A stretch of 64,000 nucleotides of DNA from Flavobacteriales bacterium. GTDB taxonomy: Bacteria; Bacteroidota; Bacteroidia; CAIKAF01. Made by a program: the position numbers and the translations under genes. This document shows positions 1 to 64,000 of this stretch, piece by piece (position 1 is the stretch's first letter; the number at the start of each line of letters is the position of its first letter). Under the pieces are notes generated by a model. It saw nothing but the letters and a program-made list of their open reading frames with translations, was not told the DNA's origin and searched no databases. The stretch is from the NCBI GenBank assembly GCA_025451235.1, contig JANWKT010000014.1:1-64000 (forward strand), in the 5' to 3' direction.

Positions 1-3000
1 GGTTTTTCCCCTTCAGGTAGCTGGAGTGTACCCACCGGAATCTCCACCACTCAAGCATTGGTAAGAACGATCAACACCACTTATCCTCAATATGCTGATA
101 CAAGCAATGCAGTATTCAATATTACTTATTCCAATGACATTACAGTCACTGCACCTAACGGAGGAGAGATTCTAACTCCGGGTTCAACCTTTTTGATTAC
201 CTGGACCAATACAGCCAACGTATCAGGAGCCTATACAATTACTTATTCCTCCAGTGCAGGAAGTGGAACCATTGCTACCAATATTACAGGTAACGGATAT
301 TTATGGACTGTTCCCAATTTACCAGCGACCAATTATACCATAACCATATATGACTATGCTAATTCATGTAAAGTAGATCAGAACAATGCACCATTCACGG
401 TTAGCCAATTGCCTGCTGTGGTTACGGCACCCAACGGTGGACAGGTATTATACTATGGAGAAAACTATACGATCACTTGGAATCCTGCGACTTATTATAC
501 CAATGTAAGAATTGATTTTTCAACAGACAATGGAAGTAGTTGGACACCTGTATCTACTATCGAAACGAATGATGGATCTTATACATGGGCAGGAACTACA
601 CGACCCAATATCCTTTCCACCAATTGTTTGATCAAGGTGAGCAGTGTTACCGATCTTTCCCATTACGATGTAAGTGATGCAACATTTACTATTAAACCAG
701 CAGTTACCATTATCACACCTAACGGAGGTGAAAACCTGGGTGGATGTACAGTTACGTCTTTAACTTTCGAAAGATCCCCTGCTTACTCCACTTATTCTTT
801 AGAATATTCATCGAATGGAGGAAGTTCATGGTCAACCATTTCAGCTAGTTTTACAGCTTCAGGGAATCCGGCTACCTATAACTGGACCTTACCCAATAAT
901 CCAACTATCCAAGGTTTGGCACGTGTAACACCTACCGCTTTGGGAGGAACCTTCGCAGATGTGAGTAACAATATGTTTACGGTTATAAAACCTGTGACGA
1001 TTGTTCAGCCTAATTTCGGAGGAATTATGACGGTTGGAGGTTCTTATAATATCCAGTGGAATTCTGATGGGATCTCCAATTTTTACGATATTCATTATTC
1101 TACCAATGGAGGAAGTACCTGGATCACGATAGCACTTAATTATCCAACGTCCACCAATACGTATTTATGGACCGTTCCTGCAACACCTTCAACGAACTGC
1201 CTGGTAAGAGTTAGAGATGCCATCAACACATGTAAGGAAGATATAAGTGATATCCCTTTTACAATCAGCAGCTCTTCTTCTGCTATTACATTATTGTCAC
1301 CCAATGGAATTTCGGATTCGTTAACCGGTTGTTCTACCTTCCCTATTTCATGGACTGATTCTCCCACCATTGGGACCTATGACTTAGCATATTCAACAAA
1401 TGGAGGGGCCAGTTGGACCAATATTGTTTTGGGACATAACACCATGTCGCATAATTATAATTGGATTGTCCCCAATACTATTAACTCGAACAATATTTTA
1501 TTAAGGGTGAGTTCTACTGCCAACTCTTCCATTTATGATTGGACGGATGCGGCGTTTACCATTCTCAATGGAAGTCTGGTAGCAAGTCCTGATACAAGTA
1601 CTGTATGCTATGGTGATCCGGTTTCACTGAACGCATCGGGTGGAACTAACTATTCCTGGAGTCCTGCTGCTGGATTGAGTAATCCAAATATTTCAAATCC
1701 TGTTGCTACACCTTCCACGAGCACGGTTTATATTGTTACCTCAAACAACGGCGGGTGTATCCTGAGAGATACGATAGTAGTAAATATTACGTCTGGCCCA
1801 TTGGTTGCCAGTGTGAATATCAATGCTTCGCCCGGCAATTCCATTTGCTTGGGTGACGCCGTTACCTTTACCGCCACTCCTACAAATGGTGGATCAAGCC
1901 CAAGTTATCAATGGAAAATCAATGGGATCAATGTAGGAACCAATAGTACTGCATTTGCTACATCCGGCTTATCAAACGGTGATGTTGTTACCTGCGAGTT
2001 AACTTCTAATTTGCTTTGCGTTGCAGGAAGTCCCGACCAATCAAACCCGATCACTATGGTCGTAAGTAATCCTGTTAGTCCAACTATTTCTATTGTTTCG
2101 GATGATGTTGACAACACTATTTGTACCGGCACCATGGTTATTTTTACCGCCACCATTAGCAATGGAGGATCTAACCCAGTTTACCAATGGAAAGTAAATG
2201 GAGTGAATGTGGGAATAAATTCCCCGACATATTCGTCAGCTGCTTTAAGTAATGGTGATGTCGTTACCTGTGAACTAACATCGGATCTTGTCTGTGCATC
2301 TCCTACCACATTGTCTTCTTCTGGCATTACCATGTTTGTCAACTCTACATCATCTCCTACCATATCTATTTCTTCGAATGATGTGGATAATATAATATGT
2401 ACCGGAACCATGGTTATTTATAATGCATTTATTACCAACGGGGGTTCCAGTCCATTTTATCAATGGAGGGTGAACGGAATAAATGTGGGATCTAATTCAC
2501 CAAGTTTTAACTCTTCAACGCTTAACAATGGAGATGTAGTATCTTGTATTCTTACCTCTAATGCCACTTGTATTACTGTTTCCACGGTAAGTTCAAATAA
2601 TATAACGATGACTGTAAATCCAACCGTTACTCCTTCGATCTCTATCAACTCCGATGATGTGGATAATATCATTTGTTCAGGAACCACTGTGGCATTTACG
2701 GCATCCACCACAAATGGAGGCTCCACCCCAGTATATCAATGGAAAGTGAATGGGATAAATGTTGGCTCCAATTCACCCAACTATATATCTTCCGGTTTGG
2801 CCAATAGCGATGTAGTGACCTGTGTATTACTTTCGAATGCCAACTGTGCCTCTCCGTCATCGGTAACATCAAATGCGATCACAATGACGGTAAACCCGGT
2901 TTCAACCCCCGGAATTTCTATTTCTTCGAATGATGCGGATAATATTATTTGTTCTGGAACAAACGTTATTTATACCGCCAATATTATTAATGGAGGGTCA

Positions 3001-5802
3001 TCCCCCAGCTATCAATGGAGGATCAATGGTATCAATGTAGGAACAAATTCACCCACGTTCTCTTCGGGGTCATTAAATAATGGAGATGTAATAACGTGTG
3101 TTCTAACATCCAATGCAAATTGTATTACCAGTTCTACAGGTAATTCAAATGCCATCACTATGACGGTTCAAAACAATGTTATGCCGGGCATTAGTATCAG
3201 TTCAGATGATGTTGATAATGTAATATGTGCAGGATCGATGGTTACCTATACTGCACTTATTAGCAACGGTGGAACATCTCCTATCTATCAATGGCAGGTG
3301 AATGGGATCAATGTGGGAACGAATTCACCTATATTTTCTTCAACCACGATCAATAATGGAGATGTGGTTACCTGTAACCTTACTTCCAGTCTTGCATGTG
3401 CCAGCCCAAGTTCCATCAACTCTACTGCTATTATTATGGGAGTGGTTAATACGGTGAGTCCTGCGATTTCTATTAGTTCGAATGATGCGGATAATATTAT
3501 TTGCTCGGGAACCAATATCATCTTCACGGCTTCTCCTACCAATGGAGGAGTAAGCCCTGTATATCAGTGGAAGGTAAACGGAATTAATGTGGGAACAAAT
3601 TCAACCACGTATGGTTCTTCAGGATTAAATAATGGAGATGTTGTTACTTGTGTTTTAACCTCATCCCATTCTTGTCCAAGCCCTACGTCTGTGAGTTCTA
3701 ATCCTATTACAATCACGGTAAATCCAACTGTTACCCCGGGTATAACTATTACCTCGGATGATATTGATAATATTATATGTGCAGGTGCTACGGTTACTTT
3801 TACTGCAAATATTTCTAACGGAGGAGTTAGTCCTGCTTATCAGTGGAAAGTAAACGGACTTAACGTAGGTTCCAACTCTCCAACATTTATCACGAGCAGT
3901 TTGAGCAATAATGATATTGTTAGCTGTGTTCTCACTTCCAGTGCTTCATGCTTAACGTCGAATAATATTTCCTCTTCGGGTATTACGATGACGGTCAACT
4001 CATCTGTAGTTCCATCGGTTTCTATTTCTTCGAACGATCTTGACAATGTGATCTGTTCGGGAACCGGTGTTATATTTACCGCTGTTCCAACAAATGGAGG
4101 AGGCACTCCGTCTTACCAATGGACTCTTAATGGGGGCAACGTTGGTACAAATTCCGCTACTTATAATACCTCAACACTTGGAAATGGCGATGTGGTTACT
4201 TGTTATTTAACATCCAGTGCCGCATGTGCCACTCCTGCAACGGTTAATTCATCCGGTATCAGCATGACGGTTAATCCTTCCGTGGCTCCAACCATTTCAA
4301 TCGTATCGGATGATCTGGATAATAGTATATGTGCCGGTACTGTCGTTACTTTCACGGCTTCTATTACAAACGGAGGAGGAACTCCTGTATATCAATGGCA
4401 GATTAATGGAAGTAATGTGGGAACCAATTCCTCTATATTTAGCTCCGGTTCCATCAACAATGGTGATATTATTTCCTGTATACTTACTTCGTCTGCCAAT
4501 TGTGCCGCTCCTGCTTCGTTGGCTTCCAACGGAATTACCATTTCTGTCAATCCTGTTGTGCTGCCAACCATTAGTATTAGTTCAAATGATATAGATAATA
4601 TCATTTGTTCAGGAACCAATGTTACTTATACTGCAGTAACTACTAATGGCGGTGCGGTGCCTAGTTACCAATGGCAGGTAAATGGTGCAAATGCAGGATC
4701 CAATTCACCGGTATTTAATTCTTCCACTTTATCAAATGGCGATGTGGTAACTTGTATATTCATTTCTAATGCTATTTGTGCTTCACCTTCATCCGTTACC
4801 TCCAATTCAATTATCATGGGAGTGATCAATAGCTTGAATCCTACCATTAATATTTCTTCCAGTGATGTTGATTTTGAAATTTGTTCCGGGTCCCAGGTCA
4901 ATTTTTCAAGTATGATCACCGGAGGTGGCAGCTCACCTGTATACCAATGGCAGGTGAATGGTTCAAATGTAGGAACCAATTCAGCTAACTATTCAACTAC
5001 CGGCTTAAACAACAACGATGTAGTAAGTTGTATACTTACATCGAGTGAAACCTGTGCTTCACCTTCCAGTGTTTCTTCGAATTCATTCACCTTTGTGGTT
5101 CATCCGGGCATTACCGTTAGTGCCGGTGCCGACATAGCGGTTTGTGCCGGTCAACCTGTCACTTTAACTGCAACAGGGTCCACTGCTACTTATTCATGGA
5201 ATGGAGGTATCTCTGATGGAGTTCCTTTTATTCCTGTATCCTCTCAGACATATATCGTAAATGCTATCAATGCGAATAGTTGTACGGATGCGGATACGAT
5301 TCTGGTAACCGTAAATCCTTTACCTGTGGTAAATTTAGGGGCAGATATTATTCAACCTAATCCTCCAGTAGTATTGGATGCCGGCTCTGGATTTGCATCT
5401 TATTTATGGAATATTCCAGCCACAACACAAACGATTAATGTTACCATGAATGGAACGTATGCAGTGGAAGTAACCGATGTAAACGGCTGTACGGATACAG
5501 ATACTATCCAGGTTTTCTTTACCGCCGGTATGGATGATCTGGCCGATCATATATTGATCAATCTATATCCTAATCCTAGCGATGGTAATTTTACCATTAC
5601 GATCAATAACCTGTTCACTGATCAATTGAAATTAGAAGTAGTCGATATGGCGGGTAAAACTGTTTATCAGATGGAATATGTTCCCGAAAATGGAATGGCA
5701 ACCATACCTCTTCAACTGAGTACTTTAAGTATGGGTACTTATCTTTTACATATTATGTCTGAAGGGCAGTCATTTTACCATAGGTTTATTATTAGTAAAT
5801 AA
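1..5802 (+). CDS. Giant Ig-repeat surface protein with T9SS sorting domain (5' end outside window)
   Basis: The reading frame is already open at base 1, so the true start and signal peptide lie upstream; the first possible initiator inside the window is only a TTG at 58. The N-terminal part has five repeats of about 100 residues opening with PNGG(E)-type motifs and carrying a (S/T)NGG(S/A)(S/T)W motif. Next come twelve tandem Ig-like repeats of about 92 residues (roughly bases 1800-5100), each with D-N-x-I-C, NGG, YQW and NGDVV..C motifs; the paired Cys and Trp suit an Ig fold. The last 80 residues (NLYPNPSDGNF onward) form a T9SS C-terminal sorting domain (CTD), so export across the outer membrane and cell-surface anchoring or release are likely. 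An adhesin role is inferred only from the architecture. Confidence 0.9.
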   Translation, partial: GFSPSGSWSVPTGISTTQALVRTINTTYPQYADTSNAVFNITYSNDITVTAPNGGEILTPGSTFLITWTNTANVSGAYTITYSSSAGSGTIATNITGNGYLWTVPNLPATNYTITIYDYANSCKVDQNNAPFTVSQLPAVVTAPNGGQVLYYGENYTITWNPATYYTNVRIDFSTDNGSSWTPVSTIETNDGSYTWAGTTRPNILSTNCLIKVSSVTDLSHYDVSDATFTIKPAVTIITPNGGENLGGCTVTSLTFERSPAYSTYSLEYSSNGGSSWSTISASFTASGNPATYNWTLPNNPTIQGLARVTPTALGGTFADVSNNMFTVIKPVTIVQPNFGGIMTVGGSYNIQWNSDGISNFYDIHYSTNGGSTWITIALNYPTSTNTYLWTVPATPSTNCLVRVRDAINTCKEDISDIPFTISSSSSAITLLSPNGISDSLTGCSTFPISWTDSPTIGTYDLAYSTNGGASWTNIVLGHNTMSHNYNWIVPNTINSNNILLRVSSTANSSIYDWTDAAFTILNGSLVASPDTSTVCYGDPVSLNASGGTNYSWSPAAGLSNPNISNPVATPSTSTVYIVTSNNGGCILRDTIVVNITSGPLVASVNINASPGNSICLGDAVTFTATPTNGGSSPSYQWKINGINVGTNSTAFATSGLSNGDVVTCELTSNLLCVAGSPDQSNPITMVVSNPVSPTISIVSDDVDNTICTGTMVIFTATISNGGSNPVYQWKVNGVNVGINSPTYSSAALSNGDVVTCELTSDLVCASPTTLSSSGITMFVNSTSSPTISISSNDVDNIICTGTMVIYNAFITNGGSSPFYQWRVNGINVGSNSPSFNSSTLNNGDVVSCILTSNATCITVSTVSSNNITMTVNPTVTPSISINSDDVDNIICSGTTVAFTASTTNGGSTPVYQWKVNGINVGSNSPNYISSGLANSDVVTCVLLSNANCASPSSVTSNAITMTVNPVSTPGISISSNDADNIICSGTNVIYTANIINGGSSPSYQWRINGINVGTNSPTFSSGSLNNGDVITCVLTSNANCITSSTGNSNAITMTVQNNVMPGISISSDDVDNVICAGSMVTYTALISNGGTSPIYQWQVNGINVGTNSPIFSSTTINNGDVVTCNLTSSLACASPSSINSTAIIMGVVNTVSPAISISSNDADNIICSGTNIIFTASPTNGGVSPVYQWKVNGINVGTNSTTYGSSGLNNGDVVTCVLTSSHSCPSPTSVSSNPITITVNPTVTPGITITSDDIDNIICAGATVTFTANISNGGVSPAYQWKVNGLNVGSNSPTFITSSLSNNDIVSCVLTSSASCLTSNNISSSGITMTVNSSVVPSVSISSNDLDNVICSGTGVIFTAVPTNGGGTPSYQWTLNGGNVGTNSATYNTSTLGNGDVVTCYLTSSAACATPATVNSSGISMTVNPSVAPTISIVSDDLDNSICAGTVVTFTASITNGGGTPVYQWQINGSNVGTNSSIFSSGSINNGDIISCILTSSANCAAPASLASNGITISVNPVVLPTISISSNDIDNIICSGTNVTYTAVTTNGGAVPSYQWQVNGANAGSNSPVFNSSTLSNGDVVTCIFISNAICASPSSVTSNSIIMGVINSLNPTINISSSDVDFEICSGSQVNFSSMITGGGSSPVYQWQVNGSNVGTNSANYSTTGLNNNDVVSCILTSSETCASPSSVSSNSFTFVVHPGITVSAGADIAVCAGQPVTLTATGSTATYSWNGGISDGVPFIPVSSQTYIVNAINANSCTDADTILVTVNPLPVVNLGADIIQPNPPVVLDAGSGFASYLWNIPATTQTINVTMNGTYAVEVTDVNGCTDTDTIQVFFTAGMDDLADHILINLYPNPSDGNFTITINNLFTDQLKLEVVDMAGKTVYQMEYVPENGMATIPLQLSTLSMGTYLLHIMSEGQSFYHRFIISK

Positions 5803-5830
5803 ACTTCAAACGAAAAAGATAAAGATTCTC

Positions 5831-5856
5831 CCCGATAGCTTCTGATAGCTATCGGG
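5831..5856. terminator. Hairpin between convergent genes
   Basis: CCCGATAGCT and AGCTATCGGG form a perfect 10-bp stem with a six-base loop between two convergent genes. There is no long T tract, so it may be a bidirectional terminator or a small palindromic repeat. A degenerate copy of the same palindrome lies at 61654-61675. Confidence 0.5.
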
Positions 5857-5910
5857 AGGGAAGAACATACTTGGAGAAAGGGTAGTTGGGAAGTACGGGC
5901 CACCCAACAA

Positions 5911-8226
5911 CTAATGAGATATGATCAATTTAAAATGCTCCTGATTGATCCGAATATAATATACACCATTAGGAATGGTTCCCACAGGAACCACCACATT
6001 GGTAACTGATTTTTTCTTTTGCAGGATATAGATAGTTTTTCCTGCCGCATCAAATAGAGGGATGATCAATTCTTCTTCCATCATGGATCCTGGAAAATTG
6101 ATCTGTATAAAATCATTGGCAGGATTCGGGAATATTAAAATACTTTCTTCTCCGTTGTTTTCAACCACTCTTATTTCCGAATTGGAAATATTTCCGTTGA
6201 ACTCGATTTCCTTCAGTCTATAATAAGAAGTTCCCATCCATGGATCATAATCAGCGAATTGATAAGTATGATAAGTATTTGAATTTCCTATTGCGTTCAC
6301 TCTTCCGATCTCCTGGTAATTGATCCCATCTTCGGCTCTTTCAATGATGAATTCATCTGAATTGATTTCTGAAGAGGTGGTCCAATTCAATTCTACCAAA
6401 TGTTGATGTATAAGTGTTGCGTCAAAATTTAACCATTCCACAGCCAATGGACTACAAGGAACCATGGGCAGCACACTCAAAGGTGGCATATTTAAATTGG
6501 CAATAGGTGCTGGTCCGCTTGAGCCTGGCATAGCACCAAAAGCAGTACCCCCGGTTACCCAAACACCATTTACACCTCCTGTTGTTGTATATGTATATCC
6601 AAGAGGGATTCCTCCACCTGATAACCATAAGATTCCGCCGCTTCCACCACCACCAGGTCCTAATTCATTTGGCCACCATGCATTTCCCCCGCTTCCCCCA
6701 TTGGTATTGATGCTTATATTTCCAATTGCTGTTGTATAAGTGAGCAAAGCAGTTCCACCTGCACCACCACCACCACCAGCCCATTGACCGCTATTGTTCA
6801 CTGCATTGTTTCCGCGGGCTGTTATACTTCCGGTACCATCAATGGTATTCGCCTTGATGATAATGATCCCACCTCCATTTGCACCTGCTCCTCCACCTGC
6901 TACATTGGCACCTGCATGACCACCACCGCCGCCGCCCCCCATAAAAATAATATTGTTAGCATTCGAATAATAACTGGCTAATGATAAGCCTGGTAATCCT
7001 TGTGTGAATGCCGGCGTAGGATCACTGCAAGAGATCCATTGAAATCCTCCGATCCCTCCTGTATTTCCATTTCCACCACCACCACCACCGGCATTTACAT
7101 TGTTGCCGGCTCCACCGCCGTTGGCAATTTTTCCTCTGCCTTCAGTATTACCCGCATTGATCAATTGACTTGATATACCTTCTCCTTTGGGTGCAGAATA
7201 AGTAGATGTTTGCACATAGAAATAACCATAGGATGCAGGATTGTTACAGCCCCAGGCAGCATTGTCCGGAGCACCACCTCTGAAACCTCTTCCATCAGCA
7301 CTTATATTTCCATTGATCACAATTGTATTCGGAGATTCAATAACGATCACACCTCCGGTTACTCCATCCCATGCTGGGCAGGTAATGCTTCCCAATATGG
7401 TAGAAGCAGTTGTATACACAGCCACTTTTACCAATTGGACATTTCCGCTAACGGTATAATTGAATTGGGGTAGTTCGTTGGTTGAAATGGTAGCACCTGC
7501 AATGGATGACACAGTAAGAAATTCATATTTACCTGCGTTGTTCAATCCGGTAATGTTTCCAAATACTGCAGTATTCGAAAGATCAGCCGATGCTCCTCTC
7601 ATTTGGATCAGCAATACTTTATCTCCAACATTAAATCCGGCAGTAGATGAAACGGTGAATTCGTTCTGACAAATATTCGAAACTGAACTATAGATATTCA
7701 CTTGTCCCGAAGTGGGTGTTGTACCTAACCCTAAGATCTGTAACGTGTAATCCTGTGTTTCTACTTCCGTTCCACCTGAGCAACTTCCTCCACCAAAACC
7801 GTTGTAATAATCAGCCTTGATCCTCATTCTTGTATTACCCACCACCGAAGCCAATGGGCAGGTAATAGATCCAACATAGGAAGAGCCCGAAGCAATGGGT
7901 CCTGAGACAATTACATTTTCGCCGGCATCTATAAAATCAAAATCCTGGTTCCAGTCTACCCATACCCTGTAATAGGTTGTATAGCTGCTGGTATTGGATA
8001 GGGTGATGTTATCACTTGCTCCCTGAACAATGGTAGTGGAGCTGGCGGTCCAGTCAACATAAAAGCTGGTGTAATTGGCACAAGCAGTAGTTTGGTTAAT
8101 GGAGCCCATTACTACCTGCCCCAGGTAGTGATAGCAACTGCCCACAGAGGTGGATGGACAATATTGGGCATTCACCTTTGTAACGATGATACTTAAAAAC
8201 AAAAGGATAGAAAAAATATACCTCAT
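5911..8226 (-). CDS. Secreted GEVED-domain, glycine-rich T9SS cargo protein
   Basis: A 771-residue protein that starts with a signal peptide (MRYIFSILLFLSIIVTKVNA). A GEVED-type beta-sandwich follows, ending near residues 155-168 (GTEVETQDYTLQI). A central region of about residues 380-560 is extremely glycine-rich with runs of GGGGGG, suggesting a repetitive beta structure. The C-terminus has a T9SS sorting domain (IFPNPANDFIQINFPG...). GEVED domains occur in secreted and adhesive proteins of Bacteroidota; the substrate cannot be told from sequence. It converges on the Ig-repeat gene and is followed upstream by a Crp-type regulator on the same strand. Confidence 0.85.
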   Translation of the reverse strand: MRYIFSILLFLSIIVTKVNAQYCPSTSVGSCYHYLGQVVMGSINQTTACANYTSFYVDWTASSTTIVQGASDNITLSNTSSYTTYYRVWVDWNQDFDFIDAGENVIVSGPIASGSSYVGSITCPLASVVGNTRMRIKADYYNGFGGGSCSGGTEVETQDYTLQILGLGTTPTSGQVNIYSSVSNICQNEFTVSSTAGFNVGDKVLLIQMRGASADLSNTAVFGNITGLNNAGKYEFLTVSSIAGATISTNELPQFNYTVSGNVQLVKVAVYTTASTILGSITCPAWDGVTGGVIVIESPNTIVINGNISADGRGFRGGAPDNAAWGCNNPASYGYFYVQTSTYSAPKGEGISSQLINAGNTEGRGKIANGGGAGNNVNAGGGGGGNGNTGGIGGFQWISCSDPTPAFTQGLPGLSLASYYSNANNIIFMGGGGGGGHAGANVAGGGAGANGGGIIIIKANTIDGTGSITARGNNAVNNSGQWAGGGGGAGGTALLTYTTAIGNISINTNGGSGGNAWWPNELGPGGGGSGGILWLSGGGIPLGYTYTTTGGVNGVWVTGGTAFGAMPGSSGPAPIANLNMPPLSVLPMVPCSPLAVEWLNFDATLIHQHLVELNWTTSSEINSDEFIIERAEDGINYQEIGRVNAIGNSNTYHTYQFADYDPWMGTSYYRLKEIEFNGNISNSEIRVVENNGEESILIFPNPANDFIQINFPGSMMEEELIIPLFDAAGKTIYILQKKKSVTNVVVPVGTIPNGVYYIRINQEHFKLIISH

Positions 8227-8311
8227 AGTTCAACTTGACAGTCTAAAATTACATACTGAAATTTCTATAAGTTTTGACAAATGTCAAATAATGAAAAATT
8301 GTCAAAAAAAA

Positions 8312-8887
8312 TCAGTACTCCGATCGGATCCTGCTTAAGGTTTCCTGGGTAATTCCCAGGTAGGAAGCCAAAATCCCCAGAGGTATCTTCACCCCTGCCT
8401 TTTTGTTCGTTTCCATAAAATGATGGTACCTGTCTTTAGCTGAATGGATCTGCAGGAGCATGAATCTTTTTTCCCAATAGATATATCCAAGCTCTAATAC
8501 CTTTATATAAAACTGATTCAGCTCTACGTTCTCCTTCACGAGTTTTTTAAAATCCTCCATTTTTAGCCGGAATAATTCGCTATTCTCGAGCATTTGAATG
8601 TTCTCGTATCCATTTTGATCAGTAAACATGCTATAGAAGGAAGTAACAAAATCTCCTTCCACCCCAAACCAGGTGGTATGTTCCTTTCCATCACCGGTAT
8701 AGTAAGATCTTACGAGGCCGCTATTGATAAAATATACATATTTACATTTAATATTGGCTTTAATGATCAACTCTTTATCTTTGACCTGTATTTTTTCCAG
8801 GTAAGGCACGATCAAATGGACCGTTGTATCGGAAACTGGACAAAATTGCTGGAGAATAAACTTGATTCTATCTTGAGTTGATTCCAA
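8312..8887 (-). CDS. Crp/Fnr-family transcriptional regulator
   Basis: The 191-residue protein has a cyclic-nucleotide-binding-like beta-barrel (about residues 25-115, with a YVYFINSGLVRSYY strand-turn-strand) and a C-terminal HTH of the form IPLGILASYLGITQETLSRIR. This layout matches the many small Crp-like regulators of Bacteroidota, most of which do not bind cAMP. No cysteine cluster for an Fe-S cluster is seen, so an Fnr-type oxygen sensor is unlikely. The only in-frame start fitting the family length is TTG at 8887; an in-frame stop lies a few codons upstream. It is divergent from the alkyltransferase-like gene. Confidence 0.85.
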   Translation of the reverse strand: MESTQDRIKFILQQFCPVSDTTVHLIVPYLEKIQVKDKELIIKANIKCKYVYFINSGLVRSYYTGDGKEHTTWFGVEGDFVTSFYSMFTDQNGYENIQMLENSELFRLKMEDFKKLVKENVELNQFYIKVLELGYIYWEKRFMLLQIHSAKDRYHHFMETNKKAGVKIPLGILASYLGITQETLSRIRSEY

Positions 8888-8923
8888 AACCTGAGGTTAT
8901 CTTCAAATATAAATATAATTTTC

Positions 8924-9268
8924 ATGGGAACTGAAGCTGGATCAAGCGATTTTTTTGAACTGGTATGGCAGGTGGTACGGTTGATACCTAGAAGCCGGGT
9001 TACCAGTTATGGGGCAGTGGCCAATTATCTTGGAATGAAACGAAGTGCACGAATGGTGGGTTACGCAATGAATGCCAGTCATGATGATCCAACCATACCT
9101 GCCCACCGGGTAGTGAACCGGAATGGGTTGCTAACAGGTAAACATCATTTTGGAAAGCCTGATCAAATGGAGAAATTATTGAAAGCCGAAGGAATAAAGG
9201 TAAAAGAGGATAAAATCGTTAATTTTGAGAAGTATTTTTGGGATCCTGCTGTTGAACTAAAATTATAA
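8924..9268 (+). CDS. Alkyltransferase-like (ATL) DNA-binding protein
   Basis: At 114 residues this matches the C-terminal DNA-binding domain of O6-methylguanine-DNA methyltransferase. The helix-turn-helix (VTSYGAVANYLG) and the arginine-finger region (SARMVGYAMN) are present. The active-site motif, normally PCHRV, reads PAHRV at residues 59-63, so the alkyl-accepting cysteine is replaced by Ala60. Such ATL proteins bind O6-alkylguanine without repairing it and in known cases direct it into nucleotide excision repair. The next gene, mrp, starts 8 bp downstream on the same strand, so they are probably cotranscribed. Confidence 0.9.
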   Translation: MGTEAGSSDFFELVWQVVRLIPRSRVTSYGAVANYLGMKRSARMVGYAMNASHDDPTIPAHRVVNRNGLLTGKHHFGKPDQMEKLLKAEGIKVKEDKIVNFEKYFWDPAVELKL

Positions 9269-9276
9269 GTAATCAA

Positions 9277-10371
9277 ATGATAAGTAGAGAAGAGATTTTT
9301 AAGAAATTAGGAAATGTAAATGATCCGGTTACTGGTAAAAACCTGGTGGAGGATAAAAGGGTTTTGCGGTGTGATATTGTTGGGAATAACCTGGTGATCG
9401 ACCTGGAGATCATTAGCCCTGCTTTGCACATCAAAAGAAAACTCGAGCAACAGGTAAAAGATGTGTTGAAGGATACCGGCTACCACTTGCAGATGAATGT
9501 TATTTTTAATGCCAGCAGCCGAAGAAAAGACAGTAAGCAAGTATTACCGAAGGTAAAAAATATTATTGCGATCGCTAGCGGAAAAGGAGGAGTAGGGAAG
9601 AGTACCATCGCAGCCAATCTGGCGGTAGCTTTGGCAAAACTGGAATGTAAAGTAGGATTGGTGGATGCTGATATTTATGGACCGAGCATTCCAATGATGT
9701 TCGATACTCAATTCGTACGTCCGAAAATAAAAGATATGGGTGACGGTACCACCAAAATTGAACCGGTAGAAAATTATGGGGTAAAAATGTTATCCATTGG
9801 TTTTTTTGCCGATACTAATCAGGCAGTAGTATGGCGTGGCCCTATGGCAAGTAAAGCTTTGCAGCAAATGTTTGTGGATGCTGATTGGGGGGAACTGGAT
9901 TATATGCTTATTGATCTTCCTCCTGGAACGGGAGATATTCACTTAACCTTGGTACAAGCGGTACCCGTAACCGGTGCGGTGATCGTAAGCACTCCTCAGG
10001 ATGTTGCTTTGGCCGATGCCCGCAAAGGAATTGGAATGTTTACCATGCCCAATATAAATGTTCCGGTATTGGGATTGGTGGAAAACATGGCTTGGTTTAC
10101 TCCTGCTGAATTACCGGAAAACAAATATTATATTTTCGGGAAGGATGGAGTGAAAAAGCTGGCGGAAGAAATGCATGTCCCTTTATTAGGTGAGATCCCT
10201 CTGATACAAAGTGTAAGAGAAAGTGGAGATAAAGGAGTACCAGCCGCTTTAGAAGATAGCCATATCGCCTTTCCTTATTTCATGCAATTGGCGGAAAGTT
10301 TAGTAGAGCAGGTAAATATCCGGAATGAAAATTTACCACCTAGTAAGATATTAGAGATCACCAGAAAATAA
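9277..10371 (+). CDS. mrp: Mrp/NBP35-family iron-sulfur cluster carrier ATPase
   Basis: The 364-residue protein starts with a MIP18/DUF59-like domain (about residues 1-85) followed by a deviant Walker A P-loop, GKGGVGKST, near residues 104-112, a Walker B-like LIDLPPGTGD, and a C-terminal NTPase region. This is the ApbC/Mrp architecture, which binds and transfers [4Fe-4S] clusters to apoproteins in the cytosol. The usual C-terminal CxxC of Mrp proteins is not visible: the segment around residues 268-275 reads LVENMAWFTP, where many homologues have NM(S/A)xFxCPxC. The missing cysteines are worth noting, although divergent Bacteroidota Mrp proteins vary here. Confidence 0.9.
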   Translation: MISREEIFKKLGNVNDPVTGKNLVEDKRVLRCDIVGNNLVIDLEIISPALHIKRKLEQQVKDVLKDTGYHLQMNVIFNASSRRKDSKQVLPKVKNIIAIASGKGGVGKSTIAANLAVALAKLECKVGLVDADIYGPSIPMMFDTQFVRPKIKDMGDGTTKIEPVENYGVKMLSIGFFADTNQAVVWRGPMASKALQQMFVDADWGELDYMLIDLPPGTGDIHLTLVQAVPVTGAVIVSTPQDVALADARKGIGMFTMPNINVPVLGLVENMAWFTPAELPENKYYIFGKDGVKKLAEEMHVPLLGEIPLIQSVRESGDKGVPAALEDSHIAFPYFMQLAESLVEQVNIRNENLPPSKILEITRK

Positions 10372-10372
10372 C

Positions 10373-10603
10373 CTATTCGCATGCTTCTTCGCAAGATTCC
10401 ATCTGATCAAAAGGATAATCTCCACAACCGCCCCAGGTAAATGGCTCACATTGCCCAGTTTGCTGGTTATAATAATATTTGGGAATCGCAGCCATGCACA
10501 TTCCTGGTTCGGGAGGCATAGTACATTTAGTATCTTTTGCGCTACATTGAACAAAAATCATGAGGGCTAAAGATCCCAAACAATAAAAAATACTTGTCTT
10601 CAT
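10373..10603 (-). CDS. Small lipoprotein with a Kunitz/BPTI-type domain
   Basis: Starting at the ATG at 10603 (MKTSIFYCLGS), the protein has 76 residues with a lipoprotein signal peptide whose lipobox ends in VQC. The rest is a Kunitz domain with six cysteines spaced C-x8-C-x15-C-x7-C-x10-C-x3-C. The canonical BPTI spacing is C-x8-C-x15-C-x7-C-x12-C-x3-C, so only the fourth interval is two residues short. The YYYN and F.(W)GGC signatures are present. The P1 residue after the second Cys is Met, which would favour chymotrypsin- or elastase-like targets. A surface protease inhibitor is inferred. It lies 56 bp downstream of another lipoprotein gene on the same strand and converges on mrp. Confidence 0.85.
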   Translation of the reverse strand: MKTSIFYCLGSLALMIFVQCSAKDTKCTMPPEPGMCMAAIPKYYYNQQTGQCEPFTWGGCGDYPFDQMESCEEACE

Positions 10604-10659
10604 AAAATATATCTTTTTACAAAGACAAATATTTCTGTGGAAGTGCTGCACTCCTGTTT

Positions 10660-11529
10660 TTATTTTGTGGTGATCGTAATCTTATTCTTCAATTTCATAG
10701 GCATTTTCATTCCCATGTCATTCATTTCCATATCAATGTCCTGATCCAACACAATTTCCGTATTCATCCCGGTAGCAACCTCGATTTTGGATGTCCCTTT
10801 TTGGGTTCCAGAGATTCTCCCTTCACTTCCAGGTTTTATTTCAAGGGTTCCATCCATGCTTACCTCAGCTATTCCATCAATAACTGAAACCAATGTATAT
10901 TTGGTTTTAATAATGGCAAGAGTCCCATTCATGTTTTGTTCCACTTCCGAATCCCAGGTATCACCTACTTTTATTTTTTTGTCAGGGAAAACGGCATAAT
11001 TCATATTATCCATTCCGCTTCCTTTTTCGTTGTTCAACCCATTGCTCATCGTAGTTTTAATGATCTTGCCGAACTTATCCATTTCCATCTCGGTATATTG
11101 GCCGATCATTTTTTTCATAGACTTGGCCATTTCCTGGGCCTGGAATCCGGTAGCCTTATCCGTTTTCGAATCATATTCATAACTCATTCCTGAATCCTTC
11201 CCGCCCATAGTAGTAGATCCAGTTACTTTAACTGATTTATAGGTAGATCTTACTAAATAGTTTCCACTGGGTAAAACGTCTTTTACTTCATAATCCATTC
11301 CCATTTCCATATTGGTAGCAGTGGTAACTGACTGGCCCATCATGTTCATATCAACATTACTGGCCATCACCATTTGCATATCATACATTTTGCCCTTGGT
11401 TAAGTTGAGTTTCAACTCAATTTCATCCGAAGTGCCTGTTGGTCCATCGGTAAGGCCCGTTTTTTTATTTCCACAGGAAGTGGCTACAAGAGCTACACTT
11501 AAGAAGGCAATAAATAGTTTTGATCTCAT
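10660..11529 (-). CDS. Lipoprotein of unknown function (DUF6263-like)
   Basis: A 289-residue protein with a clear lipoprotein signal peptide (lipobox VATSC followed by GNKK). The mature part is rich in Met and Thr and predicted to be beta-rich, with LKLNLTKGKMYDMQM near its start, resembling the DUF6263 family of Bacteroidota lipoproteins; the family name is from memory and unverified. It probably faces the periplasm or the surface. The Kunitz gene follows on the same strand. No enzymatic motif is visible. Confidence 0.7.
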   Translation of the reverse strand: MRSKLFIAFLSVALVATSCGNKKTGLTDGPTGTSDEIELKLNLTKGKMYDMQMVMASNVDMNMMGQSVTTATNMEMGMDYEVKDVLPSGNYLVRSTYKSVKVTGSTTMGGKDSGMSYEYDSKTDKATGFQAQEMAKSMKKMIGQYTEMEMDKFGKIIKTTMSNGLNNEKGSGMDNMNYAVFPDKKIKVGDTWDSEVEQNMNGTLAIIKTKYTLVSVIDGIAEVSMDGTLEIKPGSEGRISGTQKGTSKIEVATGMNTEIVLDQDIDMEMNDMGMKMPMKLKNKITITTK

Positions 11530-11648
11530 ATAGTGGTTTTTATTGGTGTAACAAGAATGTAACGGTTAAAATTAATTCTTTAATCTGATTTTGCAAACGA
11601 CAAAAGTTCAACTTAAGGTAATCTTAATCCCCCGATCCGAAGCATCTT

Positions 11649-12581
11649 CTATTTCTTCAAAAATTTCAAATTCCTTATCAAGCCCCTATACTTGGGTCTT
11701 TGCACTGCCGATAACTTGAACACCTCGTTAAAAACCTCCTCCGTTATTTCGTTCCATTCTTTGGCATTCTTTTTCATTAAATCAGGATGTGGATCAAATG
11801 CCGGTGTTCTATGTGGGGTACTGAACCGGTTCCACGGACAAACATCCTGGCATATATCGCATCCAAAAGCCCAGTTCTCCATTTTCTGTTTAAATGTATC
11901 CGGAATTTTCAATGTAGCTTTTAGTTCAATAGTGGCGTAGGAAATGCACTTGCTTCCATCCACCATATAGGCATTTGTGATGGCATCCGTAGGGCATGCA
12001 TCAATGCATTTAGTGCAGGTACCGCAATAATCTTTTACAGGAGCATCCTGGTCCAGTTCAAGATCAGAAATAATTTCTCCGATAAAAAAGAAAGAACCCA
12101 TATTTTTATTGATCAGGTTGGTATGTTTGCCCATCCACCCTAATCCACTTTTTTCGGCCCATACTTTATCCATAATAGGTGCACTATCGGTAAATACCCT
12201 TGCTTGGAAATGTCCGATCTCTTTTTGCATTTTCGTTACCATTTCCGTGAGTTTGTCCTTGATCACGAAATGATAATCTTTTCCATATGCATATTTACTG
12301 ATCTTCGGAGCATTCACATCTTCCTGTTTTTTTTCAGGATAATAATTGAGCAAAACAGAGATAACTGACTTTGAGCCTTCCACTAATTTTCTTGGGTCTA
12401 ATCTCATATCGAAATAATTCTCCATATAACGCATTTCACCCTGCTTGCCTTGGCGTAACCAGTTTTCAAGACGCGGAGCCTGCTCTTCCAGAAAATCAGC
12501 TTTGCTGATCCCACAGAAATCGAAACCTACTTCTTTAGCGGTTTTTTTAATGAAAGAGGAATATTCGGACTTCTGTACCAA
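11649..12581 (-). CDS. queG: Epoxyqueuosine reductase QueG
   Basis: The 310-residue protein matches QueG, the cobalamin- and Fe-S-dependent enzyme that reduces epoxyqueuosine to queuosine in the tRNA anticodon wobble position, the last step of queuosine synthesis. Two ferredoxin-like cysteine motifs are present: [12 protein letters not shown] and [11 protein letters not shown]. The N-terminal [15 protein letters not shown] and the [12 protein letters not shown] region are typical. The only fitting initiator is TTG at 12581, since no in-frame ATG lies between it and an upstream stop. It sits 28 bp downstream of ruvB on the same strand, so the two probably form an operon. queA, an earlier step of the pathway, is at the far end of this window. 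Confidence 0.95.
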
Positions 12582-12609
12582 TTCGTACTTCGATGGGGTT
12601 ATGCACTAT

Positions 12610-13644
12610 TTAAAATTCAAGGTCCAAATAATTCTGATCGGCCGAACTTCTCTTTTTACCGAGATGGCTATATGCTTTATCCATCACCACTCTTCCTCTG
12701 GGTGTTCGGGCCATGAAACCTTCCTGGATCAAAAAAGGTTCATATACTTCTTCAATGGTGCCTGCATCTTCACCCACAGCAGTTGCTATGGTGGTCAACC
12801 CAACCGGGCCACCTTTGAATTTTTCTATCACCGTGGTCAGGATCTTGTTGTCCATTTCATCCAACCCGAATTTATCTACGTTCAGAGCAGTCAATGCAAT
12901 TTGTGTGATCTCTAAATTAATAACGCCTGTTCCTTTAATTTGTGCAAAATCCCTCACCCTGCGAAGCAGTGCATTGGCGATACGAGGTGTTCCCCTGCTT
13001 CGTCTGGCAATTTCGTGCGATGCATCTGCTTCGATCTCGGTTTTTAAAATGGCTGACGACCGTTTTACAATAGAGGTCAATACTTCCGCATCATAATATT
13101 CGAGCCGGGAGTTAATGCCAAACCTGGCCCTAAGCGGTGCGGTAAGCAATCCACTTCGGGTGGTAGCCCCGATTAAAGTAAACGGATTCAAATTGATCTG
13201 CACGCTTCGGGCACTGGGACCTGAATCGATCATGATGTCAATTTTATAATCCTCCATGGCTGAGTATAAATATTCTTCCACCACTGGGCTTAATCGGTGG
13301 ATCTCATCAATAAATAAAATATCATGCGTATCCAGGTTGGTCAGCAATCCTGCCAGGTCACCCGGCTTTTCCAATACAGGTCCACTGGTGATTTTTATCC
13401 CCACTTCCATGTCATTGGCAATAATATAAGCCAGCGTAGTTTTTCCTAATCCGGGAGGACCGTGCAACAATACATGGTCCAATGCTTCACCCCGGAGTTT
13501 TGCAGCCTCAACAAATATTTTTAGATTTTCTACTACCTTAAACTGACCCGTAAAGTCTTTAAAGCCCGAAGGTCTTAATACCTTTTCGATCTCCTTTTCG
13601 GTAGAAGAAAGATGTTCTGCTGATGGATCGAGGTTTTCGTTCAT
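12610..13644 (-). CDS. ruvB: Holliday junction branch migration ATPase RuvB
   Basis: A 344-residue AAA+ ATPase with Walker [10 protein letters not shown], Walker [10 protein letters not shown], the sensor motif [10 protein letters not shown] and a C-terminal winged helix ([11 protein letters not shown]). RuvB drives branch migration of Holliday junctions together with RuvA. Length and all motifs are normal. It is the first gene of a probable ruvB-queG operon; the upstream intergenic region is filled by a large repeat-type element (13667-13899) rather than a plain promoter. Confidence 0.97.
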
Positions 13645-13666
13645 TGTTTGGCAATTTACTTCTTTT

Positions 13667-13899
13667 GCGGCCTGTACCGCGCTGTACGCTATATCTTTTG
13701 GTTTTTGTCATTTCGACTGGAGCGTAGCGAAATGGAGAAATCTCATTTATCATAAGCCATGAGATTTCTCCACTCCGTTTCGGCGAAAAGCCTCACTTCG
13801 GTCGAAATGACAATTGGAAAGAACAAAAACCAAAAGGATGCAGCTTCCATCGCTGGCCGAACAGGTGTTCCTATTCCTGCTGCAGTGGAACTTCCCCTT
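13667..13899 (-). repeat. Recurrent structured intergenic element, copy A
   Basis: Read on the minus strand, this region contains GATGGAAGCTGCATCCTTTT, a long variable hairpin, and then AAAAGATATAGCGTACAGCG. The hairpin is built from an outer inverted repeat (13695-13708 with 13823-13836, CTTTTGGTTTTTGT against its complement) and a large inner inverted repeat (13707-13811) that begins GTCATTTCGA and ends TCGAAATGAC. The flanks match those at 20425-20575 and 52632-52810 although the hairpins are unrelated. It fills the 343-bp gap between ruvB and the ABC transporter genes; no coding sequence is seen here. Confidence 0.65.
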
Positions 13900-13987
13900 A
13901 CAAATATAGATTAATTCATTTAAATTATTTTAAGCTTAATATATGAGATATTCACTACCTTCGTTTATATATTACTTAGCCTAGCGG

Positions 13988-14905
13988 ATGTCTCCATTTA
14001 TCATAGAAGCAGACCATATTACCAAGAAATACGCCAGTCATGTTGCATTGGAAGATGTAAACTTTCAGATACCTGTTGGCAAAATATATGGCATGCTGGG
14101 GCCGAATGGGGCGGGCAAAACCACCATGATCCGTATCATCAACCAGATCATCGCTCCTGATGAAGGGGACCTTAAATTTTTCGGAGAAAAATTATTGCCC
14201 AAGCATATTGAAAGCATCGGTTATCTTCCTGAAGAAAGAGGACTCTATAAAAAAATGAAGGTAGGTGAGCAATCCTTATACCTGGCCCAGTTAAAAGGGC
14301 TCAAGAAATCAGATGCCAAGGAAAAGTTGAAGTTCTGGTTCGATAAGTTTGAGATGATGGGTTGGTGGAACAAAAAGGTAGAAGAGTTGTCAAAAGGAAT
14401 GCAGCAAAAAGTACAGTTTGTTACCACCATTTTGCATGAACCTAAGTTGTTGATCCTCGACGAACCTTTTACAGGATTCGATCCCATCAACTCAGCTTTG
14501 GTGAAGGATGAAATTTTGGCACTCAAAGAAAAAGGCACCAGCATCATCATTTCTACCCACCGGATGGAATCGGTAGAGGAATTATGCGATCATATAGCTT
14601 TGATCAATCGATCAAAGGTAGTCTTAAGTGGTTCGGTAAAAGATATTCGGCGCCAATATAAAACAGACCTGTACGAAATCAAGGTGCTTCATTCAAAACA
14701 ATCTCTTGCGACTGTTTTAACGGAAGCCTATCGGGTGGTTTCTACAGAGGTGGATGATGAAGAAACCATTTACAGGGTGAAGATCAATGGAGGTTCTGCG
14801 AATGAATTGATCCAGTTTGCCAGTAAAACAGGTGAGGTGCATAATTTTAAAGAAGTGGTCCCATCGATGAATGATATTTTTATTCAAACGGTACAAAATA
14901 ATTAA
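13988..14905 (+). CDS. ABC transporter ATP-binding protein (NatA-like)
   Basis: A 305-residue ABC ATPase with Walker A GPNGAGKTT, signature LSKGMQQK (a variant of LSGGQ), Walker B LLILDEPFTGFDP, and a C-terminal extension of about 80 residues as in NatA-type subunits. The permease gene begins 8 bp after its stop codon, so the pair forms an ABC-2 exporter. The NatAB family exports sodium in Bacillus; the substrate here is not evident. Confidence 0.92.
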   Translation: MSPFIIEADHITKKYASHVALEDVNFQIPVGKIYGMLGPNGAGKTTMIRIINQIIAPDEGDLKFFGEKLLPKHIESIGYLPEERGLYKKMKVGEQSLYLAQLKGLKKSDAKEKLKFWFDKFEMMGWWNKKVEELSKGMQQKVQFVTTILHEPKLLILDEPFTGFDPINSALVKDEILALKEKGTSIIISTHRMESVEELCDHIALINRSKVVLSGSVKDIRRQYKTDLYEIKVLHSKQSLATVLTEAYRVVSTEVDDEETIYRVKINGGSANELIQFASKTGEVHNFKEVVPSMNDIFIQTVQNN

Positions 14906-14913
14906 CGGCAAGC

Positions 14914-16260
14914 ATGGGAAAGATTGGGTTAATTATAAAAAGAGAATATTTAACAAGGGTACGCAACCGTACTTTTATTATCATGACCATTTTAGGCCCC
15001 TTGCTCATTATTGGTTTTTATGCAGCCTTGATCTTTGCTTATATTTCTCAGCAGGATAAACCACATACTGTTTGTGTAGTTACAGATGGGGAGGTGGATC
15101 TTACTACCGAGTTTAAAAAATACAATATCAAACGTCCTAATTCGAATCTAAAATTCGTATTCCCTTATAATAATTATTTTGATGCCAAGGATCATCTGGC
15201 AGATGGAGAATACGAATCATTTCTTTACCTGCCGTATAATAGCTTAACCCATCCAAGTGGGATCAAACTGGTGTATGAAGAGCGTCCAAGCACAACCGTT
15301 AAGTTGATCATTGATGCCTTGGTAAATAAAATGATGGAAGATTTCCAATTGGAAAGCATGGGCATTAACGAAGCCCTCAAAGACAGCATCAAGGATATCC
15401 ATAAATCCTATTCGGTAAAATCGATGCATGTAAGAGATGTGGATACAAACAAAGCAAAAGATGCGGAAGGACTTCGGTTGGCCCGACAAGGCCTTTCTTA
15501 TATGTTCGGCATCATGATCTATATGTTCATCTTATTATACGGCGTTCAGGTTTTTAGAGGAGTGATGGAAGAAAAAACAAACCGTATTGTAGAGGTGGTG
15601 ATCTCTTCAGTGAAACCCTTTCAATTAATGCTAGGGAAGATTATTGGTATTGCATTGGTGGGGCTAACGCAATTTGTTATTCTCATCACCTTTACCACAG
15701 CTGTGATCTCTATTTTAACGATCGCTTTTGCACCTACTATGATGCAGCAGATCCAAAGTGGGAACATGGATGCCCAGCTAAGTATGGGAGGAGTAGAAAT
15801 GGGAGGGATCTTGAGCAACCTCAGCCAAATCAATATACCCTTCATGGTCTTTATTTTTCTTTTCTATTTTATTTTTGGTTATCTTTTATATGCCTCTTTA
15901 TTTGCGGCCGTGGGTTCTGCTGTGGATAGCGAAGCCGATTCACAACAATTCATGTTACCCATCACCATGCCTTTGATCTTCTCCTTTGCCATGAGCTTTT
16001 ACGTGGCAAATGATCCCAATGGGCCTTTGGCTACCATTTTATCCTTTATACCTTTTACGGCTCCCATCATTATGCCGGTAAGGATCTCTGTTTGGGACCA
16101 GGCCATTTTATGGCAATTGGTCTTGTCGATGGTTATCCAGATGATCTCAGTTTGGGTAGTTGTAAAAATGGCTGCCAAAATTTACCGCACTGGTATTCTC
16201 ATGTATGGTAAAAAGCCAAGCTATAAAGAGCTGTTTAAATGGCTTCGCTATAAGAATTAG
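14914..16260 (+). CDS. ABC-2 type transporter permease (NatB-like)
   Basis: The 448-residue membrane protein has one N-terminal transmembrane segment (about residues 22-44), a large extracytoplasmic domain (about 45-200), and five or six further membrane helices to the C-terminus. The VMEEKTNRIVEVVISSVKP motif just after the second helix is characteristic of NatB/YhaP-type permeases. It is coupled to the ATPase gene upstream. The substrate is unknown. Confidence 0.92.
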   Translation: MGKIGLIIKREYLTRVRNRTFIIMTILGPLLIIGFYAALIFAYISQQDKPHTVCVVTDGEVDLTTEFKKYNIKRPNSNLKFVFPYNNYFDAKDHLADGEYESFLYLPYNSLTHPSGIKLVYEERPSTTVKLIIDALVNKMMEDFQLESMGINEALKDSIKDIHKSYSVKSMHVRDVDTNKAKDAEGLRLARQGLSYMFGIMIYMFILLYGVQVFRGVMEEKTNRIVEVVISSVKPFQLMLGKIIGIALVGLTQFVILITFTTAVISILTIAFAPTMMQQIQSGNMDAQLSMGGVEMGGILSNLSQINIPFMVFIFLFYFIFGYLLYASLFAAVGSAVDSEADSQQFMLPITMPLIFSFAMSFYVANDPNGPLATILSFIPFTAPIIMPVRISVWDQAILWQLVLSMVIQMISVWVVVKMAAKIYRTGILMYGKKPSYKELFKWLRYKN

Positions 16261-16461
16261 ATGTCTGTTTCGTTCTTAAGTCACCATGATGGGGATTGAG
16301 AACTCTTTTATTTACTTCAACTCCTTTAAAGGCGGCTGATACAAGCAGAATAATATGCTTTAAATCAATAACTTATATAATATACCTTAAAAAATATGCA
16401 ACCAACAGTGCAATCGAAGTCATATAAGTATACAACAGGATTTAATTTCTTATAGCAGTTG

Positions 16462-17049
16462 ATGGTGAATACTACAAAAGATACTGATATCGAAGAAATC
16501 ATTCAAGGATGCAGAAACCATGACAATGGGATGCAAACTAAATTGTATTATTTATACTATCCTGTTATTTATAACACCGTTGCCAGATATATAACGGATG
16601 ATGGTGAAAAAGAAGATGTACTTCAGGAAACGTTCATAAAAGTTTTTAATCGTATCAGCCAACTAAAGGATACTCAGTTGCTGGTCCCATGGATGAGTAG
16701 AATTGCGGTTAACTTATGCATGGACAAAATAAAAAAAATCAAAAAACTTCATTTGTCTTTTGATTTATATCTCACCAATAGGTCAGATGGATTTGAAATG
16801 GAGGAAGAAGATTTGGAAGAGGATGATGTAGCAGCCATAACGATGGAGGATGTAAATGAAATATTAAATCAATTACCCAACGGCTTTAGAACCGTTTTTA
16901 TGTTATATGCCATTGAAAATTATAGTCATAAAGAAATTGCTCAATGTATTGGAACTTCCGAATCTAACTCTAAGACCCAATATATGAGGGCTAAAATTGC
17001 CATTAAAAACCTGGTTAAACAAAAGTTGGAATGCAAAAGAATGAAATAA
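16462..17049 (+). CDS. ECF-type RNA polymerase sigma factor
   Basis: The ATG at 16462 is preferred over the in-frame TTG just before it. The 195-residue protein has a region 2 (LYYLYYPVIYNTVARYI followed by EDVLQETFIKVFNRI) and a region 4 HTH (IENYSHKEIAQCIGTSESNSKTQYMRAK). An acidic linker between them (EMEEEDLEEDD) is unusual. Alternative sigma factors of this type redirect transcription in response to envelope signals. The next gene overlaps its 3' end by 19 bp and encodes a one-TM protein that could be its regulator. Confidence 0.92.
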   Translation: MVNTTKDTDIEEIIQGCRNHDNGMQTKLYYLYYPVIYNTVARYITDDGEKEDVLQETFIKVFNRISQLKDTQLLVPWMSRIAVNLCMDKIKKIKKLHLSFDLYLTNRSDGFEMEEEDLEEDDVAAITMEDVNEILNQLPNGFRTVFMLYAIENYSHKEIAQCIGTSESNSKTQYMRAKIAIKNLVKQKLECKRMK

Positions 17050-17591
17050 TCATCAAACAATTTGTTAAGACGATCAAGGAATCACCTCTTGATGTGAAGG
17101 GAGATCCCGCATTATTAGGCAAAGTCTTTGAATCACTTGATAAAAAGAAAAAAAGAAGAAAATTTCTCCAAATTTTCCTGTTGATCGCCTTTGTTTTTAT
17201 GGGTTTGAGTTTTGCTACCTGGGGGATTTATTACAGGAATGAAGGGTGGAAGGGAACTGATGGAATGATTGGGTTGGTCAAACACCCGGTGCTGGATGTG
17301 CAAAACAGTTTAGCTGCATCGAAGGATATAAAGGAAAAACACCCAGTTCCGTTAACTAAACAAGGCCACGAAACGGTAAATAAAAAACGGAACGATCATT
17401 TTACGAATGTAGTGAGTTATAAATTCAGGGATCACCAGATAGATATTGTAGAGAAAGGGACGGAGGAGTTTATTCAGATCAATATTTTTGGTATGGATGG
17501 AGGAGAAAAAGATTTTTTTAAGATCATAGAAGATTTGAAAAGATCATATACAAATAATGAAGTATACGTGGATTCGGTGAGGCATGAATAA
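17031..17591 (+). CDS. Single-pass membrane protein, possible anti-sigma partner
   Basis: A 186-residue protein with a soluble basic N-terminus (about 44 residues ending in KKKKRRKF), one transmembrane helix (about 45-65), and an extracytoplasmic C-terminal domain of about 120 residues. The topology and the 19-bp overlap with the sigma gene are those of an anti-sigma factor, but the zinc-binding HxxxCxxC motif is absent and no sequence family was recognised. The role is therefore inferred from context only. Confidence 0.75.
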   Translation: MQKNEIIIKQFVKTIKESPLDVKGDPALLGKVFESLDKKKKRRKFLQIFLLIAFVFMGLSFATWGIYYRNEGWKGTDGMIGLVKHPVLDVQNSLAASKDIKEKHPVPLTKQGHETVNKKRNDHFTNVVSYKFRDHQIDIVEKGTEEFIQINIFGMDGGEKDFFKIIEDLKRSYTNNEVYVDSVRHE

Positions 17592-17606
17592 TTTAAAATA
17601 AAAACC

Positions 17607-18572
17607 ATGAATAAAAAACTATACATTCTATTCCTCACAGTGCTTGTATCATTGTCATGTTTACAAGTACATGCTCAGGATCCTCCATTTACGCAGTTTT
17701 ATGCGAATCCTCTGTATTTAAATCCTGCGCTGGCCGGTTCTAAGAGATGTCCACGTATAGCGCTCAATACCCGTTTACAATGGACGTTGATTTCCGGGAA
17801 TTACCGAACGTATGCCGCTTCTTTTGATATGCATGTAAATGCGTTGCAGGGTGGTATTGGTGTTCGTTTTATGCGTGATGAGGCAGGACATAATACCATT
17901 ACAAGCCATAACCTTGCCTTCATGTATTCATACCATATAAAACTTTCCAATAAATTATCGATGAGATTGGGGGCTGAGGTGGGCTTTATGCATCGATTTT
18001 TAAATACACGTGATCTTTCGTTTGGCGACCAGATTGATGACCGTTATGGATTTATTTATTTGACGAAGGAATCGTTTGACAATGCGGATAAAATGATGTT
18101 TGATGCTGGTGCCGGAGCGGTGATATACAGCGATGTATTCTATGGAGGGGTTGCTTTTCATCATATTACCGAACCCAATGAGGGATTTTTGGGAAATTCT
18201 AAGTTACCTTTTAAGTTTACGGCACATGCAGGAGCCATGATACCGATTGGCCGTCGTCGTAAATATGCCGGAGAAGCTTTTATTTCACCCAATATCCTGT
18301 TCCAGTCACAACAATCCTTTTATCAGTTAAATATTGGTTTTTATGCAGGTAAGGGACCCTTTGTTGGAGGGTTGTGGTATAGAAGTAATGACTCTTTTAT
18401 TGCCTTGATAGGTTTTCAAAAAGGGATCTTTAAAATTGGTTATTCATATGATATTACCATTTCAAAATTAACCAATGCAACGGCAGGTTCCCATGAAATT
18501 TCTTTAGGCTTCCAGTTTGGCTGCAAAGAACCCCGTATAAAATTCAGGACCTTTGTTTGTCCGGCGTTTTAA
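17607..18572 (+). CDS. PorP/SprF-family type IX secretion membrane protein
   Basis: The 321-residue protein has a signal peptide ending in VHAQ and then the family signature QDPPFTQFYANPLYLNPALAG. The rest is a predicted outer-membrane beta-barrel ending in GFQFGCKEPR. PorP/SprF proteins belong to the T9SS and often serve individual large cargo adhesins. It starts 15 bp after the membrane protein gene, so sigma factor, membrane protein and PorP-like protein look like one transcription unit. No large adhesin gene is adjacent. Confidence 0.93.
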   Translation: MNKKLYILFLTVLVSLSCLQVHAQDPPFTQFYANPLYLNPALAGSKRCPRIALNTRLQWTLISGNYRTYAASFDMHVNALQGGIGVRFMRDEAGHNTITSHNLAFMYSYHIKLSNKLSMRLGAEVGFMHRFLNTRDLSFGDQIDDRYGFIYLTKESFDNADKMMFDAGAGAVIYSDVFYGGVAFHHITEPNEGFLGNSKLPFKFTAHAGAMIPIGRRRKYAGEAFISPNILFQSQQSFYQLNIGFYAGKGPFVGGLWYRSNDSFIALIGFQKGIFKIGYSYDITISKLTNATAGSHEISLGFQFGCKEPRIKFRTFVCPAF

Positions 18573-18588
18573 GGGGCTTCGAAAAAAA

Positions 18589-19440
18589 TTAATTAAAAAC
18601 AAGCATCTCACTTCCATCGAAACTGGCGAATACCATGGTAGGGAAAGAATCCTGGTGGAAAATATTCCCGTTCTTATCGATGGCAATAGCCCCTGCAAAA
18701 CCTTCGAAAGGTTTTAGTTCATCAAAAGATCTTTTGAAAGATTGTTGGATGGTTTGTCCATCGGATACCCGTGTAACTATTTTGGTAGCTAAGGCAACTC
18801 TTACAATATCTTCACCCACTCCGGTGCAGGATACTCCGCAATTTTCATCACAGAAATTACCGGCGGTGGTTGCTGAATCAGAAATTCTGCCTGGGATCTC
18901 AAACCCTTTTCCTCCGGTAGAGGTGGCGGCAGCTAAATTTCCATGGACATCCAATGCAACACAACCTACTGTACCTAAGGCTTGAGATTTTTTCTTGGCT
19001 TCGTATTCTTTTATTCTCTGTGGAATGGTAGGATCATAATATTCAAATCCGTTTTCACGGGCAAACATCAATGCTCCTTCTCCCCCCAACACTGTATCAT
19101 CATAAGGCATGAGCTTTTCAGCAACGCGGATAGGATTTCTTACATTTTCGATATTGATCACACCGGAAAACTTTTTGGTGATCCCATCCATTAAAGATGC
19201 ACTCATCCTTATTCGCCCATCACTCTGGATTTGTGAACCGGTACCTGCATTAAATAAAGGATCGTTCTCCAATAATTCAACGGCATATACAACCGCCTCT
19301 AATGCCGTATGGTTTTGTAAAAACTGATAGGCATCTTTTACAATTTTTGACAATGCTTCCTGCTTGGCAATTTTTATTTCATTGCTTTGGGATGATTCAC
19401 TAAAAAAACCACCGTGAATAATGATTGCTGGTTGGGCCAT
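18589..19440 (-). CDS. iaaA: Isoaspartyl peptidase / plant-type L-asparaginase
   Basis: A 283-residue Ntn-hydrolase precursor. The autoprocessing site is GTVGCVALD, with Thr157 as the predicted nucleophile freed by cleavage after Gly156; STGG follows about 14 residues later as in the family. Substrate-binding residues lie in AGTGSQ and RIRMSASLMDG. It cleaves beta-aspartyl dipeptides. Its place directly downstream of cyanophycinase (3-bp gap, same strand) points to hydrolysis of beta-Asp-Arg dipeptides released from cyanophycin to free Asp and Arg. Confidence 0.93.
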   Translation of the reverse strand: MAQPAIIIHGGFFSESSQSNEIKIAKQEALSKIVKDAYQFLQNHTALEAVVYAVELLENDPLFNAGTGSQIQSDGRIRMSASLMDGITKKFSGVINIENVRNPIRVAEKLMPYDDTVLGGEGALMFARENGFEYYDPTIPQRIKEYEAKKKSQALGTVGCVALDVHGNLAAATSTGGKGFEIPGRISDSATTAGNFCDENCGVSCTGVGEDIVRVALATKIVTRVSDGQTIQQSFKRSFDELKPFEGFAGAIAIDKNGNIFHQDSFPTMVFASFDGSEMLVFN

Positions 19441-19443
19441 TGT

Positions 19444-20322
19444 TTATTCGTCAGCTGTTACAGTTTTATGTAAAATAAGTTGGTGCTTTTTTAAATCATA
19501 ATGATCGTACATGCTCATTACATGTACTACCAGGTTGTCGATAGAGATAGGCTCACCCATTTCTACATAGGTGAGATTGGTATCTTTTATATTTCTTCCA
19601 TCTACCAAAATAACCAGACCCGATCCGATGGCTTCCATGGAGTTATTGTCTTTGATCAACAAGCCGGTGTCTTCTCCCAGCCCTATGCCCAATACCCTTG
19701 GATTGCTGGCAACTGCCTGGAACAATCTTCCGATCCTTCCTCTATGCACAAAATGTGTATCTACAATTACATCATCGATCAAACCTAATCCCTGGGTTAT
19801 TTTCACCTCACCTTTCAGCAAAGCTTCACTGCTTGATCCCTGGTAGATCATATTACTGGATGCAGCGGCAGCTCCTGCGGATGTGCCTGCATACACAAAA
19901 TGTTCGTTCTGGTATTTATCCAACAGAATATCATGGAATTTTGTACCCCCTAAGATGGAAGACAATCTCAATTGATCTCCACCGGTAACCATTAATACAT
20001 CGGCTGCTTTTAGCCGTTCAATAACTTCTCCTCCGTTGGCTTGTTCCCTTTTTTCGATGCTGATCACATCTACATTCCGGGAGCCTAGAAATTCAAATGC
20101 ACGTTTATATTCTCTTCCTACTTCTTCAGGAATTTTAGAAGCCGTGGTTACAATTTCTATTCTTGATTCTTCTTTATATTTTGACTCTGCCCGGATCCGG
20201 GATAAAATTCCTTCTTCAAAAAAATTCAGGTTATTTTTTACATCCGAATCAAAATCGCTTTCAGTAAAGCTTCCTTTGTCAACGGCCCCTCCGATAATGA
20301 TCAGAACTCCTTTTGGTGTCAT
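19444..20322 (-). CDS. cphB: Cyanophycinase
   Basis: The 292-residue protein belongs to the peptidase S51 family. The nucleophile elbow AGTSAGAA places catalytic Ser at residue 148, and GGAVDKG and TGGDQLRL are conserved loops. It hydrolyses cyanophycin (multi-L-arginyl-poly-L-aspartate) to beta-Asp-Arg dipeptides. No signal peptide is seen, so it acts on intracellular polymer. It is divergent from cphA and upstream of the isoaspartyl peptidase, giving a complete synthesis and degradation cassette. Confidence 0.95.
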   Translation of the reverse strand: MTPKGVLIIIGGAVDKGSFTESDFDSDVKNNLNFFEEGILSRIRAESKYKEESRIEIVTTASKIPEEVGREYKRAFEFLGSRNVDVISIEKREQANGGEVIERLKAADVLMVTGGDQLRLSSILGGTKFHDILLDKYQNEHFVYAGTSAGAAAASSNMIYQGSSSEALLKGEVKITQGLGLIDDVIVDTHFVHRGRIGRLFQAVASNPRVLGIGLGEDTGLLIKDNNSMEAIGSGLVILVDGRNIKDTNLTYVEMGEPISIDNLVVHVMSMYDHYDLKKHQLILHKTVTADE

Positions 20323-20424
20323 CGTAGTTTACAATAGTTTGAGACTACAAGATTAGTACTATTTGATGGAATATGAAATGAATGTTATGGCAGTTTTAAG
20401 GAGACAATTGTTAATAAGGTGAAA

Positions 20425-20575
20425 GCATCCGCCCCTGATAGGAGCGGCACCCCGCAGCAATTGTGGGTTAGTATGGCTTGGTTGGCGTAAGCGACCGGTT
20501 GGGAGCTCTAGGCCAACTTAGTCATACTTAACCACAAGGCGAGGAGTATAGCGGATAGCAGGACCGGCGGCCCCT
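20425..20575 (+). ncRNA. Recurrent structured intergenic element, copy B (candidate RNA)
   Basis: Between the divergent cphB and cphA genes lies a compact foldable sequence. A closing stem CCGCC/GGCGG (20429-20433 with 20566-20570) surrounds the conserved blocks GATAGGAGCGGCACCCC (20437-20453) and GAGTATAGCGGATAGCAGGA (20544-20563). Between these is a long extended hairpin: 20463-20477 pairs with 20521-20535, with an inner stem GTTGGC/GCCAAC. The same pair of blocks flanks unrelated hairpins at 13667-13899 and 52632-52810. It occupies the 5' side of cphA, so it could be a leader RNA, but recurrence elsewhere argues for a general element. The rest of this 343-bp gap shows nothing else. Confidence 0.6.
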
Positions 20576-20665
20576 TTAGATAAGGTAGGGCCATAAAAAA
20601 GTTAACCTCATTTCTTTGGTTATTTAAAAAAACAGCATAAATTACCAAAAGAAAACCGGATAGCT

Positions 20666-23305
20666 ATGAAGATCTTAAGCGTACAGGCCCTGAGAGGCCC
20701 TAATTTATGGAGTGTTAATCGCAAAAAACTAATTCAAATGCGCCTCGACCTGGAGGAGCTGGAGAATTTTCCCACCAATAAAATCAAAGGATTTGATGTA
20801 CGAATAAAAAAAATGTTCCCTACCATGATCGAGCATAGATGCTCCGAAGGGGTAGAGGGTGGATTTTTTATGCGGATTGAACGCGGGACCTGGATGGGAC
20901 ATGTAATTGAACATATTGCCCTTGAAATACAAACCTTGGCTGGCATGGAAACCGGCTTCGGCAGAACCCGGGAAACCAAAACTCCTGGAATTTATAATGT
21001 GGTTTTTAGTTATGTAGAGGAGAAAGTAGGGTTATTTGCAGCCGAATCATCTGTAGCCATTGCACAAGCATTGATCGACGGTATAGAATATGATCTACAG
21101 GCGGATATTAAGAAAATGAGGGAGATCAGGGAAGAGGTACGCCTCGGACCCAGCACCGGCTCCATTGTGGACGAAGCAGTGGCCAGGGATATTCCCTGGA
21201 TCCGCTTAGGGACTAACTCATTAGTGCAATTGGGATATGGGATCAACCAAATGCGGTTCCAGGCCACCATGACCTGTAAGACCAGCAGTATTGCTGTGGA
21301 TATTGCCTGCAACAAAGAGGAAACCAAACGAATGTTAGACAATGCTTCTATCCCTGTGGCTAAAGGCGGTATTTGTATTGATGAAGAGGATCTAAAAGTG
21401 ACGATAGATAAGATCGGATATCCCATCGTGATCAAACCATTGGATGGAAACCATGGAAAGGGAGCTTCTATCAACGTAAATAATTATGAAGATGCGTTGG
21501 CTGGATTGATGCATGCTAAAAATTACTCCAGAAAAGTGATCGTGGAAAAATTCATTACCGGGTATGACTTTAGAGTCCTGGTGATCGACAATAAAATTGT
21601 GGCTGCTGCTCAACGTGTACCTGCCCATGTGAAGGGTGATGGAAAACATAGCATTCAGGAATTAATAGAAATTGAAAACAAGGATCCAAGAAGAGGATAT
21701 GGACATGAAAATGTTCTCACCGAGATCACTGTTGACAGAGATACACTTGACCTGTTGGAAAGGAAAGGTTATAGTTTGGCAACCAAGCCGGCCAAGGATG
21801 AAGTAGTGTATTTGAAGTCTACCGCGAATTTAAGTACAGGAGGAACCTCGATTGACGTAACGGATATGATGCATCCGGAAAATATTTTTCTTTCTGAAAG
21901 AATTTCGAGGGTAATTGGATTGGATGTTTGTGGGATCGATATCATGGCTCCTAATTTAACCCAACCTTTAAAGGAAAATGGAGGGGTAATACTTGAAGTA
22001 AATGCTGCTCCTGGTTTCAGGATGCATTTGGCTCCCAGTGAAGGACTACCCAGGAATGTGGCTGCACCGGTGATCGATATGTTATATCCTCCGGGTAAAC
22101 CATCCAGAATTCCTATTATTGCAGTAACGGGTACCAATGGAAAAACCACCACCACCCGTTTATTGGCCCATATGGTAAAAAACCAGGGATATAAAGTAGG
22201 GTTCACCACTTCGGATGGAATTTATGTGCAGAACCATATGTTGGAAAAAGGGGATACTACCGGACCTATGAGCACTGAATATATTTTGAAAGATCCAACC
22301 GTTGATTTTGCGGTATTGGAAACTGCCAGGGGAGGAATTTTGAGATCAGGTTTAGGTTTTAGCCGATGTGATATTGGAATTATTACCAACATCCAGGAGG
22401 ATCATTTAGGGATCAGTGATATTGAAACCCTCGATGACCTGGCACGAGTAAAAGCAGTGGTGGTAAGAAGTGTGAAGAAAGATGGTTGGGCAGTGCTGAA
22501 TGCCGAAAGCGAACATTGCGTAAAACTGGCAGATGACCTTAGCTGTAATGTAGCCTATTTCAGTATGGATGAAAATCATCCGGTGATCATCCGGCATTGT
22601 AAAAAAGGAGGAGTTGCTGCTATTTATGAAAATGGTTTCATCACCATTAAAAAAGGTGATTGGAAAATACGGGTAGAAAAGATCACCCATATTCCATTGA
22701 CCATGGGTGGAAAAGCAAAATTCATGATCGCCAATGTTTTGGCGGCCACCTTGGCGGGATTTTTATATGGGTTTAAGACCGAAGAAATGAAATTATCATT
22801 GGAAACATTTATTCCTTCAGCTGCATTAACTCCTGGCAGGATGAATATTTTCAATTTCAAGCATTTTAAAGTAATGATCGATTTTGCCCATAACAAGGCA
22901 GGTTATTTAGCTATTGAAGATTTTATGACGAGCATTGAATCTTCACACAAAGTTGGTATTATAGCCGGAGTAGGTGATAGGAGAGATAGCGACATTCGGG
23001 ACATAGGAGAAATTGCCGCCAGGATGTTTGACCATATCATTATCCGCCAGGAAAAATATTTACGCGGAAGAACTGAAGAGGAGATCATTAACCTGATCTT
23101 AGAAGGGGTTGCTCGGGTAGATAAGAATGTAACTTACGAAATTGTTCCCAAAGAAATTGAAGCCATCAAGCATGCGATCAGCATCGCCAAGGAAGGATCG
23201 TTTATTGTGGCATTAAGTGATGTAATTACCAACGCGATTGAAATTGTACAGGAATACCTGGATAAAGAAATTGAAACGCTGGAGGCCGAAGGAGTAAAAG
23301 TTTAG
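20666..23305 (+). CDS. cphA: Cyanophycin synthetase
   Basis: An 879-residue two-step ligase. The N-terminal domain (about 1-160) is followed by an ATP-grasp domain (about 210-480, with PIVIKPLDGNHGKGASINV and EVNAAPGF) and a Mur-ligase-like domain starting with the P-loop GTNGKTTTTRLL near residue 488. CphA polymerises aspartate and attaches arginine to each side chain, storing nitrogen, carbon and energy as cytoplasmic granules. Length matches the 870-900 residues of the family. It is divergent from cphB across a 343-bp region that holds a structured element. Confidence 0.97.
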   Translation: MKILSVQALRGPNLWSVNRKKLIQMRLDLEELENFPTNKIKGFDVRIKKMFPTMIEHRCSEGVEGGFFMRIERGTWMGHVIEHIALEIQTLAGMETGFGRTRETKTPGIYNVVFSYVEEKVGLFAAESSVAIAQALIDGIEYDLQADIKKMREIREEVRLGPSTGSIVDEAVARDIPWIRLGTNSLVQLGYGINQMRFQATMTCKTSSIAVDIACNKEETKRMLDNASIPVAKGGICIDEEDLKVTIDKIGYPIVIKPLDGNHGKGASINVNNYEDALAGLMHAKNYSRKVIVEKFITGYDFRVLVIDNKIVAAAQRVPAHVKGDGKHSIQELIEIENKDPRRGYGHENVLTEITVDRDTLDLLERKGYSLATKPAKDEVVYLKSTANLSTGGTSIDVTDMMHPENIFLSERISRVIGLDVCGIDIMAPNLTQPLKENGGVILEVNAAPGFRMHLAPSEGLPRNVAAPVIDMLYPPGKPSRIPIIAVTGTNGKTTTTRLLAHMVKNQGYKVGFTTSDGIYVQNHMLEKGDTTGPMSTEYILKDPTVDFAVLETARGGILRSGLGFSRCDIGIITNIQEDHLGISDIETLDDLARVKAVVVRSVKKDGWAVLNAESEHCVKLADDLSCNVAYFSMDENHPVIIRHCKKGGVAAIYENGFITIKKGDWKIRVEKITHIPLTMGGKAKFMIANVLAATLAGFLYGFKTEEMKLSLETFIPSAALTPGRMNIFNFKHFKVMIDFAHNKAGYLAIEDFMTSIESSHKVGIIAGVGDRRDSDIRDIGEIAARMFDHIIIRQEKYLRGRTEEEIINLILEGVARVDKNVTYEIVPKEIEAIKHAISIAKEGSFIVALSDVITNAIEIVQEYLDKEIETLEAEGVKV

Positions 23306-23331
23306 CCGGCCGAATTTGATAAAATATAAAA

Positions 23332-23796
23332 ATGGAAACAAGTGATTTTTCGGTTGTTTTGCAACTGGTTCCTGATATGAAGATCATTTCACGATCAGAG
23401 CACCGGATTGTTGGCTTTTCCGAAAAACATTCCCTATTGTACCATGAATGGTTGGAGAGTTCTCTGGATATCGATGATGAAATATTCAAATCGCAGGGCC
23501 TGGAATTTTTTGAAGTACTGGAGCAGCTTCGACCTGCCTATCTTATCGCCAATGACAAAAAAAGAAAACTAAGTATTTCATCGGAGATCAATGAGTTCCT
23601 GGTGGTGAATTTTCAACCTATTTTCAGTCATCCCTCTATGAAAAAAGTTGGACTGGTTAGCAATGAAATGCTCAGCATTCAAGGCCAGGCCGAATCTACC
23701 ATGGAAGAAATTAAAAACTCCTCGGCACCCAAAGGGGCCACATCCAACTTTTTTATTGATGTTAGCCAGGCAGTAGAATGGTTGGAACTAAAATAA
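23332..23796 (+). CDS. Conserved-looking protein of unknown function
   Basis: A 154-residue soluble protein that starts 26 bp after cphA on the same strand. The second half, with YLIANDKKRKLSISSEINEF and a following FFIDVSQAVEWLELK end, resembles small STAS/SpoIIAA-like proteins of Bacteroidota (the IFxDxxxAxxWL ending), but this is only a resemblance. No catalytic residues are recognised. Confidence 0.7.
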   Translation: METSDFSVVLQLVPDMKIISRSEHRIVGFSEKHSLLYHEWLESSLDIDDEIFKSQGLEFFEVLEQLRPAYLIANDKKRKLSISSEINEFLVVNFQPIFSHPSMKKVGLVSNEMLSIQGQAESTMEEIKNSSAPKGATSNFFIDVSQAVEWLELK

Positions 23797-23800
23797 AAGA

Positions 23801-25063
23801 TCATTGGTCCTCTTCCTTATCTAACCAGAAAGGGATCGACAACTTTTTTCTTTTCGAGTTGGCGTCTTCGTAAATATTCATAAGGGTTAATACATGTGAC
23901 CCCTGTTTAAAATTCCCTACATCAATATAAGTATTGATGCCCATGGTGGTGGAATTGTTTCCGTGGATGGTATAGTACCTCAAGCCGGTATAAATGGAAT
24001 CGTCAACAGATACCTGCCAGATATTTTCGAAGTAACGGTCCTTTTCGTTTTCAATTTTATCAATATGTTGGTCATAGACCACACTATAATTAATAAATAG
24101 ATTTACAACAGGATCGGATATGATATCGGATTGAATGCTGGCAAAATGGCTTCGGCCATCTTCGGTTTTGTTTCTGTACAAAAATTCCGAATAATATTCT
24201 TCGGTCTGGGTAAGGCTGAACCGATGTTGTCGATCGTCGAAAAAATTGGGCCAATGCATGATCCTGAAGATGGACAGATAGGTAAACAATATAGAGGAGA
24301 AAACGAAAACGGAATAATAAGACAAGACTTTCCAGCGACTCACATGCTGAGCAATAAAATCGAATCCTTTCTGATAAATAAATCGTAAAGTGATCAGATC
24401 GAATAAAATAAAGAATGGATACACTAGGTAGGAGATCCCTTTCACCTTTCTTAAAGAGCTAAAGGTGAACAGGTCCAGATAATATAAGGCCAATGGGACC
24501 AATACCAGGATGCTGGATCCTCTTGGAAGTATCTTTTCTATGAGAATGGCAAGTCCAAACAGCGTGAACATCAATAGCATTCCACCTCCAATGATCCAAA
24601 CAATGGTGAGTGAATTGTACATCATCCAGGCGGCAAGTTTATCTACCCGAACAATGAAGTCTGATAGCTTAGATTCATTATCCGCTCGAAATGGTTTGGC
24701 GTATTTCAACTTTTTCCCGCCAGGGGACTCTGCAAACATTGAACTAAGGGCAATAAGAGAGACCCAGAATGAACGAATCACAATATGAATAGCGAAGCCT
24801 AACGTGAGTCCTTTGATGGCCAGCATGGCGAACATGAACAACAAATTGCGGCCTACAAAGTAATTGGTATAAGATAATTGGTAAAAGAAATCCACGGTAA
24901 AACCTGATAGTTGAAGAAGAGAAAAAATAGCTCCACCGGAAATCAATATTTCCAGTTCCCATGAATTATCCTGAAGCATCTTTAGCCAGCCCGGAGCATC
25001 ATGATTTTCCTCCAGATTTTCTGAAGACTTTGATCTTCTGATGGCTTTGGTAAATAGTCCCAT
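23801..25063 (-). CDS. Multi-pass membrane protein of unknown function
   Basis: The 420-residue protein has about six hydrophobic helices, spread between residues 35 and 285, and a hydrophilic extracytoplasmic C-terminal domain of about 130 residues. The N-terminus contains DNSWELEILISGGAIFSLLQLSG, which I recall from uncharacterised Bacteroidota membrane proteins. No transporter or enzyme motif was recognised. It converges on the preceding gene with a 4-bp gap and is divergent from the PKD protein gene. Confidence 0.75.
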   Translation of the reverse strand: MGLFTKAIRRSKSSENLEENHDAPGWLKMLQDNSWELEILISGGAIFSLLQLSGFTVDFFYQLSYTNYFVGRNLLFMFAMLAIKGLTLGFAIHIVIRSFWVSLIALSSMFAESPGGKKLKYAKPFRADNESKLSDFIVRVDKLAAWMMYNSLTIVWIIGGGMLLMFTLFGLAILIEKILPRGSSILVLVPLALYYLDLFTFSSLRKVKGISYLVYPFFILFDLITLRFIYQKGFDFIAQHVSRWKVLSYYSVFVFSSILFTYLSIFRIMHWPNFFDDRQHRFSLTQTEEYYSEFLYRNKTEDGRSHFASIQSDIISDPVVNLFINYSVVYDQHIDKIENEKDRYFENIWQVSVDDSIYTGLRYYTIHGNNSTTMGINTYIDVGNFKQGSHVLTLMNIYEDANSKRKKLSIPFWLDKEEDQ

Positions 25064-25114
25064 AGGTTGGTTCCTATATACGAATATAGAAATTCAAATC
25101 TGAAAAACTATTTA

Positions 25115-25122
25115 TATCTTTG
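25115..25122 (+). promoter_or_regulatory. Bacteroidota -7 box
   Basis: TATCTTTG fits the TAnnTTTG consensus of the primary sigma factor of Bacteroidota and lies 87 bp upstream of the PKD protein start. Confidence 0.45.
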
Positions 25123-25208
25123 AATATATTGTTCAAAGGAGATGATTGGGATAGATCAGGTAATTTGGCCATCTCCAATTGGTTTTTCACTTTTAATACG
25201 TATAAACT

Positions 25209-27710
25209 ATGAAAAATTTATTTACCCTCATTTCGATTTCGATCCTTTTTATTTCTTCCACCAGGGCAGCCGGTGGTCCGGATGCCTATGGTTATACCTG
25301 GATGACCAGCCTGGATGTAGGTGGTCCTACTTACCAATGGTATGATATTTCTACTACCGGAACATTGGTCCCAGGTCTATTGGATGATAACAGTTCCCCA
25401 GGAATGGTGAACATCGGTTTTCCGTTCCATTATTATTGGAACGATTACACTCAAATGAAGATTGGGTCTAATGGCTGGGTGAGTTTTGACAATGTCAGCA
25501 ATATAGCTTCCTGTTTTCCGAATATTCCAACACCAGCCGGAGCAGGTGATAATATCCTGGCAGCGTTGATGAGTGACCTCAACTTTACAGGGGCAGGTAA
25601 CCCAGGCCAGGTATTTACCTGGAGTAATAATATAGATACTTTTATTATTATGTTCAAAAATGTTCCTTACTGGTCTATTAACCCTCCGGGATGGTCAGGT
25701 TTGAACAACTTTCAAATTATACTTTCCGGCGCGGATAGTTCGATTACTTTTATGTATCAAAGTCTTACCCCGGTTCCTTTGGCTGCAGGTTGTGTGGATA
25801 TGGTGATAGGTATTGAAAACAGTACCGGTAATATCGGTTTACAGGTATATAATGATGCCATGCCCCCTTTAACTAATTTTGCCATCAGGTTCGATTATCC
25901 GCCCGTAGTTTTGTTAAGTGTACCTGACCTTACCTCCAACTGGAATGAAAATGTGAATAACAAGGGTGTTTTTATTCCTACCGGTAGTTTTGACATGGTA
26001 AGTAACCTGAAAAATGTGGGGAATACAAATATTAGCACCAGTACTACTTATAATGCCAACATCCGCACTACAGCATTGGTTTCTGTTGCTAATTCATCTT
26101 TTATCCTCCCCAGTATAGCAGCCGGCGATGATACCACCATCCTTTTCCCCAATATGGCGAATATATTGGTTCCCGGAGAATATTATTTTGAAACGATACT
26201 CTCCAATAGCCAGGATATCAATGCTGGAAATAATACGCTGAACACACAAATAAATATGGTAGACCTATGCAACGTAAATATGTTGCTTGGATATACTCAT
26301 GGGGCTACTCCAGGGGCCACCATTAATTGGAATGGTGGGGCCAACGACGATGGAGTTGCCATTCATGTTGTTCCACCTGTATATCCGGTTACGATCACTC
26401 AAATGGATGTATATGTATCCAATAATGTTTCGGATGGTTTGTTGACGAAAATTTATGCTGACGATGGTCCCGGAGGAACCCACGGTACTTTATTATATAG
26501 TGGATCTATCCCTTCAGGAAGTATTATAAGCGGTAACTGGAATACACATGCCATCACTCCGGTAACCATTAACTCAGGCGGATTTTACGTGGCTTTCTAT
26601 CAAACCGGCACTACTATTTTTATCGGAGATGAAACGGTTGGTCCTTTTTCAAATAATAACTATGAGATTCTGGATGATGGTTGGGCTGATTATAGATACA
26701 ATGATACCAGAGATCTCATGATCCGTTGTGTTGTTACTAATTTCCCTCAGGCAGCTGCCGGAGTTTTTACGCATTCGCAATTGGGAAGCACGGTTACCTT
26801 TGATAACAATACAGTAGGTGGAGAAAATTTTATCTGGGATTATGGAGATGGAAATATAGATACCAGCTATAACGCAGCACATACCTATCTGGCTGCAGGT
26901 AACTACAATGCCTGCCTCATTGTTCAAAGCGCATGCGGTGCGGATACATCTTGTGTTACGATCTCTACTTGCGGACCCCTATCCGTTGGTTACAACTATA
27001 ATGCAGTGAACGAGGTGGTCAATTTCAATGATGCAAGTTCAGGAAATGTTCAATCGTATAGCTGGGATTTTGGGGATGGATCTCCATTATCAACTTCTCC
27101 CAATCCAGTTCATACCTATGCTTCTTGTGGTGACTATACGGTTTGCTTAACGGTTACTGATAGTTGTAATACCATGCTCACTTCCTGCGATACAGTTTCT
27201 ATTGATCTTCCTCCGGTAGCAGGATTTAATTCAACCATCAATGGAACTTTGCTTAACTGTACAGATGCTTCATCAGGTCATGGTCCATTGAGTTATGCAT
27301 GGGATTTTGGTGATGGTGGTACAAGCACCGTGCAAAATCCAACCCATACGTATGCGGTGGATGGTACTTACCTGGTTTGTTTGATCGTTACTGATTCATG
27401 CGGATCGGATACCATTTGTGCTAACACTACAACTACTACAGGAATCGAGAATGTTGTGGTGAGTGATCTTCATTTGTATCCAAATCCAACCAATGGTCAT
27501 TTTATGATCAACGGTGAATTGTCGGGGAATGCATGGGTGAGCATCATGGTTACCGATCTTTTAGGTAAAGTAATAGAGGAAAGAACTCCGGTTACCATGA
27601 GTGGAACTATTTCTATACCTATGAGCTTGGGAGAATATCCGTCAGGAATTTATTTGCTGACGATCAATATAGGAGGAGTTACAAAAACCTATAAACTCAT
27701 TAAAAAATAA
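25209..27710 (+). CDS. PKD-domain T9SS secreted protein (paralogue 1)
   Basis: An 833-residue secreted protein with a signal peptide (MKNLFTLISISILFISSTRA) and a beta-rich N-terminal part (about 40-250). Three or four PKD-like domains follow in the C-terminal half, marked by W-D-(F/Y)-G-D-G motifs (for example YSWDFGDGSP and YAWDFGDGGTS) and TYxxxGxYxxCLxVT strands. The end is a T9SS sorting domain (LHLYPNPTNGHFMINGEL...KTYKLIKK). PKD domains usually mediate protein-protein or carbohydrate contacts on the surface. It is followed by a paralogue with a near-identical sorting domain. Confidence 0.9.
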   Translation: MKNLFTLISISILFISSTRAAGGPDAYGYTWMTSLDVGGPTYQWYDISTTGTLVPGLLDDNSSPGMVNIGFPFHYYWNDYTQMKIGSNGWVSFDNVSNIASCFPNIPTPAGAGDNILAALMSDLNFTGAGNPGQVFTWSNNIDTFIIMFKNVPYWSINPPGWSGLNNFQIILSGADSSITFMYQSLTPVPLAAGCVDMVIGIENSTGNIGLQVYNDAMPPLTNFAIRFDYPPVVLLSVPDLTSNWNENVNNKGVFIPTGSFDMVSNLKNVGNTNISTSTTYNANIRTTALVSVANSSFILPSIAAGDDTTILFPNMANILVPGEYYFETILSNSQDINAGNNTLNTQINMVDLCNVNMLLGYTHGATPGATINWNGGANDDGVAIHVVPPVYPVTITQMDVYVSNNVSDGLLTKIYADDGPGGTHGTLLYSGSIPSGSIISGNWNTHAITPVTINSGGFYVAFYQTGTTIFIGDETVGPFSNNNYEILDDGWADYRYNDTRDLMIRCVVTNFPQAAAGVFTHSQLGSTVTFDNNTVGGENFIWDYGDGNIDTSYNAAHTYLAAGNYNACLIVQSACGADTSCVTISTCGPLSVGYNYNAVNEVVNFNDASSGNVQSYSWDFGDGSPLSTSPNPVHTYASCGDYTVCLTVTDSCNTMLTSCDTVSIDLPPVAGFNSTINGTLLNCTDASSGHGPLSYAWDFGDGGTSTVQNPTHTYAVDGTYLVCLIVTDSCGSDTICANTTTTTGIENVVVSDLHLYPNPTNGHFMINGELSGNAWVSIMVTDLLGKVIEERTPVTMSGTISIPMSLGEYPSGIYLLTINIGGVTKTYKLIKK

Positions 27711-27732
27711 GTTTCGAATATTTTCTATTCAT

Positions 27733-27763
27733 AAAATCCTCTGTTATGGCAACAGAGGATTTT
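27733..27763 (+). terminator. Rho-independent-like terminator
   Basis: AAAATCCTCTGTT and AACAGAGGATTTT form a 13-bp stem with a five-base loop just after the PKD gene, followed by a T-rich stretch. A closely similar hairpin ends the paralogous gene at 30480-30511. Confidence 0.8.
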
Positions 27764-27810
27764 ATTTATTTTAGCATGAGCTTACAAAGCTGTTTATCCA
27801 CAATATTCAT

Positions 27811-27818
27811 TATATTTG
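27811..27818 (+). promoter_or_regulatory. Bacteroidota -7 box
   Basis: TATATTTG matches TAnnTTTG exactly and lies 18 bp before the ATG of the second PKD gene, implying a very short leader. Confidence 0.6.
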
Positions 27819-27836
27819 GATCCTATCAACCTATGA

Positions 27837-30461
27837 ATGATGATCAAAAAAATTCTTCCCTCTATCTTTTTATTGGCAACTACGATCCACTCCTTCGGAC
27901 AGTGTACCGGAACGGACTTATTGGGCAGTGCCTCCAATATGTTTACCATAGGCATCACTGAAAGTAACAGTATTGCGGTAGATAATAACATCAATAGCCT
28001 CATTTTTGTTCATAGAAACAATGCCACTGCTTTTGGTGGAAGTAGTGGACATCTGCGTTACGATATTTCTACCAATGGAGGATTTAGCTGGTCAAATAAT
28101 CAAGGTCCGGTCAACCCATTGTTGACTTTTGCGGCCCGATACCCGAATGTTTCCATTTATAATCCAGTTGGAAATTCCAATCCTAATAATGCTTACCTGG
28201 TGTATTATGCACCCACAGTTAACGGAGCAGTATTTGATAACCACGTGGCAGGTGTTAGAAAATTAGATGGTACCGGTAATACCGAAACGTATGACCCTGC
28301 AGCGGTCACCCAAAAATATATTCCCCGGTCATTATGTAAAGGGGCTCCAGGAATATTCTGGACCATTGAACAAATTTATAATGGAACTGCCACCACTGGA
28401 TTTCGTGCTTTGAAAGGTACCTGGAATGGTTCAAACAATGTTACCTGGGCACAGAATGTGGTGTTCAATACTCCCTTTAATACTGGCTTTAGTGGTGTAG
28501 CGCAACATTCGGATTATGCGATTGCATTTGACCCAACAGGACAAATAGGTTGGGCTTGTATACTTTCACATATGACTCCCGGTCCGGCAGCCTATTCATT
28601 TTATCCGGTTTTTTACAAAACAACAGACGGGGGTAATAACTGGAGTGGGCCTGACCAGGTGGACATTGGACAATTTTCATGTGTAAGCAGTATCGTCACT
28701 GCCGGGAATGTACCCATTGTTGCATTTGATGTAGACTTAACGGTGGATATAAATGGAAATCCCCATGCTGCTATGTGTATCGGAAATGGGAACAATGCCT
28801 ATGCTATATATTTTACCTCACCTCACCATATGTACGATATTACGTTAGAGCATGGTTTGTGGAATGCCATTGATATGGGAAATGTAAACGCCGGCCGGAA
28901 TACTTTTGGAACCGCTCCGAATCAGTTGAGCATGGACATGGAACCTCAGGCAACCCGAACCGATGATGGTACCAAAGTTTTTTTTACCTGGACTGGGTCT
29001 GATGCAGCACCTGTTGCATTGGCTCCCAATCTTTTTGGAAATGGATATGATGTGCAAACAAAAACATGGACACCCATGTATGCATTGAGTTCTTGCAATC
29101 CAGCAACCGATGGGAGAATTTTATTTCCTAAGATGTCGGAAAATGTGTTGAATGTTGCAGGGGGTTGGGAGCTTCCTGTTATTTATGGTGAATGTACTAT
29201 AGGAACGGATGTGGCTTCGATCAGCAATTTTCGATATTTGGACAGCTTGCTGTTTACCAATAGTAATTTTACGCTTCCACAATGTACCACCGCTCTTAGT
29301 TTTGTGCAAGGAGATACGGCAGTCATTTGTGAAGGAAGTGGAGATTCCATTTTTCTTGCAGGTGTATACGATGCCATCCGTTGGAATGATGGAAACATGG
29401 GCATGGGTATCCCGGCAAATGCACCCGGTTGGTATTATGCGGCTGCCAGGGCAGGATGTTGTATTGGATTCGATTCCATTTTTGTGGTGATCGATTCTTT
29501 ATCCGTTGGTGGATTCACCCATGACAATGGATCACTCAATGTAAATTTTACCGACCTGAGTGCCGGACAACCTTCAGGTTGGTTCTGGGATTTTGGTGAT
29601 GCCACTACCAGTACCGCTCAACATCCATCGCATACTTTTGCTACCATAGGTACTTATACTGTTTGTTTGATCGTATCGGATAATTGCGGAGCGGATACCA
29701 TTTGCCAGTTGGTCACGGTAACATGTCCGAATCCGGTATCAAGTTTTAATATGAGTTCATCTGATCTGCTGGTTAATTTCACCAATACATCAGGTGGTGG
29801 AGCAGCGAACTGGGATTTCGGGGATGGAGGTACAAGTACACAATTCAGTCCAGCCCATCAATATGCAGCAGCAGGTTCTTATATTGTTTGTTTAACTACT
29901 GTGGATAGTTGTGGTACTCATCAAATTTGTGATACGATTAATATTACTTGTCCCATTCCATCACCCAACTTTAGTTATAATATAGGCATGGGTGGTATGG
30001 TGATGTTCACCAACCTAACAAGTCCTGCAGCGGATAATTATTCCTGGGATTTTGGAGATGGAGGAACAAGTACCCAATTCAGTCCCATGCATACCTATGC
30101 TACCTCTAACAACTATAATGTTTGCTTGATGATCACCGATTCATGTGGCACGGATACTTTTTGTACCTCTATCACTGTAGTGGTGGATGCTTCTGTCGAA
30201 AATCTATTGGATGCTCATATAAAAGTGTATCCCAATCCAACCAATGGTCAGTTTATTATTCAGGGGGAATTAGCCAATGATGCATGGGTAAGTATTGCCC
30301 TTACGGATCTTTTAGGCAAAGTGGTAGAAGAAAGGATTCCTATGAAAATGAATGGAGCCATTTCTATACCGATGAGTTTGGAATCATATCCCTCAGGAAT
30401 TTATTTGTTGACGGTAAATATAGATGGGGCGTTGAAGACGTATAAGGTGATCAAGAAATAA
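27837..30461 (+). CDS. PKD-domain T9SS secreted protein (paralogue 2)
   Basis: An 874-residue protein with a signal peptide (MMIKKILPSIFLLATTIHSFG). The N-terminal 450 residues look like a sialidase/BNR-type beta-propeller: FSWSNNQGP and TTDGGNNWSGP resemble Asp-box (SxDxGxxW) motifs. PKD domains with W-D-F-G-D-(G/A) follow, and the T9SS sorting domain at the end (KVYPNPTNGQFIIQGEL...KTYKVIKK) is very close to that of the preceding gene. A tandem duplication of at least the C-terminal module is likely. Any hydrolase function is unproven. Confidence 0.88.
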   Translation: MMIKKILPSIFLLATTIHSFGQCTGTDLLGSASNMFTIGITESNSIAVDNNINSLIFVHRNNATAFGGSSGHLRYDISTNGGFSWSNNQGPVNPLLTFAARYPNVSIYNPVGNSNPNNAYLVYYAPTVNGAVFDNHVAGVRKLDGTGNTETYDPAAVTQKYIPRSLCKGAPGIFWTIEQIYNGTATTGFRALKGTWNGSNNVTWAQNVVFNTPFNTGFSGVAQHSDYAIAFDPTGQIGWACILSHMTPGPAAYSFYPVFYKTTDGGNNWSGPDQVDIGQFSCVSSIVTAGNVPIVAFDVDLTVDINGNPHAAMCIGNGNNAYAIYFTSPHHMYDITLEHGLWNAIDMGNVNAGRNTFGTAPNQLSMDMEPQATRTDDGTKVFFTWTGSDAAPVALAPNLFGNGYDVQTKTWTPMYALSSCNPATDGRILFPKMSENVLNVAGGWELPVIYGECTIGTDVASISNFRYLDSLLFTNSNFTLPQCTTALSFVQGDTAVICEGSGDSIFLAGVYDAIRWNDGNMGMGIPANAPGWYYAAARAGCCIGFDSIFVVIDSLSVGGFTHDNGSLNVNFTDLSAGQPSGWFWDFGDATTSTAQHPSHTFATIGTYTVCLIVSDNCGADTICQLVTVTCPNPVSSFNMSSSDLLVNFTNTSGGGAANWDFGDGGTSTQFSPAHQYAAAGSYIVCLTTVDSCGTHQICDTINITCPIPSPNFSYNIGMGGMVMFTNLTSPAADNYSWDFGDGGTSTQFSPMHTYATSNNYNVCLMITDSCGTDTFCTSITVVVDASVENLLDAHIKVYPNPTNGQFIIQGELANDAWVSIALTDLLGKVVEERIPMKMNGAISIPMSLESYPSGIYLLTVNIDGALKTYKVIKK

Positions 30462-30479
30462 ATTTTAAGTATTTTATTT

Positions 30480-30511
30480 AAATCCTCTGTTGTAAGGAAC
30501 AGGGGATTTTT
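30480..30511 (+). terminator. Rho-independent-like terminator
   Basis: AAATCCTCTGTT pairs with AACAGGGGATTTT and is followed by further T residues. It ends the second PKD gene and lies immediately outside the left boundary of the mobile element. Confidence 0.8.
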
Positions 30512-30520
30512 TTTGTGACG

Positions 30521-30538
30521 TTATTTCCCGATACAAAA
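30521..30538. repeat. Left attachment site (attL/attR direct repeat)
   Basis: This 18-bp sequence repeats the 3' end of mnmE with two mismatches and marks the distal boundary of the integrated element. Confidence 0.8.
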
Positions 30539-30575
30539 AGTGAAGCCCCTTGTAAATAAAGGGATTGGTAAATTT

Positions 30576-30600
30576 GAGGTACAAATATGGTACAAAATTC
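30576..30600. repeat. GAGGTACAAA repeats near left end (possible recombinase arm sites)
   Basis: GAGGTACAAA at 30576-30585 and GGTACAAAATTC at 30589-30600 recur near the opposite end of the element (47979-47992, 48009-48016, 48021-48031). GGTACAAAATTC is identical at 30589-30600 and 47981-47992. The position just inside each att site suits arm-type binding sites of the recombinase or excisionase. Confidence 0.5.
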
Positions 30601-31362
30601 TCATGACAGAGTCATCGAGGTTCTTTCTTTTGCGTGCAAAACTTTTCTTACTCCGTTAATGGTGCAATCTATTTCCAATGTTTTCTCCTTTCCAACGTAT
30701 GGGTCCCCCCCCATTAACTCATTGGATACATTGAATTCTAAAATACCTGCTTCAACAAGCTCTCGTATTTTTGGAGTCACGTTGAAGTAATTTTGTTCGC
30801 TGAAATATTTGGCGGAATGAATAGTAATAGAAGGTTGGTTCTTTTCCAGACTCTGTTTTAGCTCTTGTACCTTGTTTTCATGCAGATTTTTTTGTTGGGC
30901 CATTTCAATTTGTAAAGCGTGTAAATCTTCTTGATATTTCTTTAGTTGCCTTAGCCTATCATTTAAATCCCCTTCATAGTATTTTGCTTTAATTTGTGAC
31001 CTATACAAAATGATTACACTCATAGCGATTGTACTAAAACCTATAATAATAAGAACCAACCGAAGTGGATTTTTTTCTAAAAGGGTAATAAAATCTTCAT
31101 ACAACACACCGTAGCTAAGTATAGTCAATCCTAACACAATGTACAATATGCCTATAATTGACTTTTGCTTAAGTTTTTCGGGTCTTTCAATTTTAATTAA
31201 CCGAGCTATTTCATCAATATCAGCTGCTGTAATTTCAATCATATCATCGCCTGGAACAAACTTTCTATCCCGCAAATACTTTTCAATTTCGTCTTGCACT
31301 TTTACCTGCAATTTCTCTAATCGTTCTTTGGCACTCTGGGTATATATAAATTTTTTACTCAT
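30601..31362 (-). CDS. Two-TM protein with coiled coil and histone-fold-like N-terminus
   Basis: A 253-residue protein. Residues 1-65 are helical and end in EITAADIDEIARLIKI, resembling the helix 2-loop-helix 3 part of a histone fold (compare archaeal ...KTIKAEDIELAVRRF). Two transmembrane helices follow (about 68-88 and 98-118), then a coiled coil (about 130-180) and a C-terminal domain of about 75 residues. Its start overlaps the stop of the upstream gene as ATGA, so the two are translationally coupled. No known family was recognised; the histone-fold reading is an inference. Confidence 0.75.
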   Translation of the reverse strand: MSKKFIYTQSAKERLEKLQVKVQDEIEKYLRDRKFVPGDDMIEITAADIDEIARLIKIERPEKLKQKSIIGILYIVLGLTILSYGVLYEDFITLLEKNPLRLVLIIIGFSTIAMSVIILYRSQIKAKYYEGDLNDRLRQLKKYQEDLHALQIEMAQQKNLHENKVQELKQSLEKNQPSITIHSAKYFSEQNYFNVTPKIRELVEAGILEFNVSNELMGGDPYVGKEKTLEIDCTINGVRKVLHAKERTSMTLS

Positions 31363-31763
31363 GATTTAGATTTAACATTTTCAATATAAAACAGAATTAG
31401 ACCAATAACAAAGGATACCAATATACCGGTAAGAGCTCTTGTTGGATGTTTTTCCAAATAGGTTGTTGCCATGCCAATTGCAAATGTACAAACATATTGT
31501 CCTAACTTTACAAAGAGCATATATCCTGGAACCTTCGGTTTTCCATATGAATTAGCAATTGAATGCGCTGCAGCTTTAACATCATCATTGGTTACTTCCC
31601 TAATCTTCTCTTTAGATATATTACCATGAGCAATTGATTTTTCAAATAGCTCCTTTGAGTATTCTTTCACTGTTTTTGCAAATCTATCCTTGCCGAGTTG
31701 CGTAAAACCCGCATTTGTTAATTCTGGCTCGGATAGGTTAATTTCTGGCTCCTTTTCTTCCAT
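31359..31763 (-). CDS. Two-TM protein with histone-fold-like N-terminus
   Basis: A 134-residue protein. The soluble N-terminal 75 residues contain a long helix (RFAKTVKEYSKELFEKS), a loop and VTNDDVKAAAHSIANS, laid out like helices 2 and 3 of a histone fold. Two transmembrane helices follow (about 82-102 and 107-127), and the protein ends in KSKS. Its partner gene starts inside its stop codon (ATGA). The two proteins share helical layout and the (I/V)T-x-x-D-(I/V) motif, so they could pair through their N-termini at the membrane. Confidence 0.75.
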   Translation of the reverse strand: MEEKEPEINLSEPELTNAGFTQLGKDRFAKTVKEYSKELFEKSIAHGNISKEKIREVTNDDVKAAAHSIANSYGKPKVPGYMLFVKLGQYVCTFAIGMATTYLEKHPTRALTGILVSFVIGLILFYIENVKSKS

Positions 31764-31993
31764 GAAATCTATGTTTGGGGGTATTAGAACTTTTTGGTCA
31801 TAATAAAGATGAAGATTTCTTATTAATTATGCAAATCACTGTTCCATAAGTCATAGGATAATAAAGAGGGTCTGAAGGTACCCATGGCTCTCCCCCCCTT
31901 ACGTTTTGATTCGACTCTTCCCCCGCCTCTTTATGATTAGCTTTAATTCAACTAATAGTATTGATAACCTTTTTAGTGAATCAAAAAGAATTT

Positions 31994-32212
31994 ATGGATC
32001 CTAAATTAATCAAGCTAGGTAACTGCTCCTGTGGTCAATGTCTCAGTATGGATATGATGATATCTAAAACAGATCTCAAATGCCTCAATTGTAATAACGA
32101 ATACTACGTTCATATTGATCTTGAGGCAACTTTTACATTAGAGGAATGGGAACAGATGGAAGCAGCTCGAGAAAAAATTTCGGCAGAAGAACTAATTAAA
32201 CTTCCATTCTAG
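31994..32212 (+). CDS. Small zinc-ribbon-like protein
   Basis: The ATG at 31994 is chosen over an in-frame TTG at 31961. The 72-residue product has two cysteine pairs, C-S-C-G-Q-C near residue 10 and C-L-N-C near residue 28, consistent with a small zinc ribbon, and an acidic C-terminal helix (TLEEWEQMEAAREK). Function is unknown. It belongs to the mobile element and is followed 37 bp later by another small gene. Confidence 0.65.
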   Translation: MDPKLIKLGNCSCGQCLSMDMMISKTDLKCLNCNNEYYVHIDLEATFTLEEWEQMEAAREKISAEELIKLPF

Positions 32213-32249
32213 AGGGATATCATACCCTCTTTTTTTATCTAAAACAATT

Positions 32250-32540
32250 ATGGAAGTACAATTTAAAAAATGGCTTTGCCTGATCGAGTTTCGAGAATAC
32301 ATGAATGGTAGAACCGCGATACAGTTAGTTCATGCAGTTGATGGTGAGCCAATGTTGGTAGCAACGGTGAACCTCCCTGAAGATGAGTTAGAATCCGATG
32401 AAGTATTCATTAAAGATTGGTCAGAGAATTCAGGCGTGTATGACGTCTTAGTAGAAGCAGGAGTAATTAAAAAGTTTCATGGGTTTGTAAATCTGGGAGG
32501 TGTTAATGCTTATCGTTGTAAACTTTTAAGAAGGGAGTAA
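32250..32540 (+). CDS. Small element-borne protein of unknown function
   Basis: A 96-residue protein beginning MEVQFKKWLCLIEFREYMNG with a later VNLPEDELESDEVFIKDWSENSG stretch. I recall similar short proteins from phages and conjugative elements (a DUF4313-like pattern), but cannot confirm this. It has no membrane segment or catalytic motif. It likely travels with the upstream zinc-ribbon gene. Confidence 0.65.
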   Translation: MEVQFKKWLCLIEFREYMNGRTAIQLVHAVDGEPMLVATVNLPEDELESDEVFIKDWSENSGVYDVLVEAGVIKKFHGFVNLGGVNAYRCKLLRRE

Positions 32541-32554
32541 TCCTTTCTTTCTAT

Positions 32555-32622
32555 GGCGGCTGAATCGGGCTGTTCGTTAAAGTCCTCCTGGTAGTCCGGG
32601 CTATCACTTCTATCCCTGCCGC
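32555..32622 (-). repeat. Possible degenerate copy of the recurrent structured element
   Basis: GGCGGC (32555-32560) and GCCGC (32618-32622) bracket a foldable stretch that reads on the minus strand GCGGCAGGGATAGAAG... then ...AACAGCCCGATTCAGCC. This resembles the flanks of the elements at 13667, 20425 and 52632, but the ATATAGCGGA block is not conserved, so assignment is weak. It may also act as a terminator, since GCCGCTTTTT ends it on the plus strand. Confidence 0.35.
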
Positions 32623-32672
32623 TTTTTCCTTAATTCTATTTATATTTACTTATAACTGAATAACCAACTACC

Positions 32673-35600
32673 GTGAAAAAATGTTTTATTACAGATCTAG
32701 AAGTTGCAAATTATATTGAAGAGAAACAGATAGAATATGATCTCGTGATAAACGGGCATACTTTCCATTTGAAATTTGAACTCAATACAGACATAAGAAA
32801 GCGATTAAACGAATTTCAAAAGCATATTTGTACATGTATGCTATGGAACAATGATTGGCCGATTGATAATTATTTCAAAATTACTTATGAACTTATAGAT
32901 AGGTGTGTTACTCATATGGAGTATCCGAAGGACTTTGATGCTAGAGTTACCTATTTTATTAAGGAATTCTATCTGAATGGTGGAGCAGAACACAGAGAAA
33001 TTTCTGCAAGCACCGATGATTTTTATCGAAGTTTTGCAAAAGATAAAGATGAACATGGTAGAATTATTGACACTGCTATTCAAAATAATTGGATAGAAAA
33101 AAAAAGCCGCGATATCGGTCCTGAAATGTTGGTTATGTCCGCAGAAGGAAAATCTTACTGCCAATCTTTGCCTCAAATACAACAAAAAAAAGATGATTCA
33201 AGAGATAGACCCCTTGAAGGAATCAAAGTATTTTCGCTATATGTTTATGAGGATTTTGGTATTGGCGGTATTGTGCAGAATTTAGTACAAAAGTGGGGTG
33301 CTACATATGCTTCGTATGGACAGGGTATCAATAAAGAGTGGCATAACTATAATAATGCCCTCAGTGCTATGGAAGGTAGCAACATCGTTTTGCTAATTAA
33401 AACCGCTAATTCGGATAAGTATGGAGTTTGGCGGGATATTATAAATCGTCTTTCCTTTATTGAGGATCAAAACTCCCAGATACTTTATTACGTTGTCATG
33501 GGAGATGATAGCCCAGTTGACGATAATTCTCACATATATGATAAAAGATTAGGCCGATTAATTGATATACGTCTTATTCCAAATAGGAATAAAATACTTT
33601 TACCAAAGATTCAAGAAGTGGTTAATCCACCAATTGATGATGTTGAGAATGCTCCCGAAGAAGATTATTCCTCCCTAAAAATAATTAGTAGCAAAACGGA
33701 AAAAGAAATTGAGCAGAATCAATTCAATGGAGATCTTGCGATAAATAAAAAGGAACACGATAAATTCCAGCGCTATCCATTTGCGAACAGAATTTCAAAA
33801 ACTATTCTAGGCAGAACAGGTACAGACAACTTAACTATAGCGATTTATGGTTCCTGGGGTGAAGGTAAAACTTCAGTGCTAAATTTCATCAAGGGTGATT
33901 TAGATGAATATCTAAAAGCTTTTGTTGATAAGGAAAAGCACGAAAAACCTTTTGTGTACATTGATTTCAATCCTTGGCGATTTGATCAAGAGGATGCGTT
34001 GCTAATTTCCTTTTTCAATCAATTGGCAGTGGCTCTAGATGGCCCGCCAGGTAAAAGTATTTTTGGGCGAAGACTAGCACTCGATTCCAAAAGAGACAGT
34101 TTTGGAAAATTCATAAAAAAGTATGCTGATCATATTCCCTCAGTTCAAGGGATTCCTGTAGGATCAGTTGCAAAAGGGATTGGTGCTTTTTTAGGAAATG
34201 CGGAAGTTGATAATTACAAGGAGAAAATCAATGAGAAATTAATCAAGTCGAATAAAAAGATCGTCATTTTCATTGATGATATAGATCGACTGGATAAGAA
34301 GGAGATTCTTTCCTTATTCAGGTTAATAAAACTGACTGCGAACTTTTCGAATCTCATTTATATTATGGCGTTTGATGACGCTGTTATTGGTAAGGTACTT
34401 GGTGAAAGCTATGGCGAAATCGAAAATCCGGAAACTGGTAATGCCTTCTTAGAAAAAATTGTTCAAGTTCCTTTGCGCCTTCCAAGAGCACCAGAGAAAC
34501 ATTTGGAAAATTACTTTTTGGAGCTGCTGAAGACCGCGTTTGACTCAAATGGAATTAATTTTAATGAAGGGAATATTAGGGAGTTTCATAGATTACTCTT
34601 TCGAACAGCTTCCTTTAGATTGGAAACTCCAAGGTCAGCAATCAGGTATTCTAATGCAATATCTTTTTCATTACCCTTAGTAATAAACGAAGTTAATCTT
34701 TCGGATTTTCTCACCATTGAGGCTTTACGAGTCTTTTATCCTGATGTACACGCATTTGTTCGCCAAAATTCAAATTGGTTTATTGGTGGAGAGTATATGG
34801 GTACGGGTAGAGAAGCGGGTGATGATGTAAGAAAAAAGGAATTCGAAGAACTTTTCGGTCCGGTGTATAATACTTACGATGAAACCCAGAAGAAGATATT
34901 AAGATATATCCTAACGTTCCTGTTCCAAGGTCTAAAGCATACTTGGTATGGGGAGTATACTGTTCATCATAGCAGATCTCATAATCTGCAGAATAACAGA
35001 AGAATTTCATCAAAACATTATTTTGATAAGTACTTTACTTATTGTGTTCTAAATGATGATATTCCAGATGTGGCTATAAGCAATTTATTAGAAAAGATCA
35101 CAAAAGAAAATTCCACAGACAGTTCACAAATTGTTTCCGATTTCATTGATGCATATCATCCAGATGTATTCCTTCGTAAATTAAGGGCAAAGGAAAACGA
35201 ATTTACCGCTGATCAAGCGATTGCTATTGTAAAAACTCTAAGTTTTTTAGGCAGCAAGTTTGATATTCAAGAGTTCATAACATTCAGATTTACCGCTACT
35301 ATAATTCAGGCGGCTGAATTTATTGGAGGGTTAATTAAAAACAAGGTACTGGAATCTGACAGATATCTATTGTTAGAATGGGTTGTTGAAAGAGCTGAAC
35401 CTTTCTGGTTCTCATTCGAAATTTATATTGAATGTCATGGGAGGAAAAAAGGTGATCAGTCTAGGGAACGTATATTGTCGGATGAGCAGTTTGCCATACT
35501 TTTCCAAAAATTCATATCTAGGTTGGTTAACATTCATCCTGAAACTCCTTTATTCGTTTCGGATCCATCAGGCACTTTAGAAGTATTTAATCATTGGAAG

Positions 35601-35942
35601 AACGTAAATAAGCTGCAACTGAACGCATATGTTAAGCAATATATTGAAAAGGATGTATCGCTTGTTTTACCATTGGTGAAAATGTTTGCATCACACCAAA
35701 AAACACTTGGAGACGGAGGAAGTGAACGACCCTATCTTACAGATTTTGAAAAGAGGAACTATGATTACCTAGCGTTAGTGTTGGAAGCTGATTACGTGTA
35801 TAAAAAGGTACTTGAATTCTTAAAAAAACGGACAGATTATAAAGCTAAATTCACAGCGTTAAATCGTGACCAGACCGATGCGAATATTTTGGAACAATTT
35901 TTATTTCATCATCAAAATAATCCAAACGGTTCAGATCATTAA
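32673..35942 (+). CDS. KAP-family P-loop NTPase, multidomain
   Basis: A 1089-residue protein. Residues 1-100 match nothing recognised. About 100-170 looks like a winged helix (IIDTAIQNNWIEKK), and about 185-310 like a Rossmann-type alpha/beta domain beginning GIKVFSLYVYED. The KAP NTPase core follows: Walker A GSWGEGKTS at about 393-401, YIDFNPWRF, and Walker B IVIFIDDIDRLDKKE near 530-544. A long helical C-terminus runs to 1089. KAP NTPases include PifA, which excludes phage T7 from F-plasmid cells; the family usually has membrane helices inserted in the core, and none is obvious here. A defence role is inferred from family and location. Confidence 0.85.
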   Translation: MKKCFITDLEVANYIEEKQIEYDLVINGHTFHLKFELNTDIRKRLNEFQKHICTCMLWNNDWPIDNYFKITYELIDRCVTHMEYPKDFDARVTYFIKEFYLNGGAEHREISASTDDFYRSFAKDKDEHGRIIDTAIQNNWIEKKSRDIGPEMLVMSAEGKSYCQSLPQIQQKKDDSRDRPLEGIKVFSLYVYEDFGIGGIVQNLVQKWGATYASYGQGINKEWHNYNNALSAMEGSNIVLLIKTANSDKYGVWRDIINRLSFIEDQNSQILYYVVMGDDSPVDDNSHIYDKRLGRLIDIRLIPNRNKILLPKIQEVVNPPIDDVENAPEEDYSSLKIISSKTEKEIEQNQFNGDLAINKKEHDKFQRYPFANRISKTILGRTGTDNLTIAIYGSWGEGKTSVLNFIKGDLDEYLKAFVDKEKHEKPFVYIDFNPWRFDQEDALLISFFNQLAVALDGPPGKSIFGRRLALDSKRDSFGKFIKKYADHIPSVQGIPVGSVAKGIGAFLGNAEVDNYKEKINEKLIKSNKKIVIFIDDIDRLDKKEILSLFRLIKLTANFSNLIYIMAFDDAVIGKVLGESYGEIENPETGNAFLEKIVQVPLRLPRAPEKHLENYFLELLKTAFDSNGINFNEGNIREFHRLLFRTASFRLETPRSAIRYSNAISFSLPLVINEVNLSDFLTIEALRVFYPDVHAFVRQNSNWFIGGEYMGTGREAGDDVRKKEFEELFGPVYNTYDETQKKILRYILTFLFQGLKHTWYGEYTVHHSRSHNLQNNRRISSKHYFDKYFTYCVLNDDIPDVAISNLLEKITKENSTDSSQIVSDFIDAYHPDVFLRKLRAKENEFTADQAIAIVKTLSFLGSKFDIQEFITFRFTATIIQAAEFIGGLIKNKVLESDRYLLLEWVVERAEPFWFSFEIYIECHGRKKGDQSRERILSDEQFAILFQKFISRLVNIHPETPLFVSDPSGTLEVFNHWKNVNKLQLNAYVKQYIEKDVSLVLPLVKMFASHQKTLGDGGSERPYLTDFEKRNYDYLALVLEADYVYKKVLEFLKKRTDYKAKFTALNRDQTDANILEQFLFHHQNNPNGSDH

Positions 35943-35972
35943 AACAGGAAATAAGGAATTCACAATTCTTAA

Positions 35973-36086
35973 GTTGAACAATAACCCATGCCAGAACTTG
36001 GTAGAAAATACTGGTGTCTTTGTAGGGAAGTATATTCTACCAATCAAGTTGCTACGCAATTCTGTCATGGTTATTGTAGTCAACAA
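35973..36086. repeat. Long imperfect hairpin between convergent genes
   Basis: An inner stem pairs 35998-36012 with 36029-36043 (TTGGTAGAAAATACT against its complement, 14 of 15). An outer stem pairs GTTGAACAATAACCCATGCCAGAA (35973-35996) with the segment ending in GTTATTGTAGTCAAC (36060-36086). A small extra hairpin TTG-CTACG-CAA sits on the right arm. It lies in the 446-bp gap between the KAP and DUF4365 genes. The rest of that gap (about 36115-36300) is richer in GC than the neighbouring genes and has no convincing gene. Confidence 0.6.
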
Positions 36087-36388
36087 ATGAATTGTTCATA
36101 GTCGCTCTCAGTCTTTGATGTTATCCAAGCTGTTCGTAGCACTCTTCACTTCGTTACATCATGCGACTCACATCTCGGAAAACTCAAATCCTTTCGCGCC
36201 TCACTATTTTGCTCGCCTGCGCCTCGCAACAGGCTGCGCTCCTGTCATGATTTTTTCTATTGCTTCTGAGTACTTTCCAAAAATCCCGCCAGGAGCTTGT
36301 GTTTACAACATAGTCAGCACCTCTATAAATAGCTTTACTGCTGACACCTGTTGCTCAACTCGCAGACGGCGAGCCGGTAATTCTGGGT

Positions 36389-38218
36389 TTATCGTTTCTT
36401 CTCCATAAAGTACGCGGTAAATCTGTCATTAAGTACTTTATATAAATATTTCTGCATTGGGATTCCTTCCCATAAATAATCAAAACCGGTGCCGGTCATT
36501 GAGGTTACCTTATACTCAATTTGATCAATTGTAACACCATCTTTAAAATAGCTTCCTGGTGCACGATCAGCGAATGGATTTATTGTATCACCTTCAAAGA
36601 AAACATTTAATTCCGGAGCCATTTTTCCTTGAGTAAGTTTTTTTAGATAGTATACCTCGAAGGAGGGTGACCCATCACCTGATCTGAAAGCATGAATTGC
36701 AATTTTATCTGCTCCTTTAAAATAGTTTAGTTCATTAATTAAATGTGGGAAGGCTGCATTAATAAATTCCGTATAGATCCGGTGAAAATTGTTAAAGAAT
36801 GATGATACCGTTTTTTTATATTCCTCCGGTGGGAAATATTCCCAAAAGTAACAGGCGGTTTTGTTAGGCCTGACCTTAATACCATAGCACCTTTCGATGT
36901 GATCAGTCTTATTTTGCCTCTTATATTGCAAGCAATTTTTCAAATATGAAAGATTGTAGTCCCTGCTTTTGATCCTGATTTTAAAGTTAGGGACTATCCC
37001 TACCCCAATTTTCGTCCTTACATTTGCTGCCCCTTTCTCCAATTCTTCTGGATAATTATGCATGCGGAATGAATTAATATCTATAAGTCGGTTGTCGTAC
37101 ATGTTTTCAAATCCTTCCATTTCTTCTATAAACATTGGAAGAAACTTTGTTAGTGCCTGTTCAACTTCGGACACGGAATAACTATCGCGGTTTTTTTCTA
37201 AACCAAGAATTACATAATGATCATCTATAAATTGAACTATATACTCATTAGCCAGAAAATTATTTGTGTAAGTTATTGTCTTGTTTGTCAGTGCCGATTT
37301 CACACATTCTCCGATCAGTTCATATGCATACTTTTCTGGATAATATTTTATCGGATTTTGGCCATAGTGCGCTCTAAATTCAATTCCGTCATTCTCTATT
37401 TTTTTTCGGTTCTGTTCTGTGACACGTTTTATCTGAACATCATTAATTGTATACTTAATTGGATAGAAAATATAATGTAACTCAGTATCCGTATAATCTT
37501 CGTATGCCAAGCCTATTTTCCAGAAATCAGGATACAAGAGGTTTTTTATTGTTCTGAATTCATGATCAAGTAGGTAATTGTACTTGTCCAAAAAATCATG
37601 GATATCCTTATAAATTTCTTCCTCTGTGCCTAATTCTGGCAACGCATATTCTGATAGTTTGGAAATTATACCATTGGCAGCTCTCAGGTTTTCAGAAACC
37701 TGATCAAAATCTGAAATTTTACTCTTTTGTTTATCGTGAATTTCTTTCCAAAGAGCAATATAGTCTTTGTGAGTTTCTGAAATGATATTGGTCTTAGGAA
37801 TATGGAGTGCAACTGAATCTTTCTTTATTTTTTTAGATAGCCGTATTAGGCATTCTTTGCTTATATATTCCCAATAAGCTTGCTTAGCTTTTACATCAAC
37901 TGCAATTAGTAAAACCGGTATAATACTCCCTTCACAGGATGCGAGAAACGGGAGATCACATTGGTGAGAAACATAATCTTTCTTTGGGTCTACTTTTGAT
38001 GCTGTTTTCAATTGTACTCGAATAATTGCAACAGGAGAGTCATCGTTATCCGTTAATTCAACAAAACCATCAGTATTGGGCACTTTGTCAAGAAAGTTGA
38101 CATCTGGCTTGACAAACTTATTATCTACAATACTGAGGAAACAGGAAACAGCCGCTAACTCTTCTGCATTGTTGTTAGGATAAGGTGCTGGTTTTGCGTT
38201 GATGATTTTTTCACTCAT
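36389..38218 (-). CDS. DUF4365 (PD-(D/E)XK nuclease-like) protein
   Basis: Starting at the ATG at 38218 (MSEKIINAKP), whose first bases overlap the stop of the upstream gene as ATGA, the product has 609 residues. The N-terminal 140 residues match the DUF4365 pattern: Glu20 in the first helix, NTDGFVEL with Asp50, and VQLKT with Gln69-x-Lys71. This spacing is that of a PD-(D/E)XK nuclease core in which the (D/E)xK is QxK. The remaining 470 residues are alpha/beta and unassigned. DUF4365 domains are common in defence loci. The protein is the downstream partner of a proteasome-like hydrolase. Confidence 0.8.
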   Translation of the reverse strand: MSEKIINAKPAPYPNNNAEELAAVSCFLSIVDNKFVKPDVNFLDKVPNTDGFVELTDNDDSPVAIIRVQLKTASKVDPKKDYVSHQCDLPFLASCEGSIIPVLLIAVDVKAKQAYWEYISKECLIRLSKKIKKDSVALHIPKTNIISETHKDYIALWKEIHDKQKSKISDFDQVSENLRAANGIISKLSEYALPELGTEEEIYKDIHDFLDKYNYLLDHEFRTIKNLLYPDFWKIGLAYEDYTDTELHYIFYPIKYTINDVQIKRVTEQNRKKIENDGIEFRAHYGQNPIKYYPEKYAYELIGECVKSALTNKTITYTNNFLANEYIVQFIDDHYVILGLEKNRDSYSVSEVEQALTKFLPMFIEEMEGFENMYDNRLIDINSFRMHNYPEELEKGAANVRTKIGVGIVPNFKIRIKSRDYNLSYLKNCLQYKRQNKTDHIERCYGIKVRPNKTACYFWEYFPPEEYKKTVSSFFNNFHRIYTEFINAAFPHLINELNYFKGADKIAIHAFRSGDGSPSFEVYYLKKLTQGKMAPELNVFFEGDTINPFADRAPGSYFKDGVTIDQIEYKVTSMTGTGFDYLWEGIPMQKYLYKVLNDRFTAYFMEKKR

Positions 38219-39003
38219 TTTTTTCGGATTACTTCTATATCCCATGGTGCACCTACAATTTTAACACTCGCCCAGTTGTCATATATTACCGAAATATAGG
38301 TTAACATATGTCGGTACATTTTTTTTATTTCTGCATCTGATTTTCTTTGCGGAGCGGTAAAACCTGGAAAGGTGAATATTTGACGAAACGAATGCATGTG
38401 GGAGTCCCAAACTGCACCGTGTACTATTATGTGTCCGTTTCTGTATACAGGGTTTTGATCAGTAGTATATTTAAATGAATTTGGATTGGATCCGTCCCAC
38501 CCATATTTCACGGCATCTCTGTTAAGAAAATCGTGAAATGGTTCTTTGAATTGATCTTTCATATTATAATATGAAGCAGTAAGTGGATCATAATCGCAAT
38601 TGGAGAAATGAATAAATTCTGGAACGCCATCGGCACGTATTCCTGCAAGGTGAAATCCTGAAGGTTCATTAACCAAATATTGTTTATACGTTCTCAGGTT
38701 TATTTCATCACGTAATCTATTTGCAAAATCCATTAAACTTGGTGCAGAGTGTTGATGCCGGATAAAATTCGGCAGCCATGTACACAGTAATTCACCACCG
38801 CCCTTGGCATTCTGGACATTTGCTAAACCCCAAAATGAAACTGTTGCATTAAGATATTCTATCCTGAATAATTTTTTACCTTTTGGATATTTTTTTTTGG
38901 GATTTTTTTCAGCGCCGATTGTCAGTCTGTTGTCTGCATATGAAATTATAACCGGATCATCTGTACCTTTATCTAAATAAATCTCGTTGGCAATTAGAGT
39001 CAT
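38215..39003 (-). CDS. Proteasome/HslV-like Ntn-hydrolase, candidate
   Basis: The ATG at 39003 gives MTLIANEIYL; removal of Met by methionine aminopeptidase would expose Thr1. Counting from it, Asp23-x-Arg25-x-Thr27 (ADNRLTIG) lines up with Asp17-x-Arg19-x-Thr21 of proteasome beta subunits after a six-residue insertion, and Lys42/Lys43 of GKKLFRI with Lys33. The following FWGLANVQ corresponds to the F-x-G strand. Thr1, Asp17 and Lys33 are the catalytic set of the proteasome/HslV family, so a 262-residue N-terminal nucleophile hydrolase is likely. HslU/ClpX-type ATPases are not adjacent. The start codon of the DUF4365 partner overlaps its stop, so the two are made together. Confidence 0.75.
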   Translation of the reverse strand: MTLIANEIYLDKGTDDPVIISYADNRLTIGAEKNPKKKYPKGKKLFRIEYLNATVSFWGLANVQNAKGGGELLCTWLPNFIRHQHSAPSLMDFANRLRDEINLRTYKQYLVNEPSGFHLAGIRADGVPEFIHFSNCDYDPLTASYYNMKDQFKEPFHDFLNRDAVKYGWDGSNPNSFKYTTDQNPVYRNGHIIVHGAVWDSHMHSFRQIFTFPGFTAPQRKSDAEIKKMYRHMLTYISVIYDNWASVKIVGAPWDIEVIRKK

Positions 39004-39224
39004 ACATTTTTTGTTTGAGTGGTTATCGAGGTGTAACAAAGTTATCCAAAAAAGCTGTATATTTGGAGCGTTGTTAAATATGTTCTTCTATACTTAAAGA
39101 TGTTGATCCTCAAGGGTCTGTTATGAGTGACTGTATCACTCTCTGTTAATAATGTTAGATGGCTATATCAGCCTGCCGGCAAGAGCTGGATTATATTAAG
39201 ATTTACTAATTTAATCATTCTGGT

Positions 39225-39362
39225 ATGAATGAATTATTCATGTGGATTGTATGCTGCACGGCTGTGGCAGGATCCACTCAGGTTGTGGTAAAGGTTAATG
39301 TGCAAATTACCTCCAGGAAGAAGAATAAAACTGGGAAGAAGCGCAGAAAGAAACTGAAATAA
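39225..39362 (+). CDS. 45-residue small protein, hydrophobic N-terminus and very basic tail
   Basis: An ATG at 39225 opens a 45-codon frame. The first 20 residues are hydrophobic (MNELFMWIVCCTAVAG), while the last 16 are almost all Lys, Arg and Asn (RKKNKTGKKRRKKLK). A strong terminator follows within 25 bp, which supports a real transcript. The make-up resembles a membrane-active peptide or a type I toxin, but no family was recognised. It stands between the divergent Ntn-hydrolase and PIN genes. Confidence 0.5.
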   Translation: MNELFMWIVCCTAVAGSTQVVVKVNVQITSRKKNKTGKKRRKKLK

Positions 39363-39385
39363 GCATAGTGCAAAAGCACAAAAAG

Positions 39386-39413
39386 ACCTGTAAGGAAACT
39401 TACAGGTTTTTTA
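39386..39413 (+). terminator. Rho-independent terminator
   Basis: ACCTGTAAG and CTTACAGGT form a perfect 9-bp stem with a GAAA loop and are followed by TTTTTATT. It follows the 45-codon frame at 39225-39362. Confidence 0.85.
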
Positions 39414-39606
39414 TTATAAAGAGTAAAGAGAGGAGTTAACACCCAGTACTGATGGAGGTCTACAATCGTTACTACTAAGAACATGGAGTTAATTGAATTA
39501 TTCTTACTTTTTTGGTATTTTGATACCCTTAACTTGCCGGAAAATCTGGCAAATACTTTTTTAAGTTTATAGATTTAAGTCAGCAACTTTAACCAACTTT
39601 CTTAAT

Positions 39607-40590
39607 ATGCTCGTTTACCTGGACTGGAATATATTTAGTAATATTAGAAATATAGGATCATCACACATGTCGTCGGAGGACAATCTTCTTTTCATGAAAC
39701 TTCATCTGATGATCCTGAAAAAAACTATTCGTGTTCCTTATTCTAATGCTCACATTAATGATCTATTGAGAGGACATGCTAAGAACCAAAACTATACTGA
39801 AGGAGATCTTGAGATAATAAAGAGGTTGACCAATAATCTTTGTCTTACTCAGTATTGGAAGGAATCGGATGCGAGATGGCATTATAGAGATCCTAATGAA
39901 TTTTTCTTTACGGCTTTAGATGACATCAACAGTATGCCGGATAAGTCATATACTGAGTTATTGAGCACAGAGGGATTGCCGGATATGACCTTCTACTATG
40001 AGATGATGCGAAAAGCAGCATTGCCGTCAGGATTTTCAGCTTTATATAAACAGGATCCTATTTTCTCTAAGATATATCCGAGATCAAAGGTCTCACCCAA
40101 TATGTTGTCTCTCTGCGAGGATATATATGAGTTGACCAAAGCGATGAAAAAGGATTACCGGATTTATAAAGAACTTAAAATCTACATTGCCAAAATGAAG
40201 GCAAAAATGGGTAAGCAGGCTGCGGTAATAAACAAATTGGTTAAAGAGGATCAAACTCCTAAACAATTAACATGGAATGATGTATGGGAATCTACAGTAG
40301 CTGATGCTCAAAATAAAAATAAAATAAGTGAGAACCCGGTTTATCAAAAGATAACCGATACTTATGTTCGCATTAATTTTCAAGGGCACAAATCTGATGA
40401 GGTCTTTACCAATATGATTGATGATTCAATGCATGTATTTTATGGAGCACATTGTAACTATTTTGTTACACTTGACGATAGATGCCATTACAAGGCAGTA
40501 GAAACATATAAGAAGTTGGGTATAACTACTCAGGCACTGAAACCGAAGGATTTTCTTGATGAGATGAAAGCAAAAGGAATGATCTTTTAG
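39607..40590 (+). CDS. PIN-like domain protein 1
   Basis: A 327-residue protein starting MLVYLDWNIFSNI, which places an acidic residue (Asp6) at the end of the first strand as in PIN nucleases. The C-terminal part has the matching acidic motifs: Asp272/Asp273 before HVFYGAHCNYFVT and Asp290/Asp291 after it (TLDDR). This is the Asp...Asp...(T/S)xDxR layout of PIN domains with a helical insert of about 200 residues between. PIN domains are metal-dependent RNases. A second PIN-like gene follows 67 bp downstream. Confidence 0.78.
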   Translation: MLVYLDWNIFSNIRNIGSSHMSSEDNLLFMKLHLMILKKTIRVPYSNAHINDLLRGHAKNQNYTEGDLEIIKRLTNNLCLTQYWKESDARWHYRDPNEFFFTALDDINSMPDKSYTELLSTEGLPDMTFYYEMMRKAALPSGFSALYKQDPIFSKIYPRSKVSPNMLSLCEDIYELTKAMKKDYRIYKELKIYIAKMKAKMGKQAAVINKLVKEDQTPKQLTWNDVWESTVADAQNKNKISENPVYQKITDTYVRINFQGHKSDEVFTNMIDDSMHVFYGAHCNYFVTLDDRCHYKAVETYKKLGITTQALKPKDFLDEMKAKGMIF

Positions 40591-40657
40591 CTAAAAATGA
40601 AACATTTTTCACTATTTTACGTATACATAGAGTCACAAATTTTACCTGCAGTATAGT

Positions 40658-42007
40658 ATGCCAATTAATATCGTTCTTGATAAATCAGCTTTTCAATCAT
40701 TCAATCACAATGAGCTCATCCTGCTCAATGGCTATTACCGCCATAACGTTACTCAAATCTTAAGTTTTGAAATAATAGGTGATCTTTCCAAAGAGGCTAA
40801 GGAAGGGAAAAAACCACCAGCAGAACAAGTTAAAATGTTAGCCTACAGATTATTTCCAGGAGATAATTTGATCAATGTACCATGTCATTTACTACCTGAA
40901 CAAGAACTCCTAGGTAAAAGGGTTCCAATGGACGGAAAACCTATTATTGAATTGGAGAGGTATGTGGATCTGCCAGATGGCAACAAAGCAGTTCAACTTA
41001 AAGAAACTTTACTTGAGGTTGCAATTAGTAATTGGAAAAAAGGTGAATTCGTTGACCTGGATTTTGCAAACTCAGCCTCTTGGAGGGATCGTACTACAAA
41101 TGCTGATCTTTTGGCTCAAGCTAAAGCACTATTAGGAGCATTTCCGTTTCTTAATAATCTCAAATCAATGGATGAGGTAAATGCATTTGTAGAAAAATTT
41201 ATAGCTGATGAACAACAACAGGAGGCCATCTTAATGGGGGCAATTAAAAAATACGTGCACCATGAAGCCGAAAAATATAATGTGGTTCAAAGATGGTTTG
41301 CTACAGGTCGCCCAATGCTATCAGATTTTGCCCCTTATACGCTGTATTGTGTGAAGGTTGAAATGTTGTTTCAACTGGGAATATTGAATGAGCATATAGG
41401 AAATCGACCTACTAACCGATTGGATCTTCAATATCTTTATTACCTGCCCTTTTGTGATCTATTCTGTGCAAATGATAAGTTTTTTGACACCATGATTCCT
41501 TACTTGGTAAAAACCCCGGATCAGTATGTAAAAGGATCCATTTTAAAGGAAGATCTAAAACAGGCTTGGGTCAACATACATAACATGTCAGAGGAAGAAC
41601 GTAAACCTTTTTATAGAAAACCAATCGTAGATGAAAATTCATTTACGTTTAAACTTTGGAACAAGTATTTCGACTATCCGGATAACCCAACTTTTTCTCA
41701 TACTATGAGTGAAGAAGAAATGAAGGAGATGAGGCAAAATATGGAAGCATTTGAACAGAGCCTAAAATCCAACGGGAACGTCGGAATCAAAGGAGATGCT
41801 GATTTGATTGGGAGGGTAAGTTATTTAAGTAAGGATGATCCTTGTTTCATCTGTAACAGTGGGAAAAAACTAATCGAATGTTGCATGACTGAAGAGAAAT
41901 TTGACGCGACCTTAAAAATGCAGGCTCAGGATTATGGTAACAACTCGGATGGAATTATGGTTGCACATCAGGAGTATAAAGGAAAAGATACCAATCCAGA
42001 ATCGTAG
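40658..42007 (+). CDS. PIN-like protein 2 with C-terminal SEC-C-like zinc motif
   Basis: A 449-residue protein starting MPINIVLDKSAF (Asp8 after the first strand). A later motif, LPFCDLFCANDKFFD around residues 264-277, has the conserved acidic residues Asp267 and Asp273, again PIN-like. Near the end CFICNSGKKLIECC (Cys396-x2-Cys399-x8-Cys408-Cys409) resembles the SEC-C zinc motif (usually CxCGSGKKxKxCC), widened by one residue. SEC-C motifs bind zinc and can contact nucleic acid or ribosomes. It is in tandem with the preceding PIN-like gene, so the two probably act together. Confidence 0.75.
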   Translation: MPINIVLDKSAFQSFNHNELILLNGYYRHNVTQILSFEIIGDLSKEAKEGKKPPAEQVKMLAYRLFPGDNLINVPCHLLPEQELLGKRVPMDGKPIIELERYVDLPDGNKAVQLKETLLEVAISNWKKGEFVDLDFANSASWRDRTTNADLLAQAKALLGAFPFLNNLKSMDEVNAFVEKFIADEQQQEAILMGAIKKYVHHEAEKYNVVQRWFATGRPMLSDFAPYTLYCVKVEMLFQLGILNEHIGNRPTNRLDLQYLYYLPFCDLFCANDKFFDTMIPYLVKTPDQYVKGSILKEDLKQAWVNIHNMSEEERKPFYRKPIVDENSFTFKLWNKYFDYPDNPTFSHTMSEEEMKEMRQNMEAFEQSLKSNGNVGIKGDADLIGRVSYLSKDDPCFICNSGKKLIECCMTEEKFDATLKMQAQDYGNNSDGIMVAHQEYKGKDTNPES

Positions 42008-42170
42008 TTTCCGGTTTTCCACATCTTAGTAATTAGAAACAGGAAACGAGAAAGAAGGAAAGGATATAGCTCAAGAGCTCTTTGGCATGTATTCCTTACA
42101 GGACAAAATTTAACGGATCAATACATATATATATCACTATACATCGCTTAAGCAAATGTCTGACTGACAC

Positions 42171-42209
42171 GCTGAATTTTTTTTAGCTCTGATGGCTAAA
42201 AAATTCAGC
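42171..42209. terminator. Bidirectional terminator hairpin
   Basis: GCTGAATTTTTTTTAGC and GCTAAAAAATTCAGC pair across a short loop, giving an A/T tract on each side, between convergent genes. The rest of the 310-bp gap 42008-42317 holds one copy of GAAACAGGAAAC at 42036-42047 and nothing else recognised. Confidence 0.75.
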
Positions 42210-42317
42210 TTTCATATCGTTTCCAATTCATCATTGGTTATAATCGAAAAATAAATTAATAAAATTTATTTAATTCTATAAATTAATTTCATTTTTCTCT
42301 ATAAGAGAATGAATTGT

Positions 42318-42578
42318 TTATTTGAATGCTGCATCATATCCCCAACAGAAGCATTCTTTATTTTCATTACCTAAGTAACCTGGTTGTCTCTGTACAGCTT
42401 CAAAAACCTTATCACATGGTATCTTTGCTAATCGGGATTTCACCCGCTGTTGACCATGATAATATCCCTGGTTATAGTATTTTTCTTGGTCCAGATTACG
42501 GCATTTATCTTTTTGACCACCGCAACTGGCCAGGAATGTTAAAGTAGCTACCAGAGTGATCGGAATCTTTCTTTTCAT
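42318..42578 (-). CDS. Small lipoprotein of unknown function
   Basis: An 86-residue protein with a lipoprotein signal peptide (LTFLASC, Cys18 as the lipid site). The mature part has four further cysteines (KDKCRNL, KIPCDKV, KECFCWGYD), probably disulfide-bonded. It is 14 bp downstream of another lipoprotein gene on the same strand, so both may be one unit. No family was recognised. Confidence 0.7.
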   Translation of the reverse strand: MKRKIPITLVATLTFLASCGGQKDKCRNLDQEKYYNQGYYHGQQRVKSRLAKIPCDKVFEAVQRQPGYLGNENKECFCWGYDAAFK

Positions 42579-42592
42579 AAAACGATAGTCAT

Positions 42593-43159
42593 TTAAAGTG
42601 GGAAATCTTCGAAATAAATTTTCAGCTCACGTACATCTGAATAAACAGATGCATTTCGAACATGCCCTTCATAATGTCCGGAAATTAGATTTACGTTTAC
42701 ATTAGTAATTACAAAAGTATTGGTCAATGTTGAATCATAATTGAACATTAAACTATTGCCGTTGATAAGCCCGCCAAATGGATTTAAAGCAAACTCTTTG
42801 ATCCCAGATGGGTTTGTACTGTAGGAAGGATTATATGCTCCTATAACGGAAACATATGTGCCGGGCTGAGGATTCAAGGAACCATATGAAAACACATGTA
42901 TTCCTGCATTGAAACTATTATTAGGATCTGTGGCAGTTGCCGGATGATAAAATGAAACCGCCATATAGTTGTAGGCAACACCGTAATTACTGGTGTCATA
43001 TGTTGCTGAAATATTGCAGTCGGATAAACTTAACGGATATGTATTCCCATCAAAGCAGACCATATTACCTGAAGGACTGCTGCAGCTAGCAGGAGGTGGT
43101 GGGAGACAAGAATTTGCAACTAACAATGTCAGACTCAGAGTAACAGCTAACTTATTCAT
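42593..43159 (-). CDS. Lipoprotein of unknown function
   Basis: The 188-residue protein has a signal peptide ending in VANSC (Cys18) followed by a proline-rich linker. The mature part is Ser-, Asn- and Tyr-rich and predicted to be all-beta. It is cotranscribed with the 86-residue lipoprotein gene. A surface protein of the integrated element is likely; function unknown. Confidence 0.7.
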   Translation of the reverse strand: MNKLAVTLSLTLLVANSCLPPPPASCSSPSGNMVCFDGNTYPLSLSDCNISATYDTSNYGVAYNYMAVSFYHPATATDPNNSFNAGIHVFSYGSLNPQPGTYVSVIGAYNPSYSTNPSGIKEFALNPFGGLINGNSLMFNYDSTLTNTFVITNVNVNLISGHYEGHVRNASVYSDVRELKIYFEDFPL

Positions 43160-43185
43160 CCTATAGAAAAAACATGCTATACTCA

Positions 43186-43351
43186 GCCCTTCTATAGCGG
43201 GTTATAAAAACAACACGGGCTGACAAGCTAGTCTACCGTAAGCGAGGTGGTTGCACACCCTTATACAAATAGAAAAAGCTCCGCCCGTGCTTAACGCACA
43301 GACATCTGCTTCTTCCTTGTATAATTTGAAAATTTGCAACCTTTCGCTTAC
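43186..43351. ncRNA. Candidate structured RNA or cruciform region
   Basis: CACGGGC (43214-43220) pairs with GCCCGTG (43283-43289). A second inverted pair, GTAAGCGAGGTGGTTGC (43238-43254) with GCAACCTTTCGCTTAC (43336-43351), crosses the first, so together they would form a pseudoknot-like layout. TATAGCGGGTTATAA precedes it. The 390-bp gap 43160-43549 contains no convincing gene. It could be a small RNA, a recombination site or a replication/transfer origin; the sequence alone does not decide. Confidence 0.4.
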
Positions 43352-43549
43352 AAGAAAATGCTTCTGCTGTCTAATATTTTACATGATAAAAATAAGCTTT
43401 ATTCAGCAGTATCCAAAACGACCGAGTACCTGTATTTCATTAGGTTTCAACACATAATACTCCCAGGACTCCGATGAAGTGCTGGAAGTATTTCTATTCA
43501 TATTGTTCATTTTATTACAGTCTTACCTTTAGGGAATATATGGCAGGAT

Positions 43550-43801
43550 CTATTCTTGCACTTCGATTTGTTGAATATAGGTGCAACCGTGCTCTAAAGC
43601 TTCAAACAGATGAACCTGGAATATTCTATTCAGTTGATCCATAACATTTCCATTCATGATCCTTCGGAGTTCATCATTAGGATCTTGAATTCTTATTTTG
43701 GATTTTTCGCATTCCCAAACTTTGCTACATACCTCTACCAAGACAAATTCCTGATCAGTCAATCTATCATTATCGGATTCAATTACTTTAATTTTTAGCA
43801 T
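43550..43801 (-). CDS. Small protein of unknown function
   Basis: An 83-residue acidic protein (pattern MLKIKVIESDNDRLTDQEF, then FQVHLFEALEHGC), without membrane segments or known motifs. It lies 81 bp downstream of the RepA-like gene on the same strand, separated from it by an inverted repeat at 43829-43869. It may be a regulator of the element's replication genes, by position only. Confidence 0.55.
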   Translation of the reverse strand: MLKIKVIESDNDRLTDQEFVLVEVCSKVWECEKSKIRIQDPNDELRRIMNGNVMDQLNRIFQVHLFEALEHGCTYIQQIEVQE

Positions 43802-43828
43802 AATGCATTTTTTATGGTTAATAATTGC

Positions 43829-43869
43829 GTTTCCTGTTTCTATTTACTTAGGCCTGAGAAACAGGAAAC
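43829..43869. repeat. Inverted repeat of GAAACAGGAAAC
   Basis: GTTTCCTGTTTC (43829-43840) and GAAACAGGAAAC (43858-43869) are perfect 12-bp complements separated by 17 bp. The same 12-mer occurs at 42036-42047 and at 38138-38149 (inside the DUF4365 gene). Binding sites for the element's HTH or RepA-like protein are possible; the pair may also be a terminator of the RepA-like gene. Confidence 0.5.
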
Positions 43870-43882
43870 ATTTAATGTGGAA

Positions 43883-44878
43883 CTATAATTTGAAAAATTC
43901 ATCTGGGTCTTCTTCTTCCGATTCCTGGTCCCAACCTCGTTCTTTGGCTTTATCAAAGAGTTTGGTAATACTACCTTTACTTTTAAACCCAATTTCATTC
44001 GCTATTTCATCATAATTCTTACCTTGCTTTTTCAGCATATTAGCGATATCAAATTTCTCCCGATCCCTATCTATCCCAGGACCTTTTACCAAAAGTTCAA
44101 ATGGAACTCTTTTGCCCGTATCACTAAATGTTAACGTTACCTCATCCAGCCGAAGCATAATACTTTTCTGTTTATCTGATGAACTAAGATAATTACCCTT
44201 AACAATACAGAGATGGCGAAGATTTGCATCACTATTATCCATTCTAAACTCCATTACCAACCTCATCTTCGCCTCAAACGCTTGGCTGCCCAATAGATGA
44301 TTTTTACTTGGAGTAATATATTCCGTTCGTTTCCCGGTGTGGTGTAGGAATAGAATCAAACACTGATGCCTTAAAGCCAAATTATGAAATGATTGCAACC
44401 ATTGTCTAACACTAGTAGAGTCATTTAGCTTTCCGTTGAAAAGGTCCCCAAAACAATCGATAACTACCAGATCCGTTTTTTTATCATGTAACTTTTTTTC
44501 CAGCGATTGCAATAGATTTTCGGAGTAAAAAATGAACTCCAATTCTTCAAGGAGATCCGGGCTACACGACTGAGCCTGTTTTTTAAGATATTTCTTTGTT
44601 TCGGATTCTAAGTCTTCAGTGATAACACAAAGAGCTCTATGGTGCTCGGCATTTATTCTGCGTCCCAAAAATTCTTTCTGTTTTGTTACAATTGCAATTG
44701 CAAACTGTCTAAGAAAAAGACTTTTGCCGGTATCACTTGATCCAGCAATACAGGCCAAGCCAACTTTTTGCATCATCCCTTCAACTAAAAACATTGTTTT
44801 CTCAGATGGCTCTTCCATCAATTGTTTACCTGTTTTTGTTACATCTGGAAATTTAATCTGATTTTTATTAGTTCCCAT
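43883..44878 (-). CDS. RepA-like AAA/RecA-fold ATPase
   Basis: A 331-residue protein with Walker A GSSDTGKS at residues 46-53, a Walker B-like DLVVIDCFGDLF, and LILFLHHTGKR, all typical of the hexameric RepA/DnaB-type helicase family found in plasmids and integrative elements. The C-terminal 60 residues contain a putative HTH (KNYDEIANEIGFKSKGSITKL). It probably serves replication or maintenance of the excised element. It overlaps the upstream small gene by 11 bp, and the HTH gene precedes that one. Confidence 0.85.
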   Translation of the reverse strand: MGTNKNQIKFPDVTKTGKQLMEEPSEKTMFLVEGMMQKVGLACIAGSSDTGKSLFLRQFAIAIVTKQKEFLGRRINAEHHRALCVITEDLESETKKYLKKQAQSCSPDLLEELEFIFYSENLLQSLEKKLHDKKTDLVVIDCFGDLFNGKLNDSTSVRQWLQSFHNLALRHQCLILFLHHTGKRTEYITPSKNHLLGSQAFEAKMRLVMEFRMDNSDANLRHLCIVKGNYLSSSDKQKSIMLRLDEVTLTFSDTGKRVPFELLVKGPGIDRDREKFDIANMLKKQGKNYDEIANEIGFKSKGSITKLFDKAKERGWDQESEEEDPDEFFKL

Positions 44879-45071
44879 TTGTGTAGCCCTCCTTGTTGTA
44901 ATTTATTAGAATTAGTAAATGATCTGGCTCCATGCCAAACTTTTGAGAAATGTTTACGATAGCCAGGTTACCTACATGTACCTGGTAAGGAATAGTTTTT
45001 AAAAAGAATTCTAATTTCATATCTTTACAGCCATCACAGTGTAAAAAATTTGAGGGAATAAAAGTTTTCAT
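44868..45071 (-). CDS. Small CxxC protein
   Basis: A 67-residue protein with a HCDGC motif near the start. Its start codon overlaps the stop of the HTH gene (TAATG), and its end overlaps the RepA-like start by 11 bp. The two overlaps argue that it is a real gene in a three-gene operon. No family was recognised. Confidence 0.6.
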   Translation of the reverse strand: MKTFIPSNFLHCDGCKDMKLEFFLKTIPYQVHVGNLAIVNISQKFGMEPDHLLILINYNKEGYTNGN

Positions 45072-45403
45072 TATACTTTATTCCCTTTCTTTTTTAGATA
45101 TTCATCCGCATCTGCTGCAATTTCGCTAACGGTTTTCTTTCTTCCGGCTTTTAAATAATCAATTAAATCAGACTGTGAGAAATAACATCTTTTTGAACGT
45201 TTCATTACAGGTAATTCTCCTTTAGATATGAGAGAATATACCGTGGGAACGGAAAGACTCAAAAACTTGGCAGTATCTTTTACTGTTAAAAGTTTATCAA
45301 CCGGATCACTAGTTGATGTTTCCTTTTCTGAATGCTTTAGATCAAGCAATAAGCCTTCAATATTATTCAGCCTTGCCTCAATTGTTTCAAATGGATTTGT
45401 CAT
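45071..45403 (-). CDS. Helix-turn-helix (excisionase/MerR-type) DNA-binding protein
   Basis: A 110-residue protein whose middle part, LLTVKDTAKFLSLSVPTVYS followed by a basic wing, is the MerR/excisionase-type HTH_17 domain of Bacteroidota integrative elements. These proteins usually regulate excision or replication. It heads the small operon that includes the RepA-like ATPase. A perfect 8-bp palindrome at 45455-45474, upstream of its start, could be its operator. Confidence 0.85.
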   Translation of the reverse strand: MTNPFETIEARLNNIEGLLLDLKHSEKETSTSDPVDKLLTVKDTAKFLSLSVPTVYSLISKGELPVMKRSKRCYFSQSDLIDYLKAGRKKTVSEIAADADEYLKKKGNKV

Positions 45404-45454
45404 TTTTTGCTGTATTTAAATTTACACAGCAAACATCGGATAGTGAAGGCGGTT

Positions 45455-45474
45455 GAACTGGTGCGAACCAGTTC
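45455..45474. promoter_or_regulatory. Palindrome upstream of HTH gene (possible operator)
   Basis: GAACTGGT-GCGA-ACCAGTTC is a perfect 8-bp inverted repeat 52-71 bp upstream of the HTH gene start and just after the end of the preceding gene. It lacks a T tract, so an operator is at least as likely as a terminator. Confidence 0.45.
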
Positions 45475-45483
45475 TAATCTGGC

Positions 45484-46203
45484 TTAATACTTTTCAATCT
45501 TTGCCAATAAAGTATTTAGCTCATCAGTGGCTTTGGTTCTTGGAGCTCCTGTTAGCAGCTTTATTACGTTTTCTATCCGCTGCGCTTGGTTTGAATCTAT
45601 TTTATGACCAGTAGATCCAATCCTATCGTTTGTTTTACGATAGCGGTTAAATTCTTGAAGTAATTTTTTACCTGAAGTATGTCCAAATATCCTTGCAATT
45701 TCATCCATATTTTCAGAGGTTATAAGATCATCGTTATAATTGTATAAAAGCGCAATTTCTTTTAAGGATAGTTTTTCCAGAGAATACTTGCCCCAATCCG
45801 GCTGTTCTAAATCTTTCTGAGGAGTTAATTCGGCATCTTCCCATTGACTTAATTGATCAAGGTATTCATTATACCAGTCTTCAATGATTAGAAAACAACT
45901 CAGTAGGTCAGTGTTAACCTTAACTACATTTTTCAGAAGTGCAAGAAAGTAATATGTAAAGGTAGATCGATACTGATCGTTCAATGGTAGCTTTTTAATG
46001 TAGTCCAATGCCACTAGTGGCTGGTGTTTGTTATTAGTAATATAGTTTAATGCCTGATACTGCTGATTGAAAAATTCGAGCATATCTATCCCTTCATCAT
46101 TAATGCTACCTGGCAATTTGAGCCTTAGGTAAATTTTTACATTAATGGGATCGAATAGATATTCGTCCAGATTATTCTTTGGAGTAAAATCATTGTTATT
46201 CAT
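45484..46203 (-). CDS. Element-borne protein of unknown function
   Basis: A 239-residue, largely helical soluble protein. The C-terminal 90 residues contain MDEIARIFGHTSGKKLLQEFNRY, which I recall from uncharacterised proteins that sit next to integrases in Bacteroidota elements. It begins 16 bp after the integrase on the same strand. The function is unknown. Confidence 0.7.
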   Translation of the reverse strand: MNNNDFTPKNNLDEYLFDPINVKIYLRLKLPGSINDEGIDMLEFFNQQYQALNYITNNKHQPLVALDYIKKLPLNDQYRSTFTYYFLALLKNVVKVNTDLLSCFLIIEDWYNEYLDQLSQWEDAELTPQKDLEQPDWGKYSLEKLSLKEIALLYNYNDDLITSENMDEIARIFGHTSGKKLLQEFNRYRKTNDRIGSTGHKIDSNQAQRIENVIKLLTGAPRTKATDELNTLLAKIEKY

Positions 46204-46219
46204 GTTGTCAATTTAAGAA

Positions 46220-47353
46220 TTATATATCCAAATGTATTAGGTCAGCAGCTTTACGTTTAGTTGGATTAATTACTTTAGCATAAACCTGAGTAGTTCTTAT
46301 ATTTTTATGGTCCAATAATTTCGAAACCGTATATAGGTCTGATCCCAAACTCAATTGAATAGTAGCATAGGTGTGTCTCAATCCATGAAAATTAATATCT
46401 CTAACACCAGCTTTGGCAAGCCATATATGAAAATGATAATATCGATCTCTATTGTTTAAACCAATAAAAACTTTGTCTGCAGGCTGTTGACGTTCACCAA
46501 GCAATGTAAATGCTTGTTTAGAAATTGGCAAATAATTATTACCGCCAGTTTTTTGTCTTTTATGAGGTATATAATATCCATATTCGTTTGAATGATGTAC
46601 CTCACCCCAGGTTAGATTTTGAATCTCCTTAAATGCCATTCCTGTAAGAGCGGAAAATAATGCTGCTCTTTTTAGCAGTGGATTAGGGCAATCAGTATTG
46701 GCTAATATGTTTAGCTCCTCTAATGTAAGAAATTGAATCTCTGTTTCTGCAGGCTTGACTGATTTAATCTTCGCATTCAGATCAGTTTGCAAATATCCAT
46801 CTTTATATGCCTGCTTTAGCGCAGCCTTTAATTTGTTGAAATAAGATACTGCTGAATTTTGTGAAAGCGAAACTTTAGTACTCTTGTTGCTTTTAGTAGT
46901 TAATAAATACTCCTTGAATCCTTCACAGAACCTTTCATCTAGATCAATAAATTTCAATTTCCCACCAGTGTATTTTTCTAGGTAGTGTGATGCTGAGATC
47001 CAGTTATCATGATTAGAAGCTTGTCGTTTTTCTGCCAATTGATTAAAATAATCTATGAAGGATAATTCACCTCTTTCTCTGATTAATAATTGAGCCTTTT
47101 CATAACCGGTATAAATTTCCGGTTTATTTACTTGGTTATCTTTTTTCTGACGGATTTGCTCCGCAAGTATTTCCGTTTCTTTATTATGCTGTTTGTCGAT
47201 AGGAGTCTTAGGTTTATCAAATGTATATAATCCTAAAAATTCCCTACGTGTTGATATCCCAGTTTTGGGATTTGGTATTGCCGGGTAAAAGTCTAAATAA
47301 TAACTGTGTCTATCACCCGAAATTGCTTTTGATCTTAACTTTACTTTTATCAT
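46220..47353 (-). CDS. Tyrosine recombinase (integrase) of the IntDOT-like group
   Basis: A 377-residue site-specific recombinase with an N-terminal SAM-like core-binding domain (about 100-200) and a catalytic domain. The second catalytic motif is HGLRHTYA, the third His is in LLDHKNIRTTQ, and the nucleophile is the Tyr of QVYAKV. The first catalytic Arg box reads TGMAFKEI, so Ala stands where Arg is usual; IntDOT of CTnDOT is also known to lack this Arg. It would act on the 18-bp att repeats. Its start overlaps the stop of the excisionase-like gene (ATGA). Confidence 0.93.
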   Translation of the reverse strand: MIKVKLRSKAISGDRHSYYLDFYPAIPNPKTGISTRREFLGLYTFDKPKTPIDKQHNKETEILAEQIRQKKDNQVNKPEIYTGYEKAQLLIRERGELSFIDYFNQLAEKRQASNHDNWISASHYLEKYTGGKLKFIDLDERFCEGFKEYLLTTKSNKSTKVSLSQNSAVSYFNKLKAALKQAYKDGYLQTDLNAKIKSVKPAETEIQFLTLEELNILANTDCPNPLLKRAALFSALTGMAFKEIQNLTWGEVHHSNEYGYYIPHKRQKTGGNNYLPISKQAFTLLGERQQPADKVFIGLNNRDRYYHFHIWLAKAGVRDINFHGLRHTYATIQLSLGSDLYTVSKLLDHKNIRTTQVYAKVINPTKRKAADLIHLDI

Positions 47354-47916
47354 TTGCTTAATAAATTATCAATTGTTGTTTTATGAACATAGGTGAACCA
47401 ACCTTTGCGGATCTTGGGAACCTTATTCCTTTTAATTATTGCATTTAAACCATTGTATGATACTCCATACTTCTCTTGTACATCTCTTATGTCGTAGCAA
47501 TCATTTAACTCAAGAGGTGTTTCTATTTCTTCTTTCTTATTTTCTATAATAATTTCCTTTACAGGATCAAATAACTGTTCAATATCAACTCGCCTTATTC
47601 TTGTCATTCTTTGGGATAAATTAACTGCGTTAATTGTACCCTGTTCAATGGAGTAGTAAACTGTCCTGATAGAACAATTAAGTAACTTTGCTACTTCACG
47701 AGCGGTAAGGAATTCTTTTGACTTCAAATCTTCAATTGGTTTTGTTTTAATGTTTTCAGTCTCCTGGTTACTGCCATCAATTTTGGTATTTCTTTCCCTA
47801 ACCTTATATGCTTTTTGAGCGCACTTATGGCTACAAAACTTAGTAGTAGTTTTTTGTGCTGTAAACTCATTCTTACAATGTTGACAGATCCGTTGTACCT
47901 TGAAAGTTGAACTCAT
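47350..47916 (-). CDS. Excisionase-like HTH protein with N-terminal zinc finger
   Basis: The ATG at 47916 is preferred to an in-frame TTG at 47955. The 188-residue product starts with a C-x2-C...C-x3-C zinc finger (RICQHCKNEF and KFCSHKCAQ), followed by an HTH_17-type domain (FLTAREVAKLLNCSIRTVYY) and a second HTH-like region near the end (DVQEKYGVSYNGLNAIIKR). It is translationally coupled to the integrase, as usual for a directionality factor or integrase regulator. Confidence 0.85.
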   Translation of the reverse strand: MSSTFKVQRICQHCKNEFTAQKTTTKFCSHKCAQKAYKVRERNTKIDGSNQETENIKTKPIEDLKSKEFLTAREVAKLLNCSIRTVYYSIEQGTINAVNLSQRMTRIRRVDIEQLFDPVKEIIIENKKEEIETPLELNDCYDIRDVQEKYGVSYNGLNAIIKRNKVPKIRKGWFTYVHKTTIDNLLSK

Positions 47917-47978
47917 TAAATGTCTTTTAGTATCCTTTAGTGTATTTAAGTGCAATTATTAGCCTAAAAAAATGAGCT

Positions 47979-48031
47979 GAGGTACAAAATTCACCACTCA
48001 ACTCATTCGAGGTACATCAAAGGTACAAAAT
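47979..48031. repeat. GGTACAAA repeats near right end
   Basis: GAGGTACAAAATTC (47979-47992), GAGGTACATC (48009-48018) and AGGTACAAAATGC (48020-48032) lie between the excisionase-like gene and the att site. They match repeats near the left end (30576-30600). Confidence 0.5.
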
Positions 48032-48151
48032 GCAGCAAAAAGATCAGATAAAAACCAAGAAGAAAGTTTTTAATAATTATCATGTACCACCTGTGAATAC
48101 TGGTGATATGGGTGTTTATTATACGTTTGTTATTTGTTTGTTTTGTGATGC

Positions 48152-48169
48152 TTACTTTCCGATACAAAA
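48152..48169. repeat. Right attachment site at the 3' end of mnmE
   Basis: The 18 bp encoding the last residues and stop codon of mnmE form the direct-repeat partner of 30521-30538. The coding sequence is restored by the repeat, so mnmE stays functional. Confidence 0.8.
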
Positions 48170-49537
48170 CTTGCTAAAAATATAATCCAGCAAGTCTTCC
48201 ACGTCCACTTCACCGGTAATAGTTCCTAAGGCAAATAAAGATTGGCGGATGTCCATGGCGAGAAGATCACCGGTAATTCCAGTTTCCAAACCGGTCAACA
48301 CTTTGTCAAGGCTTTTTCCTGCCTGCAACAATGCTTCGTAATGTCGAACATTGGCAACAATGATCTGCTGGTCTTGTAAATCATTTCCTATGGCTTTCAG
48401 GTAAAGCTGGTCGGTGAGCTGGTGAATATAATTGGGTTGCTTGGCCGAAATATATAAATGGTTAGCTGGAATAGCATCTTCCACAAATTTTCTCAGGTTA
48501 TCGTACATCTTTTCTACTTCGTCTCTTTTGTTAGCCAGAATGATGAGTTGAAGATCGGGATGTACTAATTTAGCCAGGTCCGCATTTACCTCATCTTGCG
48601 TCATTGTGGTAGCATCATAGAGGTAGATAAGGACCGAACTCTTTTTTATTTCGTCATAGGTTTTTTGTATACCAATGGCTTCAATGGTATCAGTGGCTTC
48701 CCGGATCCCGGCAGTATCGATCAACCTGAAGGCCACCCCATTCACATGTAATATTTCTTCAATGGTATCACGGGTGGTGCCTGGAATGGGAGATACAATG
48801 GCCCTTTCTTCTTTGAGCAATGCATTCAGTAAAGTGGATTTACCTGCATTAGGTCTTCCTGCAATCACGGTTTGAATTCCGTTTTTGATCACATTCCCCA
48901 GCTTAAAGGAAGCTTTGAGTTCATGGATCACTGTGTTTATTTTTTTGACCGTCTTTTTAAGATCTTCCCGATTCGCAAATTCTACATCTTCTTCTCCGAA
49001 ATCAAGTTCCAGTTCGATCAATGCGGCAAACTCAATCAATTTTTCGCGAAGTTTTTTTATTTCGGTACTAAAACCCCCTTTCATTTGGTTGAGGGCAATA
49101 TCATGACTGGTTTTACTTTCTGATACGATCAGATCCGCCACCCCTTCTGCCTGACTCAGATCCAATTTACCATTAAGAAAAGCACGCCGGGTAAATTCTC
49201 CGGGCTCTGCCAACCTGGCTCCTTTTTCAATCAGGATCTCCAGTGCTCTTTGCAGAATATAAGGAGACCCATGAAAAGAAAATTCAACACAATCTTCACC
49301 CGTATATGAATGAGGGTTTTTAAAAACAGAAACCAATACTTCGTCCAATATTTCTTTTCCATCTTTAAATTTTCCAAAAAGTATGGAATAGCCTTTGGAT
49401 GACTTAACAGCTTTTTTCCCTTTAAATACCGAATCGGCCAAAAAAGCTGCTTGGTTTCCAGATAGACGAATAACACCAATCGCACCTATTCCCGGAGGAG
49501 TTGCGATCGCTGCAATTGTATCTGGATTTTTATTCAT
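48152..49537 (-). CDS. mnmE: tRNA modification GTPase MnmE (TrmE)
   Basis: The ATG at 49537 (MNKNPDTIAA) gives a 461-residue protein of normal length; the longer frame from 49579 is not needed. The N-terminal folate-binding domain begins with IAAIATPPGIGAIGVIRLSG. The G domain has GRPNAGKST (G1), a conserved G2 loop GTTRDT, DTAG (G3) and NKRD (G4). The protein ends in FCIGK, whose Cys is required for 5-carboxymethylaminomethyl modification of U34 in tRNA together with MnmG. The last 18 bp serve as the attachment site of the element and are kept intact by integration. Confidence 0.97.
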   Translation of the reverse strand: MNKNPDTIAAIATPPGIGAIGVIRLSGNQAAFLADSVFKGKKAVKSSKGYSILFGKFKDGKEILDEVLVSVFKNPHSYTGEDCVEFSFHGSPYILQRALEILIEKGARLAEPGEFTRRAFLNGKLDLSQAEGVADLIVSESKTSHDIALNQMKGGFSTEIKKLREKLIEFAALIELELDFGEEDVEFANREDLKKTVKKINTVIHELKASFKLGNVIKNGIQTVIAGRPNAGKSTLLNALLKEERAIVSPIPGTTRDTIEEILHVNGVAFRLIDTAGIREATDTIEAIGIQKTYDEIKKSSVLIYLYDATTMTQDEVNADLAKLVHPDLQLIILANKRDEVEKMYDNLRKFVEDAIPANHLYISAKQPNYIHQLTDQLYLKAIGNDLQDQQIIVANVRHYEALLQAGKSLDKVLTGLETGITGDLLAMDIRQSLFALGTITGEVDVEDLLDYIFSKFCIGK

Positions 49538-49752
49538 CCCCACTTCCATATTTACCTCAATATTCCGCAAATTTCTCATTAAAAAGTAGAAATTCAGTTT
49601 TATTGCTGATTATTAGGTATTTCAGCTGGGTATATGCCGGGGATCACAAAAAATGACATGAAATACATATGGTGCGGAGGGCCCCTTTATAACCAGCTCA
49701 TTTTCAGATATATTATTTTCAAAATGGTTTTTATTAGTCGCCAAGTTCTCCG

Positions 49753-49760
49753 TACTTTTG
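49753..49760 (+). promoter_or_regulatory. Bacteroidota -7 box
   Basis: TACTTTTG fits TAnnTTTG and lies 20 bp before the chosen ATG at 49781. It argues against the longer frame starting at 49634. Confidence 0.6.
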
Positions 49761-49780
49761 CATATTATATTTTAAGACAA

Positions 49781-51553
49781 ATGATTATGAGAAGAATTCT
49801 TCTTTTTACCGCAATGATTGGTTTAGCTACCAATTTTCTATGGTCACAAAATGTGGCGATCAATACAACCGGTGTGGCAGCGAATGCCAGTTCTATGCTG
49901 GATGTAAATGCAACCGACAAAGGAATTTTAATTCCCCGGGTTGTTTTGAGTGCAACCAATGTGGCAGCACCCGTTGCAGGTCCGCTTACCTCATTGATGG
50001 TATATAATACAGCAACTGCCGGTGCAGGAGCTTTCGCAGTAACTCCCGGATATTATTATTGGGATGGAACACAATGGTTGAGAATGTTGAATACAGGTAA
50101 TGCCTGGTTAACAGGTGGAAATTTTGGTACCAATGTGGCTACCAATTTTGCAGGGACCATGGACAATATGTCGTTCGCTATACGAACCAATAATTTAGAG
50201 CGTGCCCGGATCACGAATGGCGGTCAATTTGTAGTGAACAATACTGTGCCGATCGCCGGGGATGTTTTTTCAGCCTATGCAGCGGGTACTAACTATGCCG
50301 TAAATGGATATGCAACAGGTTCTGGGGATGCAGGATATTTTCAAAACACCGGAACTGCGAATGCTGTAACAGGTGTTGTAACGGGGACTACCGGAAGTGC
50401 TGGACAATTTACAACTATGACCGGTGCCAATAACATTTCTACAGTGGATATTTATAACCAAACAGGCACAGCACCTGCGGTTATTATCCGTACGGATCTG
50501 GCCAATGCCGGTGCCGACGGAATGGAGTTTGATGTTAACGGAGCCGCTGCAAAAAGAGGGATCGATATGTATGTGGATGTAGCAGTAACCGGTATCGGAA
50601 TGGCTGTTTTTCATGATGGAACCAATCGTTGCTTAAATGTGCAGCAGCAAAATGCGGCTAATACCCAACCAGCCATCTTTGCATCCGTTGCCGGAAATGC
50701 CAGGATCATCAATGCCCAATCAACTTTTGCAACGCATACAAGTCAAATAGGATTTTTTAGTCAGGGATCTACCGGTCTTGTAACCGCGACCTATGGAAAT
50801 GCGGCAGCGGTTTGGGGGCAGAGTTCAGGGATCAGAGGTGGAGTATTTTTAGCGGCAGGTGCTTCGGTTAATAACACTTGTTTACAGGGAAATTATTCTG
50901 GTGCTGCCGGAAACTATGATGGTATAGGTGTATTAGGAACTTTTGCTCCTGCTGCTCTATATGGATATGGTGTAGTTGGACAAGGAAACTGGTATGGTGT
51001 ATTTGCCAATGGTGATTTAGGTGCAAGTGGAATTAAACCTTTCATGATCGACCATCCATTGGATCCCGAAAATAAATATTTAAAACATTTTGCATTGGAA
51101 TCGGATGAAGTATTGAATATGTACAGAGGCAATGTAGTATTGGACGCGAATGGAGAAGCTGTTGTAGAATTACCAGGTTATTTCCATGCCATCAATATTG
51201 ACTTCTCTTATGTATTAACTCCCATTGGAGCACCAGCCAATATGTACGTAAAAACTGAGATCGATGCAACCGGTAAGTTTACGGTGGCAGGTGGTACTGC
51301 AGGCATGAAAGTTTCCTGGTATGTATATGCCCAAAGGAATGATCCTTATGTTCAACAAAATCCTGAAAAACTCATCGTGGAATTTGAAAAACGTGATTAT
51401 GACAAAGGACTGTATTTACAGCCTGGTGTATATAATCAACCCATTGAAAAAGGAATTTTCTACAGATATAAAGCCGGTGATATGCAGTTAACGGAGGATC
51501 CTGCTCAAATGAGCAACCAAAGAGAAGAGAAAACGGTTGAAATTAAAAAATAA
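49781..51553 (+). CDS. Secreted protein with trimeric-tail-fiber-like N-terminus
   Basis: The start at 49781 (or 49787) gives a clean signal peptide (MRRILLFTAMIGLATNFLWS) and fits the promoter at 49753. The mature N-terminus QNVAINTTG....SSMLDVNATDKGILIPRV is a motif of many Bacteroidota proteins with intramolecular-chaperone or tail-fiber-like repeats. The middle is Ala/Gly/Asn-rich and beta-rich. There is no T9SS sorting domain: the end is a hydrophilic KTVEIKK tail. It is probably surface or periplasmic; function unknown. A terminator follows at 51573-51609. Confidence 0.8.
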   Translation: MIMRRILLFTAMIGLATNFLWSQNVAINTTGVAANASSMLDVNATDKGILIPRVVLSATNVAAPVAGPLTSLMVYNTATAGAGAFAVTPGYYYWDGTQWLRMLNTGNAWLTGGNFGTNVATNFAGTMDNMSFAIRTNNLERARITNGGQFVVNNTVPIAGDVFSAYAAGTNYAVNGYATGSGDAGYFQNTGTANAVTGVVTGTTGSAGQFTTMTGANNISTVDIYNQTGTAPAVIIRTDLANAGADGMEFDVNGAAAKRGIDMYVDVAVTGIGMAVFHDGTNRCLNVQQQNAANTQPAIFASVAGNARIINAQSTFATHTSQIGFFSQGSTGLVTATYGNAAAVWGQSSGIRGGVFLAAGASVNNTCLQGNYSGAAGNYDGIGVLGTFAPAALYGYGVVGQGNWYGVFANGDLGASGIKPFMIDHPLDPENKYLKHFALESDEVLNMYRGNVVLDANGEAVVELPGYFHAINIDFSYVLTPIGAPANMYVKTEIDATGKFTVAGGTAGMKVSWYVYAQRNDPYVQQNPEKLIVEFEKRDYDKGLYLQPGVYNQPIEKGIFYRYKAGDMQLTEDPAQMSNQREEKTVEIKK

Positions 51554-51572
51554 GAACATCCATTAAATATTC

Positions 51573-51609
51573 AAGAGGCCGTCTGGGTTCAACCTGGACG
51601 GCCTCTTTG
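51573..51609 (+). terminator. Rho-independent-like terminator
   Basis: AAGAGGCCGTC pairs with GACGGCCTCTT and is followed by TG and further T residues. It ends the preceding secreted-protein gene. Confidence 0.75.
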
Positions 51610-51683
51610 TTTAAATTATCCCCTTATTTAAGTTGCTTTTTTAGGGGATTCCGCTTATTTTCGTCCCTCATTAAATAAAAGCT

Positions 51684-52562
51684 ATGAGTGTATTAGTCAA
51701 CAAGAATTCAAAAATACTTGTGCAGGGTTTTACCGGTAAAGAAGGAACTTTCCATGCAGAGCAGATGATTGCGTATGGAACCAATGTGGTAGGTGGAGTT
51801 ACACCGGGAAAAGGAGGGCAAAACCATTTGGGAAAACCTGTTTTCAATACGGTTGAACAAGCGGTAAAAGCTACCGGGGCTGATGTATCCATTATTTTTG
51901 TTCCACCACCCTTTGCTGCGGATAGTATCATGGAGGCGGCTGATGCAGGTATAAAACTGATCGTTTGTATTACAGAAGGCATTCCTACCAAGGATATGAT
52001 CAATGTAAAAGAATATATTAAAAGCCGTAATTGTCGTTTGATCGGACCGAATTGTCCTGGTGTAATTACTGCGGATGAAGCCAAAGTGGGTATCATGCCT
52101 GGTTTTGTTTTCAAAAAAGGAAGAATTGGGATCGTTTCAAAATCTGGCACACTTACCTATGAAGCTGCTGACCAGGTGGTAAAAGCAGGATTAGGTATTT
52201 CTTCGGCCATTGGCATTGGTGGAGATCCAATTATTGGGACATCTACCAAAGAAGCAGTTGAATTATTTATGAATGATCCGGATACGGATGGGATTGTAAT
52301 GATCGGTGAGATTGGTGGAGGAATGGAAGCAGAAGCTGCCCGTTGGATCAAAGAACATGGCACCAAACCTGTGGTTGGATTTATTGCCGGCCAAACTGCA
52401 CCTCCGGGTCGCCGCATGGGACATGCAGGTGCCATTGTAGGAGGAAGTGATGATACTGCAGCAGCCAAAATGCGGATCCTAAAAGAATGTGGAATTACTG
52501 TAGTGGTTTCACCCGCTGAAATTGGAAAAACAATTGCTGAGTTGATAAAAGTTCCAGCGTAA
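51684..52562 (+). CDS. sucD: Succinate-CoA ligase subunit alpha
   Basis: A 292-residue protein with the CoA-binding N-terminus ([18 protein letters not shown]), the SKSGTLTYE region and the phosphorylated-histidine motif [10 protein letters not shown]. Together with SucC it converts succinyl-CoA and ADP (or GDP) to succinate and ATP (or GTP) in the TCA cycle. The beta subunit gene sucC is nearby on the opposite strand rather than adjacent upstream, which is common in Bacteroidota. A strong terminator follows. Confidence 0.97.
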
Positions 52563-52586
52563 ACAGTTTAATATATTTCATTTTGT

Positions 52587-52619
52587 AGCGACGGGCGATT
52601 GCCCGTCGCTATTTTTTTA
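52587..52619 (+). terminator. Rho-independent terminator of sucD
   Basis: AGCGACGGGC and GCCCGTCGCT form a perfect 10-bp stem with a GATT loop, followed by ATTTTTTTAT. Confidence 0.9.
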
Positions 52620-52631
52620 TGCCATTTTTTT

Positions 52632-52810
52632 GGGCGCCTTTTCGGGTGTTCCGCTATATCTTTTCAGATGCCAGAGGTCAGTGCCCAGATATCAGCGAAG
52701 GAATGGGAGAAAAACGTCTGAGTACTGACCTCTGGCATCTGAAAAGGATGCCGCCTGCCTGCCGAAGCGCAGGCCTGCAACATGGCAGGCAGGCTTCACC
52801 CCCGGGCGCT
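52632..52810 (-). repeat. Recurrent structured intergenic element, copy C
   Basis: Read on the minus strand, CAGGCGGCATCCTTTT precedes a variable hairpin and AAAAGATATAGCGGAACACC follows it. The hairpin arms are 22-bp perfect complements (52661-52682 and 52724-52745, containing GATGCCAGAGGTCAGT). A second perfect 11-bp inverted repeat (GCCTGCCTGCC, 52753-52763 with 52784-52794) lies on one flank. The flanks match copies at 13667 and 20425. The element fills the space between sucD and rpe. Confidence 0.7.
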
Positions 52811-52859
52811 TACGTCTTATTAAAAATTGTACCTTTATCTCAATAAATATTTGCATCCT

Positions 52860-53510
52860 ATGTCACATTTAATTGCCCCCTCAGTTCTCTCTGCCGATTT
52901 TGGAAATCTGCAACGCGATTGTGAAATGCTCAACAGATCTGAATGTGATTGGTACCATGTAGATATCATGGATGGAGTATTTGTACCGAATATGTCGTTT
53001 GGCTTTCCGGTATTAAAAAGTATCCAGCAACATGCCAAAAAACCGTTGGATGTGCATTTAATGATCGTGGATCCCGACAGGTACCTGGAAGAATTTAAAA
53101 ACTTTGGAGCCACCAATATTACGGTACATATAGAGGCGTGTACCCATTTACATCGGACCATACAAAAAATAAAAGCATTGGGATGTAAAGCGGGTGTTGC
53201 TTTAAATCCACATACATCTGTATCTCTATTAGAAGATATTATATGTGATCTTGACCTGGTGATCCTGATGAGTGTGAACCCCGGTTATGGTGGACAGAAA
53301 TTTATTGAGAACACCTATATGAAAACCCATAAGCTAAAGGACATGACGGTTAGAAAAAATTCTGAAGCATTGATAGAAATTGATGGGGGAGTGAACCAGG
53401 AAAACGCCAGTAAATTGGTAGATATAGGTGCAAATATACTGGTGGCCGGTAATTTTGTTTTTTCCTCCGCCGATCCGGTGGCGACGATAGCAGCGTTGAA
53501 GAAGCTGTAA
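52860..53510 (+). CDS. rpe: Ribulose-phosphate 3-epimerase
   Basis: The ATG at 52860 (MSHLIAPSVL) gives 216 residues, the family length; the frame extends upstream without support. A TIM-barrel enzyme: APSVLSADF, the metal-binding YHVDIMDGVFVPNMSFG and DVHLMI, and the later VNPGYGGQKF loop and IDGGV are all present. It interconverts ribulose 5-phosphate and xylulose 5-phosphate in the pentose phosphate pathway. Confidence 0.96.
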   Translation: MSHLIAPSVLSADFGNLQRDCEMLNRSECDWYHVDIMDGVFVPNMSFGFPVLKSIQQHAKKPLDVHLMIVDPDRYLEEFKNFGATNITVHIEACTHLHRTIQKIKALGCKAGVALNPHTSVSLLEDIICDLDLVILMSVNPGYGGQKFIENTYMKTHKLKDMTVRKNSEALIEIDGGVNQENASKLVDIGANILVAGNFVFSSADPVATIAALKKL

Positions 53511-53520
53511 TAGGGTTAAA

Positions 53521-53540
53521 CCGTCAGTTAAAACTGACGG
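53521..53540. terminator. Bidirectional terminator-like hairpin
   Basis: CCGTCAGTT and AACTGACGG form a perfect 9-bp stem between the convergent rpe and sucC genes. Confidence 0.65.
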
Positions 53541-53561
53541 AAATAAATGAACCGAATAGAT

Positions 53562-54752
53562 TTAACTCAACACCTTCTTCACCAAATCGGCAGCTTCCTG
53601 CAATTCAATCGCTGAAAATACTTTTAACCCGCTTTCATCAATGATCTTCTTGGCTTCTACAGCATTGGTCCCTTGCAATCTTACAATTATAGGAACCGTT
53701 ATATTCCCCATATTTTTATAAGCATCCACAATTCCTTGTGCTACACGATCGCAACGTACAATACCTCCAAAAATATTGACGAGGATCGCTTTTACATTCG
53801 GGTCTTTTAAAATGATATGGAAGGCTTGTTCTACACGATTTGCATCCGCGGTTCCACCTACATCCAGGAAGTTGGCAGGTTCTCCACCGCTTACTTTGAT
53901 AATGTCCATGGTAGCCATCGCTAATCCTGCTCCATTTACCATGCAACCTACATTTCCATCTAATTTCACATAATTCAGGTCATGTTCAGCTGCTTCTACT
54001 TCCGTTGGATCTTCCTCGCGGGTATCACGCAGAACTTCCAGATCAGGATGACGGAACAATGCATTGTCATCCAGGTTCACTTTTGCATCTACGGCGATAA
54101 TTTTATTGTCGGATGTTTTTAATACAGGGTTGATCTCAAACATAGAAGCATCGATATCTATAAAAGCGCTGTACAATGCATTCACAAATTTGATCATGCT
54201 TTTATAAGCTTCTCCTGTTACTCCCAAATTAAAAGCGATCTGGCGTACCTGAAATTGTTGCAAGCCTACTTTAGGATCTATTTCTTCTTTGAAGATAAGG
54301 TGGGGGGTTTTTTCAGCCACTTCTTCAATATCCATTCCCCCTTCAGTGCTGTACATAATAATAAAACGTCCCGTGGCACGGTTGAGCAATACACTCATAT
54401 AATATTCCTTAGGTTCAGATTCTCCTGGATAGAATACATCCTGAGAGATCAATACCGAATTCACTTTTTTACCATCAGCCCCTGTTTGTTTGGTTACCAA
54501 GGTCATTCCAATAATTTTGGATGCCCAGTCTTTTACTTCATCCAGATTTTTGGCCAATTTTATACCACCACCTTTTCCACGTCCACCGGCATGAACCTGT
54601 GCTTTTACCACATGCCATTTGGTTCCGGTTTGGGCAGTTAATTTTTTGGCAGCCTCAACAGCTTCATCTGGGGTATTGGCAACAATTCCCTCCTGAATGG
54701 CAACGCCATATTTCTTGATGATCTCTTTACCTTGATATTCGTGGATATTCAT
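53562..54752 (-). CDS. sucC: Succinate-CoA ligase subunit beta
   Basis: The ATG at 54752 (MNIHEYQGKEI) is the standard start and gives 396 residues; a longer frame from 54827 is not used. The ATP-grasp domain (VKAQVHAGGRGKGGG, FEINPVL) and the C-terminal CoA-ligase domain (GGIVRCDRVAQGI, VRLQGTNA) are intact. It pairs with SucD encoded nearby on the other strand. Confidence 0.97.
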   Translation of the reverse strand: MNIHEYQGKEIIKKYGVAIQEGIVANTPDEAVEAAKKLTAQTGTKWHVVKAQVHAGGRGKGGGIKLAKNLDEVKDWASKIIGMTLVTKQTGADGKKVNSVLISQDVFYPGESEPKEYYMSVLLNRATGRFIIMYSTEGGMDIEEVAEKTPHLIFKEEIDPKVGLQQFQVRQIAFNLGVTGEAYKSMIKFVNALYSAFIDIDASMFEINPVLKTSDNKIIAVDAKVNLDDNALFRHPDLEVLRDTREEDPTEVEAAEHDLNYVKLDGNVGCMVNGAGLAMATMDIIKVSGGEPANFLDVGGTADANRVEQAFHIILKDPNVKAILVNIFGGIVRCDRVAQGIVDAYKNMGNITVPIIVRLQGTNAVEAKKIIDESGLKVFSAIELQEAADLVKKVLS

Positions 54753-54832
54753 ATAATTCGTGATTTTAGAGGAAACAAAATTAGTTGATTGGGGGTAATA
54801 AGCAAATCCATGTGGATAAATGCTCAAACCCA

Positions 54833-54900
54833 GGCCAATAGCGGCCTATGACCGGAGGCCCTACCAGGGAGGGGACCAGAGGGCCGGAACAGCCAGCCAC
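54833..54900 (+). repeat. Possible degenerate copy of the recurrent structured element
   Basis: CAATAGCGGCCTATGACC and GGCCGGAACAGCCAGCC flank a small stem (GGCCCT 54857-54862 with AGGGCC 54880-54885). The arrangement is like the other copies but the conserved GATATAGCGGA block is not preserved. This is a weak call in the 225-bp gap before sucC. Confidence 0.3.
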
Positions 54901-54977
54901 CAAAGATAAACTCATAGTCATTTAGAAAGCTAAGTAGCTTTCCACCGATAGCTTAAAGAGAGATAAAATAGAATAAA

Positions 54978-55364
54978 CTACTTTTTCTTTTTACCGAATA
55001 GGTTTTTGAAAAATCCACCCACTTCTTCTGCCGCTCCACCAACTCCGCTTACATCCACCCCTAATTGATTGCTCAATTCATCTTCCACTCTTCCAGTAGC
55101 CTCATCTTTAGCGGCGTTTTTTACTTCATCCTTTACGGTGTCTTTTACCTGTTGTTTAAAAGATGGATGAACATCATATCCAAAATGTTTTCCTACATCT
55201 TCAGCAGTCACATCAATATTGATTTTTTTTGCCTCCGCCACAAACTCATTGCAATAACCTCCATAATTTTGAGATGTTTGAAAGGTGGTGAGTTTGGTGG
55301 TAATGGCTTGATCAGCGTTAAAATGGTTGTGTGCTTTGGTGATTTTTTCGGTTGTAGTTTCCAT
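54978..55364 (-). CDS. Protein of unknown function
   Basis: A 128-residue soluble protein with Lys-, Asp- and Gly-rich low-complexity stretches in the C-terminal half (VKDTVKDEVKNAAKDEATG) and a final GKKKK. A tail reading GGAAEEVGGFFKNLFGKKKK resembles a short amphipathic or membrane-binding helix. It follows dnaJ by 36 bp on the same strand, so it may be cotranscribed with it. No family recognised. Confidence 0.6.
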   Translation of the reverse strand: METTTEKITKAHNHFNADQAITTKLTTFQTSQNYGGYCNEFVAEAKKINIDVTAEDVGKHFGYDVHPSFKQQVKDTVKDEVKNAAKDEATGRVEDELSNQLGVDVSGVGGAAEEVGGFFKNLFGKKKK

Positions 55365-55399
55365 GATTTGATTTGGGTATTTGGGTTAATGGGTTAAAA

Positions 55400-56548
55400 C
55401 TAAGAAAAAATATCTTTCATTTTGTCAAAAAATGTTCTGTCCTTTTTATCTGCCGAAGGCTGAAAGTTTTGCGAATTTTTTAATTGTTCCAGCATCTTTT
55501 TTTCTTCGCTGCTGAGTTTTTGAGGGGTATATATATTTACAATAATAAGTTGATCACCCCGGCCATATGCATTGATGCTGGGCAGTCCTTTGCCTTTGAG
55601 TCTCAATACTTTTCCGCTTTGAGTACCTGCATCTACTTTGATCTTGGCCTTTCCACCCAGGGTTGGAATCTCAACTGAGGTTCCCAAAGCAGCATCCGAA
55701 AAATTCAAGGCCAGGTCGTAAATAATATTCTGTCCATCACGCTTAAAATGTTGATGTTCTTCTTCTTCTATTACGATCAATAAATCACCTGGTAAGCCTT
55801 TTCTGGGTCCGGCATTTCCTTTTCCACTCATGCTTAATTGCATATCATGTTCAACGCCGGCTGGAATTTTTATTTCCACCACTTCTTCTCCACGCACCAC
55901 ACCATCCCCAAAACATTTGTTACACTTATCGGCAATCACGGTTCCTTCACCACCACAGGATGGACATGCGGTTACCGTTTGCATCCTTCCCAAAATGGTA
56001 TTTTGTATTTGTGTAACCTGGCCACTTCCATTACAAGTGGAACATGACCTTACGGCCGTACTATTTTTTGCACCGGTGCCACTGCACGAATCACAAACCA
56101 CATATTTATTGATCTTCACTTTTTTCGTAGCTCCATCAGCCACTTCTTCCAGGGTAAGTTTTACTTTAATACGTATATTGGATCCGCGGTTTACATGTCT
56201 TCTTCTGCTGCTGCGTGAACCTCCACCACCGAAACCGAATCCACCGAATATATCTCCGAACTGATCGAAAATATCTTCCATATTGTTGTAGCCACCACCA
56301 CCATGGCCTCCGCCACCTGAATTGCTCATTCCTGCATGACCATATTGATCATACCTGGCTTTTTTATTGGGGTCGCTTAATACATCATACGCCTCTGCAG
56401 CTTCTTTGAATTTTTCTTCAGCGGTTTTATCACCAGGATTTTTGTCCGGATGATATTGTAAAGCTTTTTTCCGATAAGCTTTTTTGATCTCATCAGCGGA
56501 GGAGGCTTTTGTAATACCTAATATTTCGTAGTAATCTCTTTTTGCCAT
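55400..56548 (-). CDS. dnaJ: Chaperone DnaJ
   Basis: A 382-residue type I J-protein. The J domain ([19 protein letters not shown] with the HPD) is followed by a Gly-rich linker, the zinc finger with four C-x2-C-x-G-x-G motifs ([32 protein letters not shown]), and the C-terminal substrate-binding domains. It delivers unfolded clients to DnaK. It lies 5 bp downstream of grpE, in one operon; dnaK is not in the window. Confidence 0.97.
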
Positions 56549-56553
56549 CTCAT

Positions 56554-57120
56554 TTAAATATAGACTACCACTTTCGGATAGCGAATGATTGTATCATTAA
56601 GTTTATATCCTTTTTCTACCACATCCAGGATGGTACCTTTTTCTTTATTTGAAGGAGCCGGTAGTTGAGTAATGGCTTCATGCTGGTCGGGGTCAAATTT
56701 TTCTCCCACAGGATTCATTTCGACTAACCCTTTTTCGCCAAGAGAGTTTTTTATTTTAAGAAAGATGAGCTGAATGCCTTGTTGCAATGTTTCTTTATCT
56801 GAGGATTCAAAATTTTTGACAGCCCTTTCAAAATCATCCATTACTGGAAGAATAGTTTTGATCACATCGCTTCCGGCTGTTTTGATCAGGTCTACCCTTT
56901 CCTTCGCATTCCGTTTACGGAAATTATCGAATTCACTGAAAAGCCGAAGATAATTATCATATAATTCGGCATACTTTTCCTCTGCCGTTTTTTCGGTAGC
57001 TCCTGTCGTTTTACCTGTCAGATCTTCAGTTTTGTCCACAATTTCTTCTGAATTCTCTGAGTTTTTATCAGATTTCTCCATGTTTTCGTCCTGCTCGTTA
57101 ATGATTTCCTCTTTGTTCAT
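56554..57120 (-). CDS. grpE: Nucleotide exchange factor GrpE
   Basis: The ATG at 57120 (MNKEEII) gives 188 residues; an in-frame upstream start at 57159 is less likely. An acidic, low-complexity N-terminus precedes a coiled coil ([17 protein letters not shown]) and the C-terminal beta-domain with [16 protein letters not shown]. GrpE releases ADP from DnaK. It is cotranscribed with dnaJ. Confidence 0.95.
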
Positions 57121-57198
57121 GGTATATTTTGCCTTTTCTGGGGCAAATATAGTGAACAAAGACTTTGCCGAAGCCAGCTACAAAGACAAAATGGCAGT

Positions 57199-58716
57199 TT
57201 ATCTGGTTCTGAGCATGATGCGGAAGGTGGTTCCCTTGCCTAGTTCGCTCTGTTTTACGAAGATTTTTCCCCTATGGTATTCGTCAACAATCCGTTTGGT
57301 TAGCGAAAGTCCAAGTCCCCAGCCTCTTTTTTTGGTAGTATAACCCGGCCGGAAGATCATTTTATGCTGGTTCTTAGGTATCCCTTTACCGGTATCACTT
57401 ATATCGATCACACAATACTCACTCTGAAGGCTTATTTCAATGGTGATTGCTCCAGCTCCGGCAATAGCATCAATCGCATTCCGTAACAGGTTTTCAAGCA
57501 CCCATTCGAACAAGGGCCTATTGAGTGGAAGCAGGGTTTGTTCTTTCAGGCGGTTCTGGTATTCGTAAGTGATCTTTCCACTGGTTCGTAATTTCATATA
57601 CGCAATGATGCTCGATAGCACCTCATCAATATTTTCGGATTTCAACTCAGGTGTTGAGCCGATCTTACTGAACCGTTCAGTTACGATCTGCAACCGGGCA
57701 ATATCTTTTTCAATTTCGGATATGGCCTCAGGTTCAACGTTTTTTAATTTCAATATTTCTACCCAGCCCAGCAGGGAAGAGAGTGGAGTGCCTAATTGAT
57801 GCGCAGTTTCCTTACTCATTCCCACCCAAACCTGGTTTTGTTCCGAACGCCTGGAGGTGCTGAATAAGAGATATGAAATAACCAGAAAAATACCAATGAT
57901 GGCCAGGAATATAAATGGGAAATAACGAAGTAATCTTAATACATAAGAATTCATATAATATATATAATTCGTATTTCCTTTCGAGAGTTCCACCTTCAGC
58001 ATGTTATGCCCTTTCATTTCATCAATCAGATCTTTTGAATTGATCTCCGGACCAAGACCTAGTTCTTCAATATTCCCATAAGCAATGACGCTGTCTTTCG
58101 TTTCGTTGGTGATAATTACCGGAACCGAAGCAGAATTGATCACAGTTTCAGAAATAAAGGATTTCACCAGATCGTCGATGGTTATCTTTAACTCTGAATA
58201 GATATAAGAATCATCATAATACAGGAATTGTGTTTTGTTTACACCAAGGGTATTATAAGAAACATCAACGGGAGGATTTTTTTCTTTGAATTTTTGAAGC
58301 AAAGAGTACAGGTAAGTGGTGTCTTTCATTTTATCCTCCGGGACATTATTCACGAACTGAATCTTGCCATTCTCATCGGTAATGATCACCGGAATGGTTT
58401 TGTTATTGGAAATGATCCTGGAGGCCCAGTAAAAGTCTCCGTCTATATCAGCTTGTGCTATGTATTTGCTTGCCTCTGCCCATAGTTCAATGTTTTTTCG
58501 GTCATCAACTTCAAATATTTTAAAAATACTATCTGTTTTATGAACTAATTTGGCTCGATTCGCCACCGCTTCGGCCCAAAGTTTTACTTTTTCCTGTTCC
58601 TGTTTGGCGATTTTGTTCACCAGGTAATTGGAATAGATAAGTGTGCCAATAACAATCACCAAGGCCGAAATCCCAAGCCAAAGTTTCCAACGGTTCTTTT
58701 GCTGATAAATATTCAT
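57199..58716 (-). CDS. Membrane sensor histidine kinase
   Basis: The ATG at 58716 (MNIYQQKN) is preferred over an in-frame TTG at 58722, giving 505 residues. Two transmembrane helices (about 13-33 and 265-287) frame a periplasmic sensor domain of about 230 residues. The kinase part has an H-box (ETAHQLGTPLSSLLGW) and the N, G1 and G2 boxes (NLLRNAIDAI, DTGKGIP, GWGLGLSLTKRIV). There is no adjacent response regulator, so it is an orphan kinase. It stands upstream of grpE on the same strand with an 78-bp gap. Confidence 0.9.
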   Translation of the reverse strand: MNIYQQKNRWKLWLGISALVIVIGTLIYSNYLVNKIAKQEQEKVKLWAEAVANRAKLVHKTDSIFKIFEVDDRKNIELWAEASKYIAQADIDGDFYWASRIISNNKTIPVIITDENGKIQFVNNVPEDKMKDTTYLYSLLQKFKEKNPPVDVSYNTLGVNKTQFLYYDDSYIYSELKITIDDLVKSFISETVINSASVPVIITNETKDSVIAYGNIEELGLGPEINSKDLIDEMKGHNMLKVELSKGNTNYIYYMNSYVLRLLRYFPFIFLAIIGIFLVISYLLFSTSRRSEQNQVWVGMSKETAHQLGTPLSSLLGWVEILKLKNVEPEAISEIEKDIARLQIVTERFSKIGSTPELKSENIDEVLSSIIAYMKLRTSGKITYEYQNRLKEQTLLPLNRPLFEWVLENLLRNAIDAIAGAGAITIEISLQSEYCVIDISDTGKGIPKNQHKMIFRPGYTTKKRGWGLGLSLTKRIVDEYHRGKIFVKQSELGKGTTFRIMLRTR

Positions 58717-58901
58717 ACTCAATTGAGAATGCTAAAGTAAACAATAATATAGTTTTTACATAACCTGAAACGCTTGGTATTCAAATAGATTGTGATCTCT
58801 TATATAATTCCCACAAATAAATATTGATTAAGTTAATATTGTATAATAGGCCTGACGCATGTTTGCTAATTTATTAACTTGAAGTAAAATCACCCGTTGG
58901 T

Positions 58902-60602
58902 ATGAAGAAAACTGGAACAAAGAAATGGTTCAGGATATGGATAGGGTCCATGGGGGTGATGGTCTTACTATTCATGTTTGCTCACTTTTTTTTGAGCAGG
59001 TATGTCCCGTCACTCATTCGAAATAAGATCAACCATCTGGTAGTGGATGGTTCTGATAGTTTATATACCTGTTCTATTGGCCAGGTTAGTTTCAATATAT
59101 GGCAGGGAAAAGTAACGATCGACAATTTGCTGATCCAAATAGACAGTGCAAAATATAAGGAACGAAAAGCTATTGGGAAACTTCCACCCATGACTTTCGA
59201 TATCCATTTGTCTAAAGGTTCAATTACAGGATTGCAAATATTTTCGCTGATCTTTCACAAAAAAATAAATATTCACACCATCCGGGCGGATGAAGCAAAT
59301 ATTTCGCTTTGCAGGCAGTATAAAGAGGTGAAAAAAAAGCCGGTTCCAACTGAAGAATCGCTGTGGAAAATTTTAAGACCTCATATTATGGGGATCTATG
59401 TCGACAGGATCTTATTGGATAAAATTAAATTTACGTATTGGTATTCGGAAGACAAGGAGGATATTTCCTTTGCATATGAAAATTGCTCAGCCAACCTTGA
59501 GCATATCCGTATTGATAGTATCGGATCGGCCAATTCTTCCAGGATATTATTTACCGAGGATATCGCCGTTAAATTTATTGGAGTGAACTATTTTACCCCT
59601 GATTCTATCTATAACCTAACCATTGATACCTTGGCTTATTCTTCCTTTTTGCAAAAATTCCAGGTAAAAAATTTCAGAATGGATCCTCTGATGTCGATGG
59701 AAGAAATTACCAGAAGGCATGGAATGCAGTTGGATGTTTTTAAGACAGATATACCCGATCTGATGGGGATAAATTTCAAGATCGAGAAAATATTTACAGA
59801 GAATGAATTATGTTTTGATACAATTGTTGTGAAAAAGGCATATGTAAATATTTGTAGAGACCGAACTGCACATCAAGATTCTTCTTCGCAATTGGGGAAA
59901 TATCCTATTGAAGTATTATTGAAAGCACCGCTTGCCATCAGGGTCCCTTTAATTGTATTGGACGATGCCGAAATACATTATATAGAAAGACAGAAATTAA
60001 GCCTTCAAAAAGGAGATGCTTTTTTTACCCATGTAACAGGTACGGTATCAAATATTACCAATCACCTGGGGGATATCGAAAAAGACAATCATCTGAAGAT
60101 AGACTTGCATGGTTTTTTCCTGAAGAATGCTCCACTCAAAGTGAAATTTGACTTTGATCTCGCTTCGGCGGAAGGAAAATTCACTGGTTCGGCCGACTTA
60201 GGAGCGATGAAGGTGGAGGAGTTAAATACCGTTTTAATCCCTTTTGGGAATGTGTATATGAAAAGTTTGGATATTCATGAAGGGCATTTTAGACTATCAG
60301 GGGATAATAAAGGGGTGACGAGTACTGTGAGGCTTTTGTACGAAAAAATGAATATCCAGATTTTAAAGGTGGATCCTAAAACTCACGAAGCAAAGGAGCA
60401 ACCCTTCGTTACCTTTTTTACTAACCTTACCGCTATTCGTACAAGCAATCGGGTTGGAGATAAAGAGGTGATTGGCGAGAATATTTATGTGGTACGAAAA
60501 AGGCGCCAACCTTTTAGCAACCTGGTTTGGGAAGCCTTTTTTGAAGGATCCAAAAAAGTAGTGTTGAAAGTACCCGCCAAAGATCTCAAAGTGGAAATGT
60601 AA
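58902..60602 (+). CDS. AsmA-like protein of unknown function
   Basis: A 566-residue protein with a single N-terminal membrane helix (about 13-33) followed by a long beta-rich region. The pattern (G)QVSFNIWQGKVTIDNLLIQ and a late GSADLGAMKVEELNTVLIPFG resembles the AsmA/DUF748-like group of Bacteroidota, which are thought to help lipid or protein transport across the periplasm. The family assignment is by overall pattern and is moderate. Confidence 0.65.
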   Translation: MKKTGTKKWFRIWIGSMGVMVLLFMFAHFFLSRYVPSLIRNKINHLVVDGSDSLYTCSIGQVSFNIWQGKVTIDNLLIQIDSAKYKERKAIGKLPPMTFDIHLSKGSITGLQIFSLIFHKKINIHTIRADEANISLCRQYKEVKKKPVPTEESLWKILRPHIMGIYVDRILLDKIKFTYWYSEDKEDISFAYENCSANLEHIRIDSIGSANSSRILFTEDIAVKFIGVNYFTPDSIYNLTIDTLAYSSFLQKFQVKNFRMDPLMSMEEITRRHGMQLDVFKTDIPDLMGINFKIEKIFTENELCFDTIVVKKAYVNICRDRTAHQDSSSQLGKYPIEVLLKAPLAIRVPLIVLDDAEIHYIERQKLSLQKGDAFFTHVTGTVSNITNHLGDIEKDNHLKIDLHGFFLKNAPLKVKFDFDLASAEGKFTGSADLGAMKVEELNTVLIPFGNVYMKSLDIHEGHFRLSGDNKGVTSTVRLLYEKMNIQILKVDPKTHEAKEQPFVTFFTNLTAIRTSNRVGDKEVIGENIYVVRKRRQPFSNLVWEAFFEGSKKVVLKVPAKDLKVEM

Positions 60603-60710
60603 GGCCCTCTCAAGGCCGATTCCTGAAGTTGTTGACTAATTAACGATGTGTTGTGGAAAGAAAAAGTAAGATCAACAGAATGGTGCAGTTAATTATAGGA
60701 TTTTTGTAAC

Positions 60711-61592
60711 ATGGGTAGGAGAGAAGACAGTTATAACAAGCGAAGATTAAGGATGGCTTACATTACTTCCGTTTTTAGCGTGACCATGGTATTGTTTGTT
60801 TTAGGTATTCTGGGCGGGATCATTCTTAGCGGAAAAAAGTTAGCTGAGCATGCCAGGCAAAATTTAAAATTACAGGTTTTGCTGGTTTATGGTATAGCGC
60901 CTGAAAAAGCCGCAGAGATCAAGGCATTTATTCAGGCGAACGAATATGTGGCAGATGTTCTTTTGATCAGCCCGGAGGAGGGCCTTGCTGAGTATAAAGA
61001 AAGAAAGGAAGAAGATCCTACTTTATTGTTAGGAGAAAACCCCATACCCACTACGTTGGAGGTAACCATCAAGCCCCAATTTGCCAATAATGAAAAGATT
61101 CCTGAAATAGAGGCAGCCATACTGGCCCAATATCCTGATGAGGTGGGGGAGGTTTATAAGGATGAAAACCTCATCAATGAAGTGAATTTTAATATTAATA
61201 GGATCAGCTATGTATTATTGGGAGTTTGCTTGTTATTATCGGTGATCATGATTGCTTTGATCAACAATACCATCCGGTTGGCGATTTTTTCGAAAAGATT
61301 TTTAATTAAAACCATGCAATTGGTAGGTGCTACGGGAAAGTTTATCCGCCAGCCATTTATCCGTACTGGGACTATCCAGGGGCTTATAGGCAGCCTTATT
61401 AGCAGTATAGCGTTGGTTTGTATATTGATCTGGGTGAAGACCGCTTTTCCGGATATTTTCAAACCGGAGGATTATACTTTATTCGGAGCCCTGATATTGG
61501 GTATTTTCGCCTTGGGGATGCTCATTTCATATATATCTACTCGTTTTGCGGTGCAGAAATTTCTGCGGCTAAAGATGGATGAGCTTTATTAG
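60711..61592 (+). CDS. ftsX: Cell division protein FtsX
   Basis: A 293-residue protein with four transmembrane helices (about 20-42, 168-190, 222-246, 258-280) and the FtsX-type periplasmic loop between the first two (about 45-165, PEKAAEIKAFIQ). FtsX forms an ABC-like complex with FtsE and activates peptidoglycan hydrolases at division. ftsE is not adjacent, as is usual in Bacteroidota. It heads the ftsX-DUF3098-uppP-truB-queA block. Confidence 0.93.
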   Translation: MGRREDSYNKRRLRMAYITSVFSVTMVLFVLGILGGIILSGKKLAEHARQNLKLQVLLVYGIAPEKAAEIKAFIQANEYVADVLLISPEEGLAEYKERKEEDPTLLLGENPIPTTLEVTIKPQFANNEKIPEIEAAILAQYPDEVGEVYKDENLINEVNFNINRISYVLLGVCLLLSVIMIALINNTIRLAIFSKRFLIKTMQLVGATGKFIRQPFIRTGTIQGLIGSLISSIALVCILIWVKTAFPDIFKPEDYTLFGALILGIFALGMLISYISTRFAVQKFLRLKMDELY

Positions 61593-61653
61593 CCCTGGAT
61601 TGTAGACATCCTTGGAGGGGAAAGGATGAACAGGCTTTATGTTTCCTCCATTT

Positions 61654-61675
61654 GTCTCACGATAGCTATTGGGAC
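61654..61675. repeat. Degenerate CCCGATAGCTATCGGG-type palindrome
   Basis: GTCTCACGATAGCTATTGGGAC is a nearly self-complementary sequence that shares CGATAGCTAT with the hairpin at 5831-5856, between ftsX and the DUF3098 gene. The function is unknown. Confidence 0.35.
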
Positions 61676-61695
61676 GGTGCTTTGTCAAAAAGTAT

Positions 61696-61703
61696 TATAT
61701 TTG
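61696..61703 (+). promoter_or_regulatory. Bacteroidota -7 box
   Basis: TATATTTG fits TAnnTTTG and lies 24 bp before the DUF3098 ATG at 61728, suggesting a promoter for the DUF3098-uppP-truB group. Confidence 0.6.
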
Positions 61704-61727
61704 TATCCTCAATTTAACTAATGGATC

Positions 61728-61985
61728 ATGGCTGCTGAAAAAAAACCTTCACAAACAAAACCAGAGCGTAAATTCTTATTTGATATCAGGAATTATATTC
61801 TTTTTGGTGTAGGAGCTTTCCTTATTATAGCCGGGTTTATTTTAATGAGTGGTGGAGGCTCTACTGATCCCAATGTATTCAATCCTTCCATCTTCAGTTT
61901 TACCAGGATTACCCTTGCCCCTATTTTAGTTTTAGCAGGATTTGTGGTGAATATATTTGCCATCATGCTGAAGCCAAAACAATAA
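61728..61985 (+). CDS. DUF3098 family membrane protein
   Basis: An 85-residue protein with two transmembrane helices (about 27-45 and 60-80). MSGGGSTDPNVFNP between them is the typical DUF3098 loop. It is known only from Bacteroidota and is usually found between ftsX and uppP, as here. Function unknown; the neighbours suggest a role in envelope biogenesis. Confidence 0.9.
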   Translation: MAAEKKPSQTKPERKFLFDIRNYILFGVGAFLIIAGFILMSGGGSTDPNVFNPSIFSFTRITLAPILVLAGFVVNIFAIMLKPKQ

Positions 61986-61995
61986 ATAAATATTC

Positions 61996-62784
61996 ATGGA
62001 TGTTTATCAGGCAATTGTCCTTGCCATCATAGAAGGTATTACTGAGTTTTTACCTATATCCTCCACGGGCCATATGATCATTGCTTCTAATGTAATGGGT
62101 ATTGCATCTGATGATTATGTAAAAATGTTCACCGTCTCCATCCAATTCGGAGCCATATTTTCTGTTATTCTCCTGTATTGGAAAAGATTCTTTCAATCCA
62201 CCCGATTCTATTTGAAATTATTCCTTGGTTTTTTACCCGCCGGGGTTGTTGGATTTTTGCTCAATGATTATGTAGATGCATTGCTTGAAAATGCGATCGT
62301 AGTAGCCATTACTTTACTCGTTGGTGGGATCTTTCTGTTATTTGTAGATAAGGTTTTCAAAAAGAATGAAGGCTCGACTGAAACCGTAACCAATAAAAAA
62401 GCGCTGGTCATTGGATTTTTCCAGGTGATCGCAATGATCCCAGGTATTTCCAGATCCGCTGCAACCATTGTGGGGGGGCTGACCCAGAAACTCAGCCGAA
62501 AAACTGCTGCCGAGTTTTCGTTCTTTCTTGCCGTTCCTACCATGCTGGTGGTTACGGTGTATAAAACGTATAAGTATCATTCAAAGGTGGGGTTTTCTAC
62601 TGATGATATTGGCATATTGGCACTTGGAAATGTAGTGGCTTTTGTGGTGGCCATTTTCGCCATTAAATTTTTTATTTCTTTTCTTACCAAATATGGGTTT
62701 AAGATCTTTGGGTATTATCGAATTGCATTAGGTCTCGCCATTCTTATCCTCACCGGCTTAGGATATAAACTAGCAGTGGTATGA
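61996..62784 (+). CDS. uppP: Undecaprenyl-diphosphate phosphatase UppP
   Basis: A 262-residue polytopic protein with the BacA/UppP signatures [15 protein letters not shown] near residue 11 and [13 protein letters not shown] near residue 150. It removes a phosphate from undecaprenyl diphosphate to recycle the lipid carrier for peptidoglycan and other polymers, and confers bacitracin resistance when overproduced. The stop overlaps the start of truB by 4 bp. Confidence 0.95.
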
Positions 62785-63485
62785 GGAACGACTGGAAATT
62801 TGAAGAAGGAGAGATCCTCCTTTTTGATAAGCCATTTGATTGGAGCTCATTTGATGTGGTAAAAAAGATCCGATGGATGATCAAAAAAAATTTGGGAAAA
62901 GATATCAAAGTAGGGCATGCCGGCACTTTGGACCCTTACGCAACCGGACTGTTGGTCTTATGTACAGGGAAGTCGACCAAAAAAATTGAAAGTATCCAGG
63001 ACCAGATCAAGGTGTATTCAGGTACAATGATACTTGGAGCCACAACCCCTTCTTATGATCTTGAATCTGAACCGGATACGCCTTATCCCATTGATCATAT
63101 CACAGATGAGCTGCTCGAAAAAACCATTCAAACCTTTATTGGAGTGCAGGACCAGGTCCCACCTATTTTCAGCGCCAAATTGATCAATGGTAAAAGGGCC
63201 TATGAGCTTGCCAGAAAAGGGGAGACCCCAGTGATGAACCCAAAGAAGATTGAGATATTGGAATTTATCGTAAAAAGAGTTAAGCCCGATGAGCTCAAGT
63301 TTAAGGTAACATGTACCAAAGGAACTTATATTCGCTCTTTGGCCCATGACTTGGGCAAAGCACTCGGGTCCGGGGCATATTTGGCCTCTTTACAACGAGA
63401 TGCTATTGGAGGGTATTTATTAGCAAATGCCTTTAGTATAGAGACATTCCGCGAATGTTTAGAAAAAACTTCCTTTCCCGCGTAA
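62781..63485 (+). CDS. truB: tRNA pseudouridine(55) synthase TruB
   Basis: A 234-residue protein. The catalytic Asp51 lies in [32 protein letters not shown] and the C-terminal [11 protein letters not shown] are family motifs. It makes pseudouridine 55 in the T loop of tRNAs. Its start overlaps the uppP stop (ATGA), so the two are coupled. Confidence 0.96.
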
Positions 63486-63491
63486 TTTTTG

Positions 63492-63499
63492 TACTTTTG
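63492..63499 (+). promoter_or_regulatory. Bacteroidota -7 box of queA
   Basis: TACTTTTG fits TAnnTTTG and lies 26 bp upstream of the queA ATG. Confidence 0.6.
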
Positions 63500-63525
63500 C
63501 AACCCATTAAAATTCGCCTTACGGA

Positions 63526-64000
63526 ATGAAACTTTCACAGTTTAGATATAAAGAGCCGACAGAACTTATCGCACAGCAACCGGCAGCTGAAAGAGACAAA
63601 GCCCGCCTTATGGTGGTCAATCGCAAAACAGGTAAAATAGAACATAAAGTCTTTTCAGACATTATTAAATATTTTGACGACGGTGATGTAATGATCCTTA
63701 ACAATACCCGTGTTTTTCCTGCCCGCCTATATGGCAACAAGGAAAAAACAGGAGCAAAGATCGAAGTTTTCTTACTTCGTGAATTGGATCATGACAGCAA
63801 ACTCTGGGATGTATTGGTGGATCCGGCAAGAAAGATCAGGATCGGAAATAAATTATATTTTGGAGATAATGATATGTTAGTAGCCGAAGTAATCGACAAT
63901 ACTACTTCACGTGGTCGTACCCTTCGTTTTTTATATGATGGAGATGGAAATGATTTTCGTAAGCTATTGGATGAACTAGGTTATACACCCCTTCCTAAAT
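63526..64000 (+). CDS. queA: S-adenosylmethionine:tRNA ribosyltransferase-isomerase QueA (3' end outside window)
   Basis: The frame opens at ATG 63526 ([14 protein letters not shown]) and runs off the window after about 158 codons without a stop. [18 protein letters not shown] and [14 protein letters not shown] are diagnostic of QueA. The enzyme transfers the ribosyl moiety of SAM to preQ1-modified tRNA, giving epoxyqueuosine, the substrate of QueG encoded at 11649-12581. The gene has its own -7 box but is close enough to truB to be read through from it. Confidence 0.95.

What the first reader, a model, noticed from the sequence alone, without database searches (positions are those of the whole stretch)
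36389..39003. Coupled proteasome-like Ntn-hydrolase and DUF4365 nuclease-like protein: candidate new defence module
The upstream gene encodes a protein that begins Met-Thr and keeps the counterparts of proteasome/HslV Thr1, Asp17, Arg19 and Lys33. The downstream gene starts inside its stop codon (ATGA) and carries an E...D...QxK pattern as in DUF4365/PD-(D/E)XK nucleases. Both lie in a mobile element with other probable defence genes. I do not know of a described system that joins a stand-alone proteasome-fold hydrolase with a nuclease-like protein. One could act as sensor or activating protease of the other. Seen: motifs and overlap. Inferred: joint function and defence.
Basis: partly seen in the sequence, partly recalled or inferred. 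Interest (0 to 1): 0.85.

Follow-up and report, generated by a model that had tools for sequence, protein, structure and literature searches.

The report
Proteasome-like and nuclease-like gene pair
A mobile DNA island in a Bacteroidota-like bacterium carries two overlapping genes, one for a distant relative of proteasome subunits and one for a likely DNA-cutting (DUF4365) protein; both genes are real, but their relatives elsewhere are not found side by side, so the idea that they form a new defence system is unproven.

Summary
Window 38215-39003(-) encodes a 262-aa protein starting Met-Thr, and 36389-38218(-) a 609-aa protein starting within the first gene's stop (ATGA). The second is a real DUF4365 protein (PF14280, E 8.5e-9). 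Its D50/Q69/K71 match the proven catalytic residues D41/Q60/K62 of a SPARDA nuclease, with identical spacing, and persist in a 37%-identical homologue. The first matches no family library. One remote homologue (26% identity; Smith-Waterman 102 versus shuffled 33±5) keeps Thr, Asp, Lys and Gly, and its N-terminus fits HslV better than any of 235 control ORFs. A proteasome-like Ntn fold is therefore likely but unproven: AlphaFold without homologues failed (pLDDT 36), and 'Arg19' is not conserved.

The coupling is not supported as a recurring module. The only full-length homologue of the nuclease-like protein stands alone in a conjugative element, the only homologue of the Ntn-like protein has no DUF4365 neighbour, and none of 16 other DUF4365 loci has an Ntn-like neighbour. 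Both genes are cargo of a ~17.7-kb island at the 3' end of mnmE. Best reading: a co-transcribed pair made of a DUF4365 nuclease-type effector and a divergent Ntn hydrolase, with a functional link possible only in this lineage.

The parts
38215..39003 (-). Gene 1 (262 aa): probable stand-alone proteasome-like Ntn hydrolase beginning Met-Thr (T2, D24, K44, G59 as Thr1/Asp17/Lys33/Gly47 counterparts)
   Evidence: no Pfam, PADLOC, NCBIfam or PHROG match
36389..38218 (-). Gene 2 (609 aa): DUF4365 (DREN-type PD-(D/E)XK) domain at aa ~1-155 plus ~450 aa of unknown C-terminal region
   Evidence: PF14280 E 8.5e-9; D50/Q69/K71 equal to DREN D41/Q60/K62; full-length homologue
38215..38218 (-). ATGA overlap of gene 1 stop and gene 2 start
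   Evidence: sequence
39037..39044 (-). TAACTTTG, matches the Bacteroidota -7 promoter consensus TAnnTTTG; the only such box in the 603 nt upstream of gene 1; consensus only
   Evidence: consensus from general knowledge
30511..30538 (.). Left end (att copy) of the island; keeps the mnmE 3' codons FCIGK-stop
   Evidence: 24 of 29 positions match the right copy with one 1-nt gap (counted by hand)
48141..48169 (.). Right end (att copy) in the 3' end of mnmE
46220..47353 (-). Tyrosine recombinase (integrase) of the island
   Evidence: PF13102 1.5e-19, PF00589 3.3e-18
43883..44878 (-). AAA_25 (RepA/KaiC-like) ATPase of the island
   Evidence: PF13481 6.1e-20
32673..35942 (+). KAP-family P-loop NTPase, PifA-like; neighbouring candidate defence gene, opposite strand
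   Evidence: PF07693 1.1e-43, PADLOC PifA 3.9e-72

Best explanation
The two genes are one small transcription unit among the cargo of a ~17.7-kb integrase-bearing island inserted at the 3' end of mnmE. Gene 2 encodes a DUF4365/DREN-type PD-(D/E)XK protein: an N-terminal metal-dependent nuclease domain (D50, Q69, K71) joined to a ~450-aa C-terminal region that probably senses a signal or controls assembly, so that the nuclease degrades DNA when an invader is detected. Gene 1 encodes a divergent stand-alone proteasome-like Ntn protein whose Thr2 becomes the N-terminal nucleophile after the initiator Met is removed, with no propeptide. It is co-translated with gene 2 and in this lineage probably acts as an accessory, for example by processing or holding in check gene 2 or a phage protein. 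Shown: frames, overlap, DUF4365 family match, conserved catalytic-type residues, island. Inferred: Ntn fold, enzymatic activities, defence role, and any physical or functional link. The pairing is local, not a recurrent module.
For: PF14280 hit over the cut-off for gene 2 and for its 37%-identical homologue. D50-Q69-x-K71 has the same 19-residue spacing as the proven D41-Q60-x-K62 of DREN, and the two-sequence profile's top PDB match is DREN-APAZ in that register (E 0.1, weak). Gene 1 has a homologue with T, D, K and G kept, start-anchored to HslV at ranks 1 and 4 of 237. ATGA overlap, an isolated minus-strand unit between plus-strand genes, and a promoter-like box. Island ends, integrase and lower GC, 35.4% against 40.6%.
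Against: No adjacency of the two families elsewhere. Structure prediction failed for both proteins, gene 1 matches no proteasome model, and local profile scores against HslV are within background. No experimental or genetic evidence of defence.
Confidence: 0.45

Rival explanations
1. Independent cargo: the genes are packed tightly on a mobile island but work separately. Gene 2 is a single-gene DUF4365 nuclease-type defence or exclusion protein, and gene 1 is an unrelated proteasome-like protein.
For: Gene 2's only full-length homologue is a single gene next to a TraG/relaxase region in a conjugative element, and that genome shows no gene-1 relative. Gene 1's only homologue has no DUF4365 neighbour. 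16 other DUF4365 loci have no Ntn-like neighbour.
Against: A 4-nt overlap in a discrete two-gene unit between genes on the other strand usually reflects co-expression. Only one homologue of each could be found, so absence of linkage rests on very few cases.
Confidence: 0.4
2. Genuine new two-component defence system: the Ntn protease senses infection or is inhibited by it, cleaves or releases the DUF4365 nuclease, and the nuclease degrades DNA and aborts infection.
For: Overlapping genes, both with catalytic residues intact, in an island next to a PifA-like KAP NTPase and other unassigned gene pairs. DUF4365 nucleases are proven effectors in SPARDA.
Against: No recurring adjacency, no activity data, no fold confirmation.
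Confidence: 0.2
3. Gene 1 is not an Ntn hydrolase: the Thr/Asp/Lys/Gly pattern is a coincidence in a family with another fold.
For: No family or PDB match. The motif alone occurs in 1 of 235 controls, local HslV scores are within background, and Arg19 is not conserved.
Against: The remote homologue keeps exactly T, D, K and G with HslV spacing at the N-terminus and ranks first of 237 in the anchored test; the segment GFHLAGIRADGVPEFIHFS resembles proteasome strands.
Confidence: 0.15

Closest known systems
Proteasome-like family of Fuchs, Alva and Lupas 2021 (HslV, Anbu, BPH, connectase, PMI, WPH, FC and others; PMC8665760)
   Same: Stand-alone, no propeptide, Met-Thr start, Thr/Asp/Lys/Gly catalytic pattern, narrow scattered distribution, extra inserted length (262 aa against 176 in HslV)
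   Different: No detectable match to PF00227 or to HslV beyond the N-terminus; subgroup could not be assigned. That paper reports no genomic context suggesting a function; here the gene overlaps a DUF4365 gene.
SPARDA DREN-APAZ / TmuRE (DUF4365 nuclease with short Argonaute; PMC12205087, PMC10810196)
   Same: DUF4365 domain at the N-terminus with identical D-Q-x-K spacing, followed by a large C-terminal region; on a mobile, defence-like island
   Different: No match to APAZ over aa 155-609, no Argonaute partner; partner gene is Ntn-like
HslV / HslVU
   Same: N-terminal Met-Thr, Asp at +16 in the homologue, Lys and Gly positions
   Different: No HslU or other unfoldase next to it; extra ~90 aa; own genome has no PF00227 protein at all

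Membership tests
Proteasome-like Ntn hydrolases | Thr immediately after the initiator Met (or after a propeptide) | tested here: met
   MTLI; kept in the homologue MTLV
Proteasome-like Ntn hydrolases | Asp17, Lys33 and Gly47 counterparts conserved | tested here: met
   D24, K44 and G59 invariant in the two known members; only two sequences
   R26 here but Ala in the homologue (GDSAV)
Proteasome-like Ntn hydrolases | Alpha-beta-beta-alpha sandwich fold | tested here: inconclusive
   AlphaFold from the single sequence pLDDT 36; Foldseek on it has no significant match
Proteasome-like Ntn hydrolases | Match to the Pfam Proteasome model PF00227 | tested here: not met
   no hit up to E 10; HslV control hits at 2e-25. 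Fuchs et al. note that many of the new subfamilies show only low similarity to known homologues
Proteasome-like Ntn hydrolases | Threonine-dependent hydrolase or ligase activity | not testable with these tools
   -
DUF4365 / DREN PD-(D/E)XK nucleases | Match to PF14280 above the curated cut-off | tested here: met
   36 bits against 24.3
DUF4365 / DREN PD-(D/E)XK nucleases | Catalytic Asp, Gln-x-Lys | tested here: met
   D50, Q69, K71, invariant in homologue; spacing as D41/Q60/K62 of DREN
DUF4365 / DREN PD-(D/E)XK nucleases | Nuclease activity | not testable with these tools
   -
SPARDA (short Argonaute system) | APAZ domain fused to DUF4365 | tested here: not met
   PADLOC and PDB matches cover only aa 49-130 and 49-122; remote APAZ similarity below sequence detection cannot be excluded
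SPARDA (short Argonaute system) | Short Argonaute gene adjacent | tested here: not met
   neighbouring genes are Ntn-like, KAP NTPase and PIN-like
Candidate two-gene Ntn + DUF4365 defence system | Recurring adjacency in unrelated genomes | tested here: not met
   0 of 1 gene-2 homologue, 0 of 1 gene-1 homologue, 0 of 16 other DUF4365 loci; small sample, one phylum
Candidate two-gene Ntn + DUF4365 defence system | Location on a mobile element with defence genes | tested here: met
   integrase, att copies, PifA-like KAP NTPase

The most novel reading that the evidence does not exclude
A proteasome-like threonine hydrolase and a DUF4365 nuclease form a two-protein immune unit in which proteolysis and DNA degradation control each other, which would be the first function tied to an orphan proteasome homologue.
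Probability: 0.2. Interest if true: 0.8.

Novelty: new member of a known kind. Interest (0 to 1): 0.42.

Why it matters
Fuchs et al. (PMC8665760) described 22 orphan groups of proteasome homologues and found no genomic context hinting at function. A proteasome-like gene overlapping a nuclease-effector-type gene on a mobile island would be such a context and could be tested directly. That promise depends on finding the pair again elsewhere, which this survey did not.

Tried and rejected
Searches for relatives of gene 1 in plasmids, phages and viral contigs found nothing usable, and likewise for its homologue and for gene 2. The Pedobacter hit L002 is spurious: 44 aa with an internal stop. The match in G127 lies over unrelated genes (a peptidase and a glycine-cleavage-type protein) and carries stops. 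Weak class hits L010-L014 are short and low-scoring and were not pursued. Hits L035-L043 mostly match only the tail of the homologue, not the Ntn part. AlphaFold on single sequences gave pLDDT 36 and 32. A Foldseek run on the poor model listed several proteasome chains with E of 2 or more, which is not evidence. Profile comparison with HslV: E 0.038, but background proteins score as well. SPARDA membership rejected: no APAZ match and no Argonaute. Literature searches found no described pairing.

Full report
Observation. On the minus strand, 38215-39003 encodes a 262-aa protein (MTLIANEIYL...) and 36389-38218 a 609-aa protein whose ATG overlaps the TGA of the first (ATGA). The longer upstream starts (TTG at 39039 for gene 1, ATG at 38245 for gene 2) are not favoured: both known members of each family begin at the ATG used here.

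Gene 2. PF14280 (DUF4365) is matched above its cut-off at aa 49-154, and PADLOC gives the REase part of a short-Argonaute partner. A search of 390 genomes of the phylum found one full-length homologue (G206, 36% identity, E 2.5e-115). Alignment of the two keeps E20, D50, E54, Q69 and K71. In the SPARDA DREN domain the catalytic residues are D41, Q60 and K62, and mutation of each abolishes or impairs activity (PMC12205087); TmuRE uses Q62/K64 (PMC10810196). The spacing D-19-Q-2-K is the same in gene 2, and a profile of the two sequences has DREN-APAZ as its first PDB match in exactly this register, although at E 0.1. DUF4365 has been assigned to the Mrr-like PD-(D/E)XK group (PMC6299218). So a nuclease-type domain is well supported. 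The remaining ~450 aa matched nothing; there is no APAZ signal.

Gene 1. No match in Pfam, PADLOC, NCBIfam or PHROGs. One homologue was found (L003:919-1896, genome G200): BLASTP E 2e-8 for the pair, Smith-Waterman 102 against a shuffled mean of 33 with SD 5. It reads MTLVVSDISKHGVIMVGDSAVT..., with the Thr-Asp distance of HslV (16). T2, D24, K44, W58, G59 and A61 are invariant between the two. Without gaps, residues 2-24 of the homologue score higher against six HslV sequences than any of 235 control ORFs of the window's contig, and with start-anchored alignment the homologue ranks 1st and gene 1 4th of 237. Against this, a pattern test alone is met by 1 of 235 controls, local profile scores are within background, and the predicted structure is unusable. 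I put the Ntn fold at about 0.85. It would be one more orphan proteasome-like protein of the type surveyed by Fuchs et al. 2021 (PMC8665760), where new subfamilies lack propeptides, are scattered, and have no informative gene context. The window's genome has no PF00227 protein at all.

Coupling. G206 carries its gene-2 homologue directly after a TraG-like/relaxase region, without an Ntn gene, and the phylum search with gene 1 found no match there. The gene-1 homologue lies among unrelated genes, without DUF4365. Among 295 genomes of the class, 16 other DUF4365 loci had no ORF resembling gene 1 or its homologue in the ~1.5 kb held on either side. Both families are rare: roughly 2 carriers each in about 400 to 1,000 overlapping genome draws. 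What remains in favour of a link is the ATGA overlap, the isolated two-gene unit on the minus strand between plus-strand genes, and a lone TAACTTTG box 34-41 nt upstream of the start.

Setting. The genes lie in an island of about 17.7 kb (30511-48169). Its two ends carry near-copies (24 of 29 positions) of the mnmE 3' end, both still encoding FCIGK-stop. It has a tyrosine recombinase, two HTH_17 proteins and an AAA_25 ATPase, and GC of 35.4% against 40.6% outside. Other cargo: a KAP NTPase matching the PifA model (3.9e-72), a PIN-like/SEC-C-tailed pair, and a small membrane pair with its own ATGA overlap. PKD/Por-secretion proteins and mnmE lie outside.

Conclusion. The sequence reading of the first stage was good. 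The new-module claim is not established: gene 2 is a member of a known nuclease kind, gene 1 a probable member of a known but uncharacterised kind, and their joint function is an open hypothesis (about 0.2 as a true two-component defence system).

Noticed in passing
30511-30538 and 48141-48169: Island ends: both copies keep the last codons of mnmE (FCIGK-stop) with synonymous differences, so the element integrates in and restores the mnmE 3' end.
   Followed up: yes
32673-35942 (+): KAP P-loop NTPase matching the PADLOC PifA model (3.9e-72) with a ~350-aa N-terminal extension of unknown kind.
   Followed up: partly
30601-31362 and 31359-31763 (-): Two small membrane/coiled-coil proteins, also overlapping by 4 nt; the larger has a weak SLATT-like match (E 0.001).
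   Followed up: partly
39607-40590 and 40658-42007 (+): Adjacent genes without family; the first starts like a PIN domain, the second ends in a SEC-C-like CFICNSGKKLIECC motif.
   Followed up: no
42007-42048 and 43828-43869: 42-nt inverted repeat (81%) enclosing two small secreted or lipoprotein-like genes inside the island.
   Followed up: no
36115-36388 (-): Degraded coding remnant just downstream of gene 2, ending ...IEKIMTGAQPVARRRRAK.
   Followed up: partly
L003:919-1100; L035-L044: The C-terminal tail of the gene-1 homologue is repeated in several genomes of its class, which suggests a cassette or insertion junction.
   Followed up: no
L020: In another genome a long DUF4365 protein is preceded by a different small gene (MMITRTFQPIGQGAFYTEKH...), possibly a metallo-hydrolase, hinting that DUF4365 proteins have varied partners.
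   Followed up: no
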